64,000 bases of DNA from positions 62,001 to 126,000 of the forward strand of contig JACPXC010000001.1 in assembly GCA_016196755.1 (NCBI GenBank), in the 5' to 3' direction. The position numbers and the translations under genes were made by a program. The DNA comes from Elusimicrobiota bacterium. GTDB lineage: Bacteria > Elusimicrobiota > Elusimicrobia > UBA1565. The notes beneath the pieces were generated by a model that saw only the letters and a program-made list of their open reading frames with translations, was not told where the DNA came from and ran no database searches. Of the stretch, positions 1 through 64,000 are shown one piece after another. Each line of letters starts with the position of its first letter. The stretch's first letter is position 1.

Positions 1-453
1 GAGATCGTGGCCCAGCCGCCGGGCAAGAAGCTCCAGAACCTGTCCCAGCTCTCGGGCGGCGAGAAGACCCTGACCGCGATCGCCCTGCTCTTCGCGTTCT
101 TCATGGTCAAGCCCTCGCCGATCTGCATGCTCGATGAGGCCGACGCCGCGCTCGACGACGCGAACGTCGACCGCTTCGTGTCGATGCTGCGCGAGTTCGG
201 CGGGCGCACGCAGTTTCTCATCGTCAGCCACAACAAGAAGACGATGGAGGCCTGCGACGCGATCTACGGCGTGACGATGGAGGAGTCCGGCGTCACCCAG
301 ATGATGTCGGTCGAGTTCCGCAAGGCCGCCCCCATGGCCTCGGAGGCGGCACTTCCTCGCGATAACGCTCGGTCGGCCGGGTCGGCTGACGGGCCGCGCC
401 CCGACGGTCCGTTCGACCGCGAAGTCGCCCCGATCACCGAGACCGGAGCCTGA
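1..453 (+). CDS. smc: SMC chromosome-partition ATPase, C-terminal end (5'-truncated by window edge)
   Basis: This is the C-terminal head half of an SMC ATPase, which condenses and segregates DNA as a homodimer with ScpA/ScpB. The frame is open from base 1, so the GTG at 7 used by the ORF track is internal. The ABC signature LSGGEK and the Walker B/D-loop LDEADAALDDANV are both present, followed by the usual SHNKKTMEACD switch region and the VTMEESGV tail motif. Beyond the normal SMC end there is an unusual extension of about 45 residues. It contains a 38-nt repeat that occurs again, inverted, at 3106-3143. The stop overlaps the next ATG by one base (TGATG), so translation is probably coupled. 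The family call is firm; the extra tail is unexplained. Confidence 0.93.
   Translation, partial: EIVAQPPGKKLQNLSQLSGGEKTLTAIALLFAFFMVKPSPICMLDEADAALDDANVDRFVSMLREFGGRTQFLIVSHNKKTMEACDAIYGVTMEESGVTQMMSVEFRKAAPMASEAALPRDNARSAGSADGPRPDGPFDREVAPITETGA
342..379 (+). repeat. 38-nt dispersed repeat, copy 1, inside the SMC tail
   Basis: The 38 nt starting GGAGGCGGCACTTCCTCGCG recur in inverse orientation at 3106-3143 with one mismatch. Here the repeat is read in frame as EAALPRDNARSA within a non-conserved C-terminal extension of SMC. It looks like a small mobile or palindromic element tolerated in coding sequence, comparable in principle to the Rickettsia palindromic elements. I saw only two copies in this window. 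Confidence 0.75.
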
Positions 454-1193
454 TGCTCTGGGGCGTCCTCAGCGACATCCATTCGAACCTCGAGGCCCTC
501 GAGGCGGCCGTCGACCGCCTCGCCTCCCAAGGCGCGGAGGGCTGGCTCTGCTGCGGGGACATCGTCGGCTACGGGGCGGAGCCCAACCCGGTCCTCGACA
601 GGCTTCGCGGCCTCAAGAACATCCAGGCGGTGCGCGGCAACCACGACCTCGCCGTCCTCGGCCGCATGGACATCGCCTGGTTCAACGAGGCGGCGCGGGC
701 CGCCGTCGAGTACACCCAGAGCACGATCACCGCGGAGAACCTGGCCTGGCTCAAGGAGCTCCCGCCGCGCGTCGACGCGCCGACCTTCACGCTCGTCCAC
801 GGCTCGCCGCGCAACCCGGCCGAGGAGTACCTCGTGACGGTCCAGCAGTTCCACGACAACTGCAGCTACTTCAAGACCTCGCCCTGCTTCGTCGGGCACA
901 GCCACCTGCCGATGGCCTTCCTCATGAGCGAGCCGGTCAGCTACGTGGACCACGGCCCGCTGACCCCCGGCCAGGTCATCCCCATCCCGGAGCACACCCG
1001 GATCGTCATCAACCCGGGCTCGGTCGGCCAGCCGCGCGACCACGAGCCGCGCGCCTCCTGCGGGCTCTACGACGACGGCGCCCGGACCTTCACGCTCAAC
1101 CGGGTCAAGTACGACGTCGACGCGGTCCAGAAGAAGATCCGGAGCGCCGGCCTGCCCGAGTTCCTCGCCCTGCGCCTGGCCTACGGCCAGTAA
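453..1193 (+). CDS. Calcineurin-like metallophosphoesterase
   Basis: A 246-residue protein of the calcineurin-like phosphoesterase superfamily (YfcE/ApaH-like single-domain group). Metal-binding motifs appear in the canonical order: SDIHSN (D8, H10), GDIVGYG (D36), GNHD (N63, H64), then LVHGSP and GHSH. A dinuclear metal centre hydrolysing a phosphomono- or phosphodiester is expected, but the substrate cannot be told from sequence. There is no signal peptide, so it is cytoplasmic. It overlaps the smc stop by one base and is probably cotranscribed. The length is normal for the family. Confidence 0.9.
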   Translation: MLWGVLSDIHSNLEALEAAVDRLASQGAEGWLCCGDIVGYGAEPNPVLDRLRGLKNIQAVRGNHDLAVLGRMDIAWFNEAARAAVEYTQSTITAENLAWLKELPPRVDAPTFTLVHGSPRNPAEEYLVTVQQFHDNCSYFKTSPCFVGHSHLPMAFLMSEPVSYVDHGPLTPGQVIPIPEHTRIVINPGSVGQPRDHEPRASCGLYDDGARTFTLNRVKYDVDAVQKKIRSAGLPEFLALRLAYGQ

Positions 1194-1230
1194 GCGCCTT
1201 CACCAAGCCCTATCTAAACCGAGTTTCCGC

Positions 1231-1259
1231 TTGACGGATTTTCAGTTTCCCGCTATGCT
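1231..1259 (+). promoter_or_regulatory. Sigma70-type promoter for the toxin-antitoxin pair
   Basis: TTGACG (1231-1236), a 17-bp spacer, then TATGCT (1254-1259). The expected start of transcription coincides with the ATG at 1266, which predicts a leaderless mRNA. No Shine-Dalgarno sequence lies between the -10 and the ATG. Confidence 0.75.
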
Positions 1260-1265
1260 GAAAAC

Positions 1266-1547
1266 ATGAGACGCAAGGAGATCCAGATCGGCCGCCGTAA
1301 TCAAGTCACCATCCCCAAGGAGTTCCTCGAGGAAGGCGTCACGCTCTTCGTCTGCGAAAAGCACGATGACGGTACAATCGTGCTCCATCCGCGGGCCTCG
1401 GTCCCGTTCGGCCAGCGCTGGTTTTGGTCCAAACGCTGGCAGAAGGGCGAGGCGGAGGCGTCGGCCGACATCCGGGCTGGGCGTCTGAAGCGCCATAGTT
1501 CGGCTAAGGACCTCAATAAAGCGCTCGGTCTCGATTCCGGCGAGTGA
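1266..1547 (+). CDS. AbrB/SpoVT-family antitoxin
   Basis: A 93-residue protein with an N-terminal swapped-hairpin AbrB/SpoVT DNA-binding domain (QIGRRNQVTIPKEFLEEG, then TIVLHP). The C-terminal half resembles the toxin-binding tail of AbrB-type antitoxins (an ADIRAGRLKRHSSAKDL segment). The next gene starts on a GTGA overlap and encodes a RelE/ParE-like protein, the usual antitoxin-toxin order. Antitoxins of this type normally repress their own promoter. The start is the ATG placed at the predicted transcription start. Confidence 0.85.
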   Translation: MRRKEIQIGRRNQVTIPKEFLEEGVTLFVCEKHDDGTIVLHPRASVPFGQRWFWSKRWQKGEAEASADIRAGRLKRHSSAKDLNKALGLDSGE

Positions 1548-1834
1548 CGGCATTCGTCCTCCTCACCACGGCGCGCTACGAACGCCAAGTCGCGCGGCTC
1601 TCCCCCGCCGTCCAGAAGCAATTGGCCGCCCGCCATGAACAGTTGGCCGCTAACCCAAGGCATCCCTCCCTACGCACCCACCCCGTCGAAGGGGCGGTAG
1701 GGGATTTTGGGACCAAGGTATTCGAAGCCTACGTGAGCGAGAAGTACCGCCTCACTTGGGAATACGGTCCCAAGAAAGGAGACATCACCCTGCGCAATGT
1801 CGACAATCACGACGACTGCCTCGCCAGCCCCTGA
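1544..1834 (+). CDS. RelE/ParE-superfamily toxin
   Basis: A 96-residue basic protein with the compact RelE/ParE fold pattern: an N-terminal helix region (YERQVARLSPAVQKQL), a central strand FEAYVSEKYRLTWEY and a final ITLRNVDNHDDC strand with a terminal His/Asp. Relatives are ribosome-dependent mRNA interferases or gyrase poisons; sequence alone does not decide which. The GTG start overlaps the antitoxin stop by four bases (GTGA), consistent with translational coupling. Length is typical. Confidence 0.82.
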   Translation: MTAFVLLTTARYERQVARLSPAVQKQLAARHEQLAANPRHPSLRTHPVEGAVGDFGTKVFEAYVSEKYRLTWEYGPKKGDITLRNVDNHDDCLASP

Positions 1835-1885
1835 CAGTGAGTGTCCCCGATCAGAGTCTTCTTAACTGGATCTTACCTAGGGCCC

Positions 1886-1914
1886 TTGAATCCGTAACAC
1901 TCCGAGGCTATATA
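1886..1914 (+). promoter_or_regulatory. Promoter for the TadG/TadE-like pair
   Basis: TTGAAT (1886-1891), a 17-bp spacer and TATATA (1909-1914). The ATG at 1926 lies 12 bases beyond the -10, leaving only a few untranslated bases and no room for a normal ribosome-binding site. A CCTAGGGCCC palindromic stretch abuts the -35. Confidence 0.65.
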
Positions 1915-1925
1915 GGGATAGGCCC

Positions 1926-3095
1926 ATGTTGGGGGTATTCCGCCGTTTGATAGCCGCGGCCGGCCGCGCATTGCGCGGCCGGGAGGGACAGCTCGCCATC
2001 CCGTCGCTGTTCGTCCTGCCCTCCTTGTTCCTCTTCGTCTACCTGCTCTTCGAGACCGCCAAGCTCTCGCGCGAGAAGATCCGCCACCAGTTCGCCCTCG
2101 ACTCGGCTTCCTTCATCGAGATGACGAACTACTCGGACTTCCTCAACCGCTCGGCCTACGTGAACGGGGCCTTCCCCCAGCGCATCTTCTACGAGGGCTT
2201 CTACAACACCTGCATCGAGAAGAAGAACAACACCCAGGGCGACTGCGGCACCCAGGGCGACCGCCTCTACAACATCCTCTACAAGAACGGCGCCTTCCCG
2301 CGCACCGACCAGGCCCCGCCCGACCAGGCGCTCGACAAGGACCCGGTCTGGTTCCTGCAGTTCGGCGGCGCCGGGGCGGGCAAGAACGGCAGCCCGCCCG
2401 ACATGGGCAGCGGCCGGCTCGACCTCATCACGATGCAGGACGCGCTCGACTACTGGCTCTCCTGGGATGACGCGCAGGACATCTACAAGCTCTACGTGCA
2501 GATCTACCAGCTGCTCGGCTCGGTCGAGGACGCCCAGTACTCGGTGTTCAAGCGCCTGACCCGCGACTCCAACCACAGCTTCTTCCAGAAGTCCTACTGG
2601 CTCAACACCAACGACCGCATCGACAAGGGCAAGCAGGGCGCCCAGGGCTTCGAGAACTATTCCTTCAACCCGAAGCCCTACTGCATCCAGGAGATCATGA
2701 TCGTCGGCAACAAGCCTACCAACAACCCGTTCCAGCCCTACGTGCAGTGGGGGCCCTCGTCTCCGGTGCAGATGCCGTCGACGATCGCCGGCTGCCAGCC
2801 GAGCTCGGGGCTGTTCCAAGCCGAGTGGGTCTCGCCGAGCGAGCTGGCCAACATGAACGCCCCGCGCGCCTCGAAGAACTCGCTGGGCCCGCGCGGCTAT
2901 CCGATCGTCCAGAACTGGGGCGAAGGCCTCATCGACCGCAACTATTTCAGCGTCAACTTCATGAAGGAAGTCACCTGCCCGGCCGCCACCGGCTATTCCG
3001 GCGCCGGCCCCTGCGTCCACGCGACGGTCTCGCTCTCCGGAGGACTCCTGTGGCCCAACCCCACCCCGAAATTCCAGACCAGGCTCTATCCATGA
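1926..3095 (+). CDS. TadG-like pilus-assembly protein
   Basis: A 389-residue protein with one N-terminal membrane helix of the TadE/TadG type: GREGQLAIP just before LFVLPSLFLFVYLLFETAKL (about residues 27-48), followed by a helical KIRHQFALDSASF segment. The remaining 330 residues would be extracytoplasmic and contain several Cys that could form disulfides. TadG-like proteins are minor pseudopilins of Flp/Tad pili. The TadE-like gene overlaps its stop by four bases (ATGA). No other tad genes (TadA, TadB, TadC, RcpA) are in the window, so the pseudopilins are orphaned here or serve a related machine. Confidence 0.72.
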   Translation: MLGVFRRLIAAAGRALRGREGQLAIPSLFVLPSLFLFVYLLFETAKLSREKIRHQFALDSASFIEMTNYSDFLNRSAYVNGAFPQRIFYEGFYNTCIEKKNNTQGDCGTQGDRLYNILYKNGAFPRTDQAPPDQALDKDPVWFLQFGGAGAGKNGSPPDMGSGRLDLITMQDALDYWLSWDDAQDIYKLYVQIYQLLGSVEDAQYSVFKRLTRDSNHSFFQKSYWLNTNDRIDKGKQGAQGFENYSFNPKPYCIQEIMIVGNKPTNNPFQPYVQWGPSSPVQMPSTIAGCQPSSGLFQAEWVSPSELANMNAPRASKNSLGPRGYPIVQNWGEGLIDRNYFSVNFMKEVTCPAATGYSGAGPCVHATVSLSGGLLWPNPTPKFQTRLYP

Positions 3096-3637
3096 GCCCG
3101 GTCTTCGGCCGACCGAGCGCTATCGCGAGGAAGTGCCGCCTCCCCGGCCTTGGGGGCGGCCGCCGCCAACGCGAGAGGGGGCAGGCCACCACCGAGGTCG
3201 TGCTGCTCCTGCCGCTGTTCATGTTCTTCCTGTTCGCCTTCTCGAAGGTCTTCGCCCTGCTGATCCTGGTCCAGAAGATGGAGATCGCCTCGTTCTACGC
3301 GGCCCGCCGCTGGCAGCTCGAGTCGCACCGCAACGTCCAGTACGAGGGCAGCTTCGACTCGCCGATCCTCTGCCCCGACATCGAGAACAAGGTGCGCCAG
3401 TATATCGGCTTCAACGACCCTCAGACCCGCGCCTTCCTCGGCCTGCAGAGCGCCACGATCTGCCCGGTGACGCGCACGCAGGTCTGGAACGTGGTGACTC
3501 TCAAGGTCACCACCCGCCCGATGAGCATCAAGGGCTTCCCTCAGCTCAAAGTCCCGGGTTATAACTTCGAGGTCGTGAAGTATGTCCCGAACCGTGATCG
3601 TCCGATCGCCTTCGTGCTCCCGGGGCTGGCGCCTTGA
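3092..3637 (+). CDS. TadE-like minor pseudopilin
   Basis: A 181-residue protein with the TadE signature RERGQATTEVVLLLPLFMFF: a short basic N-terminus, a conserved Glu and a single hydrophobic helix. The ORF track opens the frame at 2747, but the ATG at 3092, overlapping the TadG-like stop as ATGA, gives the normal TadE layout. Residues 5-17 or so are encoded by a 38-nt dispersed repeat, which pushes the membrane helix further from the N-terminus than usual. Four Cys lie in the exported part. It probably acts with the upstream TadG-like protein. Confidence 0.78.
   Translation: MSPVFGRPSAIARKCRLPGLGGGRRQRERGQATTEVVLLLPLFMFFLFAFSKVFALLILVQKMEIASFYAARRWQLESHRNVQYEGSFDSPILCPDIENKVRQYIGFNDPQTRAFLGLQSATICPVTRTQVWNVVTLKVTTRPMSIKGFPQLKVPGYNFEVVKYVPNRDRPIAFVLPGLAP
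3106..3143 (-). repeat. 38-nt dispersed repeat, copy 2, inside the TadE-like gene
   Basis: Reverse complement of the repeat at 342-379, with one A/G mismatch. Read on the plus strand it encodes GRPSAIARKCRLP at the N-terminus of the TadE-like protein. The element is therefore translated in opposite orientations in two unrelated genes. Confidence 0.75.
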
Positions 3638-3677
3638 GCTTTCCCGCCGCGGACTGGCGCCGACCGGAACAATCCGC

Positions 3678-3683
3678 TATCCT
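3678..3683 (+). promoter_or_regulatory. Putative -10 element for the FtsH-like gene
   Basis: TATCCT sits 21 bases upstream of the ATG at 3699, with AGGAG (3684-3688) between them as a possible ribosome-binding site. No TTGACA-like -35 is present at 17 bp (TGGCGC instead), so this is weak; readthrough from the TadE-like gene is also possible. Confidence 0.35.
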
Positions 3684-3698
3684 AGGAGTCTAACGACC

Positions 3699-5423
3699 AT
3701 GCTCTGGGCACGATTTAAACTGTTCATGCAGCGCTTCTGGCTCCCGATGGCCATCGTCGTGGGGCTTTCCATCGCCGTCCTCCTCCCGATATGGTACCTG
3801 GCGGGCATGGAGGAGAGCGTCCGCCGCTATATCGTCGGCATCAACGTGGCCTCCCTGCCGTGGGGCATCCTCCAGACTTTGGTCTTCGTGGCGTTTCTGT
3901 ACCTGCTCCAGTACGGCGGAGGCTTTGCCCAGTTCAAGAAGGCCACCACCGACGCCGCGGCCGTCAACGTGCACTTCTCCGACGTCATCGGCCAGACCGA
4001 GGCCAAGAAGGAGGCCTGGGAGGTGGTCCAGCTCATCAAGGACCGCCAGAAGCTCCAGCAGGTCGGCGGGCGCATCATCCGCGGCCTCATGCTGATGGGC
4101 CCTCCCGGCTGCGGCAAGACCCTCTTGGCCAAGGCCATCGCCACCGAGGCCGGCATCCCGTTCCTCTCCGTGGCCGGTTCCGAGTTCGTCGAGGTCTTCG
4201 TCGGCGTGGGTGCCGCGCGGGTGCGCAAGCTCTTCAAGCAGGCCCGCCAATACGCCCAGGCCTACGGCGGCTGCATCATCTTCATCGACGAGCTCGAGGT
4301 CCTGGGCCGCAAGCGCACCTTCTACGACGCCTTCGGCGGCTCCTCGGAGAGCAACTCGACGCTCAACCAGCTGCTCGTCGAGATGGACGGCATCGTCGAC
4401 AACGACGCCAGCGTCATCGTGATGGGTGCCATGAACGCGGCCGAGGACGTGCTCGACCCGGCGCTCCTGCGCCCCGGCCGCTTCGACCGCAAGGTCCAGA
4501 TCACCCGGCCCAACCTCCAGGAGCGCGAGGAGATCTTCGAGTTCTACGCCCGCAAGATCAAGATGGAGCCCGGGATCGACTACGGTCGGCTGGCCCGCAA
4601 GGCCATCTACCACACCCCGGCGGAGATCGAGAACATCCTCAAGGAAGCGGCGCTCATCACGACCCGCAACAAGAAGTCGATGGTCGGGTACAAGGAGATC
4701 TCGGAGGCCATCGAGCGCATCCAGCTCGGCGTGGCCCATCGCCTGTCGATGACGCCGCGCGAGCGCGAGATGACGGCCTATCACGAGGCCGGGCACCTCG
4801 TGGTGCTCTATCTGACCCATCCCACCAGCGACGTCTTCAAGGCCTCGATCATCTCGCGCGGCGGGGTGCTCGGCGTCGTGCACTCGACCCCGCGCGAGGA
4901 GCTCTACAGCTCCGACCGCAACACCCTCTTCGCCCACATCAAGATGGCGCTGGGCGGCTACGTGGCCGAGAAGTTCAAGTACGGCGTCACCACCGACGGC
5001 GTCAGCTCGGACTTCTCGACGGCCACTCGCGTGGCGCACTCGATGGCATGGCGCTTCGGGATGGGGACCAGCGGGATGATCGGCGACTTCACCTCGATCC
5101 CCGAGAACCTGCTCTCCGAGTCGCTCAAGGCCCAGCTCAACCTCGAGACCCAGCAGATCCTGCGCCAGGGGATGGCCGAGGTCGAGAGCACCCTCAAGGC
5201 CGAGTGGGGCATCGTCGAGCGCTTCGCCGCCGAGCTCCTGCGTCACGACGAGCTCGACTACGACGAGATCGCGCGCATCTTCCTCGAGTTCGGCAAGCAG
5301 CCGCCGCGCAACCTCGGTCCCGAGATGGCGGCCCTGCCGCCCCAGCCGGCCCGCCCGATGCTCCCGGCGGAGATCGCGGCCATCCGGCCGCCGTACGCGC
5401 CTCAAGACAAGAAAGAAGGCTGA
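3699..5423 (+). CDS. FtsH-like membrane AAA+ zinc metalloprotease
   Basis: A 574-residue FtsH-family ATP-dependent protease. Two membrane helices (about 11-34 and 54-72) flank a periplasmic loop of only about 20 residues, versus about 70 in classical FtsH. The AAA+ module has Walker A GPPGCGKT (134-141), a pore-loop FVEVFVGVGAARVR, Walker B IIFIDE, and LLRPGRFDRKV with the arginine finger. The M41 protease domain has HEAGH (362-366) and the third zinc ligand Asp438 in SSDFSTATR, so it should be active. The Walker B continuation is DELE rather than DEID. The ATG at 3699 is preferred over the track start at 3582. It follows two pseudopilin genes and may act in their quality control. It is probably a second FtsH, not the housekeeping one. 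Confidence 0.9.
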   Translation: MLWARFKLFMQRFWLPMAIVVGLSIAVLLPIWYLAGMEESVRRYIVGINVASLPWGILQTLVFVAFLYLLQYGGGFAQFKKATTDAAAVNVHFSDVIGQTEAKKEAWEVVQLIKDRQKLQQVGGRIIRGLMLMGPPGCGKTLLAKAIATEAGIPFLSVAGSEFVEVFVGVGAARVRKLFKQARQYAQAYGGCIIFIDELEVLGRKRTFYDAFGGSSESNSTLNQLLVEMDGIVDNDASVIVMGAMNAAEDVLDPALLRPGRFDRKVQITRPNLQEREEIFEFYARKIKMEPGIDYGRLARKAIYHTPAEIENILKEAALITTRNKKSMVGYKEISEAIERIQLGVAHRLSMTPREREMTAYHEAGHLVVLYLTHPTSDVFKASIISRGGVLGVVHSTPREELYSSDRNTLFAHIKMALGGYVAEKFKYGVTTDGVSSDFSTATRVAHSMAWRFGMGTSGMIGDFTSIPENLLSESLKAQLNLETQQILRQGMAEVESTLKAEWGIVERFAAELLRHDELDYDEIARIFLEFGKQPPRNLGPEMAALPPQPARPMLPAEIAAIRPPYAPQDKKEG

Positions 5424-5429
5424 CGGGTG

Positions 5430-7289
5430 TCAGGGCAGCCGGTAGAGGATCAGCGCACCCTCGCGCCTGAGCGGCTCCCCCGCCCACCCGCGCGGCTTGT
5501 CGGTCACGAGATAACCGGCGCCTAGCTTCTCACGAAGAGACTGCGCGCGAGCCGCATCCAGCTCCGCGTCGACCCGCGCGCCTTCCGCCCCCGCGTTCGG
5601 CGCCGCGGCCAGCCGTCCCAGGTCGATCCCCGAAGCCTCGAGGTCGTCGACGAGCACGGAGGCCCCGCGCCCGAAGGCGAAGGCCAGCCCGATGACCTCC
5701 GGGCAGGGCGTCAGCGCGCGGCGCGCCTCGTTCATGAAGTTCTGGCAGTCGACGACGCCGAGCGGCGAGCCCGTGACGACGGCGTCGGGTTCGAGGTTCG
5801 CGTCGACCCACCGGCCGAGGCGGGCGAGGTCCTGGGGAGCCGGGGCGCGCGCCTCCTTGGCCCAGGACGACGCGCCGGCGGCGGCCAGGAGCACGGCCAA
5901 AGCCGCGGTGCCGGCGTGGCCGCGGCGGCGGGCGGCTTCGCCGGCCGCCAGGGCGAGGCTCAGTCCGACCCCGGACAGCAGGCTGAAGGCCGGCATCGTC
6001 AGCGAGCCGCCTTGGAGGCCGACGCCGCGCAGCAGCGCTTCGAGAGCCGGGCCGAACAGCGCGCCGATGAAGCCGAGCGCGGCCGCGGCCAGCATCGCGG
6101 TGCGGGCCCACGGCCGCCGGCCGGCCGCCAGCGCCGCGCAAGCGGCCACGATGAAGAGGCGCAGGACGTAGTCGTCGAAGCGGGAACTCACCAGGAACGC
6201 CGCGGCCAGCGGCACGCCGGCCTCGGGGGCCTCCGTCACGGCCTTGGCCAGCATCAGCGCGACGAGCACCGTGCCGGCCAGTTGGACCAGGTAAAGGCTG
6301 ACCCAGGGTTGGAGCTTCACGAGCAGGCCCCAGAGCGGCGAGTCCGGCGCGGGGTAAAGGCAGGCCAGCCGTCCGGCGACGACGAAGAACAGGGCCAGGG
6401 CGAACCCGCGCGCCCATAGCCCCGCGCTGGGCAATGCGCGCCAACGCCACCAGGCCAGCGCGATGAGGCTCCAGCCCGTCGTCGAATAGAGCCAGTCTGT
6501 CCGCGCGTAGCCGAAGCCGCCCAGCCAGGGGCGGGCGGCCTTAAACGCCGCGGCGACGAAGGCGGGGTCGAACTCGCGCCACGGGTTGCCGCCCGCCGAT
6601 CCCAGGAGCGGCAGCGCGGCCACGGCGGCGGCGGCTAGGCGCGCGGCCGGCCCGCGCCAGGCGCCGCCTCGGGCGCTGAGCAGTTCGTCGACGCCGAAGA
6701 GCGGCCATAGGTAGATGGCGGGGTTGGCATGGACGTAGGTGGCGACGGCCAGCGTGGCCCAGCCCGCCGCCCGGCGGCCCGCCACCCAGAAGCAGACCGC
6801 CGCCAGGAGCGGGACCAGGCCCATCGTGCGGTCGAGCCCGACCAGGCAGTACGGGGTGTCGCCCATCGCCAGGTGGACCCCCGCGCCGAGGAAGAGCGCC
6901 GCCATGGCTCCGGCCAGGCGGTTGGCCGTGGCCCGCGCGACCAAGATCGCCATCAGGGCCGCCGCGGCCGCCCAGCAGAGGAGCAGGACGATCCCAGCGG
7001 CGGCCTCCGGGCTGGCGCCGGTGACCCGGCAGACGGCGGCCAAGAGGCGGCCCAGCCAAGCCGCCGAGCGGGTATATGGCGCCTCCGCGCCCATCGTCAG
7101 GAAGGCGCTCTTGGCGAGGCTGGGATTGCCCAGGAAGAGGCGGGTGAACAACAGGGGGTAGCTGAATCCGTCGAGCGGCAGCCGTTGAGCCGCCAGGAGG
7201 ACCGCCGCCGCCGCGCTGCCCGCGGCCAAGGTCCAGTCGGGCCGCTCGTCGAGAGGCGGTGCGCGCAGGTCGTTTGAGGAAACGATGAT
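5430..7289 (-). CDS. Polytopic membrane protein, paralogue of the one at 38302
   Basis: About 620 residues with a dozen or so hydrophobic helices and a soluble C-terminal region of about 130 residues (from ASSWAKEAR onward). The HANPAIYLW motif and general layout match NANPAIYLL in the protein at 38302-40152. Such proteins resemble undecaprenyl-linked glycosyltransferase C-like or DUF6798-type integral membrane proteins; function is unknown. The track start at 7439 lies upstream of a good TATAAT (7301-7296) and overlaps the divergent gene, so it cannot be right. No ATG or GTG occurs between that -10 and the first helix; an in-frame ATC sits at +7 (7289) and a TTG lies further in. The start is therefore uncertain. 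Confidence 0.65.
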   Translation of the reverse strand: MIVSSNDLRAPPLDERPDWTLAAGSAAAAVLLAAQRLPLDGFSYPLLFTRLFLGNPSLAKSAFLTMGAEAPYTRSAAWLGRLLAAVCRVTGASPEAAAGIVLLLCWAAAAALMAILVARATANRLAGAMAALFLGAGVHLAMGDTPYCLVGLDRTMGLVPLLAAVCFWVAGRRAAGWATLAVATYVHANPAIYLWPLFGVDELLSARGGAWRGPAARLAAAAVAALPLLGSAGGNPWREFDPAFVAAAFKAARPWLGGFGYARTDWLYSTTGWSLIALAWWRWRALPSAGLWARGFALALFFVVAGRLACLYPAPDSPLWGLLVKLQPWVSLYLVQLAGTVLVALMLAKAVTEAPEAGVPLAAAFLVSSRFDDYVLRLFIVAACAALAAGRRPWARTAMLAAAALGFIGALFGPALEALLRGVGLQGGSLTMPAFSLLSGVGLSLALAAGEAARRRGHAGTAALAVLLAAAGASSWAKEARAPAPQDLARLGRWVDANLEPDAVVTGSPLGVVDCQNFMNEARRALTPCPEVIGLAFAFGRGASVLVDDLEASGIDLGRLAAAPNAGAEGARVDAELDAARAQSLREKLGAGYLVTDKPRGWAGEPLRREGALILYRLP

Positions 7290-7295
7290 AGACCG

Positions 7296-7301
7296 ATTAT
7301 A
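7296..7301 (-). promoter_or_regulatory. -10 element of the minus-strand membrane-protein gene
   Basis: Perfect TATAAT on the minus strand; no TTGACA-like -35 at the right spacing, where a GGGCCC-rich stretch lies instead. Transcription would begin near 7289. Confidence 0.5.
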
Positions 7302-7313
7302 ACACGACGGGTT

Positions 7314-7327
7314 GGGCCCTTGGGCCC
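7314..7327. repeat. Tandem GGGCCC palindromes in a divergent promoter region
   Basis: GGGCCC-TT-GGGCCC between the two divergent promoters. Similar GGGCC-rich palindromes lie next to promoters at about 1880, 17863, 26322 and 61485, suggesting a shared intergenic element or terminator debris. Confidence 0.4.
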
Positions 7328-7344
7328 AGGGCTTTTTGGGTCCC

Positions 7345-7373
7345 TTGACAAAGCAAGGTGCGGCCCTTACACT
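7345..7373 (+). promoter_or_regulatory. Strong promoter of the membrane-protein-array operon
   Basis: TTGACA (7345-7350), a 17-bp spacer and TACACT (7368-7373). The same hexamers and spacing drive the second low-complexity operon at 17857-17885. The ATG at 7402 is preceded by a G-rich Shine-Dalgarno sequence (GGGGGG at 7386). Confidence 0.8.
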
Positions 7374-7401
7374 GATAACGTCGTAGGGGGGATGGCAAAT
7401 C

Positions 7402-8502
7402 ATGCCGTCTGGCGCCGAACGGGGCGGTGACCCGCTCAAGGATTATTGGTGGCTTTTGCTCGTCGCCGTCGTATTCGTAGGCGGCTGGCTGTCCTCCTCT
7501 TCCCCGACCTCCACGGGCGCCGACGAGATCCAGCTGGCCGCCCGCCAGGAGAACGCCGCCGAGCAGAGCCTGCGCTCGCTCGACTCCAGTGAGAATCCGG
7601 CGGGCGCCCCGGGGTCCGCGGCCGCTTCGGGGGCTTCCGCCGGGGCTCATGGACGCGCCGCGGCGCCGGGCGGCGGGGCGGACGGCCAGCCGGGCTCGCT
7701 CTACCAGGCCCCCGGCGCGGCGGCCGGCTCGCCGATCCCCGAAGGCGCCGGCGCCGAGATCGCCGCGGCCGCCGCGCAGGGCTCAGGCGGCGGGAACTCT
7801 TTGGCCGACGCGCTGCGCGGCGTGGCCGCCGCCCCCGCCAAGCAGCCCGACAACGGCTGGGGCGGCGCCGCTCCCCGCACGGGCCTCAAGCCCAAGGCCG
7901 CCTTCGGGCTGGTGGGTGCCAGCCGGATGGGCGGCGGCGGCTCGACTGGCGCGCAGCTGGTGAACGTCGAGAAGGCCTTCGGCACGGGAGGGAACCCGGG
8001 CCTCAACCTCAACCCGGCCAAGGCGCCCGGCGCCGGGGGCCGCGTGGCGGCGGCGCTGGAGGGCTCGGCCGGCATGGCGGGCCTCAACGCGTCGCGTAAG
8101 GCCGGCCTCAACGCCCTCAAGTCCGGCGACGAGCTGGCGGCCGGGCGCGGCCGGCAGTCCTTCGACGGCAGCGCGGCGGCGCGCTCGGCGATGGGCCAAC
8201 TGCGCGAGACCGGCGCCTCGGGGGTCAACGGCGGCGACGGCGTCCCGACCAACCTCAAGGCCAACGACCCCTCCCACTCGACCAAGGAGTTCGAGCCTCC
8301 GCCGCTGGCGGAGACCGCGGAGCAGAAGGACCCCGGCAACAAGGACTACATGAAGCAGCAGATGATGATGATGATGCTCGGGATCGCGGTGACCGGGATC
8401 CTCGGTCCCGCGCTCGGCGGCATGAGCATGATGATGTTCAAGGGCCTGGGCGGGACGACGCCTCCGCCGGGCAACCACGATATCTCCGTCGGGAAAGGAT
8501 GA
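7402..8502 (+). CDS. Low-complexity membrane protein, first gene of the array (family member A, divergent)
   Basis: A 366-residue unrecognised protein. A short cytoplasmic tail precedes one membrane helix (WWLLLVAVVFVGGWL, residues 15-29). A long Ala/Gly/Ser/Pro-rich segment follows, then a C-terminal hydrophobic region (about 317-345) introduced by GNKDYMKQQ and a run of five Met. A SAMGQLRE motif matches GQLR/GQLK motifs in the downstream neighbours. It lacks the basic N-terminal KKEKEKK motif of members C-E, so membership is tentative. The ATG at 7402 has a G-rich Shine-Dalgarno; an out-of-frame ATG at 7392 stops after 12 codons. It heads a six-gene operon with gaps of only 7-19 bp. Confidence 0.75.
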   Translation: MPSGAERGGDPLKDYWWLLLVAVVFVGGWLSSSSPTSTGADEIQLAARQENAAEQSLRSLDSSENPAGAPGSAAASGASAGAHGRAAAPGGGADGQPGSLYQAPGAAAGSPIPEGAGAEIAAAAAQGSGGGNSLADALRGVAAAPAKQPDNGWGGAAPRTGLKPKAAFGLVGASRMGGGGSTGAQLVNVEKAFGTGGNPGLNLNPAKAPGAGGRVAAALEGSAGMAGLNASRKAGLNALKSGDELAAGRGRQSFDGSAAARSAMGQLRETGASGVNGGDGVPTNLKANDPSHSTKEFEPPPLAETAEQKDPGNKDYMKQQMMMMMLGIAVTGILGPALGGMSMMMFKGLGGTTPPPGNHDISVGKG

Positions 8503-8509
8503 GGGAACC

Positions 8510-9964
8510 ATGGACACCCAGAACGGCTCCGGCGTGAAGATCCCCGAGATCCGCGGCACGGTGCGGCGGCGCGACGACGGGCGCGGCGCCGGGGTCGGCC
8601 TCCTGGCGAGGCTGGGCCTGGGCGGCGGGGCCGCCTCCAGCGGCAGCCTGGCCGCCGGCGGCGGGCTTCTGGCCGGGAAGGCCGGGGTCGTGGCGCTGGT
8701 GCTGGCCGGTTCCTCGGTGGCGGCCGGGCTGGGGCTCATCAGCTTCTCGGGCGACGGCCGGGGGCCGTCGCCCGCCGCCTCGTTCTTCGCCCGCACCGAG
8801 GGCTCCGCCCCGCCGTCCGACTCCTTCGAGGCGGCCTCCAGCCTGCCCGCCCAGCCGGCCGGCGAGGTCTCCGCGTCGCTCGAGAATTTCAACAAGGCCA
8901 ACGCGGGGGCGGTGACCGACCCGTACGCGGTCCCCAAGGCCGACGAGATCAAGGATGCCGCCGCACCGGCACAGACGGCGGGTGCGGTCCCCGACAATAC
9001 CACGACTCCGTCGGCGGGTACCGCGCCGCCCGCGGCGGCGCCCTTGCGGAAGCTGGTCAAGTCCTCCGGCTTCTCCGGCGCGGCCGGCGGCGGCTCGAGC
9101 GGGGCCGCGGGCGGCGGGGCCGTCTCGGCCCGGGCGCCGGGCGGCGCGGGCGGCGCCTTCAACCGCTCGGCCGCGGGCGCGGCCGCGGCACGGCGCTCAG
9201 GGGGACGCTCGGCGGCCGGCGCCCAGCGCGCTTCTTCGATCACCCGCGCCGGCGGCGCCACCGGCCAACTGCGCGCCCACAGCGGCGTGCTCAAGCGCGG
9301 CCTCGGCGGGGCGAAGCTCTCCAGCGCCGGCACCGGGACGGTGATGGACGGCTCCGGTCACGTGGGGAGCATCGGCTCCACGGGCGGACAGATCGCGGGC
9401 GGCGGCACAGGCGCGGGCGCCAAGGGCGTCGACTCCAGCGCCTCGAAGACGGTGAGCCAGAACCTCAAGGAGGTTGAGCCGCCGCCGGCCCCCGAGGCGG
9501 CCAGCAAGGGCGAGAACAAGACCAAGTACCAGAAGATGATGATGATCGGCGTGGCCTCGATCGCGGTGGCTATCGGACTCCTCCTCATGATGGGCTTGAT
9601 CAAGAAGAAGATCGAGGCGCTCATCCCGGCCGCCGAGGCCGACATGACGCAGGTCATCCGGGGGAAGATCATGGCCCTCTACGCCAAGGCCAAGATCCTC
9701 GCCATCGCAGCCACGGCCGCGGCCGGCGTGGCCACGGCGATGGGGATCTCCATCATGCAGAAGTTTCCCTCCGAGAAGATGCCCGGCATGATCCTGACCG
9801 GCGTGGGCGCCTTCCTGACCATGCAGGCGGCCTATAAGATGTACCAACTCTACAGCGTCGAGAAGGCCGACGAGTCGACCCTGTCGGTGGCGAAGGCCAA
9901 GGAGATCACCACCTCGTTTGACGGCTTCAATCTGATGAAGACGCTGGGCCTGGGCGCCTCTTGA
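8510..9964 (+). CDS. Array family membrane protein (member B)
   Basis: A 484-residue unrecognised protein, with a GAGGGA ribosome-binding site just before the ATG. The layout is: charged N-terminus with KIPEIRG; glycine-rich spacer; membrane helix (VVALVLAGSSVAAGLGLISF, about 63-82); motif KANAGAVTDP (about 128); Ala/Gly-rich linker with TGQLRAH; ENKTKYQ at about 335; then four or so hydrophobic helices (IGVASIAVAIGLLLMM, AIAATAAAGVATAMGI and others). The ordered motifs recur in members C, D, E and F. No catalytic motif is visible. The topology suggests an N-in helix, an exported flexible linker and a C-terminal membrane bundle. Confidence 0.8.
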   Translation: MDTQNGSGVKIPEIRGTVRRRDDGRGAGVGLLARLGLGGGAASSGSLAAGGGLLAGKAGVVALVLAGSSVAAGLGLISFSGDGRGPSPAASFFARTEGSAPPSDSFEAASSLPAQPAGEVSASLENFNKANAGAVTDPYAVPKADEIKDAAAPAQTAGAVPDNTTTPSAGTAPPAAAPLRKLVKSSGFSGAAGGGSSGAAGGGAVSARAPGGAGGAFNRSAAGAAAARRSGGRSAAGAQRASSITRAGGATGQLRAHSGVLKRGLGGAKLSSAGTGTVMDGSGHVGSIGSTGGQIAGGGTGAGAKGVDSSASKTVSQNLKEVEPPPAPEAASKGENKTKYQKMMMIGVASIAVAIGLLLMMGLIKKKIEALIPAAEADMTQVIRGKIMALYAKAKILAIAATAAAGVATAMGISIMQKFPSEKMPGMILTGVGAFLTMQAAYKMYQLYSVEKADESTLSVAKAKEITTSFDGFNLMKTLGLGAS

Positions 9965-9983
9965 GGGGCTTTTGGGGGATACG

Positions 9984-11420
9984 ATGAGCGACACTTCCAC
10001 CGAAAAGGACGAGGAGAAGAAGGGCGCGGGCGTCCCGGCTTGGATGACCGGCACCGCTCGCGTGGGCTCCGGCGCCGGCGGCGGCTCCTCGGCCGCGGGC
10101 GGCGGCTTGGCCCGCTTCCTCGCCCTGGCCACCGCCCCCAAGGCCATCGTCGCCTTGACCGTGGCGGGCGGCCTGGCGGTCGGGATGGGCATCGTCAACT
10201 CGATCGCCGACCCCAAGGAGCCTTCCCTGGGCCAGCGCTTTCATAAGGAGCGGGTCAGGACGGATGGCCGCTCGGACCTGCCCGGCATGGAACGGCCGGG
10301 GGAATCGGCCCTCAACATGGCCCAGAAGGCCAACACCGGCTTCTATACCGACCCGAACGCCTCGGCTCCGCCGCCGGACTCCGAATCGCCTGCCGTCGAT
10401 GCTCCGGCCGACCCGGCCCTGCCCGAAGGCGCGGCCCAAGGCGCCGCCGTGGACCCGGCCGGCGCGGCCGAGCAGATGGCCGCCGCCCTGGGCGGGCAGC
10501 AGTCGTCGAAGGCCGGCGGCAAGTTCGGCAAGCTCTCGTCGAGCGTGGGCGGCGCGCGCGGGGTGATGGCCGGCGGCGCCGGCCTCGCGGGGGGCATCGG
10601 CGGCAGCTTCAAGCAGAACCTGTCCAACTCGCGCTCGGGCGACCTTAGGGGCTTTGCGGGCGCCAACCGCGCGCAGGCGACGCGCGGCAAGCTCAGCGCG
10701 CGCAACCTAGGCAAGAGCTCCCTGAAGGGGGCGACGGCCAAGCGGCTCGACAAGATGAATCGCGCGATGGGCAAAGTGGGGGCCACGAGCGCCGACGCCG
10801 CGGCGGCCACGCATACCCGCCAGTGGGAATCGGCTTCTCCGACCGGCGCGGGGATCAGCGGCGCCGGCGCCTCGGGCGGGGCCACCGCCGGCGGGCAGTT
10901 CAGCGAGGAGGAAGGCGTCGGCGGCGGCGGGCCGCTCGACCAGAACACCTCGAGCCCGAGCAGCGCCGCCCCGGTAGCCGACGTCAACGGCAGCAACCAG
11001 ACCCAATATCAGTCCCAGATGACCATGGCCAAGGGCCTGCTGATGATGGCGTCGGCGATCATCACGATCATCGGGATCATCTCGATCATCCGCGACGGCA
11101 TGAGCGCCACGGTCTTCGGCGCCGGCGTCGCCGCGGGGCTTCTGGCCCTGCAGAAGGTCATGCTGCTGGCGGCCATGGGCATGGCCAGCGCGGCGGCGGT
11201 GATAGGGGCCACGATAGGCTCGAAATACGGCCAAGGCCAGCAGGGGGCGATCGTCGCCCTGGGCGGCACGATCACGGCCGTGGCCGCGGGCGCGGCGATG
11301 GTGGCGCCGAAGATGCCGGCCTGGCTTCTGGTGCTGGGCGGCATCGTCGGCCTCGCCGCGCCGCTTATGGGCGGCGGCGGAAAGACCGCGGACCGGTCGG
11401 ACATCTCGGCGAACGGATAA
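9984..11420 (+). CDS. Array family membrane protein (member C)
   Basis: A 478-residue unrecognised protein. The track starts at a TTG (9972); the ATG at 9984 is better because GGGGGA lies 4-5 bases upstream. The N-terminal EKDEEKKGAGV matches the basic motif of D and E. A membrane helix (AIVALTVAGGLAVGMGIV) precedes KANTGFYTDP, then an Ala/Gly-rich linker with repeated basic KLSARNLGKSSLK patches. SNQTQYQ (about 337) introduces a C-terminal bundle of four hydrophobic helices with short charged turns (GSKYGQGQQGA), very similar to that of D. Function is unknown. Confidence 0.8.
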   Translation: MSDTSTEKDEEKKGAGVPAWMTGTARVGSGAGGGSSAAGGGLARFLALATAPKAIVALTVAGGLAVGMGIVNSIADPKEPSLGQRFHKERVRTDGRSDLPGMERPGESALNMAQKANTGFYTDPNASAPPPDSESPAVDAPADPALPEGAAQGAAVDPAGAAEQMAAALGGQQSSKAGGKFGKLSSSVGGARGVMAGGAGLAGGIGGSFKQNLSNSRSGDLRGFAGANRAQATRGKLSARNLGKSSLKGATAKRLDKMNRAMGKVGATSADAAAATHTRQWESASPTGAGISGAGASGGATAGGQFSEEEGVGGGGPLDQNTSSPSSAAPVADVNGSNQTQYQSQMTMAKGLLMMASAIITIIGIISIIRDGMSATVFGAGVAAGLLALQKVMLLAAMGMASAAAVIGATIGSKYGQGQQGAIVALGGTITAVAAGAAMVAPKMPAWLLVLGGIVGLAAPLMGGGGKTADRSDISANG

Positions 11421-11435
11421 CTAAGGAGAACGGCC

Positions 11436-12986
11436 ATGACTCCCCCTAAAGGCAAGTCGGCGGGCGAACAGGACCTCCTCGTGGACCTCGGTTCCGAGGC
11501 CTACCGGACGCCTCCCGACATCCCGACCCTCAAGGAAAAAGAGAAGGAGAAGAAGGGCGGGGGCGTCGTGTTCACGGGCGCGACACCGTCGACGAGCGGG
11601 GGGGGCTTCCTCTCGCGCTGGTTCGGGGTCGGCGGCGGCAGCGGCGGCAGCATGGCGGCGCGCGGCGGGATAGCCACGGTGGGCAAGACCGGCCTCGGCG
11701 TCGCCGGCAAGGGCTTCGGGCCGATGTTCGTGAACTTCCTCGCCTCCAACCTCGGGACCCTGCTCCTGACGGGCATCATCACCGGCGGTGCCGTGTACAC
11801 GCTGTATTCGCTGGGGATGAGCGCTATGGCCGACGCTCCAGCCAAGACCAGCGTCTTCCCGTCCTCGGGCGCTAGCGCCGCGGCCGCGTCGTCGGACGAC
11901 GGCGAGGGGGCCCGGGTCGACGCTTCGGGGCTGAGCTATTTCCAGACCGCCAACTCGGGCGGGGCCTTCGCCGATCCGGAACTGGCCAAGGTCAAGGACG
12001 GGGCCAACGCCGAGAAGGTCGCCGAGGTCAAGAGCGGCGAGGAGACGAAGGTCCCGGATGCGGCGCCGCCGCCCGACGGCGGCCCGCAGATCGCCGACGC
12101 CCTGGCCAAGACGCTCGAGAAGCCCAAGATGATCGCCGGCCGGCCGGGCGGCGCACTCGGCAAGGGCAACGGCCTGGCCGGGGGGAGTGGTCTGGCCGGC
12201 GGGATGACCAAGAAGTTCGACCCGCAGCCGGCGAACATGGGGAAGGTCACCGCGCCGATGCGGCGCGGCACCGATGCCAAGCTGACCGCCCGCCGCATGT
12301 CGCCGGTCAACCGCGCCAAGGGCGGCTCGATGGGACAGCTCAAGGTCGCCAACGGCCTCTCGCGAAAGGCCCTGGGCTCCACCTCGGCGGAGGGCCAGTC
12401 CTTCACGGCCGCGGAGGCCTTCAACACCGCGCCTCCGGCGCAGGGAGCCAAGGGCCTGGAGGCGGGCATGGGGGCGGGGACCGACGGCTCCGGAGTCGGA
12501 CCCAGCGACTCGGGAGACGGCGGCCCGCTGGGCACCGCGAACCCTCCCGAGGCCCCGCAGCCCGGCCAGCAGGAGGACAAGTCCCCCTACTCGTCGGCCT
12601 TGATGGCGGCGATGGCTCTGCTGATGACCGCCTCGAGCATCATCCTGATCATCGGCGTCCTGGCCCTCATCAAGAACATGCCGATCATCGGCGTGATCGC
12701 CACGATGTGGCAAAAGATCCTCTATGGCGCGGCCATCGGCATGGCGGCCTCGGCCTCGGCGATCGGCGCCATGGTGGCGGGCCAGCAGGGCCAGAAGGAC
12801 CAGGGGCTCATGGTCACCATCGGCGGCGCCATCACGGCGGGGGCCGCCACCGCGGCCTTGGCCATGCCGGGGCCGACCTCGGCCTGGGTGGCGGTGCTGG
12901 GCGGCATCGCGGGGATCGGGGCCTCGATCGGCTCGCTGCTCCTGCCGATGATGAAGGGCGGCGGGGCGGGCGGGGCGGCGAAGTAG
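11436..12986 (+). CDS. Array family membrane protein (member D)
   Basis: A 516-residue unrecognised protein with an AAGGAG ribosome-binding site 8 bases before the ATG. The N-terminal signature DIPTLKEKEKEKKGGGVV is followed by a glycine-rich spacer and a membrane helix (LLLTGIITGGAVYTLYSLGM). TANSGGAFADP is the equivalent of the KANxGxxxDP motif. The linker holds SMGQLKVANGLSRKAL. EDKSPYS (about 380) opens the C-terminal four-helix membrane bundle containing AGQQGQKDQG. It is closely parallel to E in the N-terminal third and to C in the C-terminal third, so it links the family together. Confidence 0.82.
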   Translation: MTPPKGKSAGEQDLLVDLGSEAYRTPPDIPTLKEKEKEKKGGGVVFTGATPSTSGGGFLSRWFGVGGGSGGSMAARGGIATVGKTGLGVAGKGFGPMFVNFLASNLGTLLLTGIITGGAVYTLYSLGMSAMADAPAKTSVFPSSGASAAAASSDDGEGARVDASGLSYFQTANSGGAFADPELAKVKDGANAEKVAEVKSGEETKVPDAAPPPDGGPQIADALAKTLEKPKMIAGRPGGALGKGNGLAGGSGLAGGMTKKFDPQPANMGKVTAPMRRGTDAKLTARRMSPVNRAKGGSMGQLKVANGLSRKALGSTSAEGQSFTAAEAFNTAPPAQGAKGLEAGMGAGTDGSGVGPSDSGDGGPLGTANPPEAPQPGQQEDKSPYSSALMAAMALLMTASSIILIIGVLALIKNMPIIGVIATMWQKILYGAAIGMAASASAIGAMVAGQQGQKDQGLMVTIGGAITAGAATAALAMPGPTSAWVAVLGGIAGIGASIGSLLLPMMKGGGAGGAAK

Positions 12987-12996
12987 GGGGAGTCCC

Positions 12997-14424
12997 ATGG
13001 GCGAACAGACCAACGGCTTCGACCAGAACGGACGCGGGACGCTGGACGCGCCCGGCGCGGTCGAGCCCGATATCCCGGTATTAAAGAAGAAGGAGAAAGA
13101 AAAGAAGGGCGCCGGGGTCGTCCTCCCCGCGGCCGTTGCCCCGGCCGCGGTGCTGACCGCCGGGCAGGGGCTCGGCAAGCTCGGCATCGCCGCGCTGGCC
13201 CTGGGCGTGGGCGGCGTGGGGATGATCGGCCTCGGGATGGTGCGCCAAAAGGCTCCCACCGGTCCCGACACTCCCCAACTCGAGGCCCTGTCCTCGAACA
13301 TCGCCGTGGGGCGCCGCAATGCCACCGGCTCCAAGTCGCTCTCCTATATGGCCGAGGCCGGCTCGGGCCAGCTCAAGTGGGAGGACCCGAACAAGGCCGC
13401 GGCGAAGGGCCCTGAGAAGACCTCCGACGCCCCGGCCGACGTCGCGGAGCCGGCGGCCGCCTCCGACGACACCGAGGAGGCGATGCCCGACCCGGGGCTC
13501 GACAAGCCGGAGATGGCGCACAACCTCTCAGGGGCGAGGCTGTCGAGCGGCCTCGGCGGCGCGGGGTCCTTCGGGAAGAACAACATCTTCGCCAAGGGCA
13601 CCGGCTTCAACGTAAAAGGGCTGAGCCCCAAACCAAAGAGCGACCTGGCCGCGTCCAGGCTCAGCGCTCAGCGGAGCAATCTGTCCGCGGCTCGCCGCGG
13701 ACGCAACAACCTCTCGGCCAAGTCTCTGAGCACCAACAAGATCCTGACCGGCAAGACGATCGGCCAGCTCAAGTTCGCGGGTGCGCGCTCGGCGACCGCC
13801 AAGAGCGCCGGCGACACCGGGGCCGCCTCGACCTACGCGGCGGACGCCTTCGACCAGACCAAGACCGGCGCAGGCACCCTCGAGACCGGCGGCTCCTTGG
13901 GCGAAGGCCTCGGCGGGACCATCAGCCCGCCCGGCACCGGGGCGCCGGATACGACCACCGAGGCCTGTCCGTCGGGCTACTCGGGGGGCGAGGGCGGCGG
14001 TTGCGTGCCGCCGGACATCGCCAACGGCGTCAACCAGACCCGCTACCAGGGGCTGGTCGACGGCGCCAGGCAGATGCAGACCCAGTCCAAGACGATGTTC
14101 CTGATCTCGGTGATCCTGATGGCGCTCGGGGCCGTCCTCATGTTCTTTCTTCCCCCGGTCGGCGCCATCCTCCTCGCCTTGGGGCTCATGCTCATGATGA
14201 TGGCTCGCCAGATGGGCAACCAAGCCAAGCAGATGGGACAGATGATCGACTCGGCCTACGGCCAGCAGGAGCAGGGGCAGATCATCCAGCGCGCAGGCGA
14301 CGACGCCCAGGGCGGGGAGAACTCGGGGAATAATGACGAGCGCGCCGAGTCCATCGAGCAGAAGCTCAACAAGGACCGCGTCGACGAGCACACCAACGAC
14401 GCCGGCTTCACGGTGACCCCTTGA
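12997..14424 (+). CDS. Array family membrane protein (member E)
   Basis: A 475-residue unrecognised protein, with GGGGAG before the ATG. It has DIPVLKKKEKEKKGAGVV at the N-terminus, a hydrophobic segment (IAALALGVGGVGMIGLGMV), LSYMAEAGSGQLKWEDP in the position of the KANxGxxxDP motif, and a linker with repeated SARRGRNNLSAKSLSTNK-like basic patches and TIGQLKFAG. VNQTRYQ (about 345) precedes two long helices (FLISVILMALGAVLMFFL and AILLALGLMLMMMA). A charged Gln-rich tail ends the protein. A CPSGYSGGEGGGC insert with two Cys, just before the YQ motif, is unique to this member. Confidence 0.82.
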   Translation: MGEQTNGFDQNGRGTLDAPGAVEPDIPVLKKKEKEKKGAGVVLPAAVAPAAVLTAGQGLGKLGIAALALGVGGVGMIGLGMVRQKAPTGPDTPQLEALSSNIAVGRRNATGSKSLSYMAEAGSGQLKWEDPNKAAAKGPEKTSDAPADVAEPAAASDDTEEAMPDPGLDKPEMAHNLSGARLSSGLGGAGSFGKNNIFAKGTGFNVKGLSPKPKSDLAASRLSAQRSNLSAARRGRNNLSAKSLSTNKILTGKTIGQLKFAGARSATAKSAGDTGAASTYAADAFDQTKTGAGTLETGGSLGEGLGGTISPPGTGAPDTTTEACPSGYSGGEGGGCVPPDIANGVNQTRYQGLVDGARQMQTQSKTMFLISVILMALGAVLMFFLPPVGAILLALGLMLMMMARQMGNQAKQMGQMIDSAYGQQEQGQIIQRAGDDAQGGENSGNNDERAESIEQKLNKDRVDEHTNDAGFTVTP

Positions 14425-14669
14425 CCCTGCCCGAGGGCACCAAGACGCGCCTGGGAAAAGCCCTCGGCGCCGGCCTCTGGGCCGGCGCCGTCATGGGCTC
14501 GGCGTATACGCTCTGGAACGCCGGACGCTACGAGGCCACCCTGACGGGCCTCACCGACAAGGCGCTGATGGACGCCCTCATCACCTGCTGCGTGTCCGCC
14601 CCTCTGGGCTGGGCCTTCTGGGCGGGATTCATCCTCAAGGACAAGGCCGCGCCCAGCCCCGTCAGCTGA
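14421..14669 (+). CDS. Small two-helix membrane protein
   Basis: An 82-residue unrecognised protein. It starts at a TTG overlapping the previous stop (TTGA), so it is probably translated by coupling. It has two hydrophobic helices (LGAGLWAGAVMGSAYTLW and CCVSAPLGWAFWAGFIL) and short polar tails. It ends the six-gene operon and overlaps the 3' end of the convergent kinase gene by 8 bp. It has no similarity to members A-E that I can see. An ATG start at 14492 would cut the first helix, so the TTG is preferred. Confidence 0.6.
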   Translation: MTLPEGTKTRLGKALGAGLWAGAVMGSAYTLWNAGRYEATLTGLTDKALMDALITCCVSAPLGWAFWAGFILKDKAAPSPVS

Positions 14670-16164
14670 CGCCTTCCAGCGCGGCGGTCAGCTCGGCGGC
14701 GCTGTGGAAGCGTCGGGCCACCTCGGCTTCCAACCCGCGCCGCACGACGGCGTCCAACGCCGCCGGGAGGCCGGGGCAGGCTTGGCTGGGGGGGATGTAG
14801 GCCATCTCCCGCTTCTGGGCCAGGAAGTTCGGCCCCTCGAAGGGCAGCCGCCCGGTCAGCATCTCATAGAGGCAAACGGTCAGCGAGTAGACGTCAGACT
14901 CGCGCGAGACGGTGCCGAGTTCCTGCTCCGGCGACATGTAGGGCGGCGTGCCCCAGGCGTCCGCCTTGGTGAGCCGCGCCACGGTCTTCTTGGCTTGGTG
15001 GGCTATGCCGAAGTCCATGACTTTGACGGTGCCGTCGTCGGAGAGCATGACGTTGGAGGGCTTCAGGTCGCGGTGGATGACCTTGTTGGCATGGGCGTAG
15101 TCGAGGCCGGCAGCGACCCCGCGCAGCACGCGGCGCGCCTCATCGAGGGAAAGGCGCTCGGTCTCCTCGATGACCGCGCTCAAGGGACGCCCCAGCACGA
15201 ACTCGAAGACCAGATAGAGGATCGTGCCCTCGCGGAAGATGTGGTGGATGGCCACGAGGTTGGGATGCTTGAGTTGGGCCACGAGGCGGGCCTCGGCCAT
15301 GAACATGTCGAGCTCCCTCCGATTGGCCGAGACCTCGTCGCGCATGCGTTTGATGGCCACCTTGCGGTTTAAGGCCATGTCCGTGGCCTCGTAGACGACG
15401 CCCATCCCTCCTCGGCCCAGTTCGCCGTCGACCCGGAAATTGCCCCCCAAGGTGTTGGGGGGGGGCAGCTGGCCGACGGGACCCGAGAGCAGGGCTCCGG
15501 AGGCGGGACCCGACAGCGCGCCGCCGGGAGGGGGGATGGTGGGAAGGCCCTGGGGCGCGGCGGTGGGGTAGGCCGCCACGGTGACGGGCTCGGACTTGCG
15601 TCGGGCCAGCCAGACCGCGACGACGATGAAGACGGCGGCAAGGCCGCCTACGGCGGCATAGACCATGCGCGTGTTGCGGCGCTGGTGCCAGGAGCGCTCG
15701 AAGTCGACGTAGTGGTTTTGGGCCGCCCCGAGCTCATCGTCGACCCGGCGGCGGTAGGAGCGCACCTTGGCCTTGATGTCCTCGTTGACGACGGCTTGGC
15801 CGGCGCGCTCCAGCGAGGCCTGCGAGGGCTTGCGGCGGCCTGCGCCGGAATAGACGCTCATCCCGTCGACGACCATGAGGCTGAAGGTCTGCTTGATGTA
15901 GCCCGTGAGGCGGTCCTCGAGTTCCTTGACCCGGTCGCGGACCGAGGATAGCCCGCGGTGCGCGTCCGTGAAGCGCGCCTTCACGGCAGGCAGGTCCGCC
16001 TCGGGCGTAAACGACGCCCTCACCTCGCGCAAGGTCTCGCGCAGCGGGTCTCCCTCGCGCTGCAGCTCGACGAGTTCGTCGAGGTAGGCCTCGGCGGGGT
16101 TCGCCCCGTTCTCGGCCGCGGCGGCCGGCAGCGTCAGCGCGGCGGCGAGCAGCAGCCTTTTCAC
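14662..16164 (-). CDS. Receptor-type Ser/Thr protein kinase
   Basis: A 500-residue protein. The track start at 16464 lies inside the cyclase gene; the GTG at 16164, overlapping the cyclase stop as GTGA, gives a clean signal peptide (VKRLLLAAALTLPAAAA). A helical, probably periplasmic region spans about 20-165, with a membrane helix at about 167-187, a Pro-rich linker, and then a C-terminal Hanks-type kinase. The kinase carries the P-loop GRGGMGVVYE, Lys272 in VAIKRM, HRDLKPSN (364-371), DFG (384-386) and GTPPYMSPE (405-413), all intact, so it should be active. This receptor-like order (sensor outside, kinase C-terminal) is the reverse of PknB. Its partner cyclase has an FHA domain that could bind phosphothreonine made by this kinase. 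Confidence 0.9.
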   Translation of the reverse strand: MKRLLLAAALTLPAAAAENGANPAEAYLDELVELQREGDPLRETLREVRASFTPEADLPAVKARFTDAHRGLSSVRDRVKELEDRLTGYIKQTFSLMVVDGMSVYSGAGRRKPSQASLERAGQAVVNEDIKAKVRSYRRRVDDELGAAQNHYVDFERSWHQRRNTRMVYAAVGGLAAVFIVVAVWLARRKSEPVTVAAYPTAAPQGLPTIPPPGGALSGPASGALLSGPVGQLPPPNTLGGNFRVDGELGRGGMGVVYEATDMALNRKVAIKRMRDEVSANRRELDMFMAEARLVAQLKHPNLVAIHHIFREGTILYLVFEFVLGRPLSAVIEETERLSLDEARRVLRGVAAGLDYAHANKVIHRDLKPSNVMLSDDGTVKVMDFGIAHQAKKTVARLTKADAWGTPPYMSPEQELGTVSRESDVYSLTVCLYEMLTGRLPFEGPNFLAQKREMAYIPPSQACPGLPAALDAVVRRGLEAEVARRFHSAAELTAALEGVS

Positions 16165-17780
16165 GCGGCGGTCTCGCGCACGGGAAGAAAGAGCCGGACT
16201 GCGCCCACTCCCTTGATCTCGCGCTCGCCCAGGTCTTCGAACTCGAATGCCCCTCCGACCAGGTCGCGCACGGCCTGCGAGCAGCAGGCGCGGTCCGGCG
16301 GTGCCTGCTTCTCGAGCCGCGAGGCCTGGTTGACCGTGTCGCCCAGTACGCTGTACTCGAGCCGAGCCGCATAACCGATGTTCCCGACCACGGCACGGCC
16401 CGAGTTGACCCCCAGGCGCAGGCGCAAAGGCGAGAGGCGCTTCTCCACGGCCGTCGACCGCCACTTTTCGGGGATGGCCAGCGCCGCGCGCAGGGCTTGC
16501 CCCGCGTAGCGCGCGGGATCGCCGCCCGCCTCGCCCGGCTGGGCCCCGAAGATCCCCATGACGGCGTCGCCGATGAACTTATTGACGTGGCCGCCCTCGG
16601 ACTGGATCGCGCGCGCGACGGTCTCCAGATAGGGGTTGAGGAGCTCGCTGACCTCGCGCGGCGTCTTGGAGCGGCTGAAGGCCGTGAAGCCCTCCATGTC
16701 GACGAAGAGGACCGTCACGTCGCGCTCTTGGACGTCGAGGCCGACCTGTCCGGAGCCGGCGGACTGCTCGACGATGCGCTCGACGACGTCGGGCGCGAAG
16801 TAGCGCGCCATGTTCTCCTCGACGCGAGCCAGCGCCGCCTGCTTCTCGAGCGCCAACTGCAGGCTGATGAGGCTGGCCAGGGCCGAGCCCAGGTAGAGGT
16901 CTCCCTCGGTGAAGGTCCGGCCGTTGCGGCGGTTGTCGAGATAGAGCACGCCCAGGCGCTCGCCCTTGCCCCACAGCGGCAGGAGCAGGCCCGAGCTGAT
17001 GTCGTGCACGCTCTGGCTCTCGGAGCGGTCCTTGAGCCGGGACTGCAGGAAGAACGAGCGGTCGGGCGGCAAGGATGCCAGGAGGGCCGCGCTGAAGGCG
17101 AAGCCGGGCATGCGCCCCAGGTTCTTCTGCCATGCCAGCCGCGCCGCGAAGCCGCCGTCGGGGTGGGCGAGCAGGATCGCGGCCGCCTCGGCGGCCGCGA
17201 TCTTGCTGGTCGCGTAGGCCAAGAGCGCGGTCAGGGATTCCTCGATGCCGGGGATCTGGGCCAGCCTCTGCACCAGCTCGTGGAGCTGGCCGAACTGCTC
17301 CTTGAGGCGCGGGTCGTCGGTCTCGACCTTGAGCGCGGTGCCGGCGGCCACGTCGCGCAGGATCTCGGTGGCGTCGAGCGCCCTGGCTGCGCCTGGGCGG
17401 TCGACGAAGGCGAAGCGCCAAGGGCCGGCCTCAAGCACGTCCCCGGCCCTGAGCGGCACCGCGCCGGATACCCGGCGGCCGTTGACGCGCGTGCCCGTGA
17501 TGCTGGGCTTGGGGCGGCCGGTGTCGGGCTCGGCGGAGGGGCTCCCGTCGGCGACGGACCAGCCGGCTTCGGTCTCCAGGAGATGGCAGTGGCGGCGGCT
17601 GGTCTGGGAGCGCAGCGCCTCGCTCTCGGGCAGAACCAGGTGGCAATCGGAGGCGCGGCCGATGACGAAAGGCGAGGCGGCGGGCGCGCAGGACGGCTCT
17701 CCCGGCCCCGATTCCCGAAGCTGCCACCGTCCCTCGCCGGCGGCGGCAAGGACCGCTCCATCCAAGGCCTCCAGCTCCAT
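16161..17780 (-). CDS. FHA-GAF-class III adenylate cyclase
   Basis: A 539-residue soluble protein. An N-terminal FHA domain (VIGRASDCHLVLP, SRRHC, TRVNGRRV; about 36-125) is followed by a GAF domain (about 165-320) and a class III nucleotidyl cyclase domain (about 353-535). Metal-binding Asp361 (VLFVDMEGF) and Asp405 (FIGDAVMG) are present. Lys401 and Asp481 (VLGDT) are the ATP-selecting pair, and Asn484 and Arg488 the transition-state pair, so ATP to cAMP is expected. It is the first gene of a two-gene operon with the receptor kinase (GTGA overlap). The ATG at 17780 has no obvious ribosome-binding site. No cAMP-receptor gene is in the window. Confidence 0.92.
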   Translation of the reverse strand: MELEALDGAVLAAAGEGRWQLRESGPGEPSCAPAASPFVIGRASDCHLVLPESEALRSQTSRRHCHLLETEAGWSVADGSPSAEPDTGRPKPSITGTRVNGRRVSGAVPLRAGDVLEAGPWRFAFVDRPGAARALDATEILRDVAAGTALKVETDDPRLKEQFGQLHELVQRLAQIPGIEESLTALLAYATSKIAAAEAAAILLAHPDGGFAARLAWQKNLGRMPGFAFSAALLASLPPDRSFFLQSRLKDRSESQSVHDISSGLLLPLWGKGERLGVLYLDNRRNGRTFTEGDLYLGSALASLISLQLALEKQAALARVEENMARYFAPDVVERIVEQSAGSGQVGLDVQERDVTVLFVDMEGFTAFSRSKTPREVSELLNPYLETVARAIQSEGGHVNKFIGDAVMGIFGAQPGEAGGDPARYAGQALRAALAIPEKWRSTAVEKRLSPLRLRLGVNSGRAVVGNIGYAARLEYSVLGDTVNQASRLEKQAPPDRACCSQAVRDLVGGAFEFEDLGEREIKGVGAVRLFLPVRETAA

Positions 17781-17827
17781 GCCCGGAGTTTAGCCGAGTT
17801 TGCCGGATGCCGCAACGCCGCCTTGAG

Positions 17828-17833
17828 ATTATA
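17828..17833 (-). promoter_or_regulatory. -10 element of the cyclase-kinase operon
   Basis: Perfect TATAAT on the minus strand, 48 bases upstream of the cyclase ATG. There is no consensus -35; the upstream bases form overlapping palindromes (AGGTC-TAAG-GACCT and CCTAAGG) shared with the divergent promoter, which could be an operator. Confidence 0.45.
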
Positions 17834-17856
17834 TAGGTCTAAGGACCTAAGGACCC

Positions 17857-17885
17857 TTGACACCTAGGGCCCGGGTCTCTACACT
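17857..17885 (+). promoter_or_regulatory. Strong promoter of the second low-complexity operon
   Basis: TTGACA (17857-17862), a 17-bp spacer and TACACT (17880-17885), the same hexamers and spacing as at 7345-7373. The ATG at 17900 is 15 bases after the -10. Palindromic GGACCTAAGGACC-type sequence adjoins the -35. Confidence 0.8.
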
Positions 17886-17899
17886 CATAGAGAACGCCC

Positions 17900-19156
17900 A
17901 TGAGCGAGTTCCTCAAGCGCAATAAGAAAAAGGGCGCACTGGCGCTCCTGCTCCTTTTCTTCCAGCGCGGCAAGGGCCTGGGTCCTCTTCTGGCGCTCCT
18001 GCTGATCCTCTCCTTCATGTTCATCTCCCCGAGCGGGCTCTTCCTGAGCGGCGGCTTTTTCGACTCCATCGGCAGGCGCCTGGGCCTGGGCGGCGGGAGC
18101 GAGGGCGAGGGCGACCCCGGGCAGTTGGTCCGGTTCTCGGAGGCGATCGGCGGCAAGGGAGCCCGCGGCTTCGGCATGATCGGGGGCCTCTTCGGCCTGG
18201 GCAAGGGCGGCGAGGCTCAGTACGGGAAGTCCACCATCGACATGGTCAGGCCGGGCAAGGAGCTCGAGACCAAAGCGCAGTACGCCGACGGGGTCGGCAA
18301 GACCGCCACGGTCGACGGGGTCCTGCGTCCCGACGACGCCGCGAAGCTCGAGGGCGGGGTGGCGGTGTCCGAGAGCGACATGCAGAACGGCCTGCTGGCC
18401 GAGGCGTTCGCCGGCGAGATCCAAGGCGGGCCCGGCCTCGAGGGCCTCGACTCCCTGCGCGAGAAGCTCGGCGGGAACCCGCTCAGCGCGCGAGCCTCCA
18501 ATCCGCGCTCCGACCTGATGAACACCGTGCTGGGCGGCCGCGGCCTCAACCCCAGGGGCGGCAAGGACGGTTCGATCAAGTGGGACAAGGGTAAGGGCAT
18601 CAGAGCGGGGGCGTCCGGGGGACTGGGCCGCGGCAAGGGCGGCAGCAACAGCGTCATGTACAAGCTCGCCGAGAGCAAGGCCTACAGCGTGGCCGCCGCC
18701 CCGCCCCCGGGCCACTGCAATCCGGGCGGTTGTCCCGGCGAGTTCGCCTCGAACACCGCCGGAGCGGTCTTCGACGGCGGCAGCATCAAAGGGGGGATCC
18801 TCGACTCCGCGGCGTTCGGCAGCTCCGGCGTGGACATCCCCGGCCAGGGCCAGATCGACTCGCTGATCGCGGAGGCCAGCAAGGCCGAGCAGGACGCCCT
18901 CAAGTGCGAGAAGGCCGAGGCCGACTACGGGAGCCAGGAGCGCCAGCACATGGATGAGATCGGGCGCCTCTCCGACGAGCTCAACGCGATGGACTGCGGC
19001 GGCGGCGGCTGCGGCTCCTCGAAGTACAAGGCCTGCATGCGGGTCGGCGACCAGATGAAGGTCGAATGCCGACAGTACAACGACGTGGCGGCCAAGAAGG
19101 CCGCGGCCTGCCCGCTGATGGAAGGCAAATTCAGCCCGATGGACTGCAACCAATAA
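17900..19156 (+). CDS. Envelope protein with a signal anchor and Cys-rich C-terminus
   Basis: A 418-residue unrecognised protein. A very basic start (FLKRNKKKG) is followed by a hydrophobic segment interrupted by charges and a main helix (LGPLLALLLILSFMFI, about 32-47), giving N-in topology with the rest exported. The middle is Gly/Lys/Asp-rich and low in complexity. The C-terminal third has about ten Cys, including CNPGGC, CGGGGC and two further pairs, with a short helical segment (SLIAEASKAEQDALKCEKAEADY), so a disulfide-bonded terminal domain is likely. It has no KEKEKK or YQ motif, so it is a neighbour of the array family rather than a member. The next gene follows after 14 bp. Confidence 0.75.
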   Translation: MSEFLKRNKKKGALALLLLFFQRGKGLGPLLALLLILSFMFISPSGLFLSGGFFDSIGRRLGLGGGSEGEGDPGQLVRFSEAIGGKGARGFGMIGGLFGLGKGGEAQYGKSTIDMVRPGKELETKAQYADGVGKTATVDGVLRPDDAAKLEGGVAVSESDMQNGLLAEAFAGEIQGGPGLEGLDSLREKLGGNPLSARASNPRSDLMNTVLGGRGLNPRGGKDGSIKWDKGKGIRAGASGGLGRGKGGSNSVMYKLAESKAYSVAAAPPPGHCNPGGCPGEFASNTAGAVFDGGSIKGGILDSAAFGSSGVDIPGQGQIDSLIAEASKAEQDALKCEKAEADYGSQERQHMDEIGRLSDELNAMDCGGGGCGSSKYKACMRVGDQMKVECRQYNDVAAKKAAACPLMEGKFSPMDCNQ

Positions 19157-19170
19157 GAAGCGGAGGAAGC

Positions 19171-21774
19171 ATGCCCCCTTCCAACGACCATCCCGAGATT
19201 CCTTCCCTGAAGCCCCCGACAGGGAAAGAGGAGGAGAAGAAAGCCGCGGCCGCCGTCCCCGCGTCCGGCTTCAAGTTCCCCGGGGTCAGCGCCAAGGTCG
19301 TCTCCGCGCCGAACCTCCGGGTGCGCGGGCTTTCCGGCGGCTCGACGGTGATGGACCGGCTCAAGAACCTGCGCAAGAAGGACCTCATCTTCATTGCCGC
19401 GGGACTGTGCACCCTCGGGATGGCGCCGCTCGCCGAGCATCTGCTCATGTCGCCCGAGGACCAGAGCGGCATGCTCAAGGAAGGCTTCAGCACCCAGGGC
19501 CCGCTGTTCGCCGACGGCTCGACCGTCTACGAGCATGGCAGCGGGGTGGGCTCCCCGGGAGGCCTCATCGGCCAGGGCACCGACGTCATCACGCCGCTCA
19601 ACGTGCGCGACCCCTCCAACCTGGTCATGTCCCCCGGCTCCACCAAGAAGCCCGACGCCGTGACCGTGGCCGCACCCGCTTCGGCCAGCCCGGCCAAGGC
19701 CGAGCCCGACTGGAAGGACGTCCTCAAGGACTCGGCGCGCAGCGGGGCCGTCAAGGCGGCCCAGCAGGCGCCCCGGCTGCCGCGGCCCAGCGCCAAGATG
19801 GCGGGGGCCATCCGCGGCCTGTCGGCCTTGGGCGGCGGCGGCACCTCCGCCTCGCTCAAGCTCGACCCCCTGCGCTCCGAGCACGCGCCCAACAAGGCGG
19901 CCGGCAGCAACGCGCTGACGCGCTCGCAGGCCACCCCGGGCTTCCGCGGGGCCACCTCGCGCAGCCCGGCCTCCTCGGGGGCCGGCGAGGACCTGCGCTC
20001 GGCGGGCCAGCGCCAGGCCGACATCTTCAATCGCGGCGGCTCGGCGGCCAACGCGCTCGACGCCGCCTCGCGCGAGGCGATCCACGGCGGCGGCGCCGGC
20101 TCGGGCAGCGGGCGTCCCGGCAACGGCGACGAGAACAAAAACCCGGGCAACAACAGCAACAAGTCCGACAAGCAGCTCGGCGACTCCCTGGCCTTCCTGC
20201 GCCAGAAGATGGAGCAGGAGAAGTCGATCGACCTCAAGTGGAAGAAGCGCGAGTGGAGCAGCTTCGGCCGCCAGAAGATGGTCGAGGAGGCCGGCATCAA
20301 GATGGGCTTCGACCTCTTCGGGAAGCTGGCCGAGAAGGCCGTGGTGGAGCCGCTGGGCGAGGCCATCGCGCAGAGGTTAAGACCCAGCGGCGCGGCCAGC
20401 GGCGTGCAGTGCCAGACCTCCAGCGGGCCGATCGCGCTCCCGAATAACGCGGCCGGCACGTACAGGTGCGTCGACAAGAAAGCGCAGTTCTTCGCCAAGG
20501 ACGGCACCCCCGGCCAGTCGGTCGACTGTCCCGCGGGCTGCTTCCCGATGGGCGGCGGCGGCGGGACGACGGGGGGCGGGCGCAGCCAGGACGACGACCG
20601 CAGCAACGCCAACCGCGTCGCGGCGCCGCGCCAGCGGCCGGGCGACACGACGTCGGCCGGCCTGCAGGTCGCCTGGGACCGCTACTGCGGGCCAAACGCC
20701 TCGGAGGCCCTTAGGGGGCCCAACGGCGCGGTCTCACAGACCTGCACGACGATGCAGACGCTCAAGATCGAGATGGACAACACGAGCATCGAGCTCAACG
20801 GCAACAGCGACGCCGCGGAGCGCTTCATCAGGCAAGGCTACCGTGCGCTGACGGTGGCCCAGGATCGGCTCAACTCCGCGGTCACTTCGCTCGGCCAGGT
20901 GACGGGAGTGCAGAACCCCGCCGCATCGCCGCTCACCCTCATGCAGACCAAGTTCTCCTTGGTCCAGCAGAAATTGGGCGCGGGCGACAACGCCACGGCC
21001 AAGACCCAGTTGACCAACGCCAAGACCGAGGGTTACGACAAGATCGTGGGCCCCCGCGGGACGACGGAGGCGCCGCTAGCGCCGGCGTCCATCGCCGAGG
21101 CCCAGAGCATGGAGGTCCCGGCCCAGGAGGCGGTCGACGACGCCATGACCGAGTTCACGCAGGCCGGCGAGCAGGTCAAGACCGGGCTGGCCCTGGTCGC
21201 GGCTTCCAAAGGGCGCATCCAGGCCCTGCCGGCGCCGACCGAGACCGCCGGGATCCCGGTGCTCAACCGCCTGCGCACCGAGGCCGGGGCGACCCTTGAC
21301 CGCTACAAAGCCGACCTCGAGACGCTCGGCGGCACCGACGGCGTCAACGGCGGCGCCAACAAGGCCGCCATCGACTTCCGCCAAGCGGAGGTCGTGCGGT
21401 TCCAGGGCGAGGTATACGGGCCGAACAAGGCCCGTCAACTGGTCGTCACCGCCGTCGATACGGCCGGCGGAGTGGTCGCCCTGGTCGGCGACGGCATCCC
21501 GTCGACGACGGACGGAGATCCGGTCAAATGGAACGACGGTGACGCCGCCGCCGAGCCGCCGGTCACCCCGCAGCAGGCGGCGACGATAAACCTCGGTCTG
21601 ATAAGGGACGGGCTGACCGCGTACCCGACCCAGGTCGGCCCCGCGACTGCCGCGGTGACGCCGCTGGCGGCCGGCTCGACTCAGCTCAAGGCCATGATCG
21701 AGCGGGCGGCCGAGGCCTTCGAGACCGTCCTGCCTCCAAGGACAGCCCCGGCGCCGGGTCCGACGGGCCGCTGA
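19171..21774 (+). CDS. Large low-complexity envelope protein with the array-type N-terminus
   Basis: An 867-residue unrecognised protein. The ATG at 19171 (GGAGGA 6 bases upstream) is the start; the track extends back into the previous gene. The N-terminal EIPSLKPPTGKEEEKK resembles the DIPxLKxKEKEKK motif of members D and E. A membrane helix follows (LIFIAAGLCTLGMAPLAEHLL, about 71-91), then KEGFSTQGPLFADG, which loosely matches the post-helix motif. There is a disordered linker, a helical region, a small Cys region (CQTSSGP, CPAGC) and a long C-terminal helical part (about 520-860). It lacks the C-terminal membrane bundle. It is probably an exported partner of the family. Confidence 0.75.
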   Translation: MPPSNDHPEIPSLKPPTGKEEEKKAAAAVPASGFKFPGVSAKVVSAPNLRVRGLSGGSTVMDRLKNLRKKDLIFIAAGLCTLGMAPLAEHLLMSPEDQSGMLKEGFSTQGPLFADGSTVYEHGSGVGSPGGLIGQGTDVITPLNVRDPSNLVMSPGSTKKPDAVTVAAPASASPAKAEPDWKDVLKDSARSGAVKAAQQAPRLPRPSAKMAGAIRGLSALGGGGTSASLKLDPLRSEHAPNKAAGSNALTRSQATPGFRGATSRSPASSGAGEDLRSAGQRQADIFNRGGSAANALDAASREAIHGGGAGSGSGRPGNGDENKNPGNNSNKSDKQLGDSLAFLRQKMEQEKSIDLKWKKREWSSFGRQKMVEEAGIKMGFDLFGKLAEKAVVEPLGEAIAQRLRPSGAASGVQCQTSSGPIALPNNAAGTYRCVDKKAQFFAKDGTPGQSVDCPAGCFPMGGGGGTTGGGRSQDDDRSNANRVAAPRQRPGDTTSAGLQVAWDRYCGPNASEALRGPNGAVSQTCTTMQTLKIEMDNTSIELNGNSDAAERFIRQGYRALTVAQDRLNSAVTSLGQVTGVQNPAASPLTLMQTKFSLVQQKLGAGDNATAKTQLTNAKTEGYDKIVGPRGTTEAPLAPASIAEAQSMEVPAQEAVDDAMTEFTQAGEQVKTGLALVAASKGRIQALPAPTETAGIPVLNRLRTEAGATLDRYKADLETLGGTDGVNGGANKAAIDFRQAEVVRFQGEVYGPNKARQLVVTAVDTAGGVVALVGDGIPSTTDGDPVKWNDGDAAAEPPVTPQQAATINLGLIRDGLTAYPTQVGPATAAVTPLAAGSTQLKAMIERAAEAFETVLPPRTAPAPGPTGR

Positions 21775-21785
21775 CGGGCGCGCTA

Positions 21786-21821
21786 GGCCGGTAGTCCCAC
21801 AATAATGTGGGCCCGCCGGCC
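21786..21821 (+). terminator. Two-tier hairpin after the second low-complexity operon
   Basis: Inner perfect stem CCCACA-ATAA-TGTGGG (21796-21811) within an outer GGCCGG/CCGGCC stem (21786-21791 with 21816-21821), starting 12 bases after the stop. There is no T-run, so a factor-assisted terminator or an RNA-stabilising hairpin is as likely as an intrinsic terminator. Confidence 0.5.
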
Positions 21822-21822
21822 C

Positions 21823-21852
21823 TTGCCGCTCCTGGGCCCCTTGGACTATACT
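21823..21852 (+). promoter_or_regulatory. Promoter of the large secreted protein gene
   Basis: TTGCCG (21823-21828), an 18-bp spacer and TATACT (21847-21852). The ATG at 21858 is 6 bases after the -10, so the mRNA should be leaderless. Confidence 0.65.
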
Positions 21853-21857
21853 TTCGC

Positions 21858-24800
21858 ATGCGCCGGGATTTCTTCCTCGCATTCGTCCTCCTCGTCGGTC
21901 TTTCTTGGCCCGCCGGCGCCGTGCCGCCTGGGGCGACCATGCAGGTCGTGGCGGTCCCCCGAGGCGTCGACCCGGCGGTTTGGGCCGACGTGCGCTCCCG
22001 CTATCCCTGGCTGGCCGACGCGGACCGCATACTGCTGGCCAAGGTCCTCTCCAAAGTCAAGCGCGACACGCCCGAGAAAGAGGCCTCGGTCCAGGCCTGG
22101 CTGAGGGCCGACCCGCGGGCTCGGGCCGCCCAGGTGGCCGCCGCGGCGCGGACGGACCTCGGCGCGTCCGCCGGCCGGCTCACCGCCTGGGCTTCGGCCG
22201 TCCCCTCCGCGAGCGGAGCGGCGCCGGCGGACCCCGCTCAGGCCGCAGGGACGAACCGCCCCGGCGAGGTGCCCGCCACGGGCCCGGGCGGCGTCGTAGG
22301 GACCGATTCCGGGCCGGTCGGAGAGGTCTCGCGGGCCGTAACGCGCCGCGAGCAGCTCGACGACGTGGCCAAGCGCATCGTCGAGTTCGCCTGGAAGGAA
22401 CCGGCGGAGGGCAAGAGCTTCATCAAGCCCGAGACCCGGGGCCGGGCCGACCAGCGGCCGGCTTTCGAGCGCGTGGCCGCCGAGGTCGTAGGCCGCGACG
22501 ACCGCCGCGCGGCGGCGCTGCACCTCTATTACGTCCTGGGACCCAGCCGGCCGGCCCCGGCCTGGGTGCTCGGCGACGAGCGCCTCAAGAGCCTGCTCGT
22601 CACCGACCGCGCGCTGTTTGCCGGCTTCGAGAGCCGGCTGGCCGGCTGCCTCGACCGCTGGCGCCATGACGCCGCAGGCGGGGCTGCGCGCACCTGCGAG
22701 GGGCAGGCGGACCGCGGCCAGACGCGGACCCCTTATCAAGGAGACCCGGCCTGGGTCGGCGACTTCGTGCTCGACGCCGGCGCGGAGGCCGCGCGGCTCT
22801 TGAGCGCGCTCGGCCGCAACCCGATCGAGCTCGCCGGCCCGGACGGTACGCCCGGCGCGGGTCCCGCGCCCGGCGGCGGGCCCCGCCCGCCCTTGAGCCG
22901 CCGCGCTTCAGCCGAGTTCACCACCGACCAGCTCTTCGGGAAGTGGGGCGACCGCAACGTGTTCTCGCTCGACGGCCGGATCCTGGCCCTGACCGTGCGC
23001 ACCCGCCAGACCGTATCGGGCGAGCCGCCGCGCGCCGTTATCTCCCACCAGCTCGGCCTCTACGACATCTCCAACGACAACGACATCTATGGGAAGCGCA
23101 TGGACATCGACAAGCTGGGCGACCAGAGCTTCTCCCTCATCCCGGGCGGCAAGACCTACAACATCAGCCTCACGGCCCAGGGCGGCGATGTCGCGTTCTC
23201 GATCACGCGTCCCGACGGGACCAAGCCCGAGATGTCGAGCGGGCGCCCCATGCCCACGGTCAACGAGCTCTTCCAGGACCGCGCCCAGAGGGCGCTGGCC
23301 AGCGGCAACAGGGTAATGATCGGCGGGAAGGCTTACCGCGTCACCGGCGAGTCGGCCACCACCGGGAACCTGATCTTCTGGGACGAGGCCCAACTCGAGG
23401 CCTCGCGCCGCGCGATCAACGGCGGCTTCGCGGGACAGGCCGCGCGCTACTGGGTGCCTTCGATGATGGCTCCGGTCAACGAGATGCGCGACGGCCGGGC
23501 CCAGAACCTCTCCGAGAGCGTCCCGCTCAACTTCCAGGCCGGCAACGGCAAGTGGCAGGGCCTGCGCTGGGACGGCGTCACATGGGTCCCCGCCGAGGGT
23601 GAAGAGTTCAAGCCCCGTCCGGCGCAGCGGCCGGCCGACGGCGCGCCGACCGCGGGCGGGCCTACGGGCCCCGGGGTCGCTCCCGACGGCGGCCCGACGA
23701 CCCCGCCGGCCGGCGGCGGCCGCACCGACGCGGACGGCTGGCCGCTTCTCGACCGTCTCTCGGCCGCAGCACCCCGCGCCGCGCGGCTCAACTCCCAGCT
23801 CTCGGCGCGGGCCAAGGAGCGCGTGCGCTTCTACGCCCTGCCCGACGACGTCGTCTCCGACGGGCCCGGCCAGCGCGTATTGGTCCTGCTCGACAAGGCC
23901 GCGCCGGATCGCGGCAAGCTGTTCGCCCCTCCCTACGTGGGGATCGCGTACCCGACCCGTACCCCGCCCTCCCAGGGCTCGGAGACCGAGGCCGTCGTCA
24001 ACGGAAAGATATTCCTCGCCCGGACCGACCGCGGGGCGGGCTTCGTGGACCTCGAGGCCGTGGTCGCCGAGCGCGGCGCGATCTCGAAGGGCCTGCTCGG
24101 CTACTACGTGAAAGACGGCGGGGCCAAGACGGTCGACAAGGTCACCGACATCGCGATCCTGCCCACCATTCTCGGCGCGGCGGGCTACGGCGCCGAGGCC
24201 GACCGGGCGGCCGCGAACATGCGGTCGATCCTCGAGGCCGAGGCGCCGGTCCGGAACTGGTCCTTGGGAGGGACCGAGTTCCGGGGTGCTGACTCCTTCC
24301 TGCGCGCGGGCGTGGTGGGCGCCAACGGCGAGCGCTTCTGGTGCGTCTACCCGGAGAAGAAGCTCTGCAATCAGGGGGGCACGGAGGCGCCAGGCACCGT
24401 CCCTGCCGCGGGCGCGGGCTTTCCGCTGGACCCGGCCGCGACGACCATCGCCCCCGACGAGACCTTCCAGGCCTCCGTCGAGGTGAACGGGAAGCCGGCG
24501 GCGCGCGTGGCGCCCCAGCCCGCCGACGCGGCGCTCTACCTTTCGGTGGACGGGGAGAAGCGCTCCTGGTATCTGATGACGATGCTCACCAATAACGCCG
24601 GCCAGAAGCGCAAGATCCAGCCCACTTTGGTCTTCTCGAACCGGACCGAGCCCAACGGCGCGCGGCGGCTCGACCTGCCGCAGGGCCTGACGCTGCATGC
24701 GGTCCGCGTGAAGGGCGAGCTCCCCGACCAGATGCCGCTGCGCATGGGTCCGCTGCAGGGCGACGTCGCCGCGGCGGGTTACATCTCGGCGCATCGCGGC

Positions 24801-24902
24801 GGGGCCTGCGTCGGCGTGGTGGCGGTCTGGGGCGGGACGTGGCAGGCCGCCTGCGGCAAGTGCGGCGCCTCCTGGGAAGGCGGCCGCTGCGTCGGCAATT
24901 GA
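21858..24902 (+). CDS. Large secreted protein of unknown function
   Basis: A 1,014-residue protein. The track begins at a GTG (21807) upstream of the -10; the ATG at 21858 gives a proper signal peptide (MRRDFFLAFVLLVGLSWPAGA). An N-terminal Ala-rich helical part (to about 300) is separated by a Pro/Gly linker from a beta-rich central region (about 350-590). Another Pro/Gly linker leads to a C-terminal mixed region with FWCVYPEKKLC and a final Cys pair (CGKCGASW, CVGN). No catalytic family was recognised. It follows the low-complexity operon in the same direction but has its own leaderless promoter. Exported, periplasmic or surface, is the only firm inference. Confidence 0.75.
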   Translation: MRRDFFLAFVLLVGLSWPAGAVPPGATMQVVAVPRGVDPAVWADVRSRYPWLADADRILLAKVLSKVKRDTPEKEASVQAWLRADPRARAAQVAAAARTDLGASAGRLTAWASAVPSASGAAPADPAQAAGTNRPGEVPATGPGGVVGTDSGPVGEVSRAVTRREQLDDVAKRIVEFAWKEPAEGKSFIKPETRGRADQRPAFERVAAEVVGRDDRRAAALHLYYVLGPSRPAPAWVLGDERLKSLLVTDRALFAGFESRLAGCLDRWRHDAAGGAARTCEGQADRGQTRTPYQGDPAWVGDFVLDAGAEAARLLSALGRNPIELAGPDGTPGAGPAPGGGPRPPLSRRASAEFTTDQLFGKWGDRNVFSLDGRILALTVRTRQTVSGEPPRAVISHQLGLYDISNDNDIYGKRMDIDKLGDQSFSLIPGGKTYNISLTAQGGDVAFSITRPDGTKPEMSSGRPMPTVNELFQDRAQRALASGNRVMIGGKAYRVTGESATTGNLIFWDEAQLEASRRAINGGFAGQAARYWVPSMMAPVNEMRDGRAQNLSESVPLNFQAGNGKWQGLRWDGVTWVPAEGEEFKPRPAQRPADGAPTAGGPTGPGVAPDGGPTTPPAGGGRTDADGWPLLDRLSAAAPRAARLNSQLSARAKERVRFYALPDDVVSDGPGQRVLVLLDKAAPDRGKLFAPPYVGIAYPTRTPPSQGSETEAVVNGKIFLARTDRGAGFVDLEAVVAERGAISKGLLGYYVKDGGAKTVDKVTDIAILPTILGAAGYGAEADRAAANMRSILEAEAPVRNWSLGGTEFRGADSFLRAGVVGANGERFWCVYPEKKLCNQGGTEAPGTVPAAGAGFPLDPAATTIAPDETFQASVEVNGKPAARVAPQPADAALYLSVDGEKRSWYLMTMLTNNAGQKRKIQPTLVFSNRTEPNGARRLDLPQGLTLHAVRVKGELPDQMPLRMGPLQGDVAAAGYISAHRGGACVGVVAVWGGTWQAACGKCGASWEGGRCVGN

Positions 24903-24927
24903 GTCATCGGACTTAAGCCGCGATGAA

Positions 24928-24942
24928 GGCCCGTCCCGGGCC
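24928..24942 (+). terminator. Possible terminator hairpin after the secreted protein gene
   Basis: GGCCCG-TCC-CGGGCC, a 6-bp GC stem 25 bases after the stop. No T-run follows directly (an A-run does); a T-rich stretch appears 25 bases later (24968-24976). The rest of the 143-bp gap to 25046 is relatively AT-rich and holds a small GTCCC/GGGAC hairpin at 25001-25019 in the presumed leader of the next gene. Confidence 0.35.
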
Positions 24943-25045
24943 CGCCTAAAAAATGCCGACTCCGTAATTATTTTTTACGTTAAGCCGGATTTAATTCGCC
25001 GTCCCGCCTGAACGGGGACATCGTAGGGGTAAGAGGATCACCCCC

Positions 25046-26314
25046 ATGAACCCCAAGACCATACTCGTCGCGGCGCTGGCCCTGATTCCGGCGGCCCAGA
25101 GCCCGGCTGGAGCGGCCGAGGCCGCGCGCAGCCGCAGCGTCAAGGAGGGTTCCGCCGCGGCGTTGGCCGGAGCGGCCGGCATGGTCGGCTCCCTGTCGGG
25201 GGGCGCGGCGCTGAGCGGCGGGGTCGGCGGGGCGGTGGCCGCCATCGGCGCGGCAGCGGCGCGCGCCAGCCTGATCACCCCCGAGGAGGTCGAACGTTCC
25301 ATAGAGAGAGGGCAGACCTACCTGCTCGCCAACCAGCGCGCCGACGGCAGCTGGACCGTGGGCACCGGGGCCACCTCCGCCAACACCGAGTACGTCCGCG
25401 CGGCCATCACGGCCTACGTGCTCTCGGCCTTGCGCGGCTCGAGCGCCGAAGGGGTCCAGGGGGCCATCGGCCGGGGCGAGGCCTACATCGACCAGTTCGG
25501 GGGCACCTCCACCACCACGACCAGGGAGGGTTTCGGCGGGAACACCCAGCGCCTTTACGCCCTGACCCTGGGACTCGCCAACTCGGTCTCGCGCACGCCG
25601 TCCGAGGAGAACGACATGCGCGTCAACGCCTACATCGTGGAGATATCCTCCCTGGTACGGACGACGGGCTCCACCGGCTATTATGGCGGGACCCGCCCGT
25701 CCACCTTCCAGCTCGCCATGCTGGCCGAGGCCCTGCGCGAGGCCCGCGAGGCGGGCTTCCACGTCTCGCGCCGGCTGCTTGGTACCATCCACCGCGACAT
25801 CGAGTCGGCGCGCAGCCCCGACCACGGCGGGTTCGGCTACTACACCGGAGGGCATACGGAGCGGGCCGAGGGGACGGCCTCGCGCAGCATCGCCAACGAG
25901 GTGGCCCTGGCGCGCGCCGGCCGCTCCACGCCGGCCCGGCTCACCGCGGCGCTCCAGCGGCTCATGCGGGCCCAAGGCTTGATCGGCGAGGTCGCCGCCA
26001 GCACCACCAACTTCTACTCCGGCGGGACCACCCCGCACGACCCCGCCCGCCAGAACATCGCGGCTTACTATCAGCTCTTCGGGCTCTATTGGGGGAGCGA
26101 GGCCCTGGCGGGCCTGCAGCCCGCGGAGGGTGCCGGGTACGGGCACTCCCTGGGCCGCCTCCTCATCAGCATCCAGCGGGCCGACGGCTCCTGGCGCGAC
26201 AGCCAGGTCTACGCGGGCCCGGCCTACGGCACGGCGATGGGCATCCTGTCGTTGCGCAACTGCGCCCAGGCGATCCGGCGCGGCGAGCGCGCTCGGCGCG
26301 ACTCGGCGCGTTAG
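25046..26314 (+). CDS. Secreted squalene-cyclase/prenyltransferase-type alpha/alpha-barrel protein
   Basis: A 422-residue protein with a signal peptide (MNPKTILVAALALIPAAQSPAGA) and an AGAGGA-type ribosome-binding site (AGAGGA at 25032). An Ala/Gly-rich segment precedes repeats of the squalene-hopene cyclase/prenyltransferase toroid type: LLANQRADGSW near the start, FGYYTGG in the middle, and LISIQRADGSW near the end, closing with YGTAMGILSL. The catalytic DxDD of triterpene cyclases is not visible and the protein is exported. It is therefore more likely a non-catalytic or carbohydrate-acting (alpha/alpha)6 barrel than a terpene cyclase. It stands alone between two large secreted proteins. 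Confidence 0.72.
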   Translation: MNPKTILVAALALIPAAQSPAGAAEAARSRSVKEGSAAALAGAAGMVGSLSGGAALSGGVGGAVAAIGAAAARASLITPEEVERSIERGQTYLLANQRADGSWTVGTGATSANTEYVRAAITAYVLSALRGSSAEGVQGAIGRGEAYIDQFGGTSTTTTREGFGGNTQRLYALTLGLANSVSRTPSEENDMRVNAYIVEISSLVRTTGSTGYYGGTRPSTFQLAMLAEALREAREAGFHVSRRLLGTIHRDIESARSPDHGGFGYYTGGHTERAEGTASRSIANEVALARAGRSTPARLTAALQRLMRAQGLIGEVAASTTNFYSGGTTPHDPARQNIAAYYQLFGLYWGSEALAGLQPAEGAGYGHSLGRLLISIQRADGSWRDSQVYAGPAYGTAMGILSLRNCAQAIRRGERARRDSAR

Positions 26315-26321
26315 CGTTCTA

Positions 26322-26348
26322 GGCCCTACGGGCCATTAGGCCTAGGCC
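26322..26348. repeat. Palindromic GGGCC/TAGGCCTA cluster
   Basis: GGCCC-TAC-GGGCC (26322-26334) followed by overlapping TAGGCCTA and GGCCTAGGCC palindromes. The same GGGCCTACGGGCC core recurs at about 61485-61500 next to another promoter. It could be a terminator or a small repeated intergenic element. Confidence 0.4.
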
Positions 26349-26381
26349 GATGGGCTGGTCCCGAGGTAGGCCTTACCCCAC

Positions 26382-26410
26382 TGGATAACATGGGTCTCGG
26401 CTGTTATTCT
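26382..26410 (+). promoter_or_regulatory. Putative promoter of the SecA-like giant gene
   Basis: TGGATA (26382-26387), 17 bp, TATTCT (26405-26410). AAGGGA (26421-26426) serves as the ribosome-binding site for the ATG at 26429. The -35 is weak. Confidence 0.4.
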
Positions 26411-26428
26411 GATAGGACGAAAGGGAAT

Positions 26429-29400
26429 ATGCGCCGACCCCTAGCCGCCACGCTGGCTGCCGTGCTCGCCGTCCTGGACCCGGCTTTGCACATCGGTCCC
26501 TATGCCGGCCGCCTTTTCGCCGAGGAGCCGACCCCGGCGTCCGCGGCCCCCGATCCCACCCGGCCGTCGATAGACGTCAACGAGGCCGTCGGTTTCCTCG
26601 AGACGAACAACGTGTTCCGGGGGCCCGACGACCCTCTGCGGACTTACGTGGTCGACGCCCGGACCGGCCAACTCTCGCCGATCGGCGAGGTCATCTACCT
26701 CTATCTCCGCAGCGAGACCCCCGACCGCATACGAGAAGTGGCCCCGGCCTTCGAGCAACTGCGCCAGTCCGGGCCGGCCACGCCGCGCATGCTCGACGCC
26801 GCCGGTCAGTCCCAGCAGGACCTGCAGACCCGCTTCGCCGACTTGCTCCAGGTCTTTAACGGCGGCTCTCCCGGGGGGGGCGGCGGCGGCCCGGGCAGCA
26901 GCCCGTTCGCCCAGAACGCCCTGCTCAGCGTTTCCTTCGACGGGGCCGCGCGGGCGCGCGGCGAGCCTGAGTACACCCAGATCGAGACCGACGATTCCTA
27001 CGTGTTCATGGACCGCGAAGGGGTGGCGGTGCGGATGGCCAAGAACTGGGCCTGCCGCCACCAGAGCTGGGATCCCAGCGCCGAGCCGTACCTCATGAAC
27101 CGCCAGCAGTTCACCACCTTCCAGACCGAGAAGGAGGCCTCCGGCGAATGGGAGCAGTGGGCCTGCGGCGAGCAGGGCGGCGTCACGATCTTCAGCCGCG
27201 ACATCCAGAAGTCCCAGAAGGCGATGAACGCCTCGGCGACCAAGCCTTCCTGCGCCCCGCGGGTGCCCGAGACCGGCCGCTACAACGTCGAGATGCTCGA
27301 GTACAGCGCCTGCCTGCTCTCCAAGGACGTGGAGCGCTCGCGCTACGGCTACAAGGTCGACCTCCTGGTCAAGCTGGCCACCATGTTGGGCGAGCATCCC
27401 AGCGAGGAGATGATCCTGCGCCAGACCGACCGCCTGCTGGCCGAGTACGAGGCCAAGGCCAAGAACACCAACATCAACCTCGACGACCAGCATTGCGGCC
27501 GCAAGGTGACCACGGCTTGGGACGCGGCCACCTGCAAGCTCAAGGAACGCGACGACTACGTCAAGAAGTCCGAGGAGTTCCTGATCGCCTATCAGCAGCG
27601 CATCAACGCCTACAAGACCCGAGAGGTCATCACCCAGGCCGAGATCCAGGGCCTGCAGGCCGACGAGGCGCTGGTCAAGAAGTTCCTGACCCTGGCCTAC
27701 CTCGAGGCCCAGCGCGGGCAGGCCTATACCCAGCTCGAGGGGATTAGCTGGGAGTCCTTCAAGAACGAGTCGGGGCAATGGATAACGCGCGCCGTCACCG
27801 ACTCCCCCGATTCCAAGGCCCTGCGCGAGGCGCTCGAGAAGCTCTACCCGGACCCGACGGCCAGGGCCAACTACCTGGCCCAGGGCGGCGAGATCGCGCG
27901 GCGGGTCGAGCGTCTGCTCCGGGCTTACGACCGGATCAAGGAGGAGCTGCTCCGGACCGACCACGCCGGCTCGATGGGGGTCGTCCAAGGCGCTCTATCG
28001 TCCACGCAGCGCGAGTTGGGCGAGGTCGGGCTCGACGCCCGCCTCTTCACCAGCGTCCCGATCATGACCCACCTCGGCAACGAGGAGAACTCCGGCTGGT
28101 CGCGCTCGACCTACTACGGCGTCGCGAAGGGCATCAACTGGATCAGCGGCCTGTGGGGCGGCGACGCGCTGGGAGGCTACATCCAGCAGCGCGACGACCT
28201 CGGGCGCTACGTCCCCGCTATGCATAACGTCGCCGCCCTCATCGGGAGCGGGGATTTCGCCGGGGCGCGCGAGGCGATGCTGAGCGTCGACCCCAACGCG
28301 CAGCGCACCCATTGGCAGGTCGAAGCGGGCTCCACCGGCGACGACCCCTCGCGGACCGAGCGCACGGAGACGATGTTCCGCAAGATCAACCAGACCGTCA
28401 CCAGCCTGATGTCGACCCACATGTGGGTCGACATCGGGCGCGACATCGTGGTCTCGAGCATCGTCCTGGCCGTCGCCGCCCCCGCGGCCGCGGCGGTACT
28501 CAGCGGCATCGCCAAGGCCGCCTACACGGTGGCCAACATCGCGGCTCAGGGCGGCAAGCTCGCCAAGACCGCGGCCTTCTTCGCCCGCATCGTGGGCGGG
28601 GTGGCCGAGCACGGCGCGATCCGCCTGAACTCGCTGACTCCCGCGGCCAACACCCTGCGCCAGAAGACCATGTGGGGTCGCGTCCTGGCCGCCACGGCGA
28701 TCCGCGGCATCAACGCCGGGGTCCGCCACGGCGTGTTCGCGTTGGGGATGTCGGGCGGGGTCTCCGGCGGGATCAACTGGGCCAGCCACGAGTTCAGCCC
28801 CAACTCGGGCTACACGAGCGGCGCCCACGCATTTTCGGAAGGCTACAAGTCGGGCGCTAAGTGGGGCGCCGCCAACGGCTGGGTCCTCTACTTCGGCTTG
28901 CCCTCGACGGCCTTCGAGGAGAGCTTCCTGACCAACGCGGCCAGCTCGCTGGCCAACCGAGGCGTGCTCGGCAACGGCGTCTCGCTGATCCAGCGCGGCT
29001 GGACCGCCTTGGGCGGCAAGAGCGCCGGCAACTGGGGCGACCGCTTCCTGGGCTGGATGATGAGCAAAGGCGGCACGGCCGGCACCGTCTTCGGCACCAC
29101 GGTGTCGATGGGTGACCAGTTCGCCAAGTACTACGTCTTCAACAAGGGCGTGGAGTCGATCGCCTACCACGCCTCGTACCAGTTCAACTCCGTCGACTCC
29201 GGCGACGTGGAGCGCCGCATCAAGCGCGCCCAGGCCGCCGGCATGCACGCCATGGAGATGCCCTACTGGGCCCTGATCCCGACCTTCTCGGCCAGGACCG
29301 CGCAGGCCGTCGAGCAGAGCCAGCACAGCCAGCAGGGGTTCGCCGAGTACAAGAAAGCGGGCGAGCTCGACCGCATCGCCAACGCCGCCGCCGACATCGC

Positions 29401-32400
29401 CGTGCTGCCGCTCAAGAACGCTCCCCAGCGCCCGTTCCTCACCCGGCTCTTCGAGTTCAACCTGATGGAGGCCACGGGCCAGAAGGGCGAGTTCAAGGTC
29501 ACCAAGGACATGAAGTACGACGCGATCCGCCTCGAGCTCGAGCGCTCGGTGACCAACAACGGCCGCCAGCCGGCCAACCCGTACGAGTACTACCGCATCA
29601 GCCAGATGGAGCGCGGGACGCACGACCGTCTGCACATCACCGAGGAGGTCCGCGACCAGGCCCAGGGGCTCTTCGAGACGGCGGTCCTCGAGAGCCCGGC
29701 CCTGGCGCGGCGCATCATGTCCGCCCAGCCGGGCTCGCGGCTCGACGGCTTCGGCCTGGTGCGTCTCGGCCACCAGGAGGAGGTGGCCCGGGTCCTCTTC
29801 ATCCAAAACCGCGGCGGCAAATCGGTGCCCGCCGCCGAACTGGCTCAGGCCAGGGCCATCCTCGAGCCCTACCTCAAGTCCGAGGAACACGTCACCGGCA
29901 AGGCCGCCGAGATGCTCACGGCCCTGTCGAAGAACACGAACCCCACGCCGGTCTACCAGAAGTTCGTCGACGGGATGCTCGAGCGCACCCAGACCTGGAA
30001 GGCGGAAGGGGGCACGAAGTACATGGACCTGGTCGCCGAGTTCCGCACCGGCGCGAAGAACTCGGCGATGGCGCCCCACGAGCTCAACGTCATCACGAAG
30101 ATGATGGACTTCCTCGAGGCCATCCAGACGCGCTTTACCACCTTCAACCAGGTCGGGACCGCCAGCGGCCGGGCCCAGCGCGCCCTGAGCGCGCTGTTGA
30201 CCGAGGCCAAGGGCGGGGGGGCCGCGAGTCCCTTGGTGGCCAAGACTATCGACGGGATGCTCTCGAAGCTCTCCTCCTGGCGCAACGAACATCCCAGCCT
30301 CGAGACCGCGGTGGGCAAGACCTACTACGAGATGGTCAACAAGATCAAACAGGAGGTCGAAGGCCTCAGAAAGAAGCTCAGCCCCGGCGACCATGGTCTT
30401 CTCGAGACGGCCGTCAAGGACCTGGAGGCCGCGCCTTCGCTCCTGCGCGACGCGAAGGGCGGGAGCCTGCCCGGCTGGCGCCCGGAGCAGTTCGAAGGCT
30501 TGATGCACTTCCTGCACTCGGTGGCCAAGGACGGGGCCAACACCTCGGAGGTCATCCGCACCTTCCTCCTCATGAAGACCGGCGGCGGCAAGACCCTGCT
30601 GGCTTACGAGGGCCTCCTGCCGGTGGCCGAGGCCGACTCCGGCCTGCACGGCGGCAAGAAGCTCAAGACCATCTTCCTGACCGTGCAGTCGAACCTGGAG
30701 TCCCAGGCCCGGCTCGAGTTCCGCTCGATGAAGAAGCTCCTGAGCGACCTGACGATCGACACCTGGGAGGGATTTAAGTCCAAGATCGCCCAGAACAAGC
30801 TCGAGAACAAGGGCGGGGCCGAGGACTACTGGATCCTGGGCGACGAGATGGACGGAGCGGCGCTCCAGCCCGCGCTGACCATCGGCGAGACCACGGCCGG
30901 CATCGGGCGCGAGAACTCGGGCTATCGCCTGCTCAAGAGCATCACCGAGCGCATGAAGGAGCTCCTCGACCGCGGGCCGGCCGAGGTGCGCAAGCTCATC
31001 TCCTCGGACGCCCGCCGCCAGCAGACCCTGGTCGACACGATGGCGCCGAGCGAGACCCAGGCCAAGCTCCGCGGCACCACCGAGGAGCTCGTCTCGCTCT
31101 CCGAGCGCATGACCCAACTGCAGAAGCGCGGCGACATGGCGGGCCTCGAGGGCCTGGCCAAGCGCGTCGAGAAGGTCCTCACGAACCAGCGCGAACTGCT
31201 CCGGGGGGCCGACCCGGCCGTGTCGACCGGCGTCCTCGAGGCCGGCTCGCGCATCTCCGAGACGGTGCGCAACCGCGGCGCGGTGGGCCGCTCGGACTGG
31301 AAGCAGGTCAAGGTCCGCTTCGCCGACATGCTGCGCGAGCAGGAGGCCGTCCTCGCCCAGACCGCGCCGCTAGGCGAGAAGCAGGCCGCGGCCCTGCGGC
31401 GCGTGGCCAAGGTCCAGCGCGAGGCCGGCAACGTCACCGAGGCGGCCAAGCTCGAGGCCCGCGCCAGCAAGATCATCGCCGAGACCGCCGAGGCGCGCGC
31501 CGGCATCGAGAGCAACGCCAGGGCCTTCAAGGACCTTCTGCGCGAGGGCAAGCCGGGCTGGGAGCAGGCCGCGCGCAAGCTGGTCTCCGAGCGCTCCTCC
31601 CTCGTCGAGCGCTCCGTGGTCAAGGAGAACCCGATCTACGAGGTCTTCCGCCGCATGCGCGAGGACATGTACCAGCTCGTGCACTCCAAGACCCGCGTCA
31701 CCCAGACCTCGGAACGCCTGGCCACGACCCCCGAGCGCACCGCTCAGACCCTGGAGGTTGCGGCCGACGTGTTCTCGATCCCGCGCCAGAAGCTCCTCAC
31801 CGAGGCCGCGGCGCTGCGGCAAGAGGCTCATGGCAAACCGCCGGCCGAGGCCCGGACCCTCCTCGAGCGGGCCGACAAGCTGACCGAACGGGCGAATTCG
31901 AAGGCCCCGGCCTACCAACTGGCCGAGAGCCTGCGCCGTGAGGCCGTCGGCAAGCCGCCCGCCGAGGCCCAGGCCCTCGTGCGCCGGGCGTCGGAGATCA
32001 TCACCCATGCCGACGCCCGGGCCGCCTCCCTGCGCGCCCAGGCCGCCGAGGCCCGCCAGCGGATCGGCCAGCCGCTCAACGCCGAGCAGCAGGCCGCCGT
32101 CGAGGCGCGCGCCCAGGCCCATGAGAAGCTGATGAGCGCCGAGCGGAAGGTGATCCTGATCAAGAGTGAGCTCCGGCTGGCGGGCTCAAAGCCCGCGGCC
32201 GAGCTCCACCAGGCTCTGAAGGCCGCCGAGTCCGAGGCGGCGCGCTGGCGCGCCGACTACAAGAAGGTCAACGACGTGGTCAACGCCTCCGAGGCCAGCC
32301 GCGCCCAGGCCGCCCAGTCCATCCTCACCGAGCTCAAGCTCGAGACCGCGCGAGCCGGCGAGGCCTGGGCCCAGCGCCTGCAGGGCCTCAAGGGCCTCGA

Positions 32401-34045
32401 GGCCGACGCTCTGCGCCGCGCCCTCTCCGGCCTCGAGCGCTCCTTCGAGAATCAGGCCAAGGCCCTGGAGTGGACGCCTCAGCGCGCGGTGGACGTCCTC
32501 CAGCGCCGGATCACCGGCGTCTCGGCCACCGAGTACGTCTCGCGGCTGGCCCTGCAGTACACCGGCCTGCAATGGGTGATGTCCAAGGTCCCCGGCCTCC
32601 GGTCCCTGGGCTGGTCTAAGTGGATGACGGCCCACGAGGTCGGCCTCACGCGGACCTACGCCCAGGAGCTCATGTGGGGGTTCATGTTCGACCCGTTCAT
32701 ACCCCCCCAGGTCCGCTGGAAGATGCTGTGGACGATGGGCTCCTCGCTCCTGTGGCCGCGCGGGATCACCGGCCGCGGCACGAGCTGGGTCCTGACCGAG
32801 CTCCTCAACCTCGCCACGGGCTACACCGACAACGCGGCCAACATCCGCGTCGACAACATCACCGGCAAGGTGAACGCCATCCACAACGGGCAGTGGTTCG
32901 AGTCGATGGACACCCCGACGCGGCGCTATTGGGAGCTCGAGTACAACACCGACCTGACCCTGCCCTACGAGCACAAGACCCAGGTCACCCTCAACGACTT
33001 CGTCCGCGACAACCTCAACGCCCGCTTCGTCGGCTTCTCCGGCACCGCCGGCCCGCGCTTCCGGGAGTACCTCGGCAACTACAAGGTCGAGATCGCCGGC
33101 GTGGGCTCGGCGTCGGTCAAGGATGTGCTGCTCAAGCTCCACGAGGGCCCCGGCGGGAAGCTCACCGAGATAGGCAACGCGGTGCGCGAGGCGCTGTCCC
33201 ACGACGCGGCGATGCTCGCGGCGGGAAAGCAGGCCGACGCCCTCGTGGTCCTCAGCCTCCCGGACACCCGCACGGTCAAGGCGGTCCGAAAGTACCTGCT
33301 CCGGATGAAGATCCTGACCCCGGACCAGATCTCGATGGTCTTCTCCGACGCCGAGCTCCTGCGCGTCAACCGGCCGGAGGCCAACGTCGCCCAGCAGATG
33401 AACCTCGGCGGGCTCAAGGATGGCAAGGTCAAGCTGCTTATCCTCGACACCCGGGTCGGCGGACGCGGCCTCGACCTCGACTTCAAGGGCTATCGCAACC
33501 CCCGTCCGGACCAGTTCGGCGGCTATTTCGACTTCAACATGCTGGTCATCGACCCGCAGTTCGCCAGCGAGGCCCACTTCCTGCAGGCTCAGGGCCGCAT
33601 CGACCTCGGCCGCGTGTACTCGAGCCTCGACCCGAGCCGCTCCTTCCACCCCGAGGCGGCGGTGCGCCGGTTCTCGATGGTCCTGGACCTGCAGACCGCG
33701 ATGCGCGACCCGGTGTTCATGCGGATGCTGCGCACGGAGCCGATCTTCCAGCAGCTGCGGGCCCACCCGCGGGTCGTCGAGATCGCCTTCTCCAACGGCC
33801 GCTTCACGCCGAGCTGGGCCGACATCAACGCCTTCGTCGCCGAGTCGCGCGCCAACGGGCGCGAGGGATTTGTCACCGAGCTTTACGAGGGGACCGTCCG
33901 CAAGTACCTCGCCGAGAAGCAGACCCAGATCGAGCTCGACCAGCTGCGCTCGTCGGGAGTCCTCCAGGACGCCGGGAGCTTCGACCCCTCGCTCTACGGC
34001 CTGCAGCCCGTCGTGCCGGGCACCCTCTACCCCGGCGGCTTCTGA
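26429..34045 (+). CDS. Giant membrane-anchored protein with a SecA-derived motor
   Basis: A 2,538-residue protein. The start is the ATG at 26429, after AAGGGA and giving a signal peptide (MRRPLAATLAAVLAVLDPALH); the track start is 13 codons upstream. A predicted extracytoplasmic region with several Cys runs to about 665. A membrane helix (VVSSIVLAVAAPAAAAVL, about 672-690) and a long helical region follow. A SecA-like motor comes next: Walker A MKTGGGKT (1382-1389), Walker B DEMD (1472-1475), SGTAG (2204-2208) after a SecA-like stretch, TRVGGRG (2341-2347) in place of SecA NMAGRG, and QAQGR (2386-2390) in place of QLRGR. About 730 residues, largely coiled coil, replace the substrate-binding insertion of about 180. 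If the signal and helix give type I topology, the motor is cytoplasmic. Confidence 0.82.
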   Translation: MRRPLAATLAAVLAVLDPALHIGPYAGRLFAEEPTPASAAPDPTRPSIDVNEAVGFLETNNVFRGPDDPLRTYVVDARTGQLSPIGEVIYLYLRSETPDRIREVAPAFEQLRQSGPATPRMLDAAGQSQQDLQTRFADLLQVFNGGSPGGGGGGPGSSPFAQNALLSVSFDGAARARGEPEYTQIETDDSYVFMDREGVAVRMAKNWACRHQSWDPSAEPYLMNRQQFTTFQTEKEASGEWEQWACGEQGGVTIFSRDIQKSQKAMNASATKPSCAPRVPETGRYNVEMLEYSACLLSKDVERSRYGYKVDLLVKLATMLGEHPSEEMILRQTDRLLAEYEAKAKNTNINLDDQHCGRKVTTAWDAATCKLKERDDYVKKSEEFLIAYQQRINAYKTREVITQAEIQGLQADEALVKKFLTLAYLEAQRGQAYTQLEGISWESFKNESGQWITRAVTDSPDSKALREALEKLYPDPTARANYLAQGGEIARRVERLLRAYDRIKEELLRTDHAGSMGVVQGALSSTQRELGEVGLDARLFTSVPIMTHLGNEENSGWSRSTYYGVAKGINWISGLWGGDALGGYIQQRDDLGRYVPAMHNVAALIGSGDFAGAREAMLSVDPNAQRTHWQVEAGSTGDDPSRTERTETMFRKINQTVTSLMSTHMWVDIGRDIVVSSIVLAVAAPAAAAVLSGIAKAAYTVANIAAQGGKLAKTAAFFARIVGGVAEHGAIRLNSLTPAANTLRQKTMWGRVLAATAIRGINAGVRHGVFALGMSGGVSGGINWASHEFSPNSGYTSGAHAFSEGYKSGAKWGAANGWVLYFGLPSTAFEESFLTNAASSLANRGVLGNGVSLIQRGWTALGGKSAGNWGDRFLGWMMSKGGTAGTVFGTTVSMGDQFAKYYVFNKGVESIAYHASYQFNSVDSGDVERRIKRAQAAGMHAMEMPYWALIPTFSARTAQAVEQSQHSQQGFAEYKKAGELDRIANAAADIAVLPLKNAPQRPFLTRLFEFNLMEATGQKGEFKVTKDMKYDAIRLELERSVTNNGRQPANPYEYYRISQMERGTHDRLHITEEVRDQAQGLFETAVLESPALARRIMSAQPGSRLDGFGLVRLGHQEEVARVLFIQNRGGKSVPAAELAQARAILEPYLKSEEHVTGKAAEMLTALSKNTNPTPVYQKFVDGMLERTQTWKAEGGTKYMDLVAEFRTGAKNSAMAPHELNVITKMMDFLEAIQTRFTTFNQVGTASGRAQRALSALLTEAKGGGAASPLVAKTIDGMLSKLSSWRNEHPSLETAVGKTYYEMVNKIKQEVEGLRKKLSPGDHGLLETAVKDLEAAPSLLRDAKGGSLPGWRPEQFEGLMHFLHSVAKDGANTSEVIRTFLLMKTGGGKTLLAYEGLLPVAEADSGLHGGKKLKTIFLTVQSNLESQARLEFRSMKKLLSDLTIDTWEGFKSKIAQNKLENKGGAEDYWILGDEMDGAALQPALTIGETTAGIGRENSGYRLLKSITERMKELLDRGPAEVRKLISSDARRQQTLVDTMAPSETQAKLRGTTEELVSLSERMTQLQKRGDMAGLEGLAKRVEKVLTNQRELLRGADPAVSTGVLEAGSRISETVRNRGAVGRSDWKQVKVRFADMLREQEAVLAQTAPLGEKQAAALRRVAKVQREAGNVTEAAKLEARASKIIAETAEARAGIESNARAFKDLLREGKPGWEQAARKLVSERSSLVERSVVKENPIYEVFRRMREDMYQLVHSKTRVTQTSERLATTPERTAQTLEVAADVFSIPRQKLLTEAAALRQEAHGKPPAEARTLLERADKLTERANSKAPAYQLAESLRREAVGKPPAEAQALVRRASEIITHADARAASLRAQAAEARQRIGQPLNAEQQAAVEARAQAHEKLMSAERKVILIKSELRLAGSKPAAELHQALKAAESEAARWRADYKKVNDVVNASEASRAQAAQSILTELKLETARAGEAWAQRLQGLKGLEADALRRALSGLERSFENQAKALEWTPQRAVDVLQRRITGVSATEYVSRLALQYTGLQWVMSKVPGLRSLGWSKWMTAHEVGLTRTYAQELMWGFMFDPFIPPQVRWKMLWTMGSSLLWPRGITGRGTSWVLTELLNLATGYTDNAANIRVDNITGKVNAIHNGQWFESMDTPTRRYWELEYNTDLTLPYEHKTQVTLNDFVRDNLNARFVGFSGTAGPRFREYLGNYKVEIAGVGSASVKDVLLKLHEGPGGKLTEIGNAVREALSHDAAMLAAGKQADALVVLSLPDTRTVKAVRKYLLRMKILTPDQISMVFSDAELLRVNRPEANVAQQMNLGGLKDGKVKLLILDTRVGGRGLDLDFKGYRNPRPDQFGGYFDFNMLVIDPQFASEAHFLQAQGRIDLGRVYSSLDPSRSFHPEAAVRRFSMVLDLQTAMRDPVFMRMLRTEPIFQQLRAHPRVVEIAFSNGRFTPSWADINAFVAESRANGREGFVTELYEGTVRKYLAEKQTQIELDQLRSSGVLQDAGSFDPSLYGLQPVVPGTLYPGGF

Positions 34046-34054
34046 TCGGTGTGA

Positions 34055-34123
34055 TCGGTGTCAGTTGTTGAATAGTTGAATTGTTGCTTCGCAACAATTC
34101 AACTATTCAACAACTGACACCGA
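34055..34123. terminator. Perfect 33-bp inverted repeat between convergent genes
   Basis: Arms 34055-34087 and 34091-34123 are perfectly complementary around a TTC loop. The stem is AT-rich (GAATAGTTGAATTGTTGC in its inner part), unlike the high-GC surroundings. It is flanked by short direct repeats, CGGTGT on the left and ACACCGACTA on the right. The position between two convergent stop codons fits a bidirectional terminator, but such a long perfect stem also resembles a REP- or MITE-type mobile palindrome. Confidence 0.85.
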
Positions 34124-34134
34124 CTAGACACCGA

Positions 34135-35142
34135 CTAGGGGCGGGCTTCGTGGAGGCCGTCGGGCTGGTAGAGGATGATGCGGCTGCCGTCGTCCTCGAA
34201 GCGGAAGGGGATGCGCATGAGGTGCTTGAAGCGCTCCTTGATCTTCACGTGGGCCTCGGGCTTGGCGAAGAGCAGCATGAAGCCGCCGCCGCCGGCCCCG
34301 AGCAGTTTCCCGCCCAAAGCGCCCGCCGCCTTGGCCGCGTCGTAGATCTCGTCGATGGCCGGCGAGGAGATCTTCGAGCTCAGCGTGCGCTTGATGCGCC
34401 AGCTCTCGTCGAGCAGGGTCCCGAAGCTGGCCAAGTCCCCGCCGCCGGTCAGGATCGCGGTGGCCTCCCGCACCATGGCCTGCATGCGCTCGAGCTCGGA
34501 GCGGGTGTCGCCCATGCGCTCGAGCTGCTCCTTGACGATCACCGAGGCGATGCGCGAGAAGCCCGTGAAGTACAGCAGGAGGTGGCCGTGCAGGTCGTCG
34601 AGCCGGCCCTGGCTGACGGCGATCGGGACGACCTCTATCTTGCCGCTGGGCTGGAAGTCGATGCGGTTGAAGCCCCCGAAAGCCGCGCTGACCTGGTCTT
34701 GGCAGCCGACGTTCTCTCTTAGGACGTCCTGCTCGATGGTTATGGCCTCGCGCGCGAGCGCCATCTTCTCGGGCATCTGGTGCTTGAGGGTCCGCATGGC
34801 GTGCAGCAGCCCCACGACAAATGACGAGCTCGAGCCCAGGCCGGTGCGCGCGGGCAGGTCGCCGTCGTGGTGGATCTCGACGCCCTCCTCGATGGCGAGG
34901 TGCTTGAGGATCGCCCGCACCGCCGGATGCTCGATCTCCGCATTGGAGGCCACGGTCTCGACCTTCGAGTAGAGGATGCGGCTCTTGTGGCCGAAGAAGG
35001 GGGGGAGGTAGCGGCAGGTGATGTAGCAGTACTTGTTGATCGTGGTCGCCAGGACCGTGCCGCCGCGCTCGCGGTACCAGGAGGGATAGTCGGTGCCTCC
35101 GCCGAAGAAAGACATGCGGAACGGCGTCCGGGAGATGATCAT
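34135..35142 (-). CDS. GHMP-family sugar kinase, D-glycero-D-manno-heptose 7-phosphate kinase-like
   Basis: A 335-residue kinase of the GHMP superfamily. The N-terminal RTPFRMSFFGGGTDYPSWY is characteristic of the HddA-like branch, which phosphorylates heptose 7-phosphate at C1 on the way to GDP-heptose. The ATP-binding motif GLGSSSSF (101-108) and the C-terminal GGKLLGAGGGGFMLLF motif are intact, so it should be active. It is cytoplasmic. It is divergent from a radical SAM/epimerase operon, which suggests a shared glycan pathway. HddA partners (GmhA, GmhB, HddC) are not in the window, so substrate assignment within the branch is inference. Confidence 0.85.
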   Translation of the reverse strand: MIISRTPFRMSFFGGGTDYPSWYRERGGTVLATTINKYCYITCRYLPPFFGHKSRILYSKVETVASNAEIEHPAVRAILKHLAIEEGVEIHHDGDLPARTGLGSSSSFVVGLLHAMRTLKHQMPEKMALAREAITIEQDVLRENVGCQDQVSAAFGGFNRIDFQPSGKIEVVPIAVSQGRLDDLHGHLLLYFTGFSRIASVIVKEQLERMGDTRSELERMQAMVREATAILTGGGDLASFGTLLDESWRIKRTLSSKISSPAIDEIYDAAKAAGALGGKLLGAGGGGFMLLFAKPEAHVKIKERFKHLMRIPFRFEDDGSRIILYQPDGLHEARP

Positions 35143-35152
35143 GAGCGTGCGT

Positions 35153-35158
35153 AGTATA
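35153..35158 (-). promoter_or_regulatory. -10 element of the GHMP kinase gene
   Basis: TATACT on the minus strand, ending 11 bases before the ATG; no consensus -35. The leader would be about 4 nt. Confidence 0.45.
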
Positions 35159-35194
35159 TATTAACGCCCGGTGGCGCGGCCCTGGGCGGAGTGT

Positions 35195-35200
35195 TATACT
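35195..35200 (+). promoter_or_regulatory. -10 element of the radical SAM operon
   Basis: TATACT, 19 bases upstream of the ATG at 35219. The short leader is GGCTCCCCCCCT, with no purine-rich ribosome-binding site. The -35 position holds TGGCGC rather than TTGACA. Confidence 0.45.
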
Positions 35201-35218
35201 TGAGACGGCTCCCCCCCT

Positions 35219-36265
35219 ATGAATAATGTCAGTTTCGGCCTTAATTTATTGAAGGCCCGCCTCACCGGCAAGCGCGTGCCCTTCCAGCTCAACATGCACA
35301 TCACCGACGTGTGCAACCTGCGCTGCAAGTACTGCTACATCGACTTCGACCACGCCGTGCCGGACATGAGCCTCGAGACGATGAAGGACGTCATCTCCCA
35401 GGCCCGGGCCTGCGGCACGGAGCGCATCAGCCTGGAGGGGGGCGAGCCGCTGGTGCGCCGCGACATCGGCGAGCTCGTCGACCACATCGCCTCGGTCGGC
35501 ATCGACTGCAACATCAACACCAACGGCTATTACCTCCCGCGCAAGATAGGCGAGCTCAAGCGCGTAGGGACCATCTCGGTGAGCATGGACGGCCCGCGCG
35601 ACGTCCATGACGCCCTGCGCGGGCCGGGCAGCTACGACAAGGCCATCGCCGCCATCGAGGCCGCGCGCGGCGCGGGGATCAAGGTCCACGTCCTGAGCGT
35701 CCTGACCAAGGCCAACCGCCCCCATGTCCGCTTCATGGTCGACCTGGCCAAGACCATGGGTTTCATGTGGATCCCGACCTCGCTGTTCTTCATGGCCGGG
35801 GTCAAGATCGACCGCGAGGCGGCGGGCGCCTTCAAGATCGAGGACGAGGATTATAAGGCCCTGATGCGGGAGCTGATCCAGCTCAAGGCCGAGGGCGCCC
35901 CGATCGCCTGGTCGAACCGGACTCTCAAGTACGTCCGGGACTGGCCCACGACCTATTTCCAGAGCAATTTCTTCAATATGACCGAAGAGTACGTGATGAA
36001 GGAGTTCAAGCCGCTCCAGTGCCAGGCGTCGCGCCACTTCTGCGTGATGCAGACCAACGGCGACCTCTATTCCTGCGACCCCCTGCTCGGCTACGGGAAG
36101 GCGCAGAACGCCGTGGAGCTCGGCTTTAAGGAGGCCTTCGAGCGGACGAGCCAGAACGGCTGCATCGCCTGCAACTCGCTGGTCTGCAGCGAGTACCACT
36201 CCCTCTTCACCATGAACGTCCCGGTCATCATGAACCTGCTCACGCAGTACGCTAAGCGCGGCTGA
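35219..36265 (+). CDS. Radical SAM protein with SPASM-like C-terminus
   Basis: A 348-residue radical SAM enzyme. CNLRCKYC (C32, C36, C39) binds the SAM-cleaving 4Fe-4S cluster; GGEP and the SVSMDG strand motif follow in order. The C-terminal part has further Cys (CQASRHFC, YSCDP, NGCIACNSLVC) in a SPASM/twitch-like pattern, suggesting auxiliary iron-sulfur clusters. The substrate is unknown: relatives act on peptides, sugars or lipids. It heads an operon with an epimerase (TGATG overlap), a second radical SAM protein and a membrane protein. Together with the divergent heptose-type kinase this suggests glycan or glycolipid modification, which is inference. Confidence 0.88.
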   Translation: MNNVSFGLNLLKARLTGKRVPFQLNMHITDVCNLRCKYCYIDFDHAVPDMSLETMKDVISQARACGTERISLEGGEPLVRRDIGELVDHIASVGIDCNINTNGYYLPRKIGELKRVGTISVSMDGPRDVHDALRGPGSYDKAIAAIEAARGAGIKVHVLSVLTKANRPHVRFMVDLAKTMGFMWIPTSLFFMAGVKIDREAAGAFKIEDEDYKALMRELIQLKAEGAPIAWSNRTLKYVRDWPTTYFQSNFFNMTEEYVMKEFKPLQCQASRHFCVMQTNGDLYSCDPLLGYGKAQNAVELGFKEAFERTSQNGCIACNSLVCSEYHSLFTMNVPVIMNLLTQYAKRG

Positions 36266-37218
36266 TGGCGCCCCGGGTCTTCGTCACCGGCGCCACGGGC
36301 TTCCTCGGCCGCAACCTCGTGCGCCTCCTCGACGCCGAGGGGATCGAGACGGTGGCTTTCCATCGCCCCGGCTCGGACCTGGAGGTCCTGCGCGGCCTGC
36401 GCCACCGCGCCGTGGCCGGCGAGCTGACCAGCGCCGAGGACCTTCGCCGGGGCCTTTCTGGCTGCGAGGCCGCTTTCCACTTGGCCGCCTGCACCTCCCT
36501 GCTCAAGCGCGACCGCCGGCGGCGCGCCGAGGTCAACGTGGCGGGCGTGCGGGCGCTCCTCGAAGCCTTGGCGGGGCTCAAGGTCCGGCTGGTGCATTGC
36601 AGCACCGTGGGGACCGTCGGATTCTCTGGCCGGCCGGACGTCCTCGACGAATCCAGCCCGTTCGACGCCGGAGGCATCGATTACTTCCTCTCGAAGCGCC
36701 GCGGCGAGGAGCTGGTCTTGGAAGCGGCCCGTCGGGGGCTCGACGCCGTCGTCGTCAACCCCGGGACCCTCATCGGGGCCCGAGGCATGCGCGGGGTGCA
36801 AAAGACCGCTTTCAAGAAGGCCGCCGCGGGCGGGGTCCTGGCGTACCCGCCGGGCGGCAGCTGCTTTACCCCCGTGGAGGACGCCGCCCGGGGGCTCGTG
36901 GCGGCCTGGCGCAAGGGACGCTCGGGCGAGCGCTACATCCTGGGCGGGGCGAACCTGGGCTTCCGGGAATATTTCTCAAAAGTGGCCGCTCTGGGCGGGG
37001 CGCGTGGGCCGCTCCTGCCGCTGCCGGGCGCTCTCCTGCCGACGGCGGGCTGCCTTGTCGAGTCCATGGGCGGCAGCATCGGACGCGACACAGGCAGGTT
37101 GGCCGCGGGCTTCGGCTACTACTCATCCCGAAAGGCCGAGCGTGAGCTCGAATACGCGCTGACACCGATCGACGAGGCCCTGCGCGGGATCTACGAGGCG
37201 TTGGGGGCGGGGGAATAA
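36265..37218 (+). CDS. NAD-dependent epimerase/dehydratase (extended SDR)
   Basis: A 317-residue extended short-chain dehydrogenase. The Rossmann motif GATGFLG (9-15) is at the N-terminus, followed by HLAACTS; the catalytic Tyr140-x3-Lys144 (YFLSK) and VNPGTLIG complete the family pattern. It resembles HpnA-type and dihydroflavonol-reductase-like SDRs, so nucleotide-sugar epimerisation or reduction of a bound intermediate is possible. The ATG overlaps the upstream radical SAM stop by one base, and the next gene begins one base after its stop, indicating tight translational coupling of the pathway. Confidence 0.87.
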   Translation: MAPRVFVTGATGFLGRNLVRLLDAEGIETVAFHRPGSDLEVLRGLRHRAVAGELTSAEDLRRGLSGCEAAFHLAACTSLLKRDRRRRAEVNVAGVRALLEALAGLKVRLVHCSTVGTVGFSGRPDVLDESSPFDAGGIDYFLSKRRGEELVLEAARRGLDAVVVNPGTLIGARGMRGVQKTAFKKAAAGGVLAYPPGGSCFTPVEDAARGLVAAWRKGRSGERYILGGANLGFREYFSKVAALGGARGPLLPLPGALLPTAGCLVESMGGSIGRDTGRLAAGFGYYSSRKAERELEYALTPIDEALRGIYEALGAGE

Positions 37219-37219
37219 C

Positions 37220-38296
37220 ATGGGCGCGGTCGACTTCGGCGCGAAGCTCCTGAGGCTCTACGCGGGGGCCGATTACGGCCAGCTCGGCCTGCGGGAGTCC
37301 GACCACAACGCGATGTACGCGGGCAAGCGCCTGCCCCTGGCGGTGACCATCTCGGCCACCCACCGCTGCAACCTGGTCTGCTCCCACTGCCAGTCCGAGA
37401 ACTCCGACACCAAGGAGGACATCTCCACCGAGCGCTTCCTCAAGCTCATCGAGGAGATCGCGGAGGCCGGCGCCACGCGGGTGGGCTTTACCGGCGGCGA
37501 GCCGCTGATGCGCAAGGACATGGGCCGGATCCTTGAGCGCTGCCGTCAGCGCGGTCTCATCGTCTCGGTGGTGTCCAACGGCTGGCTGGTCAAGCGCAAC
37601 ATCGACTGGCTGCGCGGCATCAACCTCCTGTTCCTGAGCCTCGACGGCGGCCGCGAGGTGCATGACAAGATCCGCGGGCCGGGGAACTTCGAGAAGTTCG
37701 TCGAGGCGGTCTCGGCCGCGCAGGGGGCCGGCATCCCCGTGGCGGCGCTCTCCACGCTCAGCTCGATGAACGCGGCCTGCGTCCCGGAGATGGCCGACAT
37801 CATCGTCAAGCACAAGCTGCACTGGATGGTGGGCATGATCCAGTCCGGCTTCACGAAGCGCTCGGACCAGGACGCGAGCAAGCGCCAGATGGAGGAGATG
37901 GTGCGGACCGTGGCCGCTTCGCCAAACCTCCGGACCTCGAAGCGCTATCTCGACTTCGTGCTGGGCGAGGGCGAGATGAAGCGCTGCTTTGCGGGCATCG
38001 GCTACTGCATCATCGCCCCCAACGGCAACATGTACCCCTGCTTCCCGGCCGAGTTCGACCACGCGGGCTACGCCGGCGTGGCCATGCTCGACGGCGCGGA
38101 CAAGCAGGCCGCCGACGGCTATCGCGGGATCAGCATCCTCGAGAAGCCCTTCCAGCAGGCTTTCGACGAGCTGCCGCTCTACCGGCGGACCTGCTCGACC
38201 TGCGCGCTGGCCTGCCACGTGGAGGCGAACTACCTCTACGAGTTCACGCCGGACAACATCCGCCAGAGCCTGAAGCTGATGCGCCCGGCCGCCTGA
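37220..38296 (+). CDS. Radical SAM protein, second in operon
   Basis: A 358-residue radical SAM enzyme, a distant relative of the first one in the operon. CNLVCSHC (C50, C54, C57) binds the cluster; GGEP and LSLDGG follow. The C-terminal Cys pattern (CFAGIGYC, YPCFP, CSTCALAC) again looks SPASM-like. Two such proteins around an SDR in one operon suggest successive radical and redox steps on one substrate. The N-terminal FGAKLLRLYAGADYG segment before the core may be a membrane-associating helix, parallel to FGLNLLKARLTG in the first protein. Confidence 0.87.
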   Translation: MGAVDFGAKLLRLYAGADYGQLGLRESDHNAMYAGKRLPLAVTISATHRCNLVCSHCQSENSDTKEDISTERFLKLIEEIAEAGATRVGFTGGEPLMRKDMGRILERCRQRGLIVSVVSNGWLVKRNIDWLRGINLLFLSLDGGREVHDKIRGPGNFEKFVEAVSAAQGAGIPVAALSTLSSMNAACVPEMADIIVKHKLHWMVGMIQSGFTKRSDQDASKRQMEEMVRTVAASPNLRTSKRYLDFVLGEGEMKRCFAGIGYCIIAPNGNMYPCFPAEFDHAGYAGVAMLDGADKQAADGYRGISILEKPFQQAFDELPLYRRTCSTCALACHVEANYLYEFTPDNIRQSLKLMRPAA

Positions 38297-38301
38297 CGCC
38301 C

Positions 38302-40152
38302 ATGGCGGCGGCGCCCGGGGGTCGGCTGCGCTGGTCGCTCTGGGCCGCCGGCTGCCTCGCCCTCTTCGTCCTCGGCCAGGGTTTTTTCCAAGACCGCAGT
38401 CCGGATCTCCAGCTCCTCGAGCACGCGCTGGGGCGCTCGGTCCCGGGCGACATCTACGCGGAGTCGGCGGGCTGCGGCCCGTATCTCCTGAGCACCAAGG
38501 CCGTGGCCGCGGCGCTGGGAGCCCTGGGCCTGGCCGACCTCTGGCTTTGGGCCGTGGCCGTCCTCCGGCTGGTCTTCTTCCTCGTCGGGCAGGTCGCGCT
38601 CCGGCGCCTCCTGCGGCGGCTTTGCGGCGACGACGAGGCGGCCGTCATCGGCACCTTGCTCTTCGCCGCGGGCGCCAGCCTCGTCCCGCTCGGCACGGCG
38701 GCGATCCTCAACGGGCGCCTCAACCATCTGCTCGCCGTCCCCGCCGTGCTCTGGTCGCTGGAGTCTTTCCTGGCGGGGGCGCGGACGCGGGCCTACGTCA
38801 TCGCCGGGGCGGCGGTGCTCCTCAACGCCAACCCCGCGATATATCTGCTCGCCCTCATCGTGGTCGAGGACGCCGCTCTGGCTCTGGCCGCCGGCGGGGG
38901 CAGGGAGCTGCGGGCCGCCCTCCTGCGCGCCGCGGGCATGGCCGCTTACTGTGCCGGCCTCATGAGCTGGTTCCGCTCGGCAGGCTCCGATGACCCCGGG
39001 CCTCTGGCTTTCCTGGCCAGCGTGCGCTACCAGAGTCCCCAGATAAGCCTGCTCGAGGGAGCCAACCGCGGGGACGTCGTGTTCGCGCTGGCCGGGGCCG
39101 CCTGGCTGGCGGCATTCGGAGGATTCGGCCGACTCCGCCACGGCGCCAGCCTGGCGAGGATGACGGGAGTCGTCCTGCTCGGCTGCGTCGTCAGCTCGAT
39201 CTTCGAGGCCTTCCCCGGCGAGGTCCGCTCCAGCGGACTCTGGGCGATAGCCGTCCGCGTGGATTGGCTCAAGAGTCTGTGGTACCTCAACCTGTTCGGC
39301 TTGGCGGCCGCCGCGCGCTGGCTTTGGACGTGGTGCGAGGAAGACCGTCCGTTCGTCGTCGCGGCCGCCTCGGGGGCCGGGCTGTTTCTCTCCTCTTCCT
39401 ATGACGTCCTCACACGCATGGGCGCGGCGCTTCTGACCGCCTTCGGCTCCCGTCTGCCCGCGGCGCTGCCTTGGGCCGCCCTCGGCGGCGCCGCGGCTTT
39501 CAGCGCGGTCTGGTCGGCCGCTCCCGAGCGCTTCGCCGCCCTAGCGCGGGCCGTCCTTCCTATCAGAGGAGGGCTTTTCGCCTCGTTGATGTTCACCCCG
39601 GCTTGCGCGGCCGCGGCCGCGGCGGCGGCGGCCGCCGGCTGGGCGGGCTCCCGGCCCTGGGGCAAGGCCTGGCGGCCCGAGCTGCTGGGTCTGGTGGCCG
39701 CGGCCTGCGCGCTGGCGCTGCGCGCCGGCGGCTGGGGGCCGCGGCCGCCCGCCCCGGAGTGGACGGCGGCCCTGGCTTACGCCCGGAGCACGCCGGAGGG
39801 CAGCCGGTGGTTCATCCCGCTCTCCATGGACCAGTCGGTCTTCACGGCGGAGGCGCGGCGTCCGGTCTACGCCGCCGCCACGTTCTACGACGTCATCCAC
39901 GCCTGCACGGGGCTGAGCGGAGTCCACGCCCGGCGCCTGACCGGCATGGGCGTGGACTTCGCGCGCTCGGGGAGCTACGAGGAGACCCTGGCGGAGCGCG
40001 ACCGCGCCGACCGCCAGCTTGACGCGCCGCGCCTGCTGCGGTCGGTCGACGACGTCTCCTCGGCTTTCGCTCTCCGGCCCGCCGGCGCCCCGCTGGCGGG
40101 GCTCGACGAGAGCTACCGCAACGCGGCCTTCGTCATCTACCGCGTGAAGTAG
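38302..40152 (+). CDS. Polytopic membrane protein, paralogue of the one at 5430-7289
   Basis: A 616-residue integral membrane protein with about 12 hydrophobic helices, beginning with a signal-anchor-like helix (WAAGCLALFVLGQGFF). NANPAIYLL matches HANPAIYLW in the protein at 5430-7289, and both end in a soluble domain of 110-130 residues starting with a PEGS/EPDA-type segment. The arrangement is GT-C-like (many helices, acidic residues in an early loop, soluble tail), but I cannot identify a catalytic DxD with confidence. It closes the radical SAM operon (6 bp after the previous stop), so it may transfer or flip the product of those enzymes. Confidence 0.75.
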   Translation: MAAAPGGRLRWSLWAAGCLALFVLGQGFFQDRSPDLQLLEHALGRSVPGDIYAESAGCGPYLLSTKAVAAALGALGLADLWLWAVAVLRLVFFLVGQVALRRLLRRLCGDDEAAVIGTLLFAAGASLVPLGTAAILNGRLNHLLAVPAVLWSLESFLAGARTRAYVIAGAAVLLNANPAIYLLALIVVEDAALALAAGGGRELRAALLRAAGMAAYCAGLMSWFRSAGSDDPGPLAFLASVRYQSPQISLLEGANRGDVVFALAGAAWLAAFGGFGRLRHGASLARMTGVVLLGCVVSSIFEAFPGEVRSSGLWAIAVRVDWLKSLWYLNLFGLAAAARWLWTWCEEDRPFVVAAASGAGLFLSSSYDVLTRMGAALLTAFGSRLPAALPWAALGGAAAFSAVWSAAPERFAALARAVLPIRGGLFASLMFTPACAAAAAAAAAAGWAGSRPWGKAWRPELLGLVAAACALALRAGGWGPRPPAPEWTAALAYARSTPEGSRWFIPLSMDQSVFTAEARRPVYAAATFYDVIHACTGLSGVHARRLTGMGVDFARSGSYEETLAERDRADRQLDAPRLLRSVDDVSSAFALRPAGAPLAGLDESYRNAAFVIYRVK

Positions 40153-40179
40153 TCCAAGGTCCCGCGGGGGCCTAGGTCC

Positions 40180-40252
40180 TAATTCGCCCCCTCTCTTACC
40201 TAATGGTCTCATAGAGGCTCGGCGCGGTCGGGAGTATGATGGACCTGTCATG
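40180..40252 (+). promoter_or_regulatory. Orphan promoter-like sequence upstream of the transposase element
   Basis: The ATGGTCTCATAGAGGCTCGG block with TATGAT (40235-40240) resembles the conserved promoter blocks of the genes at 41305 and 44348. The ATG at 40250 would open a reading frame of only about 11 codons. It may be the decapitated promoter and start of a third gene of that kind, displaced by the transposase element. Confidence 0.35.
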
Positions 40253-40254
40253 CT

Positions 40255-40269
40255 CTTAAGCCTGGCACC
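40255..40269 (+). repeat. CTTAAGYCTGGCACC motif, copy 1 (left side of the transposase)
   Basis: CTTAAGCCTGGCACC lies just upstream of the transposase promoter and recurs as CTTAAGTCTGGCACC at 44231-44245. Sequences of this kind commonly accompany REP-associated tyrosine transposases, so it may be an element end or recognition hairpin arm. Confidence 0.45.
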
Positions 40270-40283
40270 ACTTCTGGTACAAT
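40256..40283 (+). promoter_or_regulatory. Putative promoter of the transposase gene
   Basis: TTAAGC (40256-40261), 16 bp, TACAAT (40278-40283). The ATG at 40294 is 11 bases after the -10, again leaving almost no leader. Confidence 0.4.
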
Positions 40284-40293
40284 GAGGCCTAAC

Positions 40294-41193
40294 ATGGGAC
40301 GCCCGACCCGAATCCAATTCCCCGGAGCCTGCTATCACGTCGTGCTCCAAGGCAACAACAACCGGGACATCTTCCTCAACACCCAGGACCGGCGGGCCTT
40401 CATCACCCTCCTCAAGGCCTACAAGGACCGCTACGACCTCAAGGTCTACGCCTACTGCCTCATGAACTCCTACGTGCACCTCCTCATCGAGACCGGTCAG
40501 GCCAACCTCTCGAAGGTCATGCAGGGCTTCAACACGGCCTACACCAAGCACTTCAACTCCGAGCACGGCTCGGTGGGCCACGTCTTCCAGGGGCGCTACA
40601 AGGCCCTCCTGGTCGACAAGCAGAACTTCCTCATGGAAGTGACGCGCTACATCCACCTGGCCCCCGTGCGCGAGGGCCTCAAGGAGCGCGCCTGGCGCTA
40701 CCAGTGGTCCTCCTGTCCCGCCTACGTCGAGGCCGAGGTCAAGGACCAGCTGGTGGACTCGGCCCCGGTCCTCAAGACCATCGCCGCCAACCGCCTCAAG
40801 CAGTCGGTGCGCTACCTCCAGTACATCAAGGAGCGAGTCAAGGACGCCGACGGCGAGCTGCCCACGGTGAAGGGCTTCTGCGTGGGCACGCCGGCCTTCG
40901 CCGCCGAGGCCCAGCGCCTGGCAGGCCTCGAGGGCCAGGGCGACGGGCCCGCCCTGCTGAGCTCGGCGGCCATCCTGGCCGAGGTCGTCGCCAAGCACGG
41001 CGTCGACCAGGAGACCCTGCTGGGCCGCAGCCAGTGGCGGGACATCTCCGCGGTGCGCAAGGAAGCGATCTACCGGATGTGGAAGGAGGCGCGCATGGGC
41101 GTCACCGCCATCAGCCGCCTCTTCAGCCGCACCCCGTCGGCGGTCAGCCAGCTCATCCGGGCCATGGAAACCAGCCGGGTCTCGCGCAATTAA
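40294..41193 (+). CDS. REP-associated tyrosine transposase (RAYT, Y1_Tnp family) with a variant HUH motif
   Basis: A 299-residue Y1 transposase. GACYHVVLQGNNNRDIF, GHVFQGRYKALL and RYIHLAPVREGL are hallmark segments, and a C-terminal helix-turn-helix region (IYRMWKEARMGVTAISRLF) matches the usual accessory domain. The candidate nucleophile is Tyr83 (TAYTKHFN). The metal-binding HUH motif reads YVH (60-62, LMNSYVHLL) where relatives have NHVHLL, a His-to-Tyr change reachable by one C-to-T transition. It may therefore be catalytically impaired. The ATG at 40294 is preferred over 40282, which overlaps the -10. RAYTs mobilise REP palindromes and are usually single-copy, domesticated genes. Confidence 0.88.
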   Translation: MGRPTRIQFPGACYHVVLQGNNNRDIFLNTQDRRAFITLLKAYKDRYDLKVYAYCLMNSYVHLLIETGQANLSKVMQGFNTAYTKHFNSEHGSVGHVFQGRYKALLVDKQNFLMEVTRYIHLAPVREGLKERAWRYQWSSCPAYVEAEVKDQLVDSAPVLKTIAANRLKQSVRYLQYIKERVKDADGELPTVKGFCVGTPAFAAEAQRLAGLEGQGDGPALLSSAAILAEVVAKHGVDQETLLGRSQWRDISAVRKEAIYRMWKEARMGVTAISRLFSRTPSAVSQLIRAMETSRVSRN

Positions 41194-41207
41194 GGACGGT
41201 TTTCGGC

Positions 41208-41225
41208 CTGGGTCCGAGGACCCAG
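41208..41225 (+). terminator. Hairpin after the transposase gene
   Basis: CTGGGTCC-GA-GGACCCAG, a perfect stem 15 bases after the stop; no T-run follows. A possible terminator or element end. Confidence 0.45.
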
Positions 41226-41292
41226 ATCGGCCTGGGCCCACTACCCCCTTTGAGATGGTCCTAAGGCTCATTACCCTCCGGCGCGTCCCGGC

Positions 41293-41298
41293 TACCCT
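41293..41298 (+). promoter_or_regulatory. -10 element of the leader-domain gene at 41305
   Basis: TACCCT; the GTG start at 41305 is 7 bases downstream (leaderless). About 70 bp upstream of the GTG, including CTAAGGCTCAT, are similar to the region before the gene at 44348. There is no TTGACA-like -35. Confidence 0.5.
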
Positions 41299-41304
41299 GA
41301 TGGT

Positions 41305-43122
41305 GTGGGGATGACCTGCGCCGACGCTTTCCGCAAGGCCGTGGCCGGCGGCCTTTCCGCCGCCCTCCTCCTCGCCTCGCCCGGCAGTCAAGCCTTCGCC
41401 GCCAAGATCGCCGCGCCCGTCGTCGCTCCGACGGGCCTGCCGACCCTCCCAGTCGGGGCCGCGGCGGCCCTCCGCATCCCCCGCATGACGTCCGGCCTGC
41501 CGGCCATGACGGCGCCGGCGATGCCGTCGCCCACTCTGACCACGACGCCGGCCGCTCTGGCGCCGACGGCCATGCCGGCCCGGGCCGTGGCTTTGCCGGC
41601 GGCTATACCGACCGCCGCGGCCGTGCTCCAGCCCGACCCGCTGGGTCGCGTGGCGGCCCCCCTGGCGGGCCGCCAGGACGCCCCGGGCCTGGTCGGCGTC
41701 ATCGGACACAACGTCTCCGGCCGGAGCCGGGACTTGGCCCCCGAGGCGGCCTCCTTCGTCGCCCCTTCCGCCGGCGTCATCGCTTCGCCGCAGGCCTCAA
41801 GAGAGTGGGGCGAGGCTTCATTCTCGGCCCTGCGCGGCGACTCGAGCGGCGGCGCCGTGGCGGCGCCGGTCGACCGGGCGGGCTTGTCCCGGCGGACCAT
41901 GCTGGGCCGTCCCGGGCCGGCGGCCAACGGAATCAAAGCCGACGAGTTGCCCGCCCCCGGCGGCTCGACGCTGGTCACGGCGGCCAAGTGGGCTATCCCT
42001 GTCGCCCTAGGGCTGGGCGCGCTCGGAGTCGTCACCGGCTTCATCCCCCTTCCGGCGCTGTCCGCGCTGACGAGCTACATCCCGACCTTCGGCCTCTCGT
42101 GGCCGGCCCTGATCGGCATCAACGTCGGCGTCATGCTCGCCGTCCAGATCGGAAAGAAGCTTTGGGCCAACCATACCGAGAAGAGCGAGAAGGCGGCCGA
42201 GAAGGCGGCCAAACTAGAGGCCGCCAAGGACCTCGCTCCCGCCACCCTGGAAGGGGAGGCGGCCGCGCAGGCGCTGACGGCGCGCCTGGGCACCAACGAG
42301 GGCGTCTCGATCTACGACTACAGCACGGGGCAGAACCATGTCATCCCCGTGGAGCAGGCCCTCATCGACCATGTGAAGGCCGGCGAGTTCAAGGTCGTCA
42401 GCGACAACACCGGCGCGATGTTCGTCGTGCCGGTGCTCGTAAAGCCCGACGACCTCGTCGTCAACGGCGTCTCGGACTCTGCCGAGGCGACGCCGGAACC
42501 TGCCGCCTTGAAGACCGCCGACCCGACGCCGACCCCCGCGGCTTCGACCGACGCGGACGCCCTGGCGCGCCAGGCCGAGGCCGCCGCCGCGTCGAAGGCT
42601 CTCGAGGACGCCGTCGAAGCCATCGTCCCCGCCGAGGCCGCCTCTGCGCCCAAGACGCGCCGCGGCGCCAACCCCACCGGCCTGGCCGGCAAGAAGCCGC
42701 GCAGCTTCTCCCAACTCCCGGCCGACGCCCGCAAGATGGACGCAGAGGCCCTGTCGGCCGGCAAGGCCAAGGCCCAGGCCCGCGCGCGCAAGAAGGCCCC
42801 GGACGCCCGCCTCGTGCGCGTGACGATCAACTTGGACGACCCGCGCGCCCACCCGGTCTACGTCTTCCACTCCCGCAAGACCGGCCAGATCCTCACGGTC
42901 TGGGAGAAGCGCATCGGCGTCAAGAAGGGCACGATCAAGGGCGACACGCTCTGGGACAGCGGACTCCAGGATATCGCCGCCTTCTCGGAGGCCTACACGG
43001 CCCTCAAGGCCGGCGCCCATTGGTTCGCTCCCGTCCGCGTCGAGTTGGCCGCGCGCCGCGGCACCTCGCCCGTTTGGGTCTTCACCGACGCGCGCGGGCG
43101 GACGCGGCGCGTTCCCGCCTAG
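41305..43122 (+). CDS. Secreted/membrane protein sharing its promoter and N-terminal leader with the giant gene
   Basis: A 605-residue unrecognised protein. The GTG start and signal peptide (ADAFRKAVAGGLSAALLLASPGSQAFAA) align with those of the giant protein at 44348. So do downstream stretches (RVAAPLAGRQ, APGLVGVIGH, EAASFVAPSA, SALRGDSS), which gives a shared leader domain of about 170 residues. After it come one or two hydrophobic segments (about 228-280), a charged helical stretch (EKSEKAAEKAAKLEAAK), a small unknown domain (about 315-390) and a disordered linker. A compact C-terminal domain (about 500-605) contains VRVTINLDDPRAHPVYVFHS. Function is unknown. Confidence 0.75.
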   Translation: MGMTCADAFRKAVAGGLSAALLLASPGSQAFAAKIAAPVVAPTGLPTLPVGAAAALRIPRMTSGLPAMTAPAMPSPTLTTTPAALAPTAMPARAVALPAAIPTAAAVLQPDPLGRVAAPLAGRQDAPGLVGVIGHNVSGRSRDLAPEAASFVAPSAGVIASPQASREWGEASFSALRGDSSGGAVAAPVDRAGLSRRTMLGRPGPAANGIKADELPAPGGSTLVTAAKWAIPVALGLGALGVVTGFIPLPALSALTSYIPTFGLSWPALIGINVGVMLAVQIGKKLWANHTEKSEKAAEKAAKLEAAKDLAPATLEGEAAAQALTARLGTNEGVSIYDYSTGQNHVIPVEQALIDHVKAGEFKVVSDNTGAMFVVPVLVKPDDLVVNGVSDSAEATPEPAALKTADPTPTPAASTDADALARQAEAAAASKALEDAVEAIVPAEAASAPKTRRGANPTGLAGKKPRSFSQLPADARKMDAEALSAGKAKAQARARKKAPDARLVRVTINLDDPRAHPVYVFHSRKTGQILTVWEKRIGVKKGTIKGDTLWDSGLQDIAAFSEAYTALKAGAHWFAPVRVELAARRGTSPVWVFTDARGRTRRVPA

Positions 43123-43125
43123 GTC

Positions 43126-44151
43126 TTAGCGTCGCTCGTCCTTCCGCGGCCCGAATGTCTTTCGCGCCGCATCCTGATTGTGGGCGCGGCATAGGACACG
43201 GACGTTAGCCGGGTCGTCCGAACTTCCTCCCAATGCCCATGGCTTGATGTGGTCGTACTCGAGCCATTCCGTTGCGCCGCAGCGCCTTCCGTCTTCGGCG
43301 ACGTAGGCGCAGCGGCCTTCGTCGCGCCGCATGACCGCCTCGCGCACGCGCTTGGGGATCCGGCGGGAACGGCCGTTCGGCTTCCGATTCGACGCGCGGC
43401 CGGGTTTCCCGCGCCCCCTTTGTCTCCACGGGTCCTTGGCGTCCAGCAGCATCTTTATGGCCTCTCCGATGACGTGCTCTAAGCGGCCGTCAGGGTGCTT
43501 GTGGCGGAGCAGGCCCTTGGCCCTCTCGATATCCGCGAAGAGTCCCTCCGTCGCGGTGAAAGAAATCCGAACGAGGCGGTCTTTTGTCGAGTCCTCCTGC
43601 GGCGAGACAAAGGCCGTCAATTCCAGGGGCGGGGTTTGGCACAAGACCTCTGCGACGGGGAACGTGAGTGTATTCTCATCCTGCGGTGTCGGGGCCTGCG
43701 CCGGTGCCGGCAGCGCTCTGATCACATCGGCTTTCGGCCCGCCATGCTCGAAAGTCAACGCTAGGCGTTCGATTTCTCGACGAGTCTTACCGCGAGCGGC
43801 GGAGAGCGATTGCTCCGCGTTCTCCGGCGTCAGGTATGGTGCCAGGCGCGCCAATCCGCTCAGATGCAGCTCGCCTTTGGCGAGCATCTCGAGCGCGTCG
43901 GGGTGATGTCGCGCGGCACGGGCGGAGCGTATGCGCAGGAAAGCCTCGGACTCCGAAAGCCCAAGCCGTTCCGTGCAGTAGGCGAAGGTCGACGGGTAGC
44001 CTTTGTCCTCAGGGGCGCGTCGACGGTCGAATTCCTGCAAATGGGCCAGAAGGATCACGATCACCTGCCGTTCTCCGCGCGCTAGTCGCTGCAGACGGCA
44101 ATCCAGTTCGTGGTTTGTAAGAGTTACCGCAACGGCTGTTGTCGAGGTCAT
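43126..44151 (-). CDS. HNH endonuclease-domain protein (DUF222/13E12-like)
   Basis: A 341-residue protein; the ATG at 44151 is preferred to the track start at 44244 because the extra 31 residues look non-coding. The N-terminal helical region (HELDCRLQRLARGERQVIVILLAHLQEFD) resembles that of DUF222/13E12-type HNH proteins. The C-terminus has the full HNH signature: EGRCAYV, a paired Cys in CGATEWLEYDHIKPWALGG, and NVRVLCRAHN. A metal-dependent nuclease activity is expected. Such genes often travel with mobile DNA. Here it sits between two genes with duplicated promoters and beside a CTTAAGTCTGGCACC motif, so it may be a later insertion. Confidence 0.85.
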   Translation of the reverse strand: MTSTTAVAVTLTNHELDCRLQRLARGERQVIVILLAHLQEFDRRRAPEDKGYPSTFAYCTERLGLSESEAFLRIRSARAARHHPDALEMLAKGELHLSGLARLAPYLTPENAEQSLSAARGKTRREIERLALTFEHGGPKADVIRALPAPAQAPTPQDENTLTFPVAEVLCQTPPLELTAFVSPQEDSTKDRLVRISFTATEGLFADIERAKGLLRHKHPDGRLEHVIGEAIKMLLDAKDPWRQRGRGKPGRASNRKPNGRSRRIPKRVREAVMRRDEGRCAYVAEDGRRCGATEWLEYDHIKPWALGGSSDDPANVRVLCRAHNQDAARKTFGPRKDERR

Positions 44152-44230
44152 ATTACTAGTACGCGAAACGTCGGAATTAGTTCCCTGCCGTCCTCGCGGC
44201 GGCGCGAATTGAGGTGGGTCCAGACACACC

Positions 44231-44245
44231 CTTAAGTCTGGCACC
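44231..44245 (+). repeat. CTTAAGYCTGGCACC motif, copy 2
   Basis: CTTAAGTCTGGCACC in the 196-bp gap before the giant gene, matching 40255-40269 at 14 of 15 bases. It is flanked by an 8-bp direct repeat TGGGTCCA (44215-44222 and 44252-44259), which might be a target-site duplication or chance. Confidence 0.45.
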
Positions 44246-44335
44246 CGCCCCTGGGTCCATAGTCCTACAAAACAGAGGGCCGACTACCCTCCCTATAGCG
44301 TCCCTAAGGCTCATACGCTCCGGAGGGGCGGCGGC

Positions 44336-44341
44336 TATCCT
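44336..44341 (+). promoter_or_regulatory. -10 element of the giant gene
   Basis: TATCCT, with the GTG at 44348 exactly 7 bases downstream. The upstream CTAAGGCTCAT (44304-44314) and ACTACCCT blocks are shared with the promoter at 41293; neither has a TTGACA-like -35, so an alternative sigma factor or activator is possible. Confidence 0.55.
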
Positions 44342-44347
44342 GTAGAC

Positions 44348-47300
44348 GTGCGGACGAGCTTCGCCGACGCTCTGCGCAAGGCCCTGGCCGTCGGGCTGTG
44401 CGCGGCGCTCCTCATAGGCACGCCTGGCGTTCAGGCCTTCGCGGCCGAGGTCATCGTGCCGCGCGTGGCGCCTGCCGCCCTTCCCGGCGCCCCTCTCGGT
44501 TCGGTCGCCGCCGGCGTCCTGCGCGCGCCGTCGCTGTCGCACTCGTCGATCCCTACCTTCTCGGGCCCGTCGCTCGCCTCGCCGCAGGCCGTGGCCGGCC
44601 CCACGATCCGATCCGCCGGCTCGCCCGCCGTCCAACCCGCGGCCGCGGCCCGCGCCCAACTCCCCAAGTCCGTCAGCCGCGTGAAGGCGCCGCTGGCGGC
44701 GCGCGCCGAAGCCGCCGGCTTGGTCGGCGTCATCGGCCATGACGCGGCGGGGGGGAACCCGGAGAACGCTCCGGAGGCGGCGGCCTTCATCGCCGCGCCG
44801 GCCGCGGCCTCGAAAGGCTGGGCCGCGGCGGCGTTCTCGTTCTTGCGCGGCGAGTCGCGCGCAGCCTCCCAGGGAGCGGTCGACGGAGCCGAGACCTTCC
44901 GTCGCCCGCTGCTCTCGAACGCTCCCGCCAAGACCAACGGTATGCGCTTCCGCGCGGTGCCGGCCGCGGCCAACGGGGTCTCCGACCCCACAAGTTCCGC
45001 GGCCGGCGGCGCCGCGAAGGCCGAGGCTCCGCGCTCCCACCTCAGCGAGGACTTCCTCGGGTTCCGCAGCGTGCACGGCGTCCGCCGCGAAGCCCTCGGG
45101 GCGCTGCCCGCCAGCGCCACGGTCCCCCAGGTCATCGACCGCATCGCGCGCCAGTTCGGCATGCCGCGCGAGACGGTCGTGGCGCTAGGCCGCCGCTTCG
45201 CGCTCTACGAGAACTCCGAGCGCGCGGGCTGGCTGGCGGTCTACGACCGCCTGCAGGCCGGCAACCGAGCCGAGTACGAGCATCTCGACCACAAGAAGTA
45301 CCAGGGCTGGTCTTCTTTCCTCGCGGTGCACAAGCACGTCATCGGTTTGACCGTGCGCCTGCCCTACCACCTCTTCGACTCGTTCCTGTTCGGCTTCTTC
45401 CGGCGCGCGGCCACCTATGAGTTCCGCCGCGGCGGCGAAGACTTCTTCGCCGTGCGCCAGGCCCTCGATATCGAGAAGGCCCGCGCGGCCGGGACCCTGA
45501 CCCGGGAGATGCTGGCCCGTCCTCCGCTGGCCGAGAAGTGGCTCGAGTCGGCCCTGCAGGCCCAGTTCCTCGGCGGCCTCACCGCACGCCATCGCTTCCT
45601 GGCCAAGCCCTGGGCCCGGAGCCTGCGCCGCTGGGTGGTCGTCCCTTTCGCCGCGCCGCTCTATAAGTTCGTCCTCCGCCGCGCTACGCTCGCCATCCTG
45701 AGCGCCTTGGCGATGGGATTTGTCACCGGCGCGGTGCCGATGCCCATACTGGCCTTCCACCTGACCGGCGTGCCGGTGCTGGGGCCGGCCCTGGCTTGGC
45801 TGGCCCACGGCCTGCCGGCCGCCGCGGCCGGGCTGCCCCTGGTGGGCGGCGGGCTCTCCGCGATGTTGGGTCACGCCTTCGGGGTCCTAGTCGACGAACT
45901 CACGGTGGGCGGATTGCTCAACGCCTTCACGCTCTCGACCATGCTCACCTACCCGAGAGCGGTCCGCGCCCGGCTCATGGAAGACCGCGGCCAGGGCCGC
46001 CTGCACACGCCGCGCCTGCGCGAGCGCGCCTTCTGGTACGGCCTGGTGGGGACCCTCTTGAGCGCCCGCTTTTGGAAGGACAACCTCAAGTCGCTCTTCG
46101 GGCTGCTGACCGTCGGCGCCGAGATCGAGGGGATCATGAGCTACGCCGGCGGCCTCGACGCCGCCGTCACCCCGGCGTTCAAGGGCGCCACGGGGCACGA
46201 GTTCAAGCTCTTCTCCACCGTCGCCGCCGCCGTCGAGCGCCCCGAGGGGCAGAGCCCCATCCCGTTCGGCGGCGCGATCACCTGGGGCAACGTCCTCATC
46301 TACAAGCTCCAGAACGCGATGGGCCTGAACATCACCGACACGGCGTATCACTACACCCACGGCCTCTTTTACGGAAACTACGATGACGCGGTCTCGCAGG
46401 CCGTCATCGCCCCGCCGCACGCCGGAGGCGGGGCCCCGGGAGGCGCCTCCGTCGTCGCCTCCATCCTGGGCGCCCGCGCCGCGGTCGCCGCCCTCGAGGA
46501 CCGAATCGATGGCCGCGAAAGCCGCCTCGCCGAGCTCGAGAAGCAGTCGAACCCCATCAGCGAGACGGACCAGCGCGCCTATGAGGATACCCTGCGTCTG
46601 TTGGCCGAGAAGACCGATCGCGCGGCCGTCGAATCGAAGCTGGCCGAGATCACGGACTTGAAGAACCCCAAGGACGGCTCCGCGGCCCTAGGGAAGCTCG
46701 AGGACCTGGCCGACTACTACCGCGGCCTCCTGCCCGCCGAGCGCCAAGCCACGGGCTACCTCGAGTCGGTGGGAGTACGCCTGGCCCTGGTCAAGACCGC
46801 GCGTCAGGCGCTCGCCGACTTCCAGGAGGGCCGCGGGGATGGCTCGCCGGCGCGGCGGCGCTCGCCGGTCGACGCCGAGGCCGGGCGGCGCATCGAGCCT
46901 TTGGTGGCCGAGCTCGAGAAGCTGCGCGGAGAGGCGCGCGCCGAGCTGACCAACCGCGACTCGCTCGAGCGCCTGCTCGCCTCGGCCGCCCGGGCCCGCG
47001 AGCTGGCCCTCAATGAGCGCCGCGGCGGCAAGGAGATGCTCGAGTTCCACAAGAACATGGCGCGTCTGGCCACGGTCATGGACCTGGCGTTCTCGCTCAA
47101 CACCATCGAGGCCGCCCAGCGCGCCATCCTCGACATGCAGCGTCAACTCGACGCCAAGCTCGAGAAGATCCGCCTCACCGCCGAGCAGTCCGAGCGCGAC
47201 CGTGCCGAGGCCGAGCTCCAGAAAGCCAGGCTCGAGGAATGGCGCCGCGAAGTCGCCGCCGACGTCGCCGACAGCCAAAATTCCCTGACCGACATGACCG

Positions 47301-50300
47301 AGCTCGAGGAGCATACCCGCACGGCGGTCGAAGGGATATCGTCGTTCCGCTCCGAGCTCCGGACCCTGCTGGCCCGCATCGACGCCGAGGACCGGGGCTC
47401 GAGCGCGGGCGCCTTGGCCGAGTACGGCCGCCGCAAGGCTCTCCTGCCGACCTTGGTCTCTTGGAACACCGACGGTAAGCCCGGCGACCCCGACTTCACC
47501 TCGCTCAAGAGCCTGCGCGAGAGGCTGGCCGACGTCGATGCCTACGCCGGCAAGGTCTCCGACGGCCTGGGTCGCATCGGCGGGGCCCCGGTGGAGTTCG
47601 CCGGCGTGCTCGTCGTGGCCGTCCCGGGCGTCCCGGACGTCAGCGTCTCCAATCCCTCCGCCGCTCAGACCCTGCAGATCCTGGCCGCCCGCAGAGCCCA
47701 GTGGGAGGCCGAGCTGGCCTCCTACAAGTCCACGCGCGACAAGTTCCGCGACCGTCTGGACCCGGACTACGCCGGCAGCGAGGCCGACGATTTCGGCGAC
47801 TCCCACCCGGTCTCCCTGCCCCGCCGCCTGAGCGCCGCGCGAAGCGACGCCGCGGCGCGCGTCTCCGAGGCGCGCGAGCTGGGCGCCCGCGTCGACGCGG
47901 CCGCCGCCGAGATCCGCGCCGTTCTGCCGGGCGTCGACCTGCCTTCCCTCTCGGGCTTGGGGCTCGAGGCCTTCCGCACCGCCATCGAGGGCTACCCCGA
48001 CAAGCTCAAGGCCGTGGAGATCCCGGGCCAGGAGACCGCCCAGAACCAGAAGGCGCGGGTCGCCCTGCTCAAGGTGGGCCGCCTCATCCCAGCGGCCGGG
48101 CATGTCGCCGTCGAGTGGTCGGAGGCCGACGCCACCGTCGCCGGCATCCAGGACGCCCTGTCCTCGCCGCTGCCGCAGGCCGCCGCGCTCTACGACGGGG
48201 TGGTGGGCGTGGTCTCGGCCGTGCTGGCCGACGTCGCCGCCGACGAGGCCTACGTGCGGGCCGGCTTCCCGCAGGGCCAGAACCAGGGGCTCATCGACCG
48301 CAAGCGCGCGCTCCTGCAGTCGATCTCACCGGTGCTTGCCGAGGCCCGGACCATGCTGAGCGCCCACGCCATCCCGTTCCAGCAGGGCACGGTTCGCTCT
48401 TACGACCCGAGCGGCGACAAGTACGCCAAGCTCTTCGACGGCCAGATCCGGCTCTTCGAGGGCACGCGCGACGCGCTCGAGAAGACCCTGCCCTGGGCGC
48501 TGGCCGCCAACGGGGCCAAGGAGGGCGACACGGCCGGCGGCCTGCAGAACATCGAGGCGCGGCGCCAGCGCTTCCGCGAGCTGTCGACCGGCTACGACGA
48601 CGAGCGCGGCCATCACAAGGGCGTGGAGGAGCACCTGGCGAACATCGCCAAGCTCAAGGACCCCGACAACACGGAGACCGAGGAGGTCTACGGCCAGACC
48701 CTGCCCAAGAGCCTGCCTCGCCTCATCACGCAGTTCACGGCCGAGAAGGCGACCCGCGCCGGTGAGCTCAACGAGCGCAACACCGACATCAACGGCATCC
48801 TCGAGCGCATCGACGCCATGACCGGCGGGCGCCACGACCTGGCCGCGCGCCGCCTGCCCACCGGCCTCGGCGTCGACCCCGGCAGCGTCGACCGCGTTCA
48901 GGCCTTAGTCGACGGGCGCGCCCTGCAGACCCTGGGCGACCTGCTCGCGGAGATCGGCGCCGAGTACAAGGCCAAGTCCGGCGACGTCAGCCTCGAGGGC
49001 GGCGGCGACGGCCTGGTGCCTTCCGGTACCCAGCCCACGCCGAAGGTCGACGACAATACCCAGCTCGCCCTGCTGGCGCTCGAAGCCGCCAAGCGTCTGG
49101 TGCCGTCCTCGGCCGGAGACCTCCAGAGCGCCCCGGCGGCCTACGCGGTGGCGCGCTTCCTCTATTCGGACGCCGTGGTGGCGGCGGCCAAGGAGAACCT
49201 CTACGACCGCATTCCCGTGGCCGAGGCCTTCCTCACCCAGGCCAAGGCCGCGTTGGCCGACGCCACCCGGGACCTCGACTACGACGTGGCCTACGTGCGC
49301 GCCGGGGGGACGGGGGAGAGCGGGGACTCGGTCATCGACCGCAAGGTGCGGGTCTACTCGGCGCTCAACGCGGTGACCCGCGCGGGGATGTCGTTTTACG
49401 GCATGAAGGTCGGCTGGGACCAGGCCTCCTTCGACACCGTGGCGCGGATGGGGACCTACTACGACTCGACCCGCGACATCTACGCGAACTCCGGCACGGT
49501 CACCCAGAACGAGGTCGACGCCATCCGAAAGATGAAGGAGACCCTGCAGAAGACCTTCGACGACCTCCAGGAGCAGCGCACGAAGCTCAACCGCTGGATG
49601 GGGCAGCTCAACGATCCGGAAGAAAGCGCGCTGAAGCGGATTGGGGAGGACTTGCGCCGGGTGCAGGAGAAGACCCGCGCCGTGCTCGAGCAGAACTTCC
49701 AGTTCCGCGACGTGGAAGAGCGCTTCAAGCGCTCCGAGGAGGTCCTCGACTGGACCCTCAAGAGCATCGAAGACCGCCAGGCCCGGCTCTCGGCCGAGCT
49801 CAAGGAGCTGCGCGACCCCGCTTCTCTCGACCCCCAGCTGCGCCACCGCATCGAGCAGCTGCGCTTTACGGGCTCGAGCTGGTACATGGGAGCCGACACC
49901 GGCGACGCCACCGCGGCCCTGGTCGTCCCCAAGAAGGACTTCGGGCGCTTCATCGACGCCGTATTCTCGTCGCTGCTCACGCGCGCCTCCTCGGGGCGGG
50001 ACCTCTCGGCCGTCAAGCGCCAGCTGCTCGAGAACCCCTCTTCTCTCTCCGACATCATGCCGGGCTCAAAGGTCATCGGCTTCGGGGAGGCCGACGGCTT
50101 CTACATGGTCTACCAGACCGAGTTCTCGGTGCCGCATGGCCTCGAGTCCTCGAACTGGGTGACGCTCGGCAACGTCGCCAAGCTCTGGGGCAACAACGTC
50201 TCGGTGACCGGCTACCAGTTCGCCAGCCCGCCCAATGACGAGAACGCCCCGTGGGGCGACAAGGGCGTCGACGTCCAGATCGAGTCGATCCAGGGCAAGA

Positions 50301-53300
50301 ACTGGGTCAACTACTTGAACGTCGACTTCCATCGCTTCATCCAAGACATCCCGCCCGACACCAAGATGGCCTCCACGGCGCGCCAGAGCCGGCTGATGGT
50401 CTTCGAGGACTTCGCGGTCCTGCTCTTCGGCGACAAGCTCTACGTGGCCTTCACGGGTTTCGCCGACGGCGCCGTGTCCCAGACCAAGGACAAGCCCTAC
50501 TTCTACGGCGGCAGCCTCAAGAGCTCGCTGAAGTTCTCCGAGGTCATGCGCCTCAACGCCGAGCAGCAGCAGGTCTTCGCCAAGGACCCGCGCTATTTCC
50601 TGCAGACGATTGATTTGGACTTCACCGGCCTCGACCCGGAGATGCCGCGCGCCGTCATCCGCTCCGACGGCGAGGACAAATACTACAAGCGCACCCAGGT
50701 CGGTCCCAGCTTCGACATCGGCCGCCTCATGGACTCCCAGGACGCCTTCACCGTGGACCTCTACTGGGCGCGCCAGGAGGGCACCGACGACTACAACCAG
50801 GACGCCCTGGGGGTCTCGGTGCTCAAGGGCTTCACCCTGCGCGCCGCCGACGGCAAGCCCTGGATGGTCCTGTCCAACCGCGCCGGGGCGGAGATGGGCG
50901 AGCGCCAGAACGCCTACTCCGACAAGGTCACCGTGGCCCTGCCCGACTACGGCGTGGCGGTCAGCGCCGAGGGGCGGCTCATCGGCGACGCGCGGACCTA
51001 CTACCTGCAGGCCGGCAAGAAGCTCGGGGAGACCTCCGAGGTGGCGCTGGGCTACGGCACGCGCTATCCCGGCATGCCCGAGCGCCTGACCCTCCAGCTC
51101 AACACCTCCTTCACGCTGGGCCAGCTCTGGCGCTCGGTGGCCCAGGGCGCGGCCGAGGAGCTCCAGGGCGGGGGGGCGCTCACGGATTTCGACGCCGCGC
51201 TTGACGCTTACAAGGTAAAGGAACTGAGGGAAGTCTTCCAGCGCGACGTGGCCTCGCGCCTGGCGCGCGGCGACATCGGGCGCCTGGCCAAGGAGCTCCA
51301 GGAGCTGCGCCGCGCCGGGGCGCTCATGGACAACACGCGCGTGCGCGGCATGGTGGGGTTCACCTCGAACCCCATCGGCGAGTCGATCTCGGACCGCGCG
51401 GTGGGCGGGGGATTCACCGCCGGCACGCAGACCACTCTGACCCTCAACAAGACCCAGAAAGCCTTGGTCGAGCAGAAGGTCCACGCCGTCTATCGCGAGG
51501 GCATGCGCCTGCAGTACCGGATGATGGAGCTCACCAAGCAGTGGCAGGCCTCGCTCATCGAGGCCGCCGAGGCTCAGTGGGAGCTCAAGATGGCCCGGGT
51601 CATGGCCGAGGGCGGACCGGGCGAGCTCAACCGCCGCGAGGGCGCGGCGCGCGCGGCGGCCGCCGAACTGCGCCTGCGGCAAGCCTCGGCGCGCTACAAC
51701 GCCATGGCCGGCCGGCCCGAGAGCGATGCCCTGCCCTTCAAAGACCTTTCGGCCGCCGAGCTCGAGGCCGTGCTGGCCGAGATCAGGTCGATCATGGCCG
51801 GTGCCGACCCGCTCGTCGAGATCCTCAAGGGGCTCGACCCCGAGGCGATCAAGGAGTCGCTGGGCGGGGAGCCCTTCAATCTGGTCGATTGGCTGCCCTG
51901 GGTCGACCAGCTCACCGTCTCGGTGGGCGTCCAGTTTCAGGACCTCCTGGCCAACCAGCTCCTCGGCGTGGGCGGCAGCGTGCGCCTGCCGATCTACGAC
52001 CCGGCCTCCAAGGAGCGCGACAAGGCCTACCGCCTCGAGGCCGAGGCCGCGATGTCCGAGATGCTCGAGGTCTGGGCCGACTACGGTACGCGCGCCGAGC
52101 GCGAGCGCCTGGCGGCCGCGGGCTGGGAGGACGGGGCGGCCCTCATGCGTTCGCGCGCCGCGGCCAGCACCGACGCGCTCGACGCCGCGGTCAAGGGCCA
52201 CCGCAACGGCCTGGTCCCCGAGAGCCGCCTGCGCGAGGCCTACGACCAGTGGCGTTATTATCAGGGCGGGGCGCTGTCGGCCTCCGCTCAGGCCGCGCTC
52301 CTGCAGGGCTGGGCGGGCCTCGACCAAGCCTTCGCCCGCCCCCGGCCCGATCAGCGCGCCCCGGGGCGCATCGCCTCCTTCCAGGACGCCTTCGACGCCG
52401 CGGCCTCGGCTTCGCGAGGCCTCGACGAGATCGAGGCGCGCCGCCAGGCCGCCGCCCACATGACCGAGGCCAACGCCAGCCGCATCCAGAAGGTCTACGC
52501 CGACCTGTTCGTGGGCTGGAACATCACCGCCACCGGGGTGGGCTGGCTGCCGTCTTTCGGCGCCACCGGCGTAGGCGTCACGCCGATCCTCACCTTCGAG
52601 CTCAAGACCGCCGAACTGCGCGACCTGCAGGTCCGCCAGGGCGAAGGCCAGCAGGCCTATTTCCAGGCCGCTCAGGCCAAGCTCGAGGCCGATCTCGCCG
52701 TGGAGTTCTACCGGCAGGGTCTGGCCTGGCACCAGGCCGGCCGCATGGCGGAGCTGCTCGAGCGGGAAGTCCTGCCCGAGATGAGGGCCGCCGGGAAGCC
52801 TCAGATGGAGCTCGACCTGGCCGCGCGCCGTTTGCGCTTGGCCCAGCAGGAGCGCGAGCAGGCCCGGGCGGCCCTGAACCATCTGCTCGGCCGCGCCCCC
52901 GATGCGCCGCTCGACCTGGGCCTCGACCCTGAGCGGGCGCTGGCCGACCTCAAGTCCATCCTGGCCGCCAAGCGCCCCGTGGAGGCCGACCAAGCCGTGC
53001 TCGCCGCGCGGGTGTCGGTGGCGCGGGCCGTCGAGGTCATGGCCGACAAGAACCTCAAGATCGACGAGCTGCGCCTGGAGCCGGTCTCCCTCGTAGTGCG
53101 CTCCTTGGGGCGCCTGGTGCGGGCCCTCTCCGAGGACGGGATCGGGAATCCCGACGTGGCGGCGGCGGCGCGCGTGCAGACCCTGGAGGCCGAACGGGCC
53201 GCCCTCGCCTACGCGCAAGAGCTTCCGATCCGCCGCGGCCAGCTCCAGGCCGAGCTGAGCGCGGCGCGGACCGCCCTGCGCGACGCGCCTGGAAAGGTCG

Positions 53301-56300
53301 CGGCGCTCGACCTCGAGGGCCGCATCATGGTGCTCGAGGGGGCCTTGGCCCGCGTCGCGGCGGACGCCGCCCCGCCGCGCCAAGGGGCCGTCCCGGGCTC
53401 CTTCGCCGAGCTGACCGACCGCGCCGCGGCCGCCCAGCAGGAGCTGGCCTCGGCCGGACGCTCGCCCGAGGTCGACGCATTCGAGCCTGAGGTCCAGACC
53501 CAGCGCTCGCTCATGGGATTGCGCTACTACAGCGCCAAGCAGACGATGGGGGGTGACCCCATCGATAAGAACTATTTGGAGAGCTGGGTCGAGTTCCGCC
53601 TACGCGCCCAGGGGACGCCCGAGGAGGTCCTCTTGGCGTTGGCGAAACTGCGCGTCGACAAGGCCTCGCGCATGCGCGCCAACGACGCCGCGGCCGCGCG
53701 GGCCAAGGGCCAGGTCCTGGTCAGCGAGTTCGAGGCCACGGTGCGCTTCAAGCGCTGGCTCGACGCCCAGACCGTGGTCCCGCGGACCGCGGTGGACGGC
53801 CGGCTGGCGGAGCAGGGCGCGCGTCTCAAGGCCCTGCTCGCCCTGCCCGAAGCCCTGCCGGTCGCCGAGCTGGCGGCGCTGGTGCCGGCGGGTCCCGACG
53901 GCCGGACCGCCGACGTGACGGCGCTCTCGGCGCGCCTGCTCTCCGAGGTGCGCGCCCTCGACATGGGCCGCCTGCGCGAGACGGTGTTCGACGGCGGGGT
54001 TCCGGAGTCGTTCGGGAACGAAGACTCGCTCATCAATCAGATCCGCGCCGACGTCATCGCCGAGCGCATGAGCTACAAGGGCTTCACCCCGGTGGCCGCC
54101 TTCGGCCTGTTCCGCGGCAAGGCCGTCGGCGGGCTCTTCATGGAGGCTCCCGACCCGCGCTCGATCTCGGCCGGCCTCCAGCGCGTGCTCTCGGACTCGG
54201 TGCGCCGCGAGCTCGAGTCCCAGGGCCGCATGCGCGAGCTCTCTCTGCGCCTCCACCTCCTCATGATCGGCGTGGAGGGCCGCGCCAAGCTGGCCGAGCG
54301 GCAGGCCGCCGCGGCCGCCGCGGCCCAGGAAGCCTACCGCGCGGCGGCCTCGCGCGTCGACGCCGGGCTAGCCGGCCCCGAGGAGCTGCTGTCGGCCCAG
54401 GACGCCCTGGTGCGCTCCTGGCTCGCGCTCAGCGCGACCCTGGCCGAGCTCAAGAGCGGCTTCATCACCTTGGTCTCCGAGCTAGACGCCCTGGGCTACG
54501 ACTCCAAGAAGCTCCTGGCCGCTCCCGCCATGCCGGGGCTCCCGCCCGCCGGCGAGGCCGGTCTGTCCCCGGCGGCCCAGCTGGCCGACTTCGCCTCGCG
54601 CCGCTCGCTCGACGCGGGCTTCGCGGGAGAGCTCGAGGCCGCGCTGGCCGGCCTGCCGGGCGCCGGCGCCGAGGCGGCCAAGGCCTACGCCGGGGCGGCG
54701 GCCTCGTACCGCGCCCTTTCGAAGGACGCCGAGGACGTCCGCCATCACCCCGGTCTCTCGCCCGAGCAGAGACTGCGCGCCTTGACCGCGGCCGACGTGG
54801 AAGGACGCCGCCTGGCCGTCGCCGGGGTCCTGGCCCGCGTGCTCGACGGCACGCGCGAGGCGCCCCAGGCCCGCGAGGCCATCCTCGCCGTGCTCTCCCG
54901 GGACTTGACCGCCCAGGAGAGCGCCGCTTCGGGGCTCGACTCCCGGGAGCGGGCCTTGGCCGGGGACCTCCGCAAGGTCATGCTCGACGGCCTCGAGATG
55001 CCGGCCGTGGTGCGCGGCCAGGTCGAGCGGCTCGAGACCCTGCGCGCCGCGCTCCTCGGGGCCCGCCAGGCCCTGCGCGAGGAAAGCCTCAAGACGCGCC
55101 TCTCGCCCACCGAGTTCCTGATGAGCGACCAGGCGCTGGACCGCTATCTGCGCGCGCTGACCGAGTACGACGCCGCGGTGCTGGCCCTCTACGCCGCCCC
55201 CGAGGTCAAGGGCTCGGCCGACCTGGCCTACACCCTCGACGGCCTGCACCCGTTGAAGGTCTCGCTGGCCCGCGCCACGGACCTGGCGCGGCAGGGGCGA
55301 GGGATGCTGGCGCTCTCCGCCCTGGTCGCGCTGGCCGAGGACCGCCTGGCCGCCCTGCGCTGGGAGCGGGGGCTTCCATCCGAGACCGACGCGGCGCTGG
55401 CCGCGCTCCGTCGTCTCACCGACTTGCGCGCTTCCTGGCGCGCCAAGGACCCCAAAGGGTTGTCCCCGCTCGTGGCGCTGACCAAGCCCGACGCCCAAGG
55501 CCGCCGCGGCTGGAACGCGGCGGACTGGCTCAGCGAGGAGCGCTTCCAAGAGCTGTATAAGGGCCGAATCACGGTGGACGCCGACGGGCGGCGCTGGGTA
55601 GCGGGACCCGCCGGAGAGCGCTACGAGGCGGTCTCGGGCCTCGACGTCGCCGAGGCGCGCTTTTCGGCGGCGCGCGGCGCCTCGGACGCCAACGAGGCCC
55701 GCCGCCGGCTCTACGCCATCCTCAAGGACAGCGAGTTCGCGCTGATCGGCCTCGACGGCGCGGCCGCGCGCGGGATCAGCTACGCCGACCTGACCGAGAA
55801 GGCCCGGGCCGGCCAGCTCTTCGTCTTCGCCGCCGCCCCGGACCGCCGCGGCTTGCGGCCCGCCGCGCATCCGCTCAAGACCCTGTGGGACGGGCCGGGC
55901 TCGGTCGAGACCATCGTCTACGTCGGCGCCCAGCGCCTGGCCCGCGACCGCTTCCCGACCTACGAGAGCCTGCGCGAGCACGTCGACGCCCTGCGCGCCG
56001 CGGGCTCGCCCGCGGCCGAAGACTTCCTGCGCCTCGAAGCGGGGCCCGCCGGCTTGGCGCGCATGCTCGAAGCCGCCAAGGAGCTGCGCACCCGCTCCCA
56101 GCGCGCCGGCTGGATCGGGGTGAAGCTCCAGAGCTACGGCGTGGCCGTCGATGAGGCCGGGCGGCCGCGCGAGCTCTACCTCGTCCAGGACGACTTCGAC
56201 GCCGCGCGCGCGGCCCACGAGGCCGCGCCGCGGACTTGGGCCGAGGCCCTCCAGCGCTTGGCCGAGGCCAAGGCCGCCGAGGTCAAGGCGCGCGCCGCGC

Positions 56301-58117
56301 GCGACGAAAAGAAGTCGGCCGCCGTCGACCTGGCCCTCCGCGACGCCGAGCGGCGCTCCGGGCAGGCCGTGTCGGCCTTGGTGGCCGCCTCGCGGCTCAT
56401 GGCCCATGCCGGGCAATGGGAGGGCTCGCGCGAGCGGACGCTTGCCGGCCTGCGCGACGCCGGCCTTACGGACGAGGAGGCCGCTCGGCGCGACGAGGCG
56501 CTGGGCGCCGAGGGGACGCGGCGCCTGCTCGTCTCGCGCGACCTCGTCCTCCACGTCGACTCCCAGAACAACCTGGTCCGCGTCTCCGGGACGCAGGTCT
56601 TCGGCGTCGGGCCCCTGGACGCCGCGGTGGGCGTCGCCGACGGGGCCGTGCGCCGCGTCCCCGGCGAGCTCTTCGCCGCCGAGCTCGATGTCGACGGGCG
56701 GCTCGTGAAGCTCTACATGGACCCCGACGAGGTGGCCAAAGCGGGAAAGGGCTGGGTCCTGGTCGGCATCGACGGCCGGGAGGCATCCGTAGCCGCCAAG
56801 GCCGTCGACCCCGCCATGCGCGTCCTGCACTACGCCGACCCGGCCACCATGCTCAAGGACGCGGACGGCGCGCCGCGGCCGGGCACCGCCCTGCCGGTCC
56901 TGCTCAACCGCCGCTACATGATCGAGCTCCTGACCGACTCGGGGCGGGCCAAGTCCGAGGCGGACTCCTGGGCCTACGGCCCTTGGAACTGGGGGAACAT
57001 CCTCTGGGAGATCCCTAAAGGGGTGCTCGGCACGCCGGTCGAGCTCCTGACCGGCCGCGACGCCAACCAGAACGGCTACCTGGGACGCGTCAACATGTAC
57101 AAGACCGAGGGCGGCGCCACCGAGCATCAAGGCGTCTTCCGCAAGGCCTTGGGCCTGCTCGACGTCTTGGACCTCATGCCCGACCACGTGGACTGGTATT
57201 TCGACCCCAGCATGTTCCCCAAGACCGTGACCTTGGACTCGGAGCTCCTGCCCGGCGAGAACGTCGGCCGCAAGGACATGCGCGCCGGCGACAAGGACGT
57301 CCACCTCGGGCGGGGCGCCTACGAGCGCACGATCCAGACCCAGGTCGAGGATCTGGTCAACGCCAGGCGGCGCGTGCTCTCGCACTTCTCCGGCGGCGTG
57401 CAGGAGTCCTGGCTCGAGGATAGGCGCGGCCGGGCCGGCTCCTTCACCTCCTCGCGCGTCCTCACCGAGACCGGGACCGAGGCCGTCGACCGCGCCCTCG
57501 ACGACCCGGCCATCGGGTACGACGACCGCTCGACGCGGCCCGGCGAGGGCCCGGTGACGCTCTCGGGCCGCCCCGGGCACGTCGAGGTCGACCGCGTCGA
57601 GCGCCGTGTCGAGGTCACCCCCGGCGGCGACAACTACGGCCGGGTGGCCGACCGCTTGGCCGGCCTGCCCGAGCTGGTCTCGGGCCGCGCCCGCGCCGCC
57701 GAGGAGCGCGCCGCGGCGCTGGCCGCCGAGCGCGCCGACGCCGAGGGCGTCGCCGAGACTTACCGCACCAGCCTCGGCGCCGCGCGCGCCGAGGAAGCCG
57801 AGGCCCGGACCCGCGCCCAGGCCCAGGCCTGGCGCATCGGCGCCCAGCGTGCCTTGGAAGGCCAGATCAACCGCCTGCGCGCCGAACTCTCCGAGCACCG
57901 AAGCGAGCTCGCCGCCGCGCGCCGGCGCCTGGCCGAGCTCGAGGACGCCATCCGCCGCCTGCCGCGCGCCCCGGCGAATCCCTCGGATCCCTCCGAGCCC
58001 CAGCCTTCGCCCCGCTTCCCCTGGCTGCCCTGGGTCGCCGGCGTCCTGGCCCTGGCCGCCGCTCTCGCCGTCATCACCGCCCTCCTCCTCCGCCGCCGGC
58101 GAGTGGCAATAACTTAA
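44348..58117 (+). CDS. Giant envelope protein with TolC/OEP-like repeats
   Basis: A 4,589-residue protein, by far the largest gene here. A GTG start and signal peptide (ADALRKALAVGLCAALLIGTPGVQAFAA) precede the leader domain shared with the gene at 41305. A cluster of hydrophobic helices lies at about 447-520, then long coiled coil (about 710-1850) and a beta-rich region (about 1850-2360). A stretch of OEP-like repeats follows: strand segments VGGSVRLPIYDPASKERDKA (about 2540), VGVTPILTFELK (about 2740) and AAFGLFRGKAVGG (about 3250), helices ending LNHLLGRAPDAPLDL (about 2842), and AGPEELLSAQDALVRSWLAL (about 3340). A C-terminal coiled coil, one membrane helix (about 4561-4583) and an RRRR tail end the protein. 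No stop or frameshift interrupts it. Function is unknown. Confidence 0.85.
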   Translation: MRTSFADALRKALAVGLCAALLIGTPGVQAFAAEVIVPRVAPAALPGAPLGSVAAGVLRAPSLSHSSIPTFSGPSLASPQAVAGPTIRSAGSPAVQPAAAARAQLPKSVSRVKAPLAARAEAAGLVGVIGHDAAGGNPENAPEAAAFIAAPAAASKGWAAAAFSFLRGESRAASQGAVDGAETFRRPLLSNAPAKTNGMRFRAVPAAANGVSDPTSSAAGGAAKAEAPRSHLSEDFLGFRSVHGVRREALGALPASATVPQVIDRIARQFGMPRETVVALGRRFALYENSERAGWLAVYDRLQAGNRAEYEHLDHKKYQGWSSFLAVHKHVIGLTVRLPYHLFDSFLFGFFRRAATYEFRRGGEDFFAVRQALDIEKARAAGTLTREMLARPPLAEKWLESALQAQFLGGLTARHRFLAKPWARSLRRWVVVPFAAPLYKFVLRRATLAILSALAMGFVTGAVPMPILAFHLTGVPVLGPALAWLAHGLPAAAAGLPLVGGGLSAMLGHAFGVLVDELTVGGLLNAFTLSTMLTYPRAVRARLMEDRGQGRLHTPRLRERAFWYGLVGTLLSARFWKDNLKSLFGLLTVGAEIEGIMSYAGGLDAAVTPAFKGATGHEFKLFSTVAAAVERPEGQSPIPFGGAITWGNVLIYKLQNAMGLNITDTAYHYTHGLFYGNYDDAVSQAVIAPPHAGGGAPGGASVVASILGARAAVAALEDRIDGRESRLAELEKQSNPISETDQRAYEDTLRLLAEKTDRAAVESKLAEITDLKNPKDGSAALGKLEDLADYYRGLLPAERQATGYLESVGVRLALVKTARQALADFQEGRGDGSPARRRSPVDAEAGRRIEPLVAELEKLRGEARAELTNRDSLERLLASAARARELALNERRGGKEMLEFHKNMARLATVMDLAFSLNTIEAAQRAILDMQRQLDAKLEKIRLTAEQSERDRAEAELQKARLEEWRREVAADVADSQNSLTDMTELEEHTRTAVEGISSFRSELRTLLARIDAEDRGSSAGALAEYGRRKALLPTLVSWNTDGKPGDPDFTSLKSLRERLADVDAYAGKVSDGLGRIGGAPVEFAGVLVVAVPGVPDVSVSNPSAAQTLQILAARRAQWEAELASYKSTRDKFRDRLDPDYAGSEADDFGDSHPVSLPRRLSAARSDAAARVSEARELGARVDAAAAEIRAVLPGVDLPSLSGLGLEAFRTAIEGYPDKLKAVEIPGQETAQNQKARVALLKVGRLIPAAGHVAVEWSEADATVAGIQDALSSPLPQAAALYDGVVGVVSAVLADVAADEAYVRAGFPQGQNQGLIDRKRALLQSISPVLAEARTMLSAHAIPFQQGTVRSYDPSGDKYAKLFDGQIRLFEGTRDALEKTLPWALAANGAKEGDTAGGLQNIEARRQRFRELSTGYDDERGHHKGVEEHLANIAKLKDPDNTETEEVYGQTLPKSLPRLITQFTAEKATRAGELNERNTDINGILERIDAMTGGRHDLAARRLPTGLGVDPGSVDRVQALVDGRALQTLGDLLAEIGAEYKAKSGDVSLEGGGDGLVPSGTQPTPKVDDNTQLALLALEAAKRLVPSSAGDLQSAPAAYAVARFLYSDAVVAAAKENLYDRIPVAEAFLTQAKAALADATRDLDYDVAYVRAGGTGESGDSVIDRKVRVYSALNAVTRAGMSFYGMKVGWDQASFDTVARMGTYYDSTRDIYANSGTVTQNEVDAIRKMKETLQKTFDDLQEQRTKLNRWMGQLNDPEESALKRIGEDLRRVQEKTRAVLEQNFQFRDVEERFKRSEEVLDWTLKSIEDRQARLSAELKELRDPASLDPQLRHRIEQLRFTGSSWYMGADTGDATAALVVPKKDFGRFIDAVFSSLLTRASSGRDLSAVKRQLLENPSSLSDIMPGSKVIGFGEADGFYMVYQTEFSVPHGLESSNWVTLGNVAKLWGNNVSVTGYQFASPPNDENAPWGDKGVDVQIESIQGKNWVNYLNVDFHRFIQDIPPDTKMASTARQSRLMVFEDFAVLLFGDKLYVAFTGFADGAVSQTKDKPYFYGGSLKSSLKFSEVMRLNAEQQQVFAKDPRYFLQTIDLDFTGLDPEMPRAVIRSDGEDKYYKRTQVGPSFDIGRLMDSQDAFTVDLYWARQEGTDDYNQDALGVSVLKGFTLRAADGKPWMVLSNRAGAEMGERQNAYSDKVTVALPDYGVAVSAEGRLIGDARTYYLQAGKKLGETSEVALGYGTRYPGMPERLTLQLNTSFTLGQLWRSVAQGAAEELQGGGALTDFDAALDAYKVKELREVFQRDVASRLARGDIGRLAKELQELRRAGALMDNTRVRGMVGFTSNPIGESISDRAVGGGFTAGTQTTLTLNKTQKALVEQKVHAVYREGMRLQYRMMELTKQWQASLIEAAEAQWELKMARVMAEGGPGELNRREGAARAAAAELRLRQASARYNAMAGRPESDALPFKDLSAAELEAVLAEIRSIMAGADPLVEILKGLDPEAIKESLGGEPFNLVDWLPWVDQLTVSVGVQFQDLLANQLLGVGGSVRLPIYDPASKERDKAYRLEAEAAMSEMLEVWADYGTRAERERLAAAGWEDGAALMRSRAAASTDALDAAVKGHRNGLVPESRLREAYDQWRYYQGGALSASAQAALLQGWAGLDQAFARPRPDQRAPGRIASFQDAFDAAASASRGLDEIEARRQAAAHMTEANASRIQKVYADLFVGWNITATGVGWLPSFGATGVGVTPILTFELKTAELRDLQVRQGEGQQAYFQAAQAKLEADLAVEFYRQGLAWHQAGRMAELLEREVLPEMRAAGKPQMELDLAARRLRLAQQEREQARAALNHLLGRAPDAPLDLGLDPERALADLKSILAAKRPVEADQAVLAARVSVARAVEVMADKNLKIDELRLEPVSLVVRSLGRLVRALSEDGIGNPDVAAAARVQTLEAERAALAYAQELPIRRGQLQAELSAARTALRDAPGKVAALDLEGRIMVLEGALARVAADAAPPRQGAVPGSFAELTDRAAAAQQELASAGRSPEVDAFEPEVQTQRSLMGLRYYSAKQTMGGDPIDKNYLESWVEFRLRAQGTPEEVLLALAKLRVDKASRMRANDAAAARAKGQVLVSEFEATVRFKRWLDAQTVVPRTAVDGRLAEQGARLKALLALPEALPVAELAALVPAGPDGRTADVTALSARLLSEVRALDMGRLRETVFDGGVPESFGNEDSLINQIRADVIAERMSYKGFTPVAAFGLFRGKAVGGLFMEAPDPRSISAGLQRVLSDSVRRELESQGRMRELSLRLHLLMIGVEGRAKLAERQAAAAAAAQEAYRAAASRVDAGLAGPEELLSAQDALVRSWLALSATLAELKSGFITLVSELDALGYDSKKLLAAPAMPGLPPAGEAGLSPAAQLADFASRRSLDAGFAGELEAALAGLPGAGAEAAKAYAGAAASYRALSKDAEDVRHHPGLSPEQRLRALTAADVEGRRLAVAGVLARVLDGTREAPQAREAILAVLSRDLTAQESAASGLDSRERALAGDLRKVMLDGLEMPAVVRGQVERLETLRAALLGARQALREESLKTRLSPTEFLMSDQALDRYLRALTEYDAAVLALYAAPEVKGSADLAYTLDGLHPLKVSLARATDLARQGRGMLALSALVALAEDRLAALRWERGLPSETDAALAALRRLTDLRASWRAKDPKGLSPLVALTKPDAQGRRGWNAADWLSEERFQELYKGRITVDADGRRWVAGPAGERYEAVSGLDVAEARFSAARGASDANEARRRLYAILKDSEFALIGLDGAAARGISYADLTEKARAGQLFVFAAAPDRRGLRPAAHPLKTLWDGPGSVETIVYVGAQRLARDRFPTYESLREHVDALRAAGSPAAEDFLRLEAGPAGLARMLEAAKELRTRSQRAGWIGVKLQSYGVAVDEAGRPRELYLVQDDFDAARAAHEAAPRTWAEALQRLAEAKAAEVKARAARDEKKSAAVDLALRDAERRSGQAVSALVAASRLMAHAGQWEGSRERTLAGLRDAGLTDEEAARRDEALGAEGTRRLLVSRDLVLHVDSQNNLVRVSGTQVFGVGPLDAAVGVADGAVRRVPGELFAAELDVDGRLVKLYMDPDEVAKAGKGWVLVGIDGREASVAAKAVDPAMRVLHYADPATMLKDADGAPRPGTALPVLLNRRYMIELLTDSGRAKSEADSWAYGPWNWGNILWEIPKGVLGTPVELLTGRDANQNGYLGRVNMYKTEGGATEHQGVFRKALGLLDVLDLMPDHVDWYFDPSMFPKTVTLDSELLPGENVGRKDMRAGDKDVHLGRGAYERTIQTQVEDLVNARRRVLSHFSGGVQESWLEDRRGRAGSFTSSRVLTETGTEAVDRALDDPAIGYDDRSTRPGEGPVTLSGRPGHVEVDRVERRVEVTPGGDNYGRVADRLAGLPELVSGRARAAEERAAALAAERADAEGVAETYRTSLGAARAEEAEARTRAQAQAWRIGAQRALEGQINRLRAELSEHRSELAAARRRLAELEDAIRRLPRAPANPSDPSEPQPSPRFPWLPWVAGVLALAAALAVITALLLRRRRVAIT

Positions 58118-58125
58118 TTTCCGGG

Positions 58126-58131
58126 TATCCT
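58126..58131 (+). promoter_or_regulatory. Putative -10 of the HEAT-repeat gene
   Basis: TATCCT, ten bases before the ATG at 58141, with GGAGG (58134-58138) in between as the ribosome-binding site. TGGCAA lies at a 16-bp spacing. Only 23 bp separate this gene from the giant gene. Confidence 0.4.
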
Positions 58132-58140
58132 ACGGAGGCG

Positions 58141-59871
58141 ATGGGGGGGACCGCTTCCTTATTATTGGCGCTGGCGGCGCTGGGCGCCTTTGGGTACGAC
58201 CAGGGGCAGGAGGCGTTCGAGGATAGGCTCCTGCACGCGCCCTGGGAAGACCGGCTCCGCGTCGTTCGCACCGTGGCGGGACGGGGCCCCGACGGCTTGG
58301 AACTCCTCAAGCTGGCCGCCCAGGACTCCGACTGGCAGGTCCGCGCGGCGGCCGCCGAAGGATTGGGGCGGGCCGGGCCGAAGGCCGAGAAGACACTGGC
58401 GCGCCTGGCCGACGAAGACCGCTGCCGCCTCGTCCGACTGGCGGCCGCCCACGCGCTGGGACGCCTGGGGGCTGCGCCGCCGGCCGACCGAGGGATATCC
58501 AGAGCAGGTTCCGCCCACACTTTAGGGGAGGGCGCCGTCGATGACACCTCCGAGTGCGCCTCCTCTTATCTCCCCGCCTCCGACGCAGGGTCCGGCCGAG
58601 CGGTCAAGTCGCGCGACTCGACCCGGCCCGATGAGGCGGGCTGCTCCTATCTGCGTTTTCAGCGCCTGGGCAACAACATGTGTCCGGGCCAGATGACCGT
58701 CCACGGGATCGGCCGGCCGCCCGACTCGCCCAAGCTGCTCAAGATGCGCGGGGACGAAGGGGGGGTAGCGCTCTGTTGTCCGTCCGACGAGTCCGCGGCG
58801 CCGGAGCCCGTCGAGGTCGAGTGCCGCTTGATCCCCGAGGAGTGCCCGCCGCCGTGGCAGCAGATGGACGAGCCGGGCGATGCCATCAACGGGAAGGAGG
58901 GGCGCTACCGGCGCTCACAGCGGCACCATCTGGGCGACCTTGACTGGGTGCAATGCTGCCGGCCGGTCCCGGTCGAAGTCGAGGAAGAGGCGACGGCTCA
59001 GGCCGAGGCGCCGTCGCCGGTGCAGCGCCCGCGTCGGCGGCCGCAAGCGCCGGCCGCGCCGCTGCCCCCCGAGGAGCCGCTTCCTCCGCGCACCGAGGGT
59101 CCGAGCCCGGAGAGCCTCATCGCCAAGCGCGCCCTCGAGAAGCGGGCGCCCGAGACCCTGCCTCTTCCGGTCGGCCCGGCGGGCCGCGAGGACGCTCCGG
59201 TCGACGGCACGGCTTCGCTCGAGCGCGGCGGACGCCCAGGGCCGACGGCCGAGCTCGACATGCCGGCCGCCTTGGGCGGACCGGAGGTCCTGCCGCCGCC
59301 GCGCGGGGCGGGAAACCGCGAGGACGCGGACGTGGAGGCGGCGGCGCGCCTCGAGAAGGGCGGGCGGGCGGGCCCCAAGCCCGACGTGGACGCCGGCGCT
59401 TGGCTGGGCAAGCGCGACGGCGCCCTCCCGGGCCCCAAGGGGCCCGACGGGCGGGCGGACGCCCAGGTCACCAGCGCGGCCGACATCATGCCCGATGGCG
59501 GCCTCAAGCGGGAGGCCTACGACCCGCTGCCGGTACTCATCGAGAAGCTGGCGGCGCCGGAGGCGGCGATCCGGGCCCGGGCCGCCGAGATGATCGGCTC
59601 ACGAGGGGCCGCGGGGCGGCCGGCGGTCAAGGCTCTGCTGGCCGCGCTCAAGGACGAGAACGCCAGGGTGCGCTCCGACGCCGCGCTGGCTCTGGGCGGC
59701 GCCAGCGCCGGCACCGACGACGCCGTCCCCGCCCTCAGGCGCCTTTTGAGGGACCGGCATCCCGACGTGCGCTACAGCGCGGCCACCGCGCTGGGACGGG
59801 TGGGGACGCCGGCGGCCGAGCGGGCGTTCTCGCGCTACATGAGCCGCGAGTCTAAAGTCCTTCGACGTTGA
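58141..59871 (+). CDS. Exported HEAT-repeat protein with a Cys-rich middle
   Basis: A 576-residue protein. A short hydrophobic N-terminus (TASLLLALAALGAFGY) may be a signal peptide or anchor. HEAT/PBS-lyase-like repeats lie at the N-terminus (VRAAAAEGLGRAGPKA, VRLAAAHALGRLG) and at the C-terminus (IRARAAEMIGSRG, VRSDAALALGGA, VRYSAATALGRVG). Between them is a Cys-rich section (CSYLRF, NNMCPGQMTV, VALCCPS, WVQCCRPV), apparently a repeated CC-containing unit, and a Pro/Glu-rich linker with repeated GGRAGP/GGRPGP segments. HEAT repeats usually form protein-protein platforms. The 3' end overlaps the convergent family-F gene by 20 bp. Confidence 0.78.
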   Translation: MGGTASLLLALAALGAFGYDQGQEAFEDRLLHAPWEDRLRVVRTVAGRGPDGLELLKLAAQDSDWQVRAAAAEGLGRAGPKAEKTLARLADEDRCRLVRLAAAHALGRLGAAPPADRGISRAGSAHTLGEGAVDDTSECASSYLPASDAGSGRAVKSRDSTRPDEAGCSYLRFQRLGNNMCPGQMTVHGIGRPPDSPKLLKMRGDEGGVALCCPSDESAAPEPVEVECRLIPEECPPPWQQMDEPGDAINGKEGRYRRSQRHHLGDLDWVQCCRPVPVEVEEEATAQAEAPSPVQRPRRRPQAPAAPLPPEEPLPPRTEGPSPESLIAKRALEKRAPETLPLPVGPAGREDAPVDGTASLERGGRPGPTAELDMPAALGGPEVLPPPRGAGNREDADVEAAARLEKGGRAGPKPDVDAGAWLGKRDGALPGPKGPDGRADAQVTSAADIMPDGGLKREAYDPLPVLIEKLAAPEAAIRARAAEMIGSRGAAGRPAVKALLAALKDENARVRSDAALALGGASAGTDDAVPALRRLLRDRHPDVRYSAATALGRVGTPAAERAFSRYMSRESKVLRR

Positions 59872-61444
59872 TGTTGCCCGTGTAAGTCGGCGGCTTGGCG
59901 ACGGTGCGTGGGCCCTGCGCCGTGGGGGTCGCCGGCTTGTCCGGTTCGGGTTCCTCGCCCTCGCCCTGCTGCCCCTGCATGGCCTGCATCGCGGGGCCCA
60001 TGGCACTCTGCAGGGCCTGCCCGGCGGCACCCGCCGCGTCGGCCCCGGCGCCCTGCACGCCCTGCGCGCCTTCCTGCGCGGCCTTCTCGGCCTTGGCGAT
60101 GACCATGCCGGCCTGGGCGGCGAGGATGCCGCCGCCCATGATGAAGGGCATGCCCTGGGTGAGCTGGTCGTATTGGCCGGACACCACGCCGCCGATCGCC
60201 GCGGCCGCGCCGCCCGCGGCCATGGCGGCCATCGCCACGCCCTGCGCGGTCGCCTTCTGGGCCGGGTCGCTGGCCAGCTTGCCCGCCAGCATGAGCAGGA
60301 CGGTGCCGGCCATGAGCGCCGCCGTGGCGGCCATGACCAGGCCTTGATAGGGGGTCTTGTTCTCGCCCTTCTTGTCGGCGTCGGGGGCCGGCGGGGGCGT
60401 GACCGAGCGCGAGTCCAGGATCGAGTTCGCCGTCGAACCGATCCCGGCGCCGCCGGTCGAGGTGCCCGCCGCGCGCTGGGGGGGAAGGGCGGCCGCGGCG
60501 TTTCCGCCGTCGAAGGGAAGCGAGGCGGTGTGGGCGGAGGTGGCTCCCAGGCCCATGCGCTGGCCGCTGCGGGACATGCGGTTGGTGAACCGGGCCTGGT
60601 CCATGGCGTTTGCGCCGCTCGAGTTCATCGCTATCTTCCTGGTCATCGTCCGGCTCTGCGACTTTCGGGCCATGGCGTCGAAGGAGCCGGTGCGGGGAGG
60701 ACGGTAGACCTCCTGGAAGCCGGAACCGACGCCGCCGGTGATGCTGTCGACGGCCTTGAGGGTGACCTTGCCGCCGGGGTCGCCGCGCTCGGAGATCGCG
60801 CGCTTGGTGAACTCCGGACGGGGGACGGCCTGCTTCGGGGCGGTCTCCGCCGCGGCCGCGGGCGCGTCCTTGGTGGCGGGGGCGTCGGCCTGCTTGATCG
60901 CGCTCGCCCAGTCGGTCTTGGCGGCGGCGGGCGCGGCGGCCTCTTTCTCGGGCGCCGGGCCGTTGGCCTGCGACAGGAAGTCGAGCGAGGCGCCGGTGGC
61001 CGCGTCGGGTTCGGGCTCGCGCCGGACCGGGGCCGGCTTGAGCGTCAGGCCGGGGGTCTCGTCCTGCGAGGCGTTGACGAACACGCGTCCGCCAAGACGC
61101 ATGGAACTGTCCCCGCCGGAGTTGCCGATGTAGACCGAGATGCCGGCCGCCACCGAAGAGGCGCCGACCACCATTGCCACGAGCGAGGCCTTGGCGGCGG
61201 CGGCGGGTCCGAGGCCGGTGGCCTGCCCGACGGCGCTGACCATGCTTTCCCAGACGCTCAGATGGGCGCCGCTGGTCGGGGCGGCCCGGCCGATCGTCGA
61301 GAGGGCGGCGGCGCCGCTGTCGAAGGCGGCGGATTGCGGCAGGGAGGCGGCGGCGCCGCCCGGAAGGGTCGCCGCGCCGCCTTCGTCCTCTTTGTTCCGG
61401 CGCTTGTCCTTCTTGAGTCCCAAGGGGTCGTTCTTGTCGGCCAT
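59852..61444 (-). CDS. Array family membrane protein (member F, detached copy)
   Basis: A 530-residue protein, clearly related in layout to members B-E at 8.5-14.4 kb but 45 kb away. It has a basic N-terminus (GLKKDKRRNKEDEGGA), a membrane helix (ASLVAMVVGASSVAAGISVYI), LDFLSQANGP (the post-helix motif, degenerate), and an Ala/Pro linker with basic patches (KSQSRTMTRKIAMNSSG). ENKTPYQ opens the C-terminal membrane bundle (GLVMAATAALMAGTVLLMLAG, AMAAMAAGGAAAAIGGVVSG), and an acidic tail follows. The minus-strand -10 at 61457-61452 ends 8 bases before the ATG. Function is unknown. Confidence 0.8.
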   Translation of the reverse strand: MADKNDPLGLKKDKRRNKEDEGGAATLPGGAAASLPQSAAFDSGAAALSTIGRAAPTSGAHLSVWESMVSAVGQATGLGPAAAAKASLVAMVVGASSVAAGISVYIGNSGGDSSMRLGGRVFVNASQDETPGLTLKPAPVRREPEPDAATGASLDFLSQANGPAPEKEAAAPAAAKTDWASAIKQADAPATKDAPAAAAETAPKQAVPRPEFTKRAISERGDPGGKVTLKAVDSITGGVGSGFQEVYRPPRTGSFDAMARKSQSRTMTRKIAMNSSGANAMDQARFTNRMSRSGQRMGLGATSAHTASLPFDGGNAAAALPPQRAAGTSTGGAGIGSTANSILDSRSVTPPPAPDADKKGENKTPYQGLVMAATAALMAGTVLLMLAGKLASDPAQKATAQGVAMAAMAAGGAAAAIGGVVSGQYDQLTQGMPFIMGGGILAAQAGMVIAKAEKAAQEGAQGVQGAGADAAGAAGQALQSAMGPAMQAMQGQQGEGEEPEPDKPATPTAQGPRTVAKPPTYTGNINVEGL

Positions 61445-61451
61445 ACTAAGG

Positions 61452-61457
61452 AGAGTA
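61452..61457 (-). promoter_or_regulatory. -10 element of family member F
   Basis: TACTCT on the minus strand, followed 8 bases later by the ATG at 61444, so it is essentially leaderless. The -35 position has TGGCGG. Upstream lies the GGGCCTAAGGGCCTACGGGCCC palindromic cluster (about 61483-61502) shared with the divergent kinase promoter. Confidence 0.45.
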
Positions 61458-61509
61458 AGTCCATCGGCCCATTTCCGCCAGGGCCTAAGGGCCTACGGGC
61501 CCGTCTTCC

Positions 61510-61538
61510 TTGACAAGCTCGGGGATTGGCTTTATGCT
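61510..61538 (+). promoter_or_regulatory. Sigma70-type promoter of the sensor kinase operon
   Basis: TTGACA (61510-61515), a 17-bp spacer and TATGCT (61533-61538). The in-frame ATG at 61547 is 9 bases after the -10; the ATG at 61543 is in another frame. Confidence 0.8.
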
Positions 61539-61546
61539 TGCAATGC

Positions 61547-63724
61547 ATGCAGAAACCGCCGTGGCGCTCGCTTTCCTCGGGCCTGTTCAGGCGGTTCCTG
61601 CTCGCTCTGCTGTTCCTGGCCCTGGCGCCGGCCGCGTTCATGGGCTTTCAGCTCATCCGCCTGAGCCGGGACGGCATCCAGGACGCCGTCCTCGAGCTCC
61701 ATTTCAAGCTGGCCGAGAAGACCGCGGTCAACGTCTCAAGGTACCTGGCCAACGTCGAGGACAAACTGCGCTTCACGGTCTCCGCCCTGCGGCGCCCCGG
61801 CCTCGACTGGAACACCCGCCAGGAGTTCCTGCGCAGCCTCGTCGAGAGCCACGAGGACCTCGAGGAGGTGTCTATCCTGGCCAAGGGCAAGGAGCTGATG
61901 AAGGTCTACAACCCTCTCCTGGCCGACAAGGAGACCTCCGCCGACTATCTGCGCGACCCCGGCTACCTCGAGTACGCCAAGACGCGCACGCGCAAGCTCT
62001 GGGTCAGCGCGCGGGCTTCCGGGCCGCCGCGGCTCGAGCTCTACATGCCGCTATCGGACGCCACCGACATCCGGCTGTCCTTGGTGCTCAAGTCATTGTG
62101 GGACACGATCTCCAAGGAGCGCGTCGGCGGGACCGGCTACGCGATGCTGGTGGGGGCCGGCGGGGTGCCGTTGATCTACCCGGACGCGCGTCTGGCGCGC
62201 TCGGACCTCGAGGGCCTCCTGCGCTGGCGCATCGTCTCGGCCGGCCTTACCGCCAACGCGGTGGGCTCGAGCGAGTACGAGGACCCTCGCGGGGTCATGC
62301 AGGTCGGAGCGTACGCCCCGGTGCCCGAGATCCAGGCCGCCGTCATCATCCAGCAGCCCAGGGACGAGGCCTACATCGCGGCCAAGCGCATGAAGCGCAC
62401 GGCGGCCTTCGTCATCGCCGCGGTGGTGATCGCCGCGCTGGGCTTCTCGCTCTCGCTGGCCCGCGCGCTGACCCGCCCGCTCTTGAGCTTGACCCAGGCC
62501 GCCGACACCGTGGCGCGCGGGGGCTTCCCCGAGGAGCTCAAGCTCGGCACGGGCGACGAGCTCCAGGAGTTCGCCGAGACCTTCAACCGCATGGTGGCTC
62601 GCCTGCGCGGCTACGCCGAGCTGCAGGTCGACCGGGTGCTCCTCGAGCAGAAGAAGACCGAGGCCATCCTGTTCTCGATCGGCGACGGGATCCTCATGAC
62701 CGACAACGACGGCATCGTCCAGTTGGCCAACCGCAAGGCCAAGGAGGCGCTGGAGAGCGAGACCGTGGAGGGCCGGCCCCTCGACGACGTGCTGCCCAAG
62801 GACACCGAGCTGCGCCGGATGGTCCTCGAGGTCGTGGCGCATCCCGACGAGAAGGCCGTGCTCGAGGTCGACCTCTCCAACGACGACCGCCGGCTGTTCT
62901 TGCGCATCAGCGCCCAGCGCCTGCTCTCTCCCTCCAAGGGGACGGTTCTCGGGACCGTCACCGCGCTCCACGACGTCACCTTCGAGAAGGAGCTCGACAA
63001 GATGAAGGAGGAGTTCCTCCACTCGATCACCCACGACCTGCGCAATCCGCTGGGCTCGATCATCGGCTTTCTCGAGTTTTTGCGCAAGGGCGTGGTCGGG
63101 GTCCTCAACCCCCAGCAGAAAGGGATGGTCGAGTCGATGATAAAGTCGGCCAACCGCCTGATGACCTTGGTCAACAACATCCTCGACGTGGCCAAGATGG
63201 AGACCCACGAGCTCGAGCTCAACTTGAAGGAGGCCTCGCTGGCCGGCCTGGCCAGCCACTCCCTCGACATCCTGGGCTCGCTGGCGCAACGCCGCGGCAT
63301 CAGCCTCGAGCTCGACGCCAGCGAGGAGTTCACCGCGGTCTGCGACCCCGACCAGATCGAGCGCGTGATCACGAACCTCCTCGGCAACGCGATCAAGTTC
63401 GCCCCGGACGACGGGCGCATCGTCGTCCACGTCGACGACATCGGCGCAGCACTCCGGCTCTGCGTGTCGGACAACGGCCCGGGCATCCCGGAGTCCCACC
63501 TCGAGAAGATCTTCGCCAAGTTCGAGCAGGTGCCCGGCCAGCGGCGGGGCGGCACGGGGCTGGGCCTGACCATCTGCAAGCGCTTCGTCGAGGCCCACAA
63601 GGGGCGCATCTGGGTGGAGTCGGAGCTCGGCAAGGGCGCGCGCTTTTACTTCACGATCCCCAAGGACATCCCGCTTCCGGCCGAGGCCGCCGGGGCCGGG
63701 GCGGGCGGGGAGAAGAATGCTTAG
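61547..63724 (+). CDS. Membrane sensor histidine kinase
   Basis: A 725-residue protein starting at the ATG at 61547; the track TTG at 61526 lies within the promoter. A first membrane helix ([21 protein letters not shown]) is followed by a periplasmic Cache-like domain (about 40-275), a second helix ([19 protein letters not shown]), and a HAMP region. A PAS domain ([23 protein letters not shown]) leads to HisKA with phospho-acceptor His496 in [10 protein letters not shown], and HATPase_c with NLLGNA, DNGPGI and GTGLGL. All kinase boxes are intact. No response regulator lies in the window; one may follow beyond the edge. A LysM gene overlaps its stop, tying it to cell-wall sensing. Confidence 0.93.
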
Positions 63725-64000
63725 CGCCGCCTTGGCCGCGCTGATGGCGCTGGCGTCCGTCCCCGCGCGCGGCGCGCCGGATACCACCCAGGCCATCAAG
63801 GTGATGCCCGGCGACACGCTCTGGAGCATCGCGCAGAAATACCTCAAGGACCCCAAGCGCTGGAACGTCGTCCTGCGCCACAACAAGCTGCCCACCTCCG
63901 ACCCGACGGTGGCCCTGCCGGGGATGACGCTCAAGGTCCCGACCGAGGAGCTCAAGGAGCGCTTCCAGGCCGCCATCCTGGTCCACATGGAGCGCAGGGT
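63717..64000 (+). CDS. LysM-domain exported protein (3'-truncated by window edge)
   Basis: An open frame of 94 codons not present in the ORF track because it runs off the window. The ATG at 63717 overlaps the kinase stop by 8 bases, with GGGGAGAAG as the ribosome-binding site. A short signal peptide ([20 protein letters not shown]) precedes a LysM domain: [23 protein letters not shown], then VVLRHNKL and LPGMTLKVP. LysM binds peptidoglycan or chitin-like glycans, so the product is probably periplasmic and may interact with the sensor kinase. The C-terminal part is unseen. Confidence 0.85.

Follow-up and report, generated by a model that had tools for sequence, protein, structure and literature searches.

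The window analysed here, a 64,000-nucleotide stretch of the genome of an Elusimicrobiota bacterium (67 contigs, 4.59 Mb), contains a giant ORF that starts with GTG, has no internal stop across 4,589 codons and has a GC3 of 94%. It lies downstream of a smaller ORF and of a gene on the opposite strand.

41305..43122, + strand: separate 605-aa ORF, N-terminal part of the locus
43126..44244, − strand: HNH-domain gene between the 605-aa ORF and the giant ORF
44348..58117, + strand: giant ORF, 4,589 aa (ORF and translation, homologues, codon constraint)

Two same-genus relatives have a longer form of the giant protein (5,217 aa in one of them), which starts with the sequence of the window's 605-aa ORF. 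The HNH gene has nine matches in the window's genome and a lower GC3, and the 605-aa ORF and the giant ORF each possess a leader; this is most simply read as a split of the locus by a mobile gene, the main ORF having a leader of its own. An IS200-like gene (Y1_Tnp + DnaA-C) is located at 40240-41190. Of seven loci of relatives compared, five (L009, L010, L013, L063 and L072) have such a gene directly 5' of the giant or of the part split from it. Also in the window, at 26315-34042, is a second large ORF of about 2,551-2,576 aa without a confident Pfam match; two relatives have it close to the giant, with conservation of 64% and 40%. Directly 3' of the giant (58141-59868) is a gene for a HEAT-repeat protein, same-genus copies of which are 62-65% identical, one sharing a contig with the giant.

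Comparison with a same-genus relative (71% amino acid identity, 4,326 aligned codons) gave divergences of 0.21, 0.17 and 0.37 at codon positions 1, 2 and 3, as expected of an ORF under purifying selection and not in decay. The giant ORF is real and intact, and purifying selection acts on it, which bears out the view of the initial annotation that a frame intact over 13.8 kb argues against decay. When 97 related genomes were searched with a 1,567-aa core of the giant in place of the whole protein, relatives were detected in 53, chiefly of the same order, often as two paralogues per genome that belong to two paralogue groups. Full-length homologues are present in named Elusimicrobia MAGs, and homologous ORFs measure ~3,300-5,650 aa wherever contigs permit. 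The conserved piece spanning residues 1690-2280 matched 52 of the 341 genomes of the phylum, all within one class bar one weak match. Within one order of uncultured Elusimicrobiota, most members carry the gene. Among the genomes of that order searched, just one is a single contig; its two copies of the giant (G044:C1:2186228-2190903 and 2550709-2556067) are collinear but spread over several frames, the frame changes being sequencing indels or real breaks. No description of giant proteins from Elusimicrobia was found in the literature searched, with most subscription journals outside reach.

The regions flanking the central part of the protein were as follows.

44348..44446, + strand: predicted signal peptide, residues 1-33, MRTSFADALRKALAVGLCAALLIGTPGVQAFAA (sequence, conserved N-termini)
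45668..45955, + strand: hydrophobic, probable inner-membrane region of several segments, residues 441-536 (hydropathy)
46445..49837, + strand: long helical coiled-coil-like region, residues 700-1830 (weak coiled-coil family matches)
54530..57967, + strand: C-terminal region, residues 3395-4540, with coiled coil near the end
58034..58090, + strand: C-terminal TM helix, residues 4563-4581 (Pro-rich before, RRRR after)

The leader, membrane helices, long coiled coil and C-terminal anchor named in the initial annotation were thus recovered, at residues 1-33, 441-536, 701-1834 and 4563-4581, respectively. The leader motif is common to homologues, and the alignment-averaged hydropathy peaks at 441-536 recur in eight of them, while region 701-1834 gave only weak matches, to the coiled-coil families SpiroCoCo, EzrA, SMC and Rad50. 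The C-terminal TM helix and its basic residues are found in group-1 members and are missing in some other homologues, so a two-ended inner-membrane anchor is not general. The further suggestion of an envelope-spanning chain agrees with the C-terminal TM helix and with the conservation of the hydrophobic segments near the N-terminus; as a reading of topology from sequence, it is plausible.

Between these flanks lies a core, residues 2274-3394, that was divided into six units. Their boundaries were set from an AlphaFold2 (AF2) model before the half-repeat types (A or B) were compared, and the types were not used in setting them.

51167..51745, + strand: U1, OEP-like half-repeat, A-type, residues 2274-2466 (AF2, hhalign)
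51746..52363, + strand: U2, OEP half-repeat, B-type, residues 2467-2672 (hhalign, AF2)
52364..52921, + strand: U3, OEP half-repeat, A-type, residues 2673-2858 (hhalign, BLASTP)
52922..53395, + strand: U4, putative OEP half-repeat, expected B-type, residues 2859-3016 (AF2 topology only)
53396..53911, + strand: U5, putative OEP half-repeat, expected A-type, residues 3017-3188 (AF2, LLGLPP-type end)
53912..54529, + strand: U6, OEP half-repeat, B-type, residues 3189-3394 (hhalign, Pfam OEP, AF2)

Pfam gave no match to the whole 4,589-aa protein, because divergence and length mask the OEP signal. The best Pfam OEP match was to piece 3161-3420 (E=0.0023, 18.2 bits), below the gathering score of 22 bits for PF02321, which no match reached; none was obtained on homologue members for U1, U4 and U5, or on the coiled-coil piece 701-1834. 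By contrast with the reversed alignment (best E=0.018) and with column shuffles (at least 0.43), a profile built from 36 OEP half-repeats of related genomes matched an alignment of 48 giant sequences (A1) at three sites, with E-values of 3.5e-6, 1.1e-5 and 0.0015. A whole-OMF profile gave three alignments: its first half with U3 (E=2e-7), the end of its first half together with its second half with the end of U1 plus U2 (E=9e-8), and one in a shifted register (E=2.6e-7). Ordinary OMFs of relatives, which we take to be CusC-like (two adjoin ORFs read as CusB-like), matched residues 2787-2877 by BLASTP, with a best E of 5e-5. A PDB sequence search with profiles returned coiled-coil noise only.

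Structure prediction of the core was performed with AF2 on A1 (pLDDT 73.9, pTM 0.69), using sequences from one class only and modelling the core separately from the module that precedes it. The OMF motif of strands, a long helix and a shorter helix was predicted six times. In model numbering (+2254 gives protein numbering), strands were placed at 76-85/102-113 in U1, 267-273/285-296 in U2, 459-475/482-499 in U3, 801-811/817-830 in U5 (residues 3055-3084) and 993-1001/1004-1013 in U6, with a single short strand at 651-656 in U4; this gives 11 strands, against the 12 of the TolC trimer barrel. The half-repeat topology (two TM strands, a ~67-aa helix and shorter helices) was thus reproduced, incompletely in U4. 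Helices of 66 and 38 aa in U2 and of 69 and 38 aa in U6 are close in length to those of OprM (67 and 36 aa; PMC8277102), while those of U1, U4 and U5 are shorter. In a Foldseek search, the 39 best PDB matches of the core all belonged to the TolC/OprM family (E from 8.7e-5), with modest TM-scores (target-normalised, at most 0.51).

Taken together, the profile comparisons, the BLASTP matches from ordinary OMFs and the AF2 and Foldseek results bear out the homology of residues 2274-3394 to OEP. The OEP-like motifs reported in the initial annotation are present in the translation, GSVRLPIYD at about 2543-2551, LLGRAPDAPLDL at about 2846-2857 and AGPEELLSAQDAL at about 3342-3354. Its estimate of at least three half-repeats between ~2360 and 3390 held as to homology and was low as to number, since AF2 shows up to six. 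The result that it had named as refuting its view, no OEP match above background and predicted structures lacking TolC-like helical hairpins and strands, did not come about.

When the units were compared by hhalign with A-half and B-half profiles, U2 scored 55.8 for B against 29.0 for A (B-half E=3.4e-8), U3 66.8 for A against 49.4 for B (A-half E=3.8e-10) and U6 34.8 for B against 26.8 for A (B-half E=9.6e-5), compared with shuffled maxima of 13-18. U1 scored 31.8 for A against 21.2 for B, its A-half match (E=2.9e-4) covering 41 columns only. U5, which retains an LLGLPP-type end, leaned weakly to A (16.1 versus a shuffled maximum of 12.6), and U4 had no sequence match to OEP with either profile. 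These scores demonstrate OEP homology for U2, U3 and U6; at the sequence level, these three units have good support, U1 has partial support and U4 and U5 have none. The resulting order, A-B-A-?-(A?)-B, is the register expected for three fused TolC protomers. It is kept in distant class members and is incomplete in the most distant. Comparison of the units with one another linked only U1 and U3 (E=1.5e-5 over 38 columns), on which ground recent tandem duplication was rejected; the low similarity elsewhere implies that the fusion, if a fusion, is old.

The best-conserved part of the giant, residues 1690-2280, includes a module that was absent from the initial annotation.

49421..49804, + strand: predicted alpha-helical hairpin, residues 1692-1819 (AF2, helices 3-65 and 72-130 of the piece)
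50102..51115, + strand: predicted outer-membrane beta-barrel-like module, residues 1919-2256 (AF2, Foldseek, amphipathicity, conservation)

For residues 1690-2280, AF2 predicted the helical hairpin and, after it, 20 strands (pLDDT 76.0 overall, mostly about 75-95 in the strand part); taken over all 20, the strands exceed permuted ones in amphipathicity (p about 0.004). In Foldseek, the 50 best PDB matches of the module were all outer-membrane barrels (best E=1.4e-7), with TM-scores of about 0.3-0.5 and high rmsd; with TM near 0.3 and such rmsd, "barrel-like" is the fair term. No convincing sequence match of 1919-2256 to any family was found. An even strand count would put both ends of the predicted barrel in the periplasm, consistent with the hairpin before it and the OEP core after it. 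The run of about 20 successive predicted strands is shared with barrels such as BcsC, OmpG, the OprD family and TonB-dependent receptors. BcsC, among the best Foldseek matches, likewise has a helical periplasmic part and then a barrel; the giant differs from proteins of this type in having no convincing sequence match to them, a TM-score of about 0.3 and a TolC-like module after the predicted barrel in the same chain. Two 576-aa ORFs weakly match residues 1968-2027. These and the downstream HEAT-repeat ORF were considered as partners, and nothing was found to connect them with the barrel.

With TolC, OprM and CusC (PF02321), the giant shares the half-repeat signature in at least three units, the predicted strand-strand-long helix-helix topology, the helix lengths of U2 and U6 and the Foldseek matches. 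Such proteins have two half-repeats in a protomer of ~450 residues and form homotrimers, whereas the giant has up to six in one chain of 4,589 aa, is below the Pfam cut-off in sequence, and carries an extra predicted barrel, coiled coil and TM anchors, with no adjacent adaptor or transporter seen. We put at a probability of roughly 0.5 the reading that the giant is an exported envelope protein whose core is a single-chain TolC/OMF pseudo-trimer, with a trans-envelope export duct as its likeliest role. Three OMF protomers (six half-repeats, A-B-A-B-A-B) would then be fused in one polypeptide, and the core would close a single outer-membrane barrel of roughly 12 strands without oligomerising, as well as one alpha-helical periplasmic tunnel. 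Two points favour the duct: the characterised proteins with an OEP fold are channels for efflux or secretion, and the order of the repeats is conserved. Against the reading as a whole stand the lack of a convincing OEP match for U4 and U5, the 11 strands in place of 12, the modest TM-scores, the missing C-terminal TM helix of some homologues, the ordinary OMFs also encoded in the genome and the absence of transporter or adaptor genes among the scanned neighbours, linked genes of this kind being common for OMFs but not obligatory.

Other explanations were weighed against these data. That the ORF is an assembly or frame artefact, or a gene in decay, might be suggested by the HNH gene that splits off its N-terminal part in the window's genome and by the several frames of the giant in the sole single-contig relative genome; frames of 3,300-5,650 aa that are intact in dozens of other, independent MAGs disfavour an assembly artefact, and with purifying selection acting on the ORF we regard this explanation as extremely improbable. 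Chance resemblance among Ala-rich amphipathic helices, for which the sub-threshold Pfam scores and the unrecognised U4 and U5 could be cited, is very unlikely given that U2, U3 and U6 score well above the shuffled and reversed controls, that TolC/OprM proteins come first in Foldseek and that piece 701-1834, a coiled-coil stretch of the giant itself, has no OEP match.

A further reading is one in which only U1, U2, U3 and U6 are genuine half-repeats, equivalent to two protomers, with U4-U5 as a helical insert in the second and further chains needed for a channel. The confinement of sequence support to those four units and the want of a clear strand pair in U4 agree with it; the predicted strand pair of U5 at residues 3055-3084, the long-helix/helix pattern of both U4 and U5 and the LLGLPP-type end kept by U5 speak for six units, and we consider the four-unit arrangement unlikely. 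The main rival to the export duct is an envelope tether or spacer, which would transport nothing; the OEP core and the barrel would be its outer-membrane anchors, and the coiled coils would connect it to the wall or the inner membrane. The length of the coiled-coil-like region, the hydrophobic segments at both ends and the lack of nearby transporter genes among the neighbours scanned would suit such a role. A pure tether has no obvious need for homologues to keep all repeats in order and their strands amphipathic; by this argument, which is not a test, it too seems rather improbable.

In the preferred reading the export duct would be covalently assembled: a second predicted outer-membrane barrel stands before the TolC-like core, the protein's own helical domains would replace the usual periplasmic adaptor, and the N-terminal hydrophobic segments and C-terminal TM helix would fix the two ends of the chain in the inner membrane. 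That the giant is a natural, covalently complete trans-envelope conduit, with pseudo-trimeric tunnel, second barrel, own adaptor and inner-membrane anchors at both ends, is a tentative proposal that we hold possible if somewhat doubtful. A trimeric efflux component has been produced as one chain by genetic fusion of AcrB (PMC8277102), like the form proposed for the giant; that trimer is artificial and an inner-membrane transporter, whereas the giant is natural and would be an outer-membrane factor. According to PMC8277102, OMFs are homotrimers whose protomers hold two repeats each. In the literature searched, which lacked most subscription journals, no natural single-chain OMF or TolC was found, a result that is not proof of absence. 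If the pseudo-trimer is correct, a natural single-chain OMF with diverged units would be evidence that the tunnel can give up its threefold symmetry and that its units can become specialised one from another, in parallel with the earlier duplication within the OMF protomer. It would offer a covalent system in which single channel units can be changed one by one, and would point to a way of bridging the envelope in a diderm phylum about which little is known.
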